From: a virus
Virus record (IMG/VR): IMGVR_UViG_3300031999_003076
Location: 1 to 24,391 of that record
Reading direction: 5' to 3' (one strand)
Length of the DNA: 24,391 nucleotides
Shown here: one piece after another, positions 1 through 24,391 of the stretch
Numbering within the stretch: position 1 is the stretch's first letter
Layout: every line of letters begins with the position of its first letter
The notes under the pieces: model-generated
Databases searched by the model: none
The model's input: the letters and a program-made list of their open reading frames with translations, nothing else
Told to the model about the DNA's origin: nothing
Program-made: the position numbers and the translations under genes

Positions 1-99
1 GCTAAGTATAAGGCGACAAGTAGGTATGCTCGGTCGCTTAGAAGGAGTAAGAACTTTATTGGCGGTGTAGGAAGGGTAAAGTTACGAACGAAGGATTAG
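1..99 (+). CDS. C-terminal end of an unidentified basic protein (partial)
   Basis: Frame 1 is open from the first base of the window to a TAG at 97-99, giving the last 32 residues of a protein whose start lies upstream. The visible part is rich in Lys and Arg, with one short hydrophobic and glycine-rich patch in the middle. The stop lies 2 bases before the next ATG, in keeping with the tight packing of the array. No family can be recognised from so little. It could also be a chance open frame. Confidence 0.45.
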   Translation, partial: AKYKATSRYARSLRRSKNFIGGVGRVKLRTKD

Positions 100-101
100 C
101 A

Positions 102-245
102 ATGAGTCAAAAGTTTTTAGTTTGTTTAGTCACCCAGTTTGCCATAATGTGTGTAATTTCAATTTTTGTTGACAAAAGTTTAAGTAAGTCTTTATATTGG
201 TTAGGAGCTTGTCTATTGAATATTGGCGTATTGTTAATGAAGTAG
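102..245 (+). CDS. Small two-helix membrane protein, 47 aa
   Basis: An ATG at 102 preceded by AAGGA (91-95) opens a 47-residue frame. It has a hydrophobic segment at about residues 5-23, a short polar turn with Asp, Lys and Ser at 24-30, and a second hydrophobic segment at about 31-46, so it looks like a helical hairpin in the inner membrane. There are no cysteine pairs and no signal-peptidase site. It fits exactly between the partial gene and the methyltransferase. Tiny membrane proteins are common in phage accessory regions; no function can be given. The good ribosome binding site and the uninterrupted hydrophobic pattern support it being real. Confidence 0.6.
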   Translation: MSQKFLVCLVTQFAIMCVISIFVDKSLSKSLYWLGACLLNIGVLLMK

Positions 246-254
246 GAAGTAAAA

Positions 255-917
255 ATGTTGAAGATGGTAAGGATAGATTGCGATGTACTTGGTTATAAGT
301 TTCATGTTTATGACTTTGAGAAGTCAATAAGTCATGAGTACATAATGAGAGATATACGTGAACAAGATATGTATAAGCTAAAAAAGTTTAATGGAATTGA
401 CGGTAATATTCTTGATGTAGGTGCGAATATTGGCATAATGTCGATTTTGTTTGCTAAGATGTTCCCAAGCTTTAAGATATACGCGATAGAGCCTTTAAAG
501 TGTAGCTACAATAATTTGTGTAAAGCTATTAGTGAGAATGGCACAAGCAATATTTTTGCGTATAATTTAGCAGTTGGTGATGAGAATACTGAGTGCTATG
601 CTGCAGCCGGTGAAGAGATGAGTGGTGGTGCTCATTGCTATAAGAAGTTTGAGGATATAAAAAGTTATGCTACTGAGAATACTGTTAGAATGGTAACGCC
701 TAAAGAGTTGTTTAAGATAATTGGCATTTCAAGATTTGCTTTGTTAAAGATGGACTGTGAGGGAGGAGAGCACGGATTTTTTAAAAGTCTTACTGATAAA
801 GAAATAGATGATTGTTTTGAGCATATTACTGCTGAGTTTCATGGCCATGAGGCGGGTAGTTTGGTTGCTAGAATAAAAGATATAAAGAAAGAGAAAGCAG
901 CTCTTTGGTGTATTTAA
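255..917 (+). CDS. FkbM-type SAM-dependent methyltransferase
   Basis: The 220-residue protein has the Rossmann methyltransferase core. The glycine-rich SAM loop LDVGANIG is at residues 53-60, the acidic end of strand 2 (AIEP) at 77-80, and the FkbM-family signature KMDCEGGE at 165-172 near the C-terminus. FkbM enzymes usually O-methylate sugars or polyketides, so a modified saccharide is a plausible substrate, but nothing here fixes it. GGAAG at 245-249 precedes the ATG at 255; a second ATG at 264 is possible. It sits upstream of the replication genes, about 9 kb from the glycosyltransferase. Methylation of a glycosylated base or of a surface sugar are both possible. Confidence 0.75.
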   Translation: MLKMVRIDCDVLGYKFHVYDFEKSISHEYIMRDIREQDMYKLKKFNGIDGNILDVGANIGIMSILFAKMFPSFKIYAIEPLKCSYNNLCKAISENGTSNIFAYNLAVGDENTECYAAAGEEMSGGAHCYKKFEDIKSYATENTVRMVTPKELFKIIGISRFALLKMDCEGGEHGFFKSLTDKEIDDCFEHITAEFHGHEAGSLVARIKDIKKEKAALWCI

Positions 918-930
918 TGACGAGGTGGCT

Positions 931-1080
931 ATGGAATATGAAGAAGAGTTTTGCCCGGATTGTGGAGAACGTATGGAATTAGTTAAAGTTGGCATGGATA
1001 GTGAGGGGAATGCTATAGATATGACCCCTTATTGGAAATGTGTTCGCTGTAGGTTAGAGATGGAAGTAAATGAGTGTTAA
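931..1080 (+). CDS. Small zinc-ribbon protein, 49 aa
   Basis: The ATG at 931 follows GAGGTG (922-927). The 49-residue product has two CxxC knuckles, C8-P-D-C11 and C37-V-R-C40, separated by 25 residues, which is the layout of a minimal zinc ribbon. The N-terminus is acidic. The stop codon TAA at 1078-1080 overlaps the proposed promoter element of the sliding-clamp gene. No specific family is recognised. Similar small zinc ribbons in phages are often nucleic-acid-binding or inhibitory peptides, which is only an analogy. Confidence 0.65.
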   Translation: MEYEEEFCPDCGERMELVKVGMDSEGNAIDMTPYWKCVRCRLEMEVNEC

Positions 1081-1107
1081 GCGCTTTTCTTTGTTTATAC
1101 TGTAAGG
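1072..1107 (+). promoter_or_regulatory. Promoter-like element upstream of the sliding clamp gene
   Basis: GTGTTAA at 1074-1080 lies exactly 20 bases (start to start) before TTTATA at 1094-1099, inside TTGTTTATACTGTAAGG. The same pair with the same offset recurs at about 7481 and 14831, and the TTTATA half at 2745. TATACT (1096-1101) resembles a sigma-70 -10 box, but the upstream half is not a TTGACA-type -35, so a phage-specific or modified polymerase is possible. The palindrome AAGCGCTT lies between the halves. Confidence 0.5.
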
Positions 1108-1129
1108 AACATTAAAAGAAAGGAGAGAC

Positions 1130-1828
1130 ATGAGAGCTGATAGAGCAAAGATTCTAAGAGGATTGGGTTTGGTAACAGTTGGAGATATAAGTGCTATAGC
1201 CATATCTCAGCAAGGAGAGGTTTGTGCAAGAAGTACAGATGCTGTGAATATCGTTGTTGGTAATGTTGGCATTGAGGATATGGATGAGAATTGGGCATTA
1301 CCAGACGTTGCATTATTTATTCGTATGCTACGTAGTTTTACGTCTGCTAAGATAGAAATTGTTCGTAAGCGGAGTAGCTTTGCTTTAAGTGGTGACGGTG
1401 TGGAATGGAAGTATCGTCTTGGAAATTATGAAAGTTTGGCTACAACTTCGTTGGATGATGTGATAGGTGCTATTGGTAAGCCTAAGTTAAGTATACCTAC
1501 GACGGTTGATACTTTGAAGAGAATATCAACGACACAGTCTGTGGTATGTGCTGAGTATATCCATTTTGTTTCGAACGATGGAAAGATAAAAGTTGTGGTT
1601 GGAGAAGAGGATACCTATTCTGGTATAATTGATTTAGAGGTATCGCCTGAAATGGATTTTGAGATAAAGGTCCCCGCAGCAAGATTTGTAGAGATAGTTA
1701 GCAAGATTGATGAACCGAACATAAAGCTTCAGTTTCATGTCGACAAGGCGAAGGTTATTCGATTTGCGATGTCGAAGTTTAGCTGGTTAGTCGGTGCTGT
1801 CACTAAAATTGAGAAGCTTGGTGAATAA
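1130..1828 (+). CDS. DNA polymerase sliding clamp (PCNA / T4 gp45-like)
   Basis: This 232-residue protein has the size of a PCNA or T4 gp45 monomer (about 228 residues, two clamp folds, trimeric ring). Sequence conservation is weak, as is usual for phage clamps. The alternating hydrophobic strand pattern over two halves (roughly 1-110 and 120-232) fits the family. The main support is context: its stop overlaps by one base the start of an RFC-type clamp loader ATPase. It should act as the processivity ring for the polymerase at 5046. AGGAGAG at 1121-1127 serves the ATG at 1130. Sure of clamp identity by neighbourhood, less sure from sequence alone. Confidence 0.75.
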   Translation: MRADRAKILRGLGLVTVGDISAIAISQQGEVCARSTDAVNIVVGNVGIEDMDENWALPDVALFIRMLRSFTSAKIEIVRKRSSFALSGDGVEWKYRLGNYESLATTSLDDVIGAIGKPKLSIPTTVDTLKRISTTQSVVCAEYIHFVSNDGKIKVVVGEEDTYSGIIDLEVSPEMDFEIKVPAARFVEIVSKIDEPNIKLQFHVDKAKVIRFAMSKFSWLVGAVTKIEKLGE

Positions 1829-2718
1829 TGCTAATTGAGAAGTATAGACCACGTAGATTAGATGACATGCTTCTTGGCCCGGAAAATAAGGCTGCTTTCG
1901 AAAGATTTATTGCTGAGAAAACGTTTCCTCATTTATTTTTTGTTGGTGGACCGGGAACTGGAAAGACGACTGTTGCAAGAATACTTTGTCGGGAGATTAA
2001 GGCTGAGGCCATGGAACTTAACGCATCAGATGAGCGAGGTATAGACATAATACGTGAGAAGGTAAAGTCGTTTATGAGTACTGAGATGATTGTTGGAAAG
2101 AGCATGAAGGTTGTATTATTCGATGAAGCCGACCAGTTAACAAAAGATGCACAGACATCTTTACGCAATATGCTTGAAGCTCACCATGTAAATACGAGTG
2201 TAATATTTTCGTTAAACTACCCCAGGAAAATGATTGACCCATTGGTAAGTAGATGTCAGGTATATAAGTTTGAAAGTCAGTCTGTTGCTAATGCTGCAAA
2301 GCTTTTTAAGACAATTCTTGAGAAGGAAAAGGTAGCATATATGCCTAATGATTTATTTAATCTTGCTACTGACTGCAAAGGTGATTTACGAAAGGGCATA
2401 GGAATACTTGAAAGAGATACGGTTAAAAAAGTTTTTAAGTATTCTGGTGTGTTTCTTGCTTATGCGGCAAGCGTGGGTGAATTGATTAAACTTGTTCATG
2501 CAAATAAGCTTGAAGAGCTTAACATAGAGCTTAGAAAGGAAATAGACTATGAGCAAGTTTATCGCGATGTATTTGAGGAACATTGGATGACGCCAGGTAT
2601 GAATCGTGAAAAGATTTTACCGATTATAGAAGAGTATACGTATAAGCATTCGAATACTTTTGAGCCGCGTATAAACTTTATTTTCTTTTTACAAGCTCTA
2701 GCTAGATATATTGTTTAG
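1828..2718 (+). CDS. RFC small-subunit-like clamp loader ATPase (gp44-like)
   Basis: A 296-residue AAA+ ATPase. Walker A GPGTGKT is at 41-47, the RFC-box sequence ELNASDERG at 63-71, Walker B DEAD at 99-102, and the SRC arginine-finger motif at 141-143. It would load the clamp encoded just upstream onto primer-template. NASDERG is the form found in archaeal and eukaryotic RFC small subunits rather than in bacterial DnaX. The ATG at 1828 overlaps the clamp stop (TAATG), so translation is probably coupled. No second subunit like T4 gp62 or RFC-L is seen in the window; it may be elsewhere, or the loader may be a homo-oligomer. Confidence 0.93.
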   Translation: MLIEKYRPRRLDDMLLGPENKAAFERFIAEKTFPHLFFVGGPGTGKTTVARILCREIKAEAMELNASDERGIDIIREKVKSFMSTEMIVGKSMKVVLFDEADQLTKDAQTSLRNMLEAHHVNTSVIFSLNYPRKMIDPLVSRCQVYKFESQSVANAAKLFKTILEKEKVAYMPNDLFNLATDCKGDLRKGIGILERDTVKKVFKYSGVFLAYAASVGELIKLVHANKLEELNIELRKEIDYEQVYRDVFEEHWMTPGMNREKILPIIEEYTYKHSNTFEPRINFIFFLQALARYIV

Positions 2719-2720
2719 GG

Positions 2721-2762
2721 TTGTTCGAGTAGCTGCGATGTTTGTTTATACTTATGTAAGGA
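2721..2762 (+). promoter_or_regulatory. Promoter-like element upstream of folE
   Basis: TTTGTTTATAC at 2741-2751 followed by TAAGGAGG (2757-2764) matches the elements at 1094, 7501 and 14851. The upstream GTGTTAA half is poorly conserved here; TTGTTCGAG at 2721-2729 is at best a variant at a different offset. It lies in the 53-base gap after the clamp loader gene and would start the folE transcript. Confidence 0.4.
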
Positions 2763-2771
2763 GGAGAGTAA

Positions 2772-3350
2772 ATGCGAAAGTTTAATAAAGAGAAATTAGA
2801 AAAAGCGGCAATTGCTTTAATTGACGCACTTGAATTGGATTTGCATGACCCTAATTTTGTAGATACGCCTAGTCGGATAGCTAGAATGTACGATGAGATA
2901 TGCTTGCCTAAAGAAGAGATAGAGGAACAAGTAAAGACGTACTTATCAAAGACGTTTCCTAGTCAGTATGATGGCATGGTAATTAGCAGAGGAATTCGTG
3001 CATATTCTGTATGCGGACATCACTTGCTACCGATAATTCTAGATGTGACATTAGCTTATATTCCTACTGATAAAGTGCTTGGCTTATCGAAGCTGGCACG
3101 CGTTGCTGTGACAATGGCTAAGCGACCACTAATCCAGGAAGACTATACACGTGATTTGGCAAGGATAATGATGGCGGTGTTAAAGCCTAAAGGTGTTGGT
3201 ATATACGTTGAAGGGGTACACTATTGCCAGACTATGCGTGGTGCTATGCAGAGAGATGCTATTATGACAACAACAGAAGTATTGGGGTGCTTTCGTAAAG
3301 ATGAGAAGACTAGAAGTGAGTTTCTTTTGGAAGCACGAACTAGAGTATGA
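2772..3350 (+). CDS. folE: GTP cyclohydrolase I
   Basis: FolE converts GTP to 7,8-dihydroneopterin triphosphate, the first step toward 7-deazaguanines and folate. The 192-residue protein has the zinc and catalytic residues C81, H83, H84 (CGHHLLP), H150 and C152 (GVHYCQTMRG), the GLSKLAR motif at 104-110, and the guanine-contacting QE at 122-123. The usual CEHH is CGHH here, a Glu-to-Gly change beside the zinc ligand. QueD, QueE, QueC and DpdA are in the same window, so it most likely feeds DNA modification rather than folate. AAGGAGGAG upstream of 2772 gives a strong start; the 3' end overlaps the next gene by 4 bases. Confidence 0.95.
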   Translation: MRKFNKEKLEKAAIALIDALELDLHDPNFVDTPSRIARMYDEICLPKEEIEEQVKTYLSKTFPSQYDGMVISRGIRAYSVCGHHLLPIILDVTLAYIPTDKVLGLSKLARVAVTMAKRPLIQEDYTRDLARIMMAVLKPKGVGIYVEGVHYCQTMRGAMQRDAIMTTTEVLGCFRKDEKTRSEFLLEARTRV

Positions 3351-3859
3351 GACTTGGTAGCGCCGTTAGAAATCAGATACGCTTAAAGTGCATTACTTGC
3401 GGTAAGTGGTTTAGTATAACGACGAACCATTTGCATTTGTATACTGAAGAGGTTAGAAGAACGTGGACGTGTGGTTTGCATCATAAGGATAGAGTTATTC
3501 CGAAAGGTAGTATTGTAAAGGAGGGAGCCACTATGGATGAACAGAAGAATGAACAGCCTGGAATAGTTGAGGAACAGGGAGTAAAAGGACAGCCTGAACA
3601 AGTCCTCGAGGAAGAGACACTTAAGAAAGCTGTAATGAAGATGGCCTACACTAAGAAATGGAAAGCAATACTTATTGGTAGGTATGCTGCAGGAGCAAAG
3701 ACAGTAACGCCCTTTATGGCTGTTGTAGAAGAGATTGTAATGACTAAGGTGCGTTCCAGAAATCCTGACGACCTGGAAAAACGGCGTGAGGACATGCGGC
3801 AGAATGCGAAAAAGGTACTTGCTAAGGCTTTCCCTGAGTTAGGTATAATCCCTAAATAG
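3347..3859 (+). CDS. Unknown protein with N-terminal zinc-finger module; internal start likely
   Basis: The 170-residue frame starts at an ATGA overlap with the folE stop. Residues 1-62 carry C15-x2-C18 and later C42 with H45/H46, a possible zinc finger. Residues 63-170 form a different region: an acidic, Gln-rich linker (about 63-90) followed by a basic helical domain with many Lys and Arg. A near-perfect ribosome binding site lies inside the gene in front of an in-frame ATG at 3533, so the second half is probably also made alone as a 108-residue protein. No family is recognised. Its place between folE and the dpdA leader suggests a link to the modification genes, without proof. Confidence 0.7.
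   Translation: MRLGSAVRNQIRLKCITCGKWFSITTNHLHLYTEEVRRTWTCGLHHKDRVIPKGSIVKEGATMDEQKNEQPGIVEEQGVKGQPEQVLEEETLKKAVMKMAYTKKWKAILIGRYAAGAKTVTPFMAVVEEIVMTKVRSRNPDDLEKRREDMRQNAKKVLAKAFPELGIIPK
3518..3535 (+). promoter_or_regulatory. Strong internal ribosome binding site and in-frame start
   Basis: AAGGAGGG at 3518-3525 stands 7 bases before ATG 3533, in frame with the gene starting at 3347. It is stronger than the gene's own start signal, so the short C-terminal product of 108 residues is likely made in excess. Confidence 0.65.
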
Positions 3860-3981
3860 CCCGTAAAGACCCTTAGAAATCACGCGGCGAATGGCCTAGC
3901 ACATGGTTTGCTAGGCATAACCATATCCCAGGATACCCCTGGTTTAGGATACGCTAAAAGCGATTAAAGAAGGTATAAGAT
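3860..3981 (+). promoter_or_regulatory. Structured leader RNA candidate upstream of dpdA
   Basis: This is the longest gap between genes in the window. It can fold into three hairpins in a row. The first pairs GCCTAGCA (3894-3901) with TGCTAGGC (3909-3916), 8 perfect base pairs and a 7-base loop. The second pairs CCAGG (3928-3932) with CCTGG (3938-3942), extended by ATC/GAT (3925-3927, 3948-3950). The third pairs CGCT (3952-3955) with AGCG (3959-3962). The first loop, ATGGTT (3903-3908), is also complementary to AACCAT (3919-3924), allowing a pseudoknot or an alternative hairpin that would break the first stem. GAAGG (3969-3973) is the dpdA ribosome binding site. It does not match the preQ1-I or preQ1-II consensus as I know them. 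No U-run terminator is seen. Confidence 0.5.
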
Positions 3982-5046
3982 ATGAATGTACCTTTACCGA
4001 CATTTATAACTGTAGTAATGAATATAGATTTTGACGAAAAAGATGGGAAGGTAGTAATCCCTGAATTTTTATGGAATTTTGATGCGATACTTTGCAGCGC
4101 AGGATTTTGGTATCCGCATACTCTCTTTGAGAAAAAAGGTAAGATAATGGTAGATTCCGCGGGCTTCCAGTTTCGCGGTCGGGCTAACCTACATAGACGA
4201 GGTGAGTTTCTTAGTCTGAGAGAAAAGTATTATCGTTGGCAGTGTGAGTATGGTGACTATATCATTGGTGGGGATATCCCGATTGGTATAACTAAGGATA
4301 TTAAGTTTATTAAAAATACGTTAGAGTTATCATTGAATAATATGCAGCTCCAATTTGATTTAGGTGCAGAGGGTCGTTACGTTAATGTTATACATGGTAG
4401 AGAGCCTGAGATAATTCGTTATTGGTATAGCGGAGTAAAAAAATTCCCTAGTATTGGTTGGGCATTTGGTTCTGCTTTAAAGACTTCTGTGTATGGTTTC
4501 GCTTTGCAATTGATAGCTCTTTATGAGTTAGGGGCATTTAAGCAGAAGCAGAAGATAATCCATTGTTTAGGAGCAACATCAAGAAAAGTCGCTGTTGGGA
4601 TGCATTATCTCGTTGAGAAGTTAGGAATAGAAACTGAGATGTTATCTTTTGATGCATCTAGTTCATCGGCGCATCGGTTTGGTATGCTTATAGATGAGAA
4701 TGGGGATGGCTTATCTTTCAAGGATGTTCGTGAAGGCAGGCCTTTTTTTCTTTGGAATGGCGAGAAGCTTGTTGATATACCGGCTAAGCTTGGCGGTGAA
4801 AGATTATATCATGTGATGAGAACAAATATGGAGAATGCTGTAAATGCTTGGAAAAAGAATGTTCAGAGAGTTGTTAGAGAGAAAGGAGAAGAGTATGATA
4901 GTTTGGTAGTTAGTAGTGGCGCCAAGTTTGTTTATGATACTTGGAAGGAACTTGGAGTGGATGGGTTGTGTAAAGAGATAGACCGTAGGGGTTTGATGGG
5001 AAGAGTATCAGCGATTGAAGCTATCGATAGCTGTAGGATTCTTTGA
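3982..5046 (+). CDS. dpdA: DpdA-like DNA guanine transglycosylase (7-deazaguanine insertion)
   Basis: The 354-residue protein is a phage-type member of the tRNA-guanine transglycosylase superfamily. DSAGFQ at 58-63 corresponds to the TGT motif with the catalytic Asp (D58), GGDIP is at 96-100, IHGRE at 137-141, and LSFDASS at 221-227 places a candidate nucleophile at D224. The TGT zinc site (CxCxxC with His) is not seen. DpdA enzymes exchange guanine in DNA for a 7-deazaguanine made by the FolE-QueD-QueE-QueC route, all of which is encoded here. It follows a structured leader and overlaps the polymerase gene (TGATG), consistent with modification coupled to replication. A tRNA-modifying role is less likely in this setting. 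Confidence 0.85.
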   Translation: MNVPLPTFITVVMNIDFDEKDGKVVIPEFLWNFDAILCSAGFWYPHTLFEKKGKIMVDSAGFQFRGRANLHRRGEFLSLREKYYRWQCEYGDYIIGGDIPIGITKDIKFIKNTLELSLNNMQLQFDLGAEGRYVNVIHGREPEIIRYWYSGVKKFPSIGWAFGSALKTSVYGFALQLIALYELGAFKQKQKIIHCLGATSRKVAVGMHYLVEKLGIETEMLSFDASSSSAHRFGMLIDENGDGLSFKDVREGRPFFLWNGEKLVDIPAKLGGERLYHVMRTNMENAVNAWKKNVQRVVREKGEEYDSLVVSSGAKFVYDTWKELGVDGLCKEIDRRGLMGRVSAIEAIDSCRIL

Positions 5047-7484
5047 TGAAGAAGCAAAATATAAAAATGACAATGCAGTCTATCCTTGGTGGTTCGGTGG
5101 CTGAGGTAACTGATGAAAAGAAGAAAGGTAAGTCCGCTAAAGTGTCTTGTGAAAATTGCCCTCTTAATGGAAAGACAAAGGTTATAGACCCACCTAAGGT
5201 AGCTGCAAGTATTCTCATTGTTGGAGAGGCTCCTGGAAAGGAAGAAGAAGCCCAAGGTAAACGATTTGTTGGAAAAAGCGGACAGCTACTTCGTTCTTGT
5301 TTGGATAGAGTTGGCATATCAGTTGATAAGGATGTACAGTTTACGAATGTATGTAATTGTCGACCGTCGAATGAGCGTGGTGATAATCGAACACCTGAGG
5401 GAAAAGAAATTGGCGTATGTTCCAAGCTTTATTTAGCTAGAGATATAGAACGCTTTAAGCATATTATTGTTGTTGGAAAGACCGCGGAAGAGGCGGTTTT
5501 AGGTGAAACGAATTCTTTTGCAAGAGGGAATGTTGTTTGGCATGGGGAAAAGCGTGTGGCTGTAACGCATCACCCAGCATCTATTTTAAGAAATCCTAAC
5601 GCAGCAGATGAGTATGTAATGGACTTTCGTTTCTTTAAGTCCGTATTCATTGATGACTACGAGCCGAAATACACTTTGGTTGACAGTATAGAAACAAGAA
5701 ATGCCCTTTATGCTAGCGTATTAAAATTAAAGATAGTAGTTGTTGATATAGAGACTACTGGACTAGAAGTAACAGACCAGATAACTCTCGTCGGCTTTTG
5801 CACCAATGATGGCGCATTTGTTGTACCGATTATAGGCAAGTTTATGGAAAATATTGAGGTAGTAAAGAAATGCCTATCGGTAAAAGATATAACTTACGTA
5901 CCACATAATGCGACATTTGAGTATAAGATGTTGAATAGTAACGGGCTTTGTGACTCAAGAATACACTATGATGATACGATGATAAATGCTTATTTGATTA
6001 CGCAAGGAAAAGGACGGGCTGGATATAAGTTAAAAAGTGTTGCAGTTGAGTTTGGCTTTAGATGGGCAAACTTAGTTTTGAATCCGGCAACAGAGCAAGA
6101 CTTTAAAAAGCTTTGTGCTTATAATGCAGAAGACTTAATCAATACTTGGAAGCTTTACTTTGAGCAGAAAGAAATGATGTCTAAAAATGGCTTGGCTAAT
6201 GTTGCAAAGAAAGTAACTGCACCAGCAATACCTATCATTGGTGATATGGAACGTTATGGCGTTAAGATAAATGTAGCAGGATTAGATGTAATTAGAAAGA
6301 GGTTAACTAAGCAGATATCGATACTGACCGAAGAGTTAACAGATAAGTTTGGTGAAAGGAATTGGAATAGTACGAAACAGCTTCAAGAAATATTTGCGGG
6401 ATTGCTTGACACAGAAGATGTTAAGAAGACTCCTGGAGGTAAGATAAGTACTGATGAAGGTGCTTTGAAGGCTTGTTTAGAGAGATGTGACAGTAATGAG
6501 AAATTGCCAAGTAGAGAAAATATAATATTTATTTGTGAGAGACTTTTGAAGCTGAGAGGAGCTTCCAAGCTTTTAGGAACATACGTAGAAGGTTTGACAA
6601 AGCGTTTAAGTTCGGATGGCAGGCTTAGGGGTAACTTTTCCTTAATTGGAACTGCGACAGGGAGGTTGTCTTCATTTGACCCAAACTTGCAAAATATTCC
6701 AAGAGGAAGTATTATTAAGTCTATATTTGTCGCTGAAGATGGCTATTCATTGATAGAAGCAGACTTGTCCCAAATTGAGTTAAGGGTAGTTGCTTCTATC
6801 GCTCCAGAGCAGGTAATGATTGATGCTTATAATAGAGGCACTGACTTGCATAGATTAACTGCAAGTTTAGTTTCCGGAGTGCCTTTGGAGCAGATAACGA
6901 AAGAACAAAGACAGACTGCAAAGTCGATTAACTTTGGTTTGATATATGGCATGTCTTGGCAAGGCTATAAAGCATACGCAAAAAATGAGTATGATATTAT
7001 TTTGACTAATGAGCAAGCACAGCAGTTTAGACAAACGTTCTTTGAGAAGTATCCTGGAATAAGAGAATGGCACTTAGAAGTTGAAACTAAAATGCGACAT
7101 GGCATGAATGAAGTTCGTACGGTTATGGGTAGGATAAGGTATCTAAAAGATGAGGAGTTCCTTCCTGGATTTTCAGGTGAGCAGGAGCTTGGACATAAAA
7201 TAAGGCAAGCGTTAAATACGCCCGTTCAGTCAGCGGCATCTGACTTGAATTTACAGGCTATGCGCGTAATTTGGGAAAAAATAGATAGTAGTTATTGTCG
7301 ATTTTTGCTAACAGTGCATGACGAATTTATGTTGGAATGCCGTGATGATAAGATACAGGAGGTATTGGCTTTGATTAAAGAGAGCGCACAGCAGGTTCAA
7401 AAGAATAATGATTGGCTTAAAGTGCCTTTTATATTTGATGTTAAGGTTGGAAAGAGTTGGAGCGAACTTAAAGAGGTTGAGTGA
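5046..7484 (+). CDS. Uracil-DNA glycosylase-like domain fused to family A DNA polymerase
   Basis: The 812-residue protein starts at ATG 5046, overlapping the dpdA stop; a TTG one codon earlier is unlikely. Residues 30-205 are a family 4-type UDG: GEAPGKEEEAQGKRFVGK (60-77), HHPAS (175-179), and likely 4Fe-4S cysteines C35, C38, C105 and C125. Residues 228-370 are a 3'-5' exonuclease: DIET (234-237), HNATFEY (287-293) and Y359-D363. Residues 380-812 are the polymerase: motif A with D573 (DLSQIELR), motif B R622-K626-F630-Y634, motif C HDE at 758-760. It is probably the replicative polymerase, used with the clamp. In exonuclease motif II the usual Asp is Glu (E292). SPO1 phage polymerase also carries a UDG-like N-terminus, so the fusion has precedent. 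Confidence 0.94.
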   Translation: MKKQNIKMTMQSILGGSVAEVTDEKKKGKSAKVSCENCPLNGKTKVIDPPKVAASILIVGEAPGKEEEAQGKRFVGKSGQLLRSCLDRVGISVDKDVQFTNVCNCRPSNERGDNRTPEGKEIGVCSKLYLARDIERFKHIIVVGKTAEEAVLGETNSFARGNVVWHGEKRVAVTHHPASILRNPNAADEYVMDFRFFKSVFIDDYEPKYTLVDSIETRNALYASVLKLKIVVVDIETTGLEVTDQITLVGFCTNDGAFVVPIIGKFMENIEVVKKCLSVKDITYVPHNATFEYKMLNSNGLCDSRIHYDDTMINAYLITQGKGRAGYKLKSVAVEFGFRWANLVLNPATEQDFKKLCAYNAEDLINTWKLYFEQKEMMSKNGLANVAKKVTAPAIPIIGDMERYGVKINVAGLDVIRKRLTKQISILTEELTDKFGERNWNSTKQLQEIFAGLLDTEDVKKTPGGKISTDEGALKACLERCDSNEKLPSRENIIFICERLLKLRGASKLLGTYVEGLTKRLSSDGRLRGNFSLIGTATGRLSSFDPNLQNIPRGSIIKSIFVAEDGYSLIEADLSQIELRVVASIAPEQVMIDAYNRGTDLHRLTASLVSGVPLEQITKEQRQTAKSINFGLIYGMSWQGYKAYAKNEYDIILTNEQAQQFRQTFFEKYPGIREWHLEVETKMRHGMNEVRTVMGRIRYLKDEEFLPGFSGEQELGHKIRQALNTPVQSAASDLNLQAMRVIWEKIDSSYCRFLLTVHDEFMLECRDDKIQEVLALIKESAQQVQKNNDWLKVPFIFDVKVGKSWSELKEVE

Positions 7485-7516
7485 TAACGCTAGCTAATTG
7501 TTTATATGATAGGAGG
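7480..7516 (+). promoter_or_regulatory. Promoter-like element upstream of the recombination genes
   Basis: GTGATAA (7481-7487) and TTTATA (7501-7506) keep the 20-base offset of the elements at 1074 and 14831, followed by TGATAGGAGG. As in those cases, the upstream half overlaps the stop region of the preceding gene. It would drive the UvsY, SSB and UvsX genes. Confidence 0.45.
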
Positions 7517-7524
7517 ATATGAAG

Positions 7525-7974
7525 ATGGCAGAACAGAATAGGCAGTGGTCACAGATAGTAGTCGAGGTAGATGGGCATCAGTTTGAGATTGACCCAAATG
7601 AATATTTGAAGATAGACTACTTTCAGATTAAAGAAGAATTGCTTAGATACGCGTCGAATGTGGCATGGATTGGTAGCATAAAGGAAGCAGTATCTAAGCA
7701 GCTTGGCGACCTAGAGTTTGAGGTTGATAAGCTTTACGCTTCGCTTGATTTAAAGTATAGGGATAGTTTGGAAGGAAAGAAAGCTCGGGAAATGGACAGA
7801 GAGGTAAAGAGCAACATTTATGGCAACGCAACGTACCAGGAATACCGAAGAAGGTTATCAGAGATGCGGTATCTTGAAGGCAAGATAAAAGCTATTTTAA
7901 GTGCCCTATCTAAGAAGGATAGTATGTTAGTGCAGCTTTGCACACTTTACAAAAATGAGCAGAGTAGGTTATAG
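7525..7974 (+). CDS. UvsY-like recombination mediator
   Basis: The second ATG at 7525 lies 8 bases after AGGAGG (7511-7516) and is preferred over ATG 7519, which is only 2 bases away. The 149-residue, mostly helical protein has the layout I associate with phage UvsY-like mediators: a helix with an aromatic and Asn pattern (near LLRYASNVAWI), a long charged helix with Leu, a middle region containing a TYQEY element, and a final helix carrying the KKDSMLVQL element. UvsY helps load UvsX onto ssDNA covered by gp32. The next two genes are exactly those partners, which is the strongest support. The assignment rests on pattern memory, not alignment. Confidence 0.6.
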   Translation: MAEQNRQWSQIVVEVDGHQFEIDPNEYLKIDYFQIKEELLRYASNVAWIGSIKEAVSKQLGDLEFEVDKLYASLDLKYRDSLEGKKAREMDREVKSNIYGNATYQEYRRRLSEMRYLEGKIKAILSALSKKDSMLVQLCTLYKNEQSRL

Positions 7975-8013
7975 GTGACTATTAGTGGCGGTGATTACCA
8001 GAGGAGGTAGTTT

Positions 8014-8940
8014 ATGGGTTTACGCATCGATGACTTTAAGAAGAAAATGGAAGAGAAGCATTCTGGTAGCTCTCAGTTCTATAAGTTGCAGGAAGGACAG
8101 ACGCACCAGATACGCTTGCTTCCAAGAAGTACTGCTTTTTTTACGGACAAAGGTGACGATGATTTTGCTTATGACTACCGCATACATTTCAAGATATTCG
8201 ATGTGAAGGGTTACAAGCGCCTTATTTGCAAGAGGTCGATTGGTGAGAAGTGCCCTATTTGTGAGTACGCTTTTGGTATGAAGGGCGACCCGAAGGCAAA
8301 GAAGCTTTTCCCAACGACAACGTACTTGTTCAATATTTACGATTACAAGAGCAAGAAGATTATGGTATTGGACACTCGTCCGTCAATCCATGACCAGATA
8401 GTTAAGATTTTAACGAATCCTCGCTATCAAGATTCAATCTTGCAGATTAAGAATGGTCGGGACATTACTATTGAGAAAGGAACAATCACCCCAGGCAAGC
8501 CTAATCCTGATTTGTATTCAGTTATGGCAGTACCTGATAGAACAGATGTAGTTGACCAGCTTCCGGAAGATTGGGAGACGCAAATAAATAATTTAGCTGA
8601 CTTAGTTCCGAGTATAGAGGAAGATGCAGTTTACTTGACGGTTGTAGATTGCCTGCGTAGTGGTAAACTTCCTGAGCCCCGTGAGATTAAGAAAGAGAAA
8701 GAGGTAGAGGAAGAAGCAGAGACAGTATCTGAAGCAAAACCGGCAGAGACTAAAGGTGAAGTTAAGAAGGAAGAGCCAGGGAAAGGTACAGATGCTCCTG
8801 CTACGGTTGAGAAGAAGGTTGAGGAAACTGTTAGCGGTGAGAAGCCTAAATGTTGGGGAGTAGACTTTGCTCCAAGGACAAAAGATTGCCAAGCATGTTC
8901 TTTGAAAGTTACTTGTAGAGATAAGGTATTTGCGTCATAA
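8014..8940 (+). CDS. Single-stranded DNA-binding protein, gp32-like
   Basis: The 308-residue protein carries C72-x7-C80-x2-C83 with H58 nearby, matching the His-Cys3 zinc site of T4 gp32, within a basic and aromatic OB-fold-like core (about 30-200). It should coat ssDNA in replication and recombination. Residues about 220-275 are a Glu/Lys-rich low-complexity linker. Instead of a plain acidic tail, the C-terminus ends in a second cysteine cluster, C280-x11-C292-x2-C295-x5-C301. AGAGGAGG before ATG 8014 gives a strong start. It is flanked by the UvsY-like and UvsX genes, the expected recombination partners. Confidence 0.87.
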   Translation: MGLRIDDFKKKMEEKHSGSSQFYKLQEGQTHQIRLLPRSTAFFTDKGDDDFAYDYRIHFKIFDVKGYKRLICKRSIGEKCPICEYAFGMKGDPKAKKLFPTTTYLFNIYDYKSKKIMVLDTRPSIHDQIVKILTNPRYQDSILQIKNGRDITIEKGTITPGKPNPDLYSVMAVPDRTDVVDQLPEDWETQINNLADLVPSIEEDAVYLTVVDCLRSGKLPEPREIKKEKEVEEEAETVSEAKPAETKGEVKKEEPGKGTDAPATVEKKVEETVSGEKPKCWGVDFAPRTKDCQACSLKVTCRDKVFAS

Positions 8941-8954
8941 GAAGGAGAAAGAAG

Positions 8955-10019
8955 ATGAGTATAACACAGAAGGAAAGAGAAAAGCTTGAAGAGGGTTTAA
9001 GAAAAGACCTTGGCGGGGGTACGATGGCTGAGATACCTGTTAGAGGCTTTTTGTCTACTGGCAGTATTTCACTTGATTACGCTATTCGAGGTCAGCTTTG
9101 GGATGGCGGATATCCTCGTGGTCGTATAGTTGAACTGTATGGGGACCCGTCAACTGGTAAAAGTTTGTTAATAGCCCATGCTATAGCTAATGCGCAAAAG
9201 CTTGGCTGGTATGTTATTTATGATGATGCAGAAAACTCTTTGGATTCGTTCTTTATGCAGAAGCTTGGCGTAAGGAATGACTTATCGATTGTTAATTCTG
9301 AGACAATCGAGGGCCATGTAAAGAGAGTTTCTCGTTGCATAAAGAAAATACGTGAAGCTGATGCTGAGACGCCCATCTTGATTTGTTTAGATAGCTTGGC
9401 AGCATTGTCAACAACGCATGAAAGAGGCTCACCTGAGAAGCTTGAAGCAGATGTTGCGAACGAAATAATTCCAGATGTCAATCTTGATAAGCGTGATATG
9501 ACTAAGGCACAGCTAATCAGAGGGGCAATGAGAGTATTAGCATCACGCTTTATGAAGGAAGATGTTTTATACATTTGCACTAATCACGTGACACAGAAGA
9601 TTGGGGTAATGTATGGACCGACAACAACGACGCCAGGAGGAACAGGGGTTAAGTTTCACGCATCTGTTAGGATAGACTTGAACAAAGGAAAGAAGTTCGA
9701 GAACAATGAAGGCCCGACTGGGCATCAGATTTATGCCGAAGTAACAAAAAATAAAGTAGCCCCACCGTATAAGAAGGTCAACTTCAATATGTTTTTTGCT
9801 TCTGGTGTTGACCTTTATTCTGGAACCTTTGATATTCTCCAAAAGATGGGGATAGTTAGCGAAGGCGGCGGGTGGTATACAACTCGCTTAACTGGGAAAG
9901 ATAAGTTTCGCAGTAAGACTTTAGAAACGCCTGAAATGATGGGAAAGTTAATAACAGCTGTAAGAGAAGGAAAAGAGTCAATTGAGGTTGCGGATGACGA
10001 AGAAAAGAAAGAAGACTAA
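8955..10019 (+). CDS. RecA/UvsX-like recombinase
   Basis: The 354-residue strand-exchange ATPase has Walker A GDPSTGKS at 63-70 and a Walker B strand ILICLDSLAAL near 135-145. A glycine-rich loop near residue 230 (TTTPGGTGVKF) corresponds to DNA-binding loop L2. Length and layout match T4 UvsX and phage RecA proteins. It would form filaments with the SSB and UvsY-like proteins encoded just upstream, for recombination-dependent replication and repair. GAAGGAGAAAG precedes ATG 8955. The tail is very acidic, as in many RecA proteins. The stop TAA is one base before the glycosyltransferase start. Confidence 0.92.
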   Translation: MSITQKEREKLEEGLRKDLGGGTMAEIPVRGFLSTGSISLDYAIRGQLWDGGYPRGRIVELYGDPSTGKSLLIAHAIANAQKLGWYVIYDDAENSLDSFFMQKLGVRNDLSIVNSETIEGHVKRVSRCIKKIREADAETPILICLDSLAALSTTHERGSPEKLEADVANEIIPDVNLDKRDMTKAQLIRGAMRVLASRFMKEDVLYICTNHVTQKIGVMYGPTTTTPGGTGVKFHASVRIDLNKGKKFENNEGPTGHQIYAEVTKNKVAPPYKKVNFNMFFASGVDLYSGTFDILQKMGIVSEGGGWYTTRLTGKDKFRSKTLETPEMMGKLITAVREGKESIEVADDEEKKED

Positions 10020-10020
10020 G

Positions 10021-10827
10021 ATGGTGACGATAGGGATTGTAACCGCGGATAGATATCCGATGTTGCTATCCTTATTACGTTCGTTGGCTACAATTGACCA
10101 CGTTACTGCCCACAAGACAGAGATTATTGTTTTAGACAATTCTGTTAATGATGGACCGGTAAGTAGTAGAGAATGGAACGCGATGCTTACTGTCTTAACG
10201 TTGTGTGGATTTACTATGAGGTATACTAAGATTTCGCATGGGTTTACTATATATCAGCTTAGGCAAATGGTTTTAGACATGTGTGAGTCGCGGTACCTTT
10301 GGTTTTTGGATGATGATTGTATAATTGTTAGAGACCCCTTGGCTATAATGTTGGGTACAATGCGGTATGCGAATGACAGCTATGGATTTGTTCAAGGTGC
10401 TGTGATTGATTGTGACAACACTGAAGGATTTAGTGATTGGAGTATTAAGAAAGATAAACTTGTTGAGATAGGAGGAACACCTTGTTGGTATTACTGGTAT
10501 AAAGAAAGTTATAGGGTTCCGACTATAAAAATGACTAATGCAAATGTGCTCTTAAATGTTAAAATTGCTAAGGATGTTGGTGGTTATACTTATAAAGGAG
10601 ATAGACCATTTGAAGCGCACCTTGGCAATGCTGATACGTATTTAGGAGCAAAGTTGGCTAGTGTTAGCCAGTGCTTATTTACAAGTGATGCTAGAGTATT
10701 TCATTATCCTGCTGAGAAAAGAAACTTTGTAAGAGACTTTTCTTGGATGTTTCCTATATTAGAAGATGGTTGTAGCAAAAAAGTGGTTGAAGCTTTATAC
10801 GCTTACCATAAGGCTAAGCATGGTTAG
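10021..10827 (+). CDS. GT-A fold glycosyltransferase (family 2-like)
   Basis: The 268-residue protein begins with a nucleotide-binding strand (VTIGIVTADRYP), has a second strand IIVLDNS at 35-41, and has a metal-binding DDD at 97-99 in YLWFLDDDC, all features of GT-A glycosyltransferases. An earlier in-frame ATG at 9982 would add 13 very basic residues inside the recA frame; ATG 10021, one base after the recA stop, fits the fold better. The acceptor is unknown. It could glycosylate modified DNA, a virion protein or the host surface. Its place just upstream of a radical SAM gene and queC makes a base-decorating role attractive, but that is inference. Confidence 0.75.
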   Translation: MVTIGIVTADRYPMLLSLLRSLATIDHVTAHKTEIIVLDNSVNDGPVSSREWNAMLTVLTLCGFTMRYTKISHGFTIYQLRQMVLDMCESRYLWFLDDDCIIVRDPLAIMLGTMRYANDSYGFVQGAVIDCDNTEGFSDWSIKKDKLVEIGGTPCWYYWYKESYRVPTIKMTNANVLLNVKIAKDVGGYTYKGDRPFEAHLGNADTYLGAKLASVSQCLFTSDARVFHYPAEKRNFVRDFSWMFPILEDGCSKKVVEALYAYHKAKHG

Positions 10828-10830
10828 AAT

Positions 10831-11766
10831 ATGAAGAATTATAATCCGAGACATTGTTGTTTTTACGTAACATCAAAATGTAATCTAGCTTGTAGCTATT
10901 GCTCGGTAGCTAAGAATTGGCCTAAAAGAGAAATGTCTATTGGTAGAGTATGTGAGACTCTTGACATAGTTAAGAACGTGGTTAAGCCTCAGTTTCTTGT
11001 TTTATTTGGTGGTGAACCTTTGTTGAGAGATGATATTAGCTCCCTTATTGACGAGGTAAATAAAAGAGACTTCGAGTATACTCTTATATCGAATGGAACT
11101 ATCGATAGGGAGTTTGTCATAAAAAAGTTGAGAGGCTTCACTTTGTCCATTGATAGACCGGATGAGGTTAAGGATGGCGTATCTGAAGCATGCAAGTCTA
11201 GTTGGAAAATGCTTAAGAAGTATAAGGATATCGTCCCTGACTTAGTAGCAAATATTACTGTTACGCATGACAATATAGACGACTTGGAAAAGATAGTCGA
11301 CCAGCTTAACGAGCTTGGGATATGGATTATCTTTGGGTATGTCCATAGTACGAGAAATAAAGAAGAGAAAGCAATGTTTAGAAGCTACTGCCCACGGTTG
11401 ACATTGACCGCTGAAGACTTTCAGACATTCAAGGAAGTATTTTATAAGGCAAAGAAAAGGCATAATGTTGATGCTTATGTTAAAGAGATGTCAAGGTATA
11501 TGGGAATGATGAATTGGCATTGTTCTAAGAATCCTCGGAATCCTGAATACCTTACGATAGCAAATAATGGGATGCTTATAGCTTGCAATGACTTTTGGGG
11601 AGAGAGAACGACTAAGCTTAGTGTGTTTGATTTGCCTGAGATTGGTATGAAGAAGTGGCTTGAGGTATGTAAGGAAGATAGGGAAGAGTGCCAATTGACG
11701 TGTGCGTATAATCATGAAGTGCAATTGTGCTACGGCGGAAACATTATCCATAAGGGAGATATATAA
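10831..11766 (+). CDS. Radical SAM enzyme with C-terminal cysteine-rich (SPASM/Twitch-like) region
   Basis: The 311-residue protein has the radical SAM cluster motif C17-x3-C21-x2-C24, GGEP at 60-63 and an LISNG element near 90, followed by a TIM-barrel pattern. The C-terminal third has extra cysteines, including a closely spaced group near residues 288-302 (ECQLTCAYNHEVQLC), which suggests one auxiliary iron-sulfur cluster. It differs from the QueE at 13321, which is shorter and lacks these cysteines. The stop overlaps queC by one base (TAATG), so it is co-translated with deazaguanine genes. Its reaction is unknown: modification of the deazaguanine, a sugar, or a peptide are all possible. 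Confidence 0.8.
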   Translation: MKNYNPRHCCFYVTSKCNLACSYCSVAKNWPKREMSIGRVCETLDIVKNVVKPQFLVLFGGEPLLRDDISSLIDEVNKRDFEYTLISNGTIDREFVIKKLRGFTLSIDRPDEVKDGVSEACKSSWKMLKKYKDIVPDLVANITVTHDNIDDLEKIVDQLNELGIWIIFGYVHSTRNKEEKAMFRSYCPRLTLTAEDFQTFKEVFYKAKKRHNVDAYVKEMSRYMGMMNWHCSKNPRNPEYLTIANNGMLIACNDFWGERTTKLSVFDLPEIGMKKWLEVCKEDREECQLTCAYNHEVQLCYGGNIIHKGDI

Positions 11767-12545
11767 TGGCATTACCGAGGTGTAAATCTTTGGCCAAATC
11801 AAGCGCTAGCCCTATACCGCCTACCTTAAAACGGCTTGGAATACAGGGTTCTGTGGTTTTATGCAAAAGTTCTGGTGTTGATAGTTTTATAGCCGAATTC
11901 TATTTAAAAAGATTAAAAGCTGAATATTTGAGTGTGTATTTTAATTTATGTACGAAGTATACTCGTAAAGAGGTTACTACAATACAGTATAAGCTTAATG
12001 GCGTTGATAAGATAGATGACAGATTGGCGTGGTTGGGGGAATGTGAGAAAGGTAGTAATGCTTTTATTCCACAGAGAAATTTGTTACTCGCTTCTGTAGC
12101 AAGTATTAAGTATGCTCATAATGTACTTATTGCGGGAATAAGTGGTGACGAAGTTGAGGATAAAAATCCTGAGTTTTTTAATGAAGTATCTGATGTATTG
12201 TCGGGCATTAGTAGATATAAGATTAGAGTATTTTCACCATTTTGGAATTTAGACAAGATTGAACTAGTAAAATGGTACATAGATGCTGGTGGAAGTATTG
12301 AACAGTTAAAAGAGACAGTGTCTTGTTACAGTTTTAAAGAAAGAGGGTGTTGTAATAAGTGCCCTAGTTGTTTTAGAAGATTTATAGCTCTAAGAGCAAA
12401 TGGAATAGCTATAGACTTTTACGATAGAAAACTTGCTCTTAGTTATTATAGAAGATGTTTAGCTGGAAAGTACGCTAAGAAAAGACGTATTGGAACTATA
12501 AGTGTGCTTAGAGATTACTATCAAGGTGATAAAAGATTTTTATGA
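11766..12545 (+). CDS. queC: QueC-like 7-cyano-7-deazaguanine (preQ0) synthase
   Basis: QueC turns 7-carboxy-7-deazaguanine, ammonia and ATP into preQ0. The 259-residue protein has a PP-loop at 35-40, the family element FIPQRNLLLAS at 100-110, and an exact QueC zinc site C187-x8-C196-x2-C199-x2-C202. The PP-loop reads SSGVDS instead of the usual SGGxDS, so one conserved glycine is serine. About 25 residues precede the PP-loop strand, longer than usual. It lies in a run with QueD and QueE. Identity is well supported; the altered loop leaves open changed activity or a variant product such as an amide. Confidence 0.85.
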   Translation: MALPRCKSLAKSSASPIPPTLKRLGIQGSVVLCKSSGVDSFIAEFYLKRLKAEYLSVYFNLCTKYTRKEVTTIQYKLNGVDKIDDRLAWLGECEKGSNAFIPQRNLLLASVASIKYAHNVLIAGISGDEVEDKNPEFFNEVSDVLSGISRYKIRVFSPFWNLDKIELVKWYIDAGGSIEQLKETVSCYSFKERGCCNKCPSCFRRFIALRANGIAIDFYDRKLALSYYRRCLAGKYAKKRRIGTISVLRDYYQGDKRFL

Positions 12546-12595
12546 AGAAAAGAAGATTGGCAGAAGATTTGTTTAGTGAAAATAGGAGGAGATGA
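12542..12595 (+). CDS. Possible 17-aa coupling peptide
   Basis: An ATG at 12542 overlaps the queC stop (ATGA) and opens an 18-codon frame whose TGA (12593-12595) overlaps the ATGATG start of the next gene. The peptide is basic (starts MKKRRL, ends NRRR), and its last codons AGG AGG AGA are the ribosome binding site of the next gene. It may simply carry ribosomes across the gap. No independent evidence of translation. Confidence 0.3.
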   Translation: MKKRRLAEDLFSENRRR

Positions 12596-12906
12596 TGACC
12601 TATTTTGAAGAGCAGGCTAAGGCTGATTCGTTTCTTAATAGTTTTTATGAAGCATATTTCGCTCAGAAGGAAGTGCCAGATAGACAAGAGATGTATACGA
12701 ATGTAAGATTTTTAGCCTCGGCTGCGATTAACTGCGACAGATTAGGTATTAAAGATTTGGGAAAGACGATGGGCGACAGGTTGGAGATTTATGTGTGGAT
12801 GCTTCAACAGCTTGGTTATAAGCATGGGCATAGTTTAAGAAGAAAGAGAAGACCAGGATTATTCGATTTTCTTGGTGGCATCTTTGGTGGAATAAAGGTA
12901 GAATAG
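12595..12906 (+). CDS. Unknown small protein within the deazaguanine cluster
   Basis: The frame gives 103 residues from ATG 12595, which lies 5 bases after AGGAGG (12584-12589); the adjacent ATG 12592 is too close. The first 80 residues look helical, with several aromatic residues. The C-terminus has a basic patch (RRKRRP) followed by a glycine and phenylalanine-rich hydrophobic end. No catalytic motif or known family is seen. It lies between queC and queD with short gaps, so it is surely co-transcribed with them. It could be a partner of the pathway or an unrelated small phage protein. Confidence 0.65.
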   Translation: MTYFEEQAKADSFLNSFYEAYFAQKEVPDRQEMYTNVRFLASAAINCDRLGIKDLGKTMGDRLEIYVWMLQQLGYKHGHSLRRKRRPGLFDFLGGIFGGIKVE

Positions 12907-12917
12907 GAGGTAGAAGG

Positions 12918-13319
12918 ATGAAGGTATATTTGAAGAGAACAATAGCGGCAGGCCATATTTTAGAGAATAAGTCGAAGGATGCCGAATGGAATAAGAATAC
13001 TTTTGGTAAATGCAATCATGCGATTCATGGCCACAACTTTTTGGTTCAGGTATGGGTTGATGGACTTACTGATGAAGATACAGGTATGGTTGTAAACTTT
13101 AATGAGATAAAGAACGTTATTGATACTTTTGACCATGAGACATTGAATAATATTATGCCCACAATTCCGACAGCAGAAAATCTTGTTAGCTTAATGAAAG
13201 ATATGCTTATGAAAAAGCTTTATAGCATAAATGATACGATAACTGAAATACGTGTTAGGATTTGGGAAACTGACAATGCATATGCTGAAGATATAGTTTC
13301 GACTAAAAAAGATTTGTAA
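12918..13319 (+). CDS. queD: 6-carboxy-5,6,7,8-tetrahydropterin synthase
   Basis: QueD converts 7,8-dihydroneopterin triphosphate to carboxytetrahydropterin, the second step of deazaguanine synthesis. The 133-residue protein has the zinc ligands H13, H37 and H39 (HGHN), the catalytic cysteine region around C32, the GMVVNF element, the DHETLN motif with catalytic Asp-His, PTAEN, and the C-terminal WETDNAYAE with the substrate-binding Glu. Length is normal for the family. AGGAGG (12905-12910) sits 7 bases before the ATG. The stop is one base before queE, so the two are translated together. Confidence 0.93.
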   Translation: MKVYLKRTIAAGHILENKSKDAEWNKNTFGKCNHAIHGHNFLVQVWVDGLTDEDTGMVVNFNEIKNVIDTFDHETLNNIMPTIPTAENLVSLMKDMLMKKLYSINDTITEIRVRIWETDNAYAEDIVSTKKDL

Positions 13320-13320
13320 T

Positions 13321-13977
13321 ATGAAACTTATTCCGATATCTGAAATATTTATGGGATTGCAAGGGGAAGGACGTTATACTGGACACCCTGCGGTTTTTGT
13401 GAGGGTATCTGGATGCACGAGACATTGTTCCTATTGTGATAGTTCTTTTCATCGTCAACCGATAGCTAAGCTTAGCCCTGAAGATATATTGGCAGAAATA
13501 AAAAAGTGTGGAAAAGACCTAAAGGATTATAGGGTAGTATTGACTGGTGGTGAGCCTCTTTTAAGTAAAGAAGCACTTTTTGATTTCACTGACTGTTTAG
13601 CGTCGGAGGGTGTATACCAAATAGATTTAGAAACGAATGGTGATTTGATTAAGACGTACAATGATTGGTATGAATTATATTGGGACTTTGCTTACATCGC
13701 GATATCGCCTAAAGTCTATGAAGTAGGAAGAAGAGTGGCAAAGTTGTTTGAGAGAACAGACTCTAAAAGATATGATATAAAGATTGTCACAGATGGAAAA
13801 ATGCTTGGTATGGATATGCTAAGATTCGCGACAATGCTTATGCCTTTAACGACAAAAAATGAAAAAGAGAATAAGCTAATAAGACAGCGTGTATGGAATC
13901 AATGTATTCAGCATGGTTTGATTTTTTCCGGTCGACAGCATGTAGAAGTATGGGGACCAAAGAAGAGGGGTGTATGA
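13321..13977 (+). CDS. queE: 7-carboxy-7-deazaguanine synthase (radical SAM)
   Basis: QueE rearranges carboxytetrahydropterin to 7-carboxy-7-deazaguanine. The 218-residue protein begins with the family signature EIFMGLQGEG (8-17), then GHPAVFVRVSGC, with radical SAM cysteines C32, C36 and C39. TGGEPL is at 75-80, LETNG in the next strand and ISPK further on. All are canonical for QueE. It follows queD by one base and overlaps the phosphoribosyltransferase by 4 bases (ATGA). A second, cysteine-less relative is encoded at 17598. Confidence 0.95.
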   Translation: MKLIPISEIFMGLQGEGRYTGHPAVFVRVSGCTRHCSYCDSSFHRQPIAKLSPEDILAEIKKCGKDLKDYRVVLTGGEPLLSKEALFDFTDCLASEGVYQIDLETNGDLIKTYNDWYELYWDFAYIAISPKVYEVGRRVAKLFERTDSKRYDIKIVTDGKMLGMDMLRFATMLMPLTTKNEKENKLIRQRVWNQCIQHGLIFSGRQHVEVWGPKKRGV

Positions 13978-14423
13978 AGAAGGATGTAGCTATTCCTTGG
14001 AAGCTGTTAGATTCATTTAGAAGCCTTATTTTGGCTAATTACTTTGGGAAGGTTGATTTTGTTGTAGGTATAATGAATGGTGGTGGAATACCCGCTATAG
14101 TTGCTGGTTTGTCTTTGGACGTTCCGATATATTGGCTATATCTAAAAAGCTATAAGGGAAGAAAGTGTGGAAGAGTTGAGATGGAAACTTGTTTGCTTCC
14201 TATGGATAACCCTAAAGGAAGAATTTTACTTGTAGATGATATATTTGACTCTGGAAAAACATTAGAGTTTAGTTTAAGATTTTTGGATGGTTTAAAGTTT
14301 AAAAATGTTCAAAGCGTAACTATGTTATCTAAGGATAGAGAGAAAACAAAAAAGATGCACGTGGAATATTTGCTTAAAGCGGGGAAGAATCAGTGGGTGG
14401 TATTTCCGTGGGAGCATGAATGA
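13974..14423 (+). CDS. Phosphoribosyltransferase
   Basis: The preferred start is ATG 13974, overlapping the queE stop; a longer in-frame start at 13893 would lie wholly inside queE. The 149-residue protein has the type I PRTase PRPP-binding motif ILLVDDIFDSGKT at 84-96, an early strand FVVGIMNGGGIPA (29-41) like the PPi loop, and a flexible middle with Lys and Arg. Related enzymes attach ribose-5-phosphate to purine bases such as hypoxanthine, xanthine or guanine. In this operon it might salvage guanine released by DpdA, or convert a deazaguanine base to a nucleotide; either is inference. The stop overlaps the next gene (ATGA). Confidence 0.85.
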   Translation: MKKDVAIPWKLLDSFRSLILANYFGKVDFVVGIMNGGGIPAIVAGLSLDVPIYWLYLKSYKGRKCGRVEMETCLLPMDNPKGRILLVDDIFDSGKTLEFSLRFLDGLKFKNVQSVTMLSKDREKTKKMHVEYLLKAGKNQWVVFPWEHE

Positions 14424-14830
14424 GAAGTATATTTGTGCTATTCTTATTTTTAGTTATTACGCTACCTATGTCGGCAGCATCTATAAAGGAGCCGCCGAAG
14501 TATCTGTATAAAGGTTTACTTGGAGAAGCGGCTGATGATGGTTTTAATGGCCAGTATGCTGTAGCTTGTTGTGTTAGAAATCGTTTACGCAAGGGTATGT
14601 GGCATGGATTAGTTGCGATGAAGCGTAAAGACTTAAGTGACTATGTTTATAAGCAGCCTAAGGAATATAAACAAAGAGCTAAAAGGATAGTTGAGATGGT
14701 GTTCGCTGAGAATACTCCTGATACGACTGGAGGGGCAATATACTTTGAGAATACGCAAAAGTACGGAAAACCGAAGTTTTGTCATAGGAAGACGGTAAAG
14801 ATTGGAGAACATACTTTTTTTAGAAATTGA
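14420..14830 (+). CDS. SleB/CwlJ-type cell-wall hydrolase with signal sequence
   Basis: The 136-residue protein starts with a basic residue and a long hydrophobic stretch (4-16) ending near ASAAS-like small residues (17-21), a signal peptide or signal-anchor. The mature part has the Hydrolase_2 pattern: LLGEA at 33-37 with the presumed catalytic Glu36, GQYAVACCVRNR, and DTTGGAIYFEN near the C-terminus. Such enzymes cleave peptidoglycan, so this could be a secreted endolysin or spanin-independent lysis factor. It shows that the host has a peptidoglycan wall. It sits oddly in the middle of metabolic genes, linked to the PRTase by an ATGA overlap; no holin is recognised beside it. Confidence 0.8.
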   Translation: MRSIFVLFLFLVITLPMSAASIKEPPKYLYKGLLGEAADDGFNGQYAVACCVRNRLRKGMWHGLVAMKRKDLSDYVYKQPKEYKQRAKRIVEMVFAENTPDTTGGAIYFENTQKYGKPKFCHRKTVKIGEHTFFRN

Positions 14831-14866
14831 GTGTTAAGCTGTTAAATTTGTTTATATATTAAGGAG
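14829..14866 (+). promoter_or_regulatory. Promoter-like element upstream of the DUF932-like gene
   Basis: GTGTTAA (14831-14837) and TTTATA (14851-14856) have the same 20-base offset as at 1074 and 7481, followed by TATTAAGGAGG. TATATT (14853-14858) is a good -10-like box. This is the closest copy of the element at 1072. Confidence 0.5.
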
Positions 14867-14874
14867 GATTTAAT

Positions 14875-15819
14875 ATGGCTAAAGTAGTATGGCATAAGGT
14901 GGATACGAGACTAACCGGATTAAAGACTGTTGAAGTGGATGCGGCAGAAGTGCTAAAGACTGATTGGGATAAGCAAACAGGTATAGCAGTAATAGACAAA
15001 GAGGATGTTGAGATACCTGTCGATATGGGAAGATTTTTTAGCCCTCTTGGTCGTTATGGTCAAACGCTCATGAATGTAGATGCGAGGGAAGAGCTACGTG
15101 ACTCTTTGGCTGTGTATTGGTCCCACGAAGGAAAGCCTAAGATATTCGCTGATGCTCTTTGCTCTGAGACAGAAAGTATATACCTTCGTAGTAAGTTCGT
15201 TAAGGCTAAGACGGTTGATAGAATGATTGACGTAAATAGAGTAATAAGTGATGTAAATGAATCTGTTGAGTATGACCGGGTAGTTATAGGTAGCGATGAG
15301 AATACTCTTGAGGTTCAGTTTTTAAGTTCGGCAAATAGGGTAGAGGTTAAAGCTGGAGACTTCGTTGATGCTGGCTTATTCGTTACCTTTAACGGTAGAG
15401 TAAGGGTAGCAGCAGGAATCAATCGCTTAATTTGTACGAATGGGATGATACGGAGACTGGATGTATGGAAAGGGACAGATTTTAAGTTTGGTGCGGACTT
15501 CATTAAAAGAGGCGTAGAGCTAGCACAATGGTTCACCACGCAGCAAGATAGAAAAGTTGAGAGCATACGTGAGCTTAGTGTGGTTATGCGGGATTATCCT
15601 GGCAAAATTGAACGACTTTTTTGGCGCGGCTGGAGTGAGAAATGTGACCTTGGCGAGCTAACTTGGGCAGATGTGCTTAACGATGTAACAAATGTAGCTA
15701 ATCGGTCGCTTGGTAGTTTTAGATATAAGATGTTAAGCACTCCGGTGGCAATGGAGATATTGGATAAGGAAGATTGTCGCTGCCCAGTTTGTAGTGCAGG
15801 CGTAGGAGGAAATGTTTAG
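14875..15819 (+). CDS. DUF932-like phage protein
   Basis: The 314-residue protein resembles phage DUF932 proteins in length and in the element RLICTNGMIR in its second half, typical of that family; several Arg/Lys-rich strands precede it. The C-terminus ends with C-x-C-P-x-C (near residues 304-308), a possible metal site. DUF932 proteins are common in phages and plasmids, with no settled biochemical role. AAGGAGG at 14861-14867 sets the start, and a promoter-like element lies just upstream, so this gene begins a new transcription unit. Confidence 0.6.
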   Translation: MAKVVWHKVDTRLTGLKTVEVDAAEVLKTDWDKQTGIAVIDKEDVEIPVDMGRFFSPLGRYGQTLMNVDAREELRDSLAVYWSHEGKPKIFADALCSETESIYLRSKFVKAKTVDRMIDVNRVISDVNESVEYDRVVIGSDENTLEVQFLSSANRVEVKAGDFVDAGLFVTFNGRVRVAAGINRLICTNGMIRRLDVWKGTDFKFGADFIKRGVELAQWFTTQQDRKVESIRELSVVMRDYPGKIERLFWRGWSEKCDLGELTWADVLNDVTNVANRSLGSFRYKMLSTPVAMEILDKEDCRCPVCSAGVGGNV

Positions 15820-15820
15820 T

Positions 15821-16309
15821 ATGAGATGTAGGTACTGTGGAAGGGAAGTAACAAGTGGTAAGAAGTATTGTCGTGGACATAATCCGGCTAGTCACACTTA
15901 TAGGAATACGAAAGAAGGAAATAGAAAGATAAGTCTTTGGAATACTGGTCGACCATGTTCAGAAGAAAAATTAAGAAAAATGAGGGAAAATAATCCTACG
16001 TTGAGGGCTATAGGCAGTACACAGAAAGTTGGCGGGTATACGCAGATTAAAATTAGGATTGGTGAGAAAAATTTTTGGGTATATGAGCAGCGTTTGATAG
16101 TAGAACAGCACCTTGGAAGAAAGTTGCGGCGCGGAGAAGTTGTACACCATATCAATGAAGATAGAGCAGACAATTGTGTAGAAAATTTAATGGTCTTTAG
16201 TAGCAATGGCGCGCATTTAAAATATCATGCGGACCCATTGAGGGTTAGAATAGATGAGATTATTTTTAATGGAGGGGAATTAAATGGTAACTTTGCTAAT
16301 AGATGTTGA
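15821..16309 (+). CDS. HNH endonuclease with N-terminal zinc knuckle
   Basis: The protein has a CRYCG knuckle at its N-terminus with a later C and H (KYCRGH), then an HNH_3-type nuclease motif: VVHHINEDRADN followed by ENL and a terminal HLKYH. These are features of free-standing HNH homing endonucleases of phages. Start is uncertain: ATG 15812 is only 2 bases after AGGAGG (15804-15809) and ATG 15821 is 11 bases after; 162 residues result from the latter. The 3' end overlaps the next gene by 26 bases. It is probably a selfish insertion between two unrelated genes. Confidence 0.88.
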   Translation: MRCRYCGREVTSGKKYCRGHNPASHTYRNTKEGNRKISLWNTGRPCSEEKLRKMRENNPTLRAIGSTQKVGGYTQIKIRIGEKNFWVYEQRLIVEQHLGRKLRRGEVVHHINEDRADNCVENLMVFSSNGAHLKYHADPLRVRIDEIIFNGGELNGNFANRC

Positions 16310-17090
16310 TAATGTTATTCGTGCGCTTGATGTCTCAGTCTGGGGTAAATATAATGAGGTATGGGTAAAAGACGTTGATGGAGTACCATTTAGGGAGTTT
16401 ATCGAGAAGGACTTAGAGAAGTATCTCGTTAATGCCCCCGAGACAGAGTATTGTCAGACATTGAAAGATTGGGATGCTCTTGTTGGCATAAGTAACGTTA
16501 CATTTTTGACTAGTCAGCCGGTGACGTGGAGGCCGTATACTGAACGTTGGATTAAGGCTAGATTTCCGAATGCTAAGATTGTTTTTACCGACACGCCTGA
16601 GGATAAGATTGAGATACTCAATATGCTTAGACTCGCAGGAGCACCTGCAACGCTAATAGAAGATTACCCTAAGTTTAAGAGCTATCAAGGCATTACGCTT
16701 ATTGATAGGGCTTACAATAGAGAAATAAAAGCTGATACAAGAATAAAAGACCCGTTTCAGCTACTGCAAGTACTAATTCAGGCTTATGTGTATGGAATAA
16801 GAAATGCCGCAAAACTTTGCCATGCCATAGCGAAAAAGAAAGGTTGGTGGGATGATAAGCGTAGTGAGGGAGAAGCTATAGCGTTAATGCACTCAGAATT
16901 GTCTGAGGCACTTGAAGCAATGAGGGCGAAAGAAAGAAGTGAGAATGCTATTATAGAGGAATTGGTTGATACTTGTGTACGTGTGTTTGACTATTGTGAC
17001 GGCAAGTATCCTGATAGATTTGAGAATGGCTTTATAGCAAAGCTAGCTATCAATTTGGACAGACCATATAGACATGACAAAAGGTTTTAA
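16284..17090 (+). CDS. HAD-type nucleotidase fused to MazG-like nucleotide pyrophosphohydrolase
   Basis: The 268-residue protein has two enzymes. Residues 1-150 are HAD-like: DVDNV at 7-11 (motif I), FLTSQP (motif II), EDKIE (motif III Lys) and LIEDYP (motif IV acids), like deoxynucleotide 5'-nucleotidases. Residues 175-268 are an all-alpha MazG-type NTP pyrophosphatase with the metal-binding pattern HSELSEALEAMR and EELVDTCVRVFDY. Together they could degrade dNTPs to dNMPs and then to nucleosides, shaping the nucleotide pool. GGAGGGGAA before ATG 16284 is strong although the gene starts inside the HNH frame. Functions are read from motifs; the nucleotide specificity is unknown. Confidence 0.82.
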   Translation: MVTLLIDVDNVIRALDVSVWGKYNEVWVKDVDGVPFREFIEKDLEKYLVNAPETEYCQTLKDWDALVGISNVTFLTSQPVTWRPYTERWIKARFPNAKIVFTDTPEDKIEILNMLRLAGAPATLIEDYPKFKSYQGITLIDRAYNREIKADTRIKDPFQLLQVLIQAYVYGIRNAAKLCHAIAKKKGWWDDKRSEGEAIALMHSELSEALEAMRAKERSENAIIEELVDTCVRVFDYCDGKYPDRFENGFIAKLAINLDRPYRHDKRF

Positions 17091-17100
17091 GAGGAGTACA

Positions 17101-17616
17101 ATGGAGGATAGAATATTAGCAAAGTTTGTTGTCAATGTGATTATTAAGAAGCAGAAAGCGCCTTCTATGCCTGTGTGGATGGAAGAGCTGCTTAAGCGTT
17201 ATACGATTGTTGATTCTGACAATCGTATAGTTTTGAGTATGCCGGTAGATTGGGTAGGATTGACTGATGGAACAGTACATGATATAATCAATCAATTTGG
17301 GTCGGCAGCATATATCTCATTGGCTTATATTACGAATGGAGATGAGATAGTTGTTGATTGCTCTGGTGAACGTGTAGATACTTTTAAGATGGTTGAAGGT
17401 AGTATTATAATGCAGAGGTATGTTAAGAGGGATTTACGCATAATTAAGATATTAAACAAGGAGAGGGAGGTATTTATAGTGAAAGACTATATTCTTGACC
17501 TTTCAAAGTTTGATAGCATTGTAAAGGTATTGGATTTATATTGTGTTGGTATGGAAAGTGGAATTAGGGTTGCAGATTTTTTAGCGGGGGGTCGCTTATG
17601 TCAAAAAATGTCTTAG
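17101..17616 (+). CDS. Unknown protein, 171 aa
   Basis: AGAGGAG just before ATG 17101 favours this start over ATG 17074 inside the preceding gene. The product mixes strands and helices, with no transmembrane segment, cysteine cluster or nucleotide-binding loop that I can recognise. Its last 6 codons overlap the start of the QueE-like gene at 17598. The overlap and shared orientation suggest that the two are expressed together, so it may be a partner of that protein, but this is only proximity. Confidence 0.65.
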   Translation: MEDRILAKFVVNVIIKKQKAPSMPVWMEELLKRYTIVDSDNRIVLSMPVDWVGLTDGTVHDIINQFGSAAYISLAYITNGDEIVVDCSGERVDTFKMVEGSIIMQRYVKRDLRIIKILNKEREVFIVKDYILDLSKFDSIVKVLDLYCVGMESGIRVADFLAGGRLCQKMS

Positions 17617-18233
17617 TTGTAGAGTCAATCGTTGACACTATCCGTGGTGAGTCGCCATCGTCTGGTGTGCCGTCACTTGTATTAAATGTTGACCCTGAAA
17701 GTGAGAGGGAGATTAACGCGGATGCTTTTTGCGATTTAGTAAAGGATAGCGTAGGAGAGGTTGTCACGTTCATCGGTAGGCCGTTTACTCAGCTACCTGC
17801 TTTAGCAGAGCTGGTTACGTCTTTTTATTCTTGCAAAGGAGATAAGAAGATTTTTATAGAGACATCTGGAAGAATATCGAAGGAGATGCAGCAGAGAGAG
17901 CTTATTGTTCCTATTGTATCGAAGACTACTTTGGTTATTAAGCCTCGGGTTGGCAATATAAACAGTAAGGAATACGAGTGGTTAGCTCATTATCGTTTTA
18001 GTAGCGTGTACTGGAAATTTTCGTGGCAAGGAAATGTTGAGAAGACTAACGATTTAATATCAACGTTCTTTCGCTTCTGTTTAAGCAAAGATGTCATTGA
18101 GGATGTAAGTGAGGGCAGGGTAATCCTTATCCCTAAGGATATTGACAATAAGGATGAGTGCAAGGAAGTATGGAACTATTGCTTGATGTCGCATATTAGG
18201 TACTCTGCGAGAGAATCACGACGACTATTTTGA
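17598..18233 (+). CDS. Cysteine-less QueE-like protein (probable inactive radical SAM homologue)
   Basis: This 211-residue protein follows the QueE outline but lacks the iron-sulfur site. The N-terminal EIFMGLQGEG of QueE corresponds to ESIVDTIRGES (9-19), then G-x-P and a hydrophobic strand. Where QueE has CxxxCxxC this protein has an acidic stretch without cysteines (about 31-40). VVTFIGRPFTQ (55-65) matches VVLTGGEPLLS, and IFIETSG (85-91) matches IDLETNG, at similar spacings. Later, VIKPR corresponds to ISPK. It therefore probably keeps the barrel but cannot bind the cluster. It may bind a deazaguanine or pterin, or partner the active QueE at 13321. It was matched by eye, not by alignment software. 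Confidence 0.6.
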   Translation: MSKNVLVVESIVDTIRGESPSSGVPSLVLNVDPESEREINADAFCDLVKDSVGEVVTFIGRPFTQLPALAELVTSFYSCKGDKKIFIETSGRISKEMQQRELIVPIVSKTTLVIKPRVGNINSKEYEWLAHYRFSSVYWKFSWQGNVEKTNDLISTFFRFCLSKDVIEDVSEGRVILIPKDIDNKDECKEVWNYCLMSHIRYSARESRRLF

Positions 18234-18262
18234 TAGAGAAAAAAATTTGATGGGAGAAGACA

Positions 18263-18586
18263 ATGAACTTTTTAACCGTTAAATCGTCGAATGTACACTC
18301 AGTTGGGTACGATGAGAAGAACGCTGTTCTTGAGATACGCTTTCATAGCGGTGGGCACTATCGCTACGATGATGTGAAAAGGGAAGTGTTTGATAAAATT
18401 GGAACTGTGGAGTCTGTAGGTAAGTTTGTCAATGAGAGCGTGGTTAGGGGCGGGTATACGCATTTGAAGGTATCTGGCAACTGGCGGATAGCTAAAGCGA
18501 CGCCAGAAACTCCGGAAATCGGCCAGAAACCTACTGCGCAACCCGGTGAAGCGGCTAATCCGACCTCTTTATCACCTAAGGAATAG
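18263..18586 (+). CDS. KTSC-domain protein
   Basis: The first 75 residues match the KTSC domain: SSNVHSVGYD, a strand LEIRFHSGGHYRYDDV, and a later SVGKFVNE and Tyr-containing end. KTSC domains occur in phage and bacterial proteins, sometimes joined to RNA- or tRNA-linked enzymes; their role is not settled. Residues 76-107 are a Pro, Thr and Ala-rich tail, probably disordered. GGGAGAAG before ATG 18263 is the ribosome binding site. Confidence 0.75.
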   Translation: MNFLTVKSSNVHSVGYDEKNAVLEIRFHSGGHYRYDDVKREVFDKIGTVESVGKFVNESVVRGGYTHLKVSGNWRIAKATPETPEIGQKPTAQPGEAANPTSLSPKE

Positions 18587-18590
18587 CGAT

Positions 18591-18606
18591 AGCCCGCGAG
18601 GCTTTT
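18591..18606 (+). terminator. Weak hairpin followed by T-run
   Basis: AGCC (18591-18594) pairs with GGCT (18600-18603) around the loop CGCGA, followed by TTT. It comes right after the KTSC gene stop. The 4-base-pair stem and three-base T-run make it at best a weak terminator, and it overlaps the start signal of the next gene. Confidence 0.2.
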
Positions 18607-18615
18607 GGAGGCTAA

Positions 18616-18798
18616 ATGAACGAGTTTGTGACGAGTGTAATATCTAGTTCAAGAGGTTTACAAGGATTAAAGAAGATGCGCAATAGGACTGGAAAGGAGC
18701 CTACGTATAAATGTAGCAACTGTAAGTGTATACGCTATTCGTCTTGCAATTGCTCATTGCCAAAAGGCAAAGAAAGAAAGGAAGAGGTTACAGAGTGA
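18616..18798 (+). CDS. Small cysteine-rich protein
   Basis: The ATG at 18616 lies 4 bases after GGAGG (18607-18611). The 60-residue protein is basic, with CSNCKC and a following CNC near residues 33-46, a probable zinc-binding knuckle, and a charged Lys/Glu tail. Its stop overlaps the GTG start of the SbcD-SbcC gene (GTGA), so the two are coupled. No family is recognised. Confidence 0.6.
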   Translation: MNEFVTSVISSSRGLQGLKKMRNRTGKEPTYKCSNCKCIRYSSCNCSLPKGKERKEEVTE

Positions 18799-21731
18799 AG
18801 ATAGGATTTATAACAGACAGCCATTTATGCAACTGGCGAGACTTTGGTGATACCGGCATTCAGCGGGGTAGGATATCACGAAGGATGCAGTCTCAGCTTA
18901 ATGTGTTAATACAGGCTTTTGATATATTTGAGAAATCAAAAGTAGATTATGTATGCCATCTTGGGGATTGGACGCACTCTGTAGGGATAACAAAGAATGA
19001 AGAATTAAATGCTTTGGTTGAATTGCTTGAAAGACAAGATTTTGATTGGACCTATGTGCATGGAAATCATGATACTGCTGTAAGAATAAAGCCTGACGAC
19101 CATAATATTATAACAAATGTAATAGAAAGATTTGCAAGGTCGACTGGGGAATTAGAGAAAGAACTGAAAATAAAGATTGTAAATTACTATGATGAAGTAG
19201 ACTATGACGAGATTAAGGGCTATGATTTAGTACTATTGCATAAGACACCTTGTGGTGCAAAGATTGGTTCATTTATATTTGAGGACGGTGTTGATTGGAA
19301 GAGGTTAGCTGATACAAATCGTTTAGTGCTATTTGGACATATTCATCAAAAGCAAGTATTGGCAAAGAATTGTATAATACTTGGTTCACCAATGCCGTTT
19401 ACGTTTGGCGATGAGGGAGAAAGAGGCATTTGGATTTTAGATACAGAAGATTTTAGTATAGAATTTCGTAAGCTAAAGTATCCTGAGTTTGTAACTGTTG
19501 AAAATCCGGATGAAGTGAAAGAAGATGGAAATTATTATCGTGTATTGAACTGTAAGGAGAAGATAAATAAGCAGAATGTAATATCGGTAAGAAAACCGGA
19601 AGTTTTCGAGGAAAGGATAAAGGCGAATACGTTTGACGGTATAGTAGGTGAATGGCTTAAGTTGAACGGTAAGGATGATGCCTATAGAGAATCGATAAAG
19701 GATTTGGTTACGGATAAGTTTCAGCTTGAGAGGAATATTTTCAAGGGAAAGATTAAGTCTGTTGTGGTGGATAACTTTGGTTCAGTAGATAGAGTAGCTT
19801 ATAAGATAGTGAATGGCTTTATTTATGTATCAGGAAGTAGCGATACAATGGATAGTAACGGAAGCGGGAAGACAAGCGTTTTCGGCGAGGCTCCGTATTG
19901 GTGCTTATTTGATGAGACTACGAAAGGTGTAAGTGGTGATTCAGTTATTCGTGATACTCCTGAGCTACAGCCTGATTGCAAAGTAGAGCTTGTGCTAGCT
20001 GATGGAGATACAGAGATAAAGATATCGAGAACAAGGAAGAAAGGCTTATTGGTTATTCGTAATGGCGAAGAACTTGTTGGAGGATTACGCCAAGCCGATA
20101 GACAGAAATATCTTGAGACATTGCTTGGTATTGATAAGACAATGTTTCTTGCATCTTGTTACTTTAGTCAGAAGAATTTGATAACACTTACAGGCTTAGG
20201 TGATGCAGAAAAAACTGGAATGATAACTGACTTACTTGGTTTCGAAGCCTATGATGATTTGTATGGTGGGGTAACGACAAAGATAAAGGTAAAAGAGAAT
20301 GAGCTGTCCGCCCTTACGCAATCAGAGGCGTTAAGATTAGAAAATGAGCTAAAGATAATTGAAAGTAGCGAAAAGTTAATGGAAAAAAGGATAGATGAAT
20401 TAAAGGATTCGTTGATTAACGTCGAGGAAAGGCTTATCACTAAAAAGAAATCGCTTAATGAGCAATTGCGGGAAGATAAGTCGCCTATAAATGTAGATGA
20501 AGTACGAAAAGAAATAGATGAATGCCTAACTACAGTAGCTAGCTTAGAGAAGGAAGAGGAAACATGCCAAGCTTGCATAGGTGAAAAGGAAGAAGGATTG
20601 AATATTGTTTATAGCGAACAGACAAAAATTGCTAATGGCTTGCACGCTGTAAAGGTGGAACGAACATCACTTGATAGGGCGGTAGAGATGCTTAGAATGC
20701 AGATAGCTAAGGTTAGTGGTGCAAAGATAGATGGACGTTGTGAGAATTGTGGAGCAGAGATAACAGAAGCAAATAAGCAAGCTTTCATTAAAGAGAAGGA
20801 AGAAGAAATAGCTAAGCATAGAAAAAGTATATCCGATTATGAGGTACAGATTAATGCTATAGAAGAAGCACTTACTCAAGTAAAGACTGCCTTTACTGAT
20901 TTGCAGAAAGTTATAGCTGAGATTAAAGAGCTTAAAGCTAAATATAGAAGAGACATTGAGGTATTTCGTAGAAAGAAAGATAATCTTACGAAAGCATTGC
21001 AGGAAGAGGAGCTTAGAAGCACTAAGATAGAACAGATAAAGAAAGAGCTTAGTGAGCAGATAGCTGAGTATTTGAAGGATATAGAAGGATACGAGATAAG
21101 CATAGTAGATGCGGTTAAGGAAAAGAAGGAACTCCAGCCTAAGAAGGAAGAGATAAAGATTGCGATAGCTGATATCACCAGGAAGGTTGCTTCATTGGCA
21201 AAAGATATAGAGCAGCTAAACTTTTGGAAGACGGCCTTTTCGTCTAAGGGAATACGTGGCTTATTGTTGGATAGGTTCTGTAATGAGATAAATGACTTTG
21301 CTAATAAGTACCTCTCGATAGTTAGTGATGGTACAATGAGTATGGTAATGACGCCCACAAAGACTTTAAAGTCCGGTGAGGAAAGAAATAAGATTGGCTT
21401 GGATATCTTTGTTGGAGATAAACTTAAAAGCTATATTCAGTTAAGCGGCGGAGAACAGAAGAGATGTGAGATATCGATATGTTTAGGGTTAAACAGATGG
21501 ATAGCGACGAGGTACAATATTCCGCATGGATTGTTTGGCATAATGGTTATTGATGAGTTATTTAGCCATATAGACGCTGGGGGCGCTGATTCTATAGCAC
21601 AGTTACTACATGAAGAAAGCGCGAATAGGTCTTTAATAGTGATTGAGCATAATGCTGGATTGGCTTCATATGCGGATTTGATACTTAGAGTTGTTAAGGA
21701 GAATGGGGTATCGAGGTTGGAGGTTGGGTGA
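18795..21731 (+). CDS. Fused SbcD-SbcC (Mre11-Rad50 / gp47-gp46) nuclease-ATPase
   Basis: The frame is open from 18726, but GTG 18795 gives the proper Mre11 N-terminus and overlaps the upstream stop; GGAAGAGG lies just before it. The 978-residue chain begins with the calcineurin-like nuclease: D8/H10, GD at 57-58, GNHD at 90-93 and GHIH at 181-184. A Rad50-like ATPase follows: Walker A SNGSGKT (354-360), a Q-loop in CYFSQKN, coiled coils, zinc hook C649-E-N-C652, signature LSGGEQ (883-888), Walker B with D920-E921, and H952. In T4 and most bacteria these are two proteins. It should process DNA ends for UvsX recombination. Confidence 0.93.
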   Translation: MKIGFITDSHLCNWRDFGDTGIQRGRISRRMQSQLNVLIQAFDIFEKSKVDYVCHLGDWTHSVGITKNEELNALVELLERQDFDWTYVHGNHDTAVRIKPDDHNIITNVIERFARSTGELEKELKIKIVNYYDEVDYDEIKGYDLVLLHKTPCGAKIGSFIFEDGVDWKRLADTNRLVLFGHIHQKQVLAKNCIILGSPMPFTFGDEGERGIWILDTEDFSIEFRKLKYPEFVTVENPDEVKEDGNYYRVLNCKEKINKQNVISVRKPEVFEERIKANTFDGIVGEWLKLNGKDDAYRESIKDLVTDKFQLERNIFKGKIKSVVVDNFGSVDRVAYKIVNGFIYVSGSSDTMDSNGSGKTSVFGEAPYWCLFDETTKGVSGDSVIRDTPELQPDCKVELVLADGDTEIKISRTRKKGLLVIRNGEELVGGLRQADRQKYLETLLGIDKTMFLASCYFSQKNLITLTGLGDAEKTGMITDLLGFEAYDDLYGGVTTKIKVKENELSALTQSEALRLENELKIIESSEKLMEKRIDELKDSLINVEERLITKKKSLNEQLREDKSPINVDEVRKEIDECLTTVASLEKEEETCQACIGEKEEGLNIVYSEQTKIANGLHAVKVERTSLDRAVEMLRMQIAKVSGAKIDGRCENCGAEITEANKQAFIKEKEEEIAKHRKSISDYEVQINAIEEALTQVKTAFTDLQKVIAEIKELKAKYRRDIEVFRRKKDNLTKALQEEELRSTKIEQIKKELSEQIAEYLKDIEGYEISIVDAVKEKKELQPKKEEIKIAIADITRKVASLAKDIEQLNFWKTAFSSKGIRGLLLDRFCNEINDFANKYLSIVSDGTMSMVMTPTKTLKSGEERNKIGLDIFVGDKLKSYIQLSGGEQKRCEISICLGLNRWIATRYNIPHGLFGIMVIDELFSHIDAGGADSIAQLLHEESANRSLIVIEHNAGLASYADLILRVVKENGVSRLEVG

Positions 21732-21775
21732 GAGACTTTATGCGTACTTTAAGAAGTGGACAAAGAGGTGAAGGG

Positions 21776-21991
21776 ATGAACCGAAAAAAGATTGAGGAAG
21801 CGATTAAGTTCCAAGAACTAGAGTTAAGAATCGCCAGTTGTGGGACGGATTGTCCGTCTTGCCAAAAAAGAAAAGACATAATCATCCTCGCCAAAAACTG
21901 TCTGCGGTTGGATGAGTTAGCCGCCAATGGTAAAATGGTTAGGCTTAATGATGTTAAAAAACTGTTGGAGATAAAGGAGGTGAGGAAATGA
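21776..21991 (+). CDS. Small unknown protein of the accessory run
   Basis: The best start is ATG 21776 after GAGGTGAAGGG; a GTG at 21728 in the same frame overlaps the SbcC stop and would add 16 residues. The 71-residue product has C22, C26 and C29 and a helical C-terminal half. Its end codes for KEVRK, whose codons AAG GAG GTG AGG form the ribosome binding site of the next gene. This is the first gene of the accessory block with that junction design. No family recognised. Confidence 0.6.
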   Translation: MNRKKIEEAIKFQELELRIASCGTDCPSCQKRKDIIILAKNCLRLDELAANGKMVRLNDVKKLLEIKEVRK

Positions 21992-22341
21992 ATAAAACGG
22001 TATCGCTTGAAACTGCGAAGTTGTTGGTAGAGAAGGGGATTGATTTATCGAAAGAAACCAAATATGGTTATGCTGAACTTTGTGCTGTTAAGATAGAGTT
22101 AATAGAAATTAAAGATATTAAAGATTATATATTTTGGCAAAACCATAAAGTTACTAATCTATTTGCCGCCCCCGACATCCCAGAGCTGTTGGCGGAGTTG
22201 AGTAATAAAGATATTTTAGATTATGTTAATCAGCAAGAGTTTTTTGACCAAACAATGGGAGAATATATAAACTTATTGCGAAATCCAGACAGACTTGCCC
22301 AAGCGTTGATATGGGTGAGGAGTAAAGCGGAGGTGAAGTGA
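21988..22341 (+). CDS. Conserved phage hypothetical protein, 117 aa
   Basis: The protein begins with SLETAKLLVEKG, an opening I associate with a widespread phage and prophage family of unknown role, followed by a Tyr-containing region, an AAPDIPELLAELS helix and a C-terminal segment with NPDRLAQALIWV. That layout (short N-terminal motif, Pro-Asp helix, Leu-Trp end) matches the family. It ends SKAEVK, the shared C-terminal sequence of this gene block, whose codons hold GGAGGTGA for the next start. The start overlaps the previous stop by 4 bases. Confidence 0.65.
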   Translation: MNKTVSLETAKLLVEKGIDLSKETKYGYAELCAVKIELIEIKDIKDYIFWQNHKVTNLFAAPDIPELLAELSNKDILDYVNQQEFFDQTMGEYINLLRNPDRLAQALIWVRSKAEVK

Positions 22342-22547
22342 TGAAGGAAAACTTTAGAACTGATTTAATTAAGTTGTTGAATAGATATTCAATTGAAAAC
22401 GAATGCGATATGCCCGATTTCTTGTTAGCTGATTTGTTAATTGGAACTATTAAAGCTATTGGGAAACCGATTAAAAAAACATTAGATTGGCACGGTTGTG
22501 ATTCAGTCTGTCATCCTAAAGTAAAAGTCAAAAGCGAGGTGAAGTAA
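22341..22547 (+). CDS. Small conserved phage protein, 68 aa
   Basis: ATG 22341 overlaps the previous stop (TGATG); the GTG one codon earlier is less likely. The sequence ENECDMPDFLLADLL resembles the EN-x3-PDF-(I/L)LA core of a common small phage protein family without known function, usually followed by a helix and a Trp, as here. Residues 50-58 have two cysteines and a His. It ends KSEVK, again using its last codons as the ribosome binding site of the next gene. Confidence 0.65.
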   Translation: MKENFRTDLIKLLNRYSIENECDMPDFLLADLLIGTIKAIGKPIKKTLDWHGCDSVCHPKVKVKSEVK

Positions 22548-22849
22548 TGAGCAAGATTGAGGGTATACTTGGAGAATTAGCAGGTGAAGCAAGTCTATGC
22601 TGGAATCCTGGACCTAAAGGAGTATTTGATTCCACTCAAGCTAGTGTTGCGGTTAATAGAGCTAAGTCTAAATTGGGTAAAATAATCCTAGTGGAAGATT
22701 TGCCGAGTGTAGCCGAAATGGCTAGAAAATTAGGGAGAATAGTGTTTGAAAAAGAAACAGGAGCGGTAATTATGCCGTATTCACAATGTAAAAGAATAGC
22801 CCAAGCAATTCACAAACTGATGATGAGTAAACCGGAGGTGAAGGGATGA
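22547..22849 (+). CDS. Conserved phage hypothetical protein, 100 aa
   Basis: The N-terminal GELAGEASLCWNP and GVFDST elements are typical of a small phage protein family recurring in early or accessory regions; its role is unknown. The rest is helical and basic. The one-base overlap TAATG links it to the gene before. It ends SKPEVKG, with the codons forming GGAGGTGAAGGG before the next ATG. Confidence 0.65.
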   Translation: MSKIEGILGELAGEASLCWNPGPKGVFDSTQASVAVNRAKSKLGKIILVEDLPSVAEMARKLGRIVFEKETGAVIMPYSQCKRIAQAIHKLMMSKPEVKG

Positions 22850-22980
22850 AAACCTGCAAAGGCTGTAAATATAGCAAAACCGTTCTCATGTATGTTTGCT
22901 CTATCCTTGGCGTAGAAGATAGACGTGTTTCAGGGATTAGGTGTAAGGGATGGAAGAAGAAAGCGAAGGTGAAGGGATGA
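22846..22980 (+). CDS. Small cysteine-rich (zinc-ribbon-like) protein, 44 aa
   Basis: ATG 22846 overlaps the previous stop (ATGA) after a GGAGGTGAAGGG site. The 44-residue product has C4-x2-C7, C18 and C33, spaced like the small CxxC phage proteins that bind one metal. It ends with a basic run (WKKKAKVKG). Its last codons again act as the next ribosome binding site, though with AAGGTGAAGGG. Confidence 0.65.
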   Translation: MKTCKGCKYSKTVLMYVCSILGVEDRRVSGIRCKGWKKKAKVKG

Positions 22981-23150
22981 AAGTATTTGACGTAGATACT
23001 GTAGGTTGGTGTATAGATGTATATTCAGTCGTTGCAGAGGATATGGCAACTGCAGAAAAGTTGTTTTTAAAAGAACATCCTACTTCTACAATAAGAAAAA
23101 TAACATTACATTCTGATTGTGTTATAGTCCAAGTTGGGGGTGAAAAATGA
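22977..23150 (+). CDS. Small unknown protein, 57 aa
   Basis: ATG 22977 overlaps the zinc-ribbon stop; an earlier in-frame ATG at 22950 would lie inside that gene and lacks a site of its own. The product begins MKVFDVDTVGWCIDVYSVVAED, then a helix ATAEKLFLKEH and a final strand pair. This beta-alpha-beta outline resembles small phage proteins of unknown role that modify or bind host proteins, but no motif fixes it. Confidence 0.6.
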   Translation: MKVFDVDTVGWCIDVYSVVAEDMATAEKLFLKEHPTSTIRKITLHSDCVIVQVGGEK

Positions 23151-23206
23151 GCCTAGAAAGTTTAATGCCGAAGAAAAAGGTGTCGTGTCAGAAACGGCAC
23201 AGATAA
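23147..23206 (+). CDS. Possible 19-aa peptide or gene remnant
   Basis: ATG 23147 overlaps the previous stop (ATGA) after GGGGGTGAAAA and opens 19 codons ending in TAA at 23204-23206. The peptide is basic with one cysteine. The 3' half overlaps a hairpin (23180-23200). It may be a truncated gene of the cassette run rather than a functional peptide. Confidence 0.3.
   Translation: MSLESLMPKKKVSCQKRHR
23180..23200 (+). other. Hairpin in the gap before the DUF6948-like gene
   Basis: GTGTCGT (23180-23186) pairs with ACGGCAC (23194-23200), 7 base pairs with one G-U, around the loop GTCAGAA. No T-run follows, so it is not a classic terminator. It lies in the largest gap (23151-23243) of the accessory block; an attenuator, RNA processing site or chance structure are all possible. 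Confidence 0.35.
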
Positions 23207-23243
23207 AGATGTTCTAACAGGCGATAAAACAAAGGAGGGTCAG

Positions 23244-23624
23244 ATGAGTAAACCGGATAGTTTGATGATTGATGAGGTTAGGTATGTGCGGGCAGATTGT
23301 GTACAAGAAAAAGCACCAAGTTTAGCTGGCATGGAACGCTGTATTGTGCGCTCCTACGGAGCTGGTGTGTTTATCGGTTATGTAAGCGAAAAGAAAGCGG
23401 AACTAAACGGAGTGAACATAACGCTACTCAAAGCCAAGCGCATACACTATTGGTCTGGAGCGTGTTCGTTGACACAATTAGCATTAGACGGCACAAAGGA
23501 CGGTGGTAATTGTCGAATTACAGACGCGATTGATAGCCAATTTATTGCAAACGTGATTGAGATTATCCCAGTAACCGCCAAGGCCAGTAAAATTATTGAT
23601 GAGGTAAAAATATGGCAGCAATGA
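23244..23624 (+). CDS. DUF6948-like phage protein
   Basis: The 126-residue protein has the features of a conserved phage family: CIVRSYGAGVFIGYV followed by a basic strand, RIHYWSGACSLTQLALDGT, then a Val/Ile-rich end (FIANVIEIIPVT). Function is unknown; it is frequent in phage accessory regions. AAAGGAGGG at 23231-23239 gives a strong, independent start, unlike the coupled genes before it. The 3' end overlaps the start of the Gly-repeat gene by 13 bases in another frame. Confidence 0.7.
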   Translation: MSKPDSLMIDEVRYVRADCVQEKAPSLAGMERCIVRSYGAGVFIGYVSEKKAELNGVNITLLKAKRIHYWSGACSLTQLALDGTKDGGNCRITDAIDSQFIANVIEIIPVTAKASKIIDEVKIWQQ

Positions 23625-23842
23625 TTTTTACTGGCGATGGCTCTGGCCATGGCTCTGGCTCTGGCTATGGCTCTGGCGATGGCTATGGCTATGGCTATGG
23701 CTATGGCTATGGCTATGGCTCTGGCGATGGCTATGGCTATGGCTATGGCTATGGCTATGGCTCTGGCAATGGCGATGGCTCTGGCGATGGCGATGGCTCT
23801 GGCTATGGCTCTGGCGATGGCTATGGCTATGGTAAAGGTTAG
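23612..23842 (+). CDS. Gly-Tyr/Gly-Ser/Gly-Asp repeat protein
   Basis: After MAAMIFT the 76-residue protein is almost only Gly alternating with Tyr, Ser or Asp, ending GKG. Gly is always GGC in the array. It would be a disordered, Tyr-rich low-complexity protein, of the kind able to self-associate. All three forward frames are free of stops over the array, so the Gly frame is chosen because it has the start codon, a plausible overlap with the previous gene, and the amphipathic composition; the Ala-Met frame (from 23637) is the alternative. Similar hexanucleotide-repeat genes are known from other phages, with no assigned function. Confidence 0.6.
   Translation: MAAMIFTGDGSGHGSGSGYGSGDGYGYGYGYGYGYGSGDGYGYGYGYGYGSGNGDGSGDGDGSGYGSGDGYGYGKG
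23631..23832 (+). repeat. Degenerate tandem hexanucleotide array (GGCTAT / GGCTCT / GGCGAT)
   Basis: About 200 bases consist of a 6-base unit GGC-N-N-T, with TAT most common, then TCT and GAT, and single CAT and AAT variants: roughly 33 units. The GGC is unchanged throughout while the other triplet varies only among Tyr, Ser, Asp, His and Asn codons. Replication slippage should alter the copy number quickly. Confidence 0.95.
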
Positions 23843-23883
23843 CGTTGATTGAGAAGAAGGCGGAGGTGAAGGGTGAGTTGTGA
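23842..23883 (+). pseudogene. Vestigial 3' end of a lost cassette gene
   Basis: Between the repeat gene stop (23840-23842) and the next start (GTG 23873) the sequence reads open as LIEKKAEVKG from TTG 23845. It closely matches the C-terminus ALIESKAEVRE of the gene ending at 24318, at both DNA (GC-TTGATTGAG and GCGGAGGTGA shared) and protein level, but no gene body precedes it. It looks like the tail left after deletion or replacement of a gene. Confidence 0.45.
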
Positions 23884-23992
23884 TTTAGAAACTCTTGAAA
23901 ACAGGCTAAGAGAAGCGGTTGAACTAGGGGAAATGTCGGAACAAGAAGCATGGCAGATTTATAAAGAGGCAGAGGCGGAGGTGAGGGGATGA
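23873..23992 (+). CDS. Small helical protein, 39 aa
   Basis: GTG 23873 follows GCGGAGGTGAAGG. The 39-residue product is acidic and helical, with the pattern EAVELGEMSEQEAWQIYKE resembling small phage proteins that end in a short helical pair. It ends EAEVRG, and its codons make the site GCGGAGGTGAGGGG for the next gene, which overlaps by 4 bases. No start other than GTG is available. Confidence 0.55.
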   Translation: MSCDLETLENRLREAVELGEMSEQEAWQIYKEAEAEVRG

Positions 23993-24318
23993 ATAGCGAA
24001 CAGGCAGGAAAAAATACCGACAAAGAAATATGGCGCAAGGTTGAAGGTGATTATTATTCGCCTTCTATCTTTGTTACTGAAAGCGGTGGAATAGGTATAA
24101 ACGTAGGCGGGAGCGTTGTTATAAAACCGATAGAAGATTGGCATGAGTTGGCTAAGGATAAAGTCATCGCCATTGAGGAAATTGACTGGGCAGAAATCAA
24201 AAGGTTAATCACTAATTACTATCCTGCATTTGAAGGTGAAGTGGGTCAAAAAAATAAAAGGCAGTTATTGGAATCCATCCGTGCATTGATTGAGAGTAAA
24301 GCGGAGGTGAGGGAATGA
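23989..24318 (+). CDS. Unknown phage protein, 109 aa
   Basis: ATG 23989 overlaps the previous stop (ATGA) and has a strong GGAGGTGAGGGG site. The product has a strand-rich, Gly-containing middle (about 28-47, GGIGINVGGSVVIKPIEDW) and a helical, Lys-rich C-terminal half. The middle resembles small phage proteins with a single beta-sheet domain, without assigned function. It ends ALIESKAEVRE, the fullest copy of the shared C-terminal sequence in this block. Confidence 0.6.
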   Translation: MNSEQAGKNTDKEIWRKVEGDYYSPSIFVTESGGIGINVGGSVVIKPIEDWHELAKDKVIAIEEIDWAEIKRLITNYYPAFEGEVGQKNKRQLLESIRALIESKAEVRE

Positions 24319-24391
24319 AAATAGCCATAGAAATTAAAGACGAAAAATTCATTTTTGATTATTATTTTTCTAAACATTCTGGTAGCCATAA
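24315..24391 (+). CDS. N-terminal fragment of an unidentified protein (runs off the window)
   Basis: ATG 24315 overlaps the preceding stop and uses GCGGAGGTGAGGGA as its site. The 25 visible residues begin MKIAIEIKDEKF and are rich in Phe and Tyr (about 11-19). The gene continues past the end of the window, and no identity can be given. Confidence 0.55.
   Translation, partial: MKIAIEIKDEKFIFDYYFSKHSGSH

Follow-up and report, generated by a model that had tools for sequence, protein, structure and literature searches.

Does a virus whose replication genes are interspersed with homologs of the 7-deazaguanine enzymes place preQ0 in its DNA, or a different base? The window analyzed here spans an entire virus record (24,391 bases) and is a 24.4 kb fragment of the incomplete genome of an uncultured virus. 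A sequence-only reading of it had proposed a complete pathway from GTP to preQ0 together with DpdA, interleaved with the replisome, and had passed over the significance of a radical SAM gene and a phosphoribosyltransferase gene in the cluster. Homologs of FolE, QueD, QueE and QueC and a DpdA-type gene were located among the replisome genes where that reading had put them, by family matches and, for DpdA, by fold. Thus every gene homolog of the claimed pathway was found, but its completeness as far as preQ0 is doubtful since the QueC is non-canonical. A close DNA match to the window was absent from 50,697 phage records. Two sister contigs are nearly collinear with it: 3300031746_002328, with 99.8–99.9% identity and extending ~6.5 kb farther upstream, and 3300031885_002373, with 95.6% identity as far as recA and divergent beyond.

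All features given here lie on the plus strand. The pathway genes are interspersed with those for a sliding clamp-like protein and a clamp loader (1130–2718; PF00712, a weak match at E=2e-4, and PF00004 AAA, E=4e-15), a uracil-DNA glycosylase domain fused to a family A DNA polymerase (UDG-PolA; 5043–7484; PF03167, E=5e-23; PF00476, E=2e-88), an ssDNA-binding-like protein and RecA (8955–10019; PF00154, E=4e-44). FolE, GTP cyclohydrolase I (2772–3350; PF01227, E=6e-51), scores above the cut-off of NCBIfam NF006826, and its translation has the zinc-ligand motifs CGHH and CQTMRG. QueD, of the T-fold 6-carboxytetrahydropterin synthase type (12918–13319; PF01242, E=2e-23), reaches 66.6 bits against TIGR03367, where the cut-off is 89.25, and carries C-x4-HGH rather than the commoner C-x3-HGH. 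QueE, the radical SAM 7-carboxy-7-deazaguanine synthase (13321–13977; phrog_2076, E=4e-32), has its CX3CX2C motif and matches a profile of QueE from six phages at E=2.6e-29 (hhalign).

The queC gene (11766–12545) encodes a non-canonical QueC-like ATPase that is a genuine member of PF06508 (E=3e-15) and falls far below the TIGR00364 equivalog cut-off. Its loop reads SSGVDS where canonical QueC has SGGxDS, and LCTKYTRKE and VEDK stand in place of the canonical YxQxHxxE and YPDC, which occupy the corresponding alignment columns in the QueC of phages CAjan, phiSM and Dp-1. Retained are IPQRN (canonical VPxRN), the zinc motif C(x)8CxxCxxC and the Tyr following the first zinc Cys. Canonical QueC constitutes cluster 1 of PF06508, and in the E. 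coli enzyme alanine at Y35, R99 or Y131 abolishes preQ0-dependent tRNA modification (PMC13329287). The positions of E. coli Y35 and Y131 are both substituted in the window type. Residues are numbered as in E. coli QueC, and the phage QueC sequences give the same motif columns. The viral relatives of the window protein likewise have neither YxQxHxxE nor YPDC, the latter being replaced by xxDK in nearly all, and the non-canonical viral QueC proteins form one clade on a long branch (58 rows, SH-aLRT 99). None of 24 viral records, some exceeding 100 kb, had a QueC above the TIGR00364 cut-off. A second, Gat-QueC-like copy adjoins the non-canonical gene only in L067 and L062, and since both types stand side by side there, it suggests that the two are not redundant. 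Because this clade has lost pocket motifs that are essential in E. coli QueC, preQ0 appears doubtful as the end product.

The gene preceding queC, which overlaps it by 1 nt, encodes a radical SAM enzyme with a SPASM/twitch-like Cys-rich C-terminus (10831–11766; PF04055, E=6e-15). In a 19-row alignment of the family C17, C21 and C24 (CX3CX2C) and C231, C252 and C291 are invariant, with C287 nearly so. Among the structures matched by the family profile are CteB and further SPASM proteins, and the auxiliary-cluster Cys residues are present, with cluster binding predicted. It is distinct from QueE, as most members score 28–97 bits with the window radical SAM protein as single query and zero with the window QueE. 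A scan seeded solely with this family, in which QueC was not used, returned 28 loci (27 viral and one on a prokaryote-genome contig); QueC was present in 27, lying within 600 nt in 23, and DpdA in nearly all, while the sole locus without QueC is truncated by the contig end. Across 84,980 prokaryote genomes the family occurred on that one contig, a Sulfuricurvum MAG with the same cluster, and two members used as queries against the 50,697 phage records gave zero matches. On these searches the radical SAM family is virus-restricted and paired with non-canonical QueC.

Selection on the radical SAM gene is purifying (dN/dS 0.14, window vs. sister contig), with a dS of 1.29 against 0.3 or less in its neighbors. 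None of the named radical SAM families considered, RaSEA and viperin among them, fits, every NCBIfam score being far below cut-off. A general lack of DpdA in the viruses with the radical SAM gene was also rejected, as the DpdA1 profile detects a DpdA1-type gene in 23 of 25 related records. The enzyme might tailor the amide or carboxylate group ahead of insertion, or act on the base once it is in DNA; similarity to BlsE or AhbD makes a decarboxylase one option only. Between recA and this gene lies a family 2 glycosyltransferase (GT2) with a DDD motif (10021–10827; PF00535, E=1e-5), the reading frame of which is open from 9982 with an ATG at 10021 immediately past the recA stop. Its relatives are weak (21–23% identity) and found near QueC in three viruses (L055, L057 and L059), and it is under purifying selection (dN/dS 0.22); it is possibly a tailoring enzyme. 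Farther downstream, a QueE paralog (pseudo-QueE, 17598–18233) aligns with the QueE profile at E=7.5e-6 over residues 4–93 (hhalign) and with the window QueE at E=0.002 (blastp). The CX3CX2C [4Fe-4S] loop is missing from the alignment. Pseudo-QueE was not found in other loci and has been seen only in the window virus and its near copies.

These features can be set against an ordinary group-2 phage pathway, in which the product of the divergent QueC is preQ0 (or ADG), which DpdA would insert, while the radical SAM enzyme, GT2 and the phosphoribosyltransferase described below are unrelated passengers. In most of these viruses the divergent QueC is the sole QueC, grouped with FolE, QueD, QueE and DpdA, and it may still make preQ0 by means of a different pocket; RN, the essential Tyr beside the first zinc Cys and all the zinc Cys are retained, and dPreQ0 is found in phage CAjan, which shares these core genes (PMC6884629). 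However, of the two pocket motifs lost each contains a Tyr essential in E. coli QueC (PMC13329287), and passengers would not be expected to accompany QueC in 27 of 28 loci that were found without it, nor to adjoin pathway genes in differing arrangements or be joined to one of them, as the phosphoribosyltransferase is. We therefore regard the ordinary pathway as unlikely, though it is the strongest of the alternatives. The preQ0-or-derivative prediction was made on the grounds that no QueF was seen. QueF or a QueF-like gene, an amidotransferase (Gat) and ArcS were all absent from the scanned open reading frames of the window and from the sister contig's 6 kb upstream, within a genome that is incomplete. 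The preQ0 part of the prediction is weakened by the QueC motifs, the QueC clade and the radical SAM partner. Given the lost pocket motifs, the separate clade and a radical SAM partner that goes with this QueC type in 27 of 28 loci, tailoring past preQ0, or an end product of another kind, seems at least as likely.

The last gene of the cluster encodes a purine phosphoribosyltransferase (PRTase; 13974–14423; PF00156, E=2e-12), the start of which overlaps the queE stop (ATGA). Its profile has purine PRTase 1vdm as the top PDB match (E=5e-16), the PRPP motif is invariant, and the protein falls in the 6-oxopurine phosphoribosyltransferase fold family, with guanine as its predicted substrate. Of 25 loci with homologs found by iterated searches from the window, 21 have a pathway gene no more than 150 nt from the homolog and all have one no more than 1.5 kb away, whereas in the same loci RecA, polymerase and clamp loader are at median distances of 2.7–5.8 kb. 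The gene orders vary (QueE-PRT-QueD, DpdA-PRT, QueD-PRT-QueE, FolE-PRT). A profile built only from free-standing PRTases also gives matches at the N-terminal end of certain long FolE proteins (E=2e-15 to 1e-4, the best unrelated background being 0.012). Such fusions occur in six distinct uncultured loci (L041, L044, L050, L054, L063 and L068) and in the cultured phages PaMx25, Quinobequin-P09, VpKK5, Bhz54, MMDA13 and Vibrio 1.117.O, each of which has QueC nearby, and DpdA wherever it is annotated. In the cultured phages these fusions are annotated merely as 'GTP cyclohydrolase'. The PRTase is not obligatory, since it is detectable in only 37 of the 72 loci that have FolE, QueE and QueC, and specificity for one end product is unlikely because phages with the fusion include both Gat-QueC and plain QueC types. 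The simplest reading would be that the PRTase salvages guanine released by DpdA, which would be returned to the GTP pool.

A different role for the PRTase would be to ribosylate the 7-deazaguanine itself, giving a nucleotide that is polymerized or pooled, or to act as a PRPP-binding sensor controlling FolE. For Campylobacter phages without a recognised DpdA, a route from base to nucleotide has been put forward (PMC6884629), and the fused domains are short, with weak Pfam scores. All of the viruses considered here have DpdA, though, which requires the free base; the fusion partner is a GTP-consuming enzyme; and phages with the PRTase differ in their predicted end product (Gat-QueC, canonical QueC). 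These points argue against the other roles, which we consider improbable, slightly more so than the ordinary pathway. In the open-licence literature we found no paper joining DpdA, a phosphoribosyltransferase and phage; an earlier description is possible.

The remaining component, the divergent DpdA-type guanine transglycosylase (3982–5046), was assigned from a 27-row alignment, an AlphaFold2 model, fold searches and the clusters of its relatives. No trustworthy match came from direct searches against protein families, PDB sequences or, by tblastn, phages. A profile that included known phage DpdAs led to 19 distant relatives from marine viruses. Their genes belong to FolE-QueC-DpdA clusters that also hold QueE, clamp loader and RecA, and one of the 19 is above the PF01702 TGT cut-off. 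AlphaFold2 from the single sequence was poor (pLDDT 36.7), and the model built with the 27-row alignment was used instead (pLDDT 70.4, pTM 0.76). With Foldseek this model matches TGTs at E=1.5e-6 and the solved DpdA 7ui4 at E=3.7e-6, and it superimposes on archaeosine TGT with Z=17.9 and an rmsd of 3.9 across 274 residues (VIA-align). D58, S59, G61, Q63, D98, P100, G139, H194, G197 and D224 are invariant in all 27 rows; the window protein thus retains DSAGFQ, DxP, HxxG and the Asp at the nucleophile position, and it has the TGT fold, DS(G/A)GFQ and nucleophile Asp of the TGT superfamily. No similarity to the DpdA1 profile (9g/CAjan) was detectable (hhalign probability 0.6%); that profile and PF01702 miss the window type, and the window-type profile misses DpdA1. 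The DpdA2 subfamily is characterized by the absence of a conserved His196 (PMC6884629), whereas His194 of the window protein aligns with 9g DpdA His196 and is invariant. On the model, the window transglycosylase has the TGT/DpdA fold, and specificity for DNA is predicted.

That it is instead a tRNA-guanine transglycosylase, raising queuosine-precursor in host tRNA during infection, is very improbable, since against a model fold that is no poorer a match to tRNA TGTs than to the solved DpdA, and the failure of a direct DpdA1 profile match, stand the lack of any QueF, QueA, QueG or QueH seen, the absence of the C-terminal CxCxxC zinc motif of tRNA TGTs, the location of related clusters amid replication genes, and the dpdA-dependent presence of the base in the DNA of cultured phages with the same gene plan (PMC6884629).

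The locus is best read as a system for DpdA-based modification of viral DNA with a 7-deazaguanine; the same gene set lies beside clamp and polymerase genes in phages with known modified DNA (CAjan, 9g; PMC6884629). Taken together, the type of QueC, the radical SAM enzyme that constantly accompanies it and the guanine-salvage-type PRTase make a preQ0 prediction unsafe and seem to point to a variant pathway. FolE, QueD and QueE would convert GTP to 7-carboxy-7-deazaguanine (CDG), the carboxylate of which the non-canonical QueC-like enzyme would activate with ATP, yielding a base at the amide level or changed in some other way. Tailoring of this product, as the free base or within DNA, could then fall to the SPASM-type radical SAM enzyme, possibly together with GT2. 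The DpdA-like transglycosylase would swap the altered base for guanine in viral DNA, and the PRTase would turn the guanine freed at each exchange into GMP, pulling the exchange forward and replenishing the GTP pool that feeds FolE. We consider such a variant DpdA-type pathway, with an altered QueC/radical SAM product and guanine recycling by the PRTase, to be on balance probable. The analysis establishes which genes are present, their folds and motifs, and how they are conserved in linkage or fusion; from these we infer that DNA is the substrate, what chemistry QueC and the radical SAM enzyme carry out, which kind of base results, and that the PRTase acts on guanine. More tentative, and a little short of probable in our estimation, is the stronger statement that this is a virus-only branch of 7-deazaguanine DNA modification. 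In it QueC would have been re-purposed and, along with a SPASM-type radical SAM enzyme dedicated to the pathway, would produce a base new to DNA, while guanine expelled by DpdA would be returned to the pathway by a PRTase, either free-standing or as a FolE fusion.

If the QueC/radical SAM pair does make a new base, the set of natural DNA bases and of anti-restriction chemistry would be wider, and the pair offers a defined set of two genes for testing. Guanine recycling by the PRTase, if true, would explain the fate of the guanine removed in base exchange, which the exchange model leaves open. For CAjan DNA the reported level is ~70,600 modifications per million nt (PMC6884629); with a genome of 59.7 kb, ~8,400 guanines would be released per genome copy at this level.

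It is important to separate what is particular to this locus from what is already known. The phage 7-deazaguanine group that has DpdA with FolE, QueD, QueE and QueC and no amidotransferase has been described, as have the dPreQ0 of CAjan DNA, which requires DpdA, and the dG+ of 9g DNA (PMC6884629). The replisome-linked preQ0/DpdA cluster is thus already known in Queuovirinae (Escherichia CAjan and 9g; Pseudomonas PaMx25 and Quinobequin-P09), in which, as in the window, clamp and polymerase genes are adjoined by FolE, QueD, QueE, QueC and DpdA, and the core of the window locus is ordinary. Queuovirinae-type phages (PaMx25-like, VpKK5, Bhz54 and MMDA13) also share the PRTase domain, fused to FolE. 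The Queuovirinae differ from the window in having a canonical or Gat-fused QueC and DpdA1, and the SPASM-type radical SAM enzyme, GT2 and pseudo-QueE were not found there. Reuse of the QueC fold with an altered pocket is known from the defense proteins QatC and Cap9, which rank next after QueC among solved structures for the window QueC; unlike them, the window protein stands within a full CDG pathway with DpdA and has no defense partner. The marine DpdA clusters L020, L023 and L034, the family nearest to the window DpdA, likewise combine QueE, PRTase, QueD, FolE, QueC and DpdA, with clamp loader and RecA close by, but have no radical SAM partner, a DpdA with the C-terminal zinc motif and a QueE with a long insert. 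The viruses with the radical SAM-QueC pair share this pair, UDG-PolA and the clamp loader with the window, although most have a DpdA1-type gene, no separate PRTase (some have it fused to FolE), no GT2 match and no pseudo-QueE. Among uncultured viruses, 3300026484_000284 (L169) resembles the window in carrying the same broad DpdA type, the radical SAM enzyme, non-canonical QueC, QueE, FolE, QueD and PRTase within 7 kb.

The radical SAM gene (10831-11766) paired with the non-canonical QueC gene has a dS of 1.29 between the window and the sister contig L002, whereas elsewhere dS is 0.3 or less, and this divergence suggests that the gene was swapped by recombination. Around the family 2 glycosyltransferase gene located 5′ of it (10021-10827), additional ORFs are present in the sister contig (window 10006-11326 compared with L002 9244-11599). 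The region upstream of the window, found on a further sister contig (L003 1-6019), encodes the co-chaperonin GroES and an SPFH/Band 7 protein, as well as a protein whose N-methylation motif resembles that of type IV prepilins.

The QueE paralogue encoded at 17598-18233, which lacks CX3CX2C, was detected only in the window virus and its near copies, and could be a QueE heterodimer partner, a regulator or a relic. The product of 5043-7484 is a family A DNA polymerase carrying a fused uracil-DNA glycosylase domain, and its homologs recur across many of the viral loci that pair radical SAM with QueC. Judged by eye, the product of 16284-17090 joins a HAD-like phosphatase to a MazG-like domain; a Pfam search of this ORF returned no match. 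Approximately 33 tandem copies of the hexanucleotide TGGCTA (23632-23832) lie within an open frame that would be translated as Gly/Tyr-rich repeats.

Small HAD-like ORFs adjoin QueC or DpdA in the marine virus DpdA cluster L020 and in loci L041, L056 and L067, and methyltransferase-like ORFs are adjacent to QueC in L041 and L067. In L062 and L067, a radical SAM gene lies between a non-canonical QueC gene and a second gene of Gat-QueC-like type. On reading by eye, the DpdA gene of gut phage record MT835482 (L006 8671-10869) appears to contain an intein-like insertion with VVVHN at its end. In Pseudomonas phage PaMx25 (L008 9130-10023), the folE start is annotated too late, an N-terminal phosphoribosyltransferase domain being part of the open frame, and the region of this domain partially overlaps a separate hypothetical CDS.

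Follow-up and report, generated by a model that had tools for sequence, protein, structure and literature searches.

We found that the window (by which we mean the whole stretch of viral DNA analysed here, 24,391 nucleotides, positions 1 to 24,391 of the IMG/VR record IMGVR_UViG_3300031999_003076) encodes two proteins of the QueE type. One is a canonical QueE, the 7-carboxy-7-deazaguanine synthase, with all conserved motifs (13321..13977, plus strand). The other, a protein of 211 aa (P0001; 17598..18233, plus strand), is almost certainly a homolog of QueE in which the radical SAM center is missing; we call it pseudo-QueE. The original prediction had described a complete QueE accompanied by a QueE homolog that lacks the radical SAM cysteines, and this description was backed by profile comparisons, by shuffle controls and by the predicted fold. 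All coordinates refer to the window; the motifs given below, as well as the pathway genes folE, queC, queD, queE and the dpdA-like gene, lie on the plus strand.

Gene and reading frame

The open reading frame was present at 17598-18233, and the motifs RGES (residues 16-19), FIGRPFTQ (58-65), ETSG (88-91) and IKPR (114-117) were all situated where the original prediction had placed them. As it had also claimed, the protein carries neither CxxxCxxC nor any other cysteine cluster; its five cysteines (residues 45, 79, 161, 188 and 195) are scattered. The complete QueE that had been reported 3.6 kb upstream was recognized at 13321-13977 by NCBIfam QueE models (~1e-19), by the PHROG QueE family (3.6e-32) and by alignment. 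The codon usage of the pseudo-QueE gene matched that of the window genes in its own frame only (0.15 vs. -0.70 and -0.96 bits per codon), with 5 to 22 stops in the other frames of 17598-18233.

Directly upstream lies a 180-aa ORF without an assigned function (17074..17616, plus strand), whose last 19 bases are shared with the beginning of the pseudo-QueE gene; translation of the two is likely to be coupled. We considered this ORF as another piece of QueE and rejected it, since no relation to QueE was detected. An apparent run of stops behind the pseudo-QueE gene, seen in a profile search of whole viral records, turned out to be an alignment extending beyond the TGA stop.

Several other features surround these genes. 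The product of 16284-17090 resembles phage pyrophosphatase families in its C-terminal part, where the motif is MazG-like, and its N-terminal part is perhaps HAD-like. At 18726-21731, a single ORF of 1001 aa fuses SbcD-like and SbcC-like parts. A low-complexity repeat at 23612-23852 encodes, depending on the frame, peptides of the GYGYGSGDG type or of the MAMALA type.

Similarity to the QueE family

A QueE profile was built from 138 QueEs of the loci fetched here, with the pseudo-QueE left out. Against this profile the pseudo-QueE scored 33.1 bits (E=2.1e-8 for 10,000 sequences), compared to 6.2 bits for the best of its 5000 shuffled versions. The alignment covered positions 19-43 and 67-222 of the model and skipped positions 44-66, the stretch that holds CxxxCxxC. 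The profile-profile comparison proposed in the original prediction led to the QueE family and not to an unrelated one: hhalign against 53 QueEs gave 96.8-97.3% over residues 2-208. In the controls, 200 shuffled sequences did not exceed 18%, and the other proteins of the window did not exceed 11%, excepting the window QueE and a second radical SAM protein.

Comparisons with single sequences gave the same family. In a phmmer search of 17,164 ORFs, the top non-self matches of the pseudo-QueE were QueEs, for example those of loci L092 and L093. The nearest single sequence was the canonical QueE of a related virus, L257 (BLASTP, residues 8-211, E=3e-7), and the same QueE was the sole return of a scan with patterns common to the pseudo-QueE and the sister viral clade. 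Sequence comparison also revealed a C-terminal signature shared with this sister clade of viral QueEs, VWNYC at residues 191-195 (18168..18182); 13 of 143 QueEs have its tryptophan at the corresponding column. Nothing in the sequence ties the protein more clearly to the QueE clade found in this group of viruses than the longer C-terminal match ILIP...KEVWNYC...RYSAR, which the original prediction did not mention.

It could be argued that the resemblance arose by chance and that the true family is another one: no curated family matched the pseudo-QueE above its cut-off (Pfam Fer4_12 0.0077, PHROG QueE 0.16), and AlphaFold2 run on the single sequence gave no fold (pLDDT 40), but the profile, profile-profile and pairwise statistics with their shuffle controls contradict this reading, which we regard as exceedingly improbable.

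Catalytic residues lost and kept

We compared the pseudo-QueE with 53 aligned QueEs residue by residue. The three cluster cysteines were present in 53 of the 53 QueEs and none of them in the pseudo-QueE. The site of the deleted CxxxCxxC loop is occupied by residues 30-38 (NVDPESERE, 17685..17711), which makes it a net ~14 residues shorter than in the window QueE, and the arginine of F-x-R is replaced by N30. Around this site, the QueE motifs could be followed in the alignment one after another. RGES (17643..17654) corresponds to QGEG, with the glutamine replaced and G-E kept. FIGRPFTQ (17769..17792) corresponds to TGGEPLLQ, with the second glycine and the proline kept and the glutamate changed to arginine. 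ETSG (17859..17870) corresponds to ETNG/ETSG and is intact; it is not a degenerate form, as E. coli QueE has ETSG as well. Finally, KPR (residues 115-117, 17940..17948) corresponds to SPK, with the serine changed to lysine, the lysine to arginine and the proline kept.

Further residues lost are the glutamine of QGEG (R16), the arginine of F-x-R (N30), the magnesium-binding threonine of CDT (P33), the serine of SPK (K115), the C-terminal histidine (S207), and the T, G and E of TGGE (F58, I59 and R61), so that the GGE SAM motif is absent. The residues kept are G17-E18, G23, P25, G60, P62, E88-T89-G91, P116, the invariant lysine K140 and P179.

In E. coli QueE, the substrate is bound by Q13, E15 and R27, the cluster by C31/C35/C38 and magnesium by T40, and the R27A mutant makes no Q-tRNA (PMC11142719). 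The three substrate residues correspond to R16, E18 and N30 of the pseudo-QueE, i.e., one of the three is kept. Given established chemistry, the loss of the cluster cysteines together with the other catalytic residues would rule out that the protein makes CDG by the known mechanism; we hold with high confidence that the pseudo-QueE would have no CDG synthase activity of this kind.

Predicted structure

With the alignment of 53 QueEs as input, AlphaFold2 produced a model of the pseudo-QueE with pLDDT 89.4 and pTM 0.86. The alignment was composed of QueEs, and therefore the QueE fold of the model is partly circular, a supportive result rather than an independent proof. The structure search suggested in the original prediction put QueE first and did not bring up an unrelated fold. 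With VIA-align, the best match was B. subtilis QueE 5TH5 (Z 17.5, 185 residues, 2.5 A), followed by E. coli QueE 6NHL (Z 16.5), PFL activase (15.1) and other radical SAM proteins (~10). Foldseek matches were weak in PDB (best E 1.6e-3), and in BFVD they included phage QueE-like models at 6e-6 and better. The model contains the full set of QueE secondary-structure elements, both termini included. The pseudo-QueE is thus predicted to have the QueE partial barrel.

Origin and distribution

In the phylogenetic tree, the window QueE was located inside a clade of viral QueEs (L013-L018, L173 and L174) with 100/100 support; the QueE of L257 is similar by sequence to this clade. The branch of the pseudo-QueE was as long as ~7 changes per column, and its position in the tree was unsure. 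The placement as a sister to the window QueE was rejected (AU 0.004), and the placements as a sister to the viral QueE clade (AU 0.22) or to an Archaeoglobaceae/Desulfurellales pair (AU 0.095) were not, with a long-branch caveat on all three values. These results are easier to reconcile with an old duplication of QueE, or with uptake of the gene from a related virus, than with recent copying of the neighboring queE.

Among the viral contigs searched, the pseudo-QueE is known only from this virus and from the near-identical contig IMGVR_UViG_3300031746_002328 (99.8% identity over the shared region, with no differences in the pseudo-QueE gene). Genome contigs and plasmids contained no close relative, and phages gave chance matches only, the best of which (in a Halorubrum virus) was on the strand opposite to the annotated gene. 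We looked for a second cysteine-less QueE around QueE loci (~160 viral, ~80 genomic) and saw none; searches over the full length of 30 further viral records with a QueE, many of them fragmentary, showed no counterpart either. The original prediction had called for a search for such a gene next to queE or dpdA in related phages; none was found among the QueE loci and the whole related records. Judging by these searches, the pseudo-QueE is an orphan confined to a single population of viruses, and this status restricts the generality of the finding. We found no published report of a cysteine-less QueE in a literature search that missed most subscription journals.

Pathway genes in the window

Together with the pseudo-QueE, the window encodes a complete FolE-QueD-QueE-QueC-DpdA-like set. 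FolE (GTP cyclohydrolase I) is encoded at 2772..3350 (1.1e-51), QueC at 11766..12545 (PF06508, 2.6e-15) and QueD (6-carboxytetrahydropterin synthase) at 12918..13319 (TIGR03367, 2e-18), next to queE. The DpdA-like, or TGT-like, transglycosylase (3982..5046, with the motif DSAGFQ) is divergent: it aligns with proteins of L014 and L017 that exceed the Pfam cut-off for TGT, while its own TGT match is only 0.043. At 5043-7484, with a TTG start, a uracil-DNA glycosylase domain (PF03167, 5e-23) is fused N-terminally to a family A DNA polymerase.

The surroundings of queC and queE hold further genes of interest. The second radical SAM protein is encoded immediately upstream of queC (10831-11766), and a radical SAM gene is also found close upstream of queC in L257 (3425-4435, with queC at 4404-5021) and in L014 (12522-13541, with queC at 14649-15359). 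This protein may elaborate the modified base. The contig L004 (IMGVR_UViG_3300031885_002373, region 9244-11599) is ~96% identical to the window and changes over to a diverged radical SAM gene at ~11116-11598, which points to mosaic exchange at the radical SAM gene on the queC side. An HPRT-like phosphoribosyltransferase (13893-14423) overlaps the end of queE, and similar phosphoribosyltransferases adjoin pathway genes in L014, L045 and L061. A family 2 glycosyltransferase (9982-10824), whose start overlaps recA, precedes the radical SAM-queC pair; the addition of a sugar to DNA or to a surface is possible.

Possible role

The pseudo-QueE is quite probably a functional protein rather than junk: its frame and all secondary-structure elements survived near-saturated divergence, which favors selection on the protein. 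The original prediction had proposed a new role for it. That the phage pathway for 7-deazaguanine in DNA includes a non-catalytic QueE as a functioning component, be it a subunit of QueE or of DpdA or a protein that binds or reads the modified base, falls a little short of an even call. As the first choice, and a tentative one, we suggest a partner or regulator of QueE and of the preQ0 pathway. A non-catalytic partner is favored since the barrel survives, the radical SAM center is gone, and an active QueE is encoded alongside with the whole pathway.

Known structures show QueE as a homodimer. In the mechanism that we propose, an anciently diverged paralog of QueE, or a QueE from a related virus, would have lost the [4Fe-4S]/SAM center and stayed folded. 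The resulting protein would most likely pair with the active QueE and, we infer, stabilize, tune or dock it, as prozymes do. The partner reading is weakened by the location of the pseudo-QueE gene, outside the queC-queD-queE block and 3.6 kb from queE. Other phages manage without the protein, as the 30 QueE-bearing records with no counterpart indicate, and the terminal branch of ~7 changes per column disfavors a strong conservation of an interface.

The second choice, which we consider rather unlikely, is a ligand binder, in which a partial pterin/deazaguanine pocket holds, delivers or senses CPH4, CDG, preQ0 or the modified base. The loss of the cluster and SAM side along with the retention of E18 (E15 of E. 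coli) on the substrate side and of the intact ETSG would agree with such a pocket. Pterin-binding dihydropteroate synthases were also among the structural neighbors of the model, though their Z of ~8 is background. However, two of the three E. coli substrate residues (Q13 and R27) and the C-terminal histidine were replaced, and the residues that were kept may serve the structure only.

Could the gene be a dispensable remnant of a QueE, with relaxed constraint and no present function? An orphan gene on a very long branch, with nearly every catalytic residue lost in a scattered pattern and with a codon signal below that of most neighboring genes, is what one would see in this case. On the other hand, under saturated neutral drift at the composition of the pseudo-QueE, ~15 stops would be expected, and a stop-free frame of 211 codons would have p ~2e-7. 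In addition, all QueE secondary-structure elements and the typical structural residues persist, and we think that a remnant is unlikely.

A new cluster-independent enzyme of the same or a related pathway is less plausible still. It would make use of the fresh polar residues R16, N30, R61 and K115 at the old active-site positions, and the pathway does have unexplained extra genes (the radical SAM gene beside queC, the glycosyltransferase and the phosphoribosyltransferase). Yet for a protein without relatives one cannot point to a conserved new set of catalytic residues, and there is no positive support for catalysis. Least plausible among these roles is an effector directed at the host, proposed by analogy with the block of septation by E. 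coli QueE, which inhibits division independently of Q synthesis, even as the catalytically dead R27A; the segment E45-W67 and the cysteines C31/C35, to which division inhibition was assigned (PMC11142719), have no counterpart in the pseudo-QueE, and this disfavors inhibition of the E. coli type.

Comparison with known systems

If the role in the pathway is true, the preQ0 pathway would have its first pseudoenzyme in this protein. If the protein is functional, the phage preQ0 pathway can use a dead QueE helper, and the protein would offer a handle on the assembly and regulation of QueE and on the hand-over of unstable pterin intermediates. A protein without function would simply be another diverged paralog in a single virus population. 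The pseudo-QueE also offers a clean natural example of how a radical SAM fold can persist when precisely the cluster loop is lost.

With characterized QueEs (5TGS/5TH5, 6NHL, 4NJG) the pseudo-QueE shares the full-length alignment, the order and spacing of motifs and the predicted fold; it differs from them in the absence of the cluster cysteines, of GGE and of the active-site Q, R and H, and in its extreme divergence. The division regulator of E. coli (PMC11142719) likewise has a QueE fold and a function independent of catalysis (in our case, a proposed one), but the segment and the cysteines needed there are deleted here. The haloarchaeal family TIGR04347, by its name "pseudo-SAM/SPASM", indicates that radical SAM folds without the center are a known kind; however, it belongs to another radical SAM branch (SPASM), and the pseudo-QueE has no match to it.

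In trypanosomes, AdoMetDC and deoxyhypusine synthase are activated by dead paralogs called prozymes (PMC5201418, PMC6221367, PMC3663545). Similarly, the pseudo-QueE is a dead paralog encoded in the same genome as the active counterpart of an oligomeric enzyme. The enzymes and organisms are different, binding or activation of QueE by the pseudo-QueE is putative, and prozymes are conserved across species, in contrast to the orphan described here.

For 7-deazaguanine DNA modification in phages, FolE-QueD-QueE-QueC-DpdA was reported as the minimal set for dPreQ0, and phage QueEs were found to cluster with bacterial and archaeal QueE (PMC6884629). The window holds this minimal set as well, while a cysteine-less QueE was not reported in that study. 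Pseudoenzymes are a known kind of protein; judging by the papers searched, a catalytically inactive QueE alongside the preQ0 pathway of a phage would be a new form of them.
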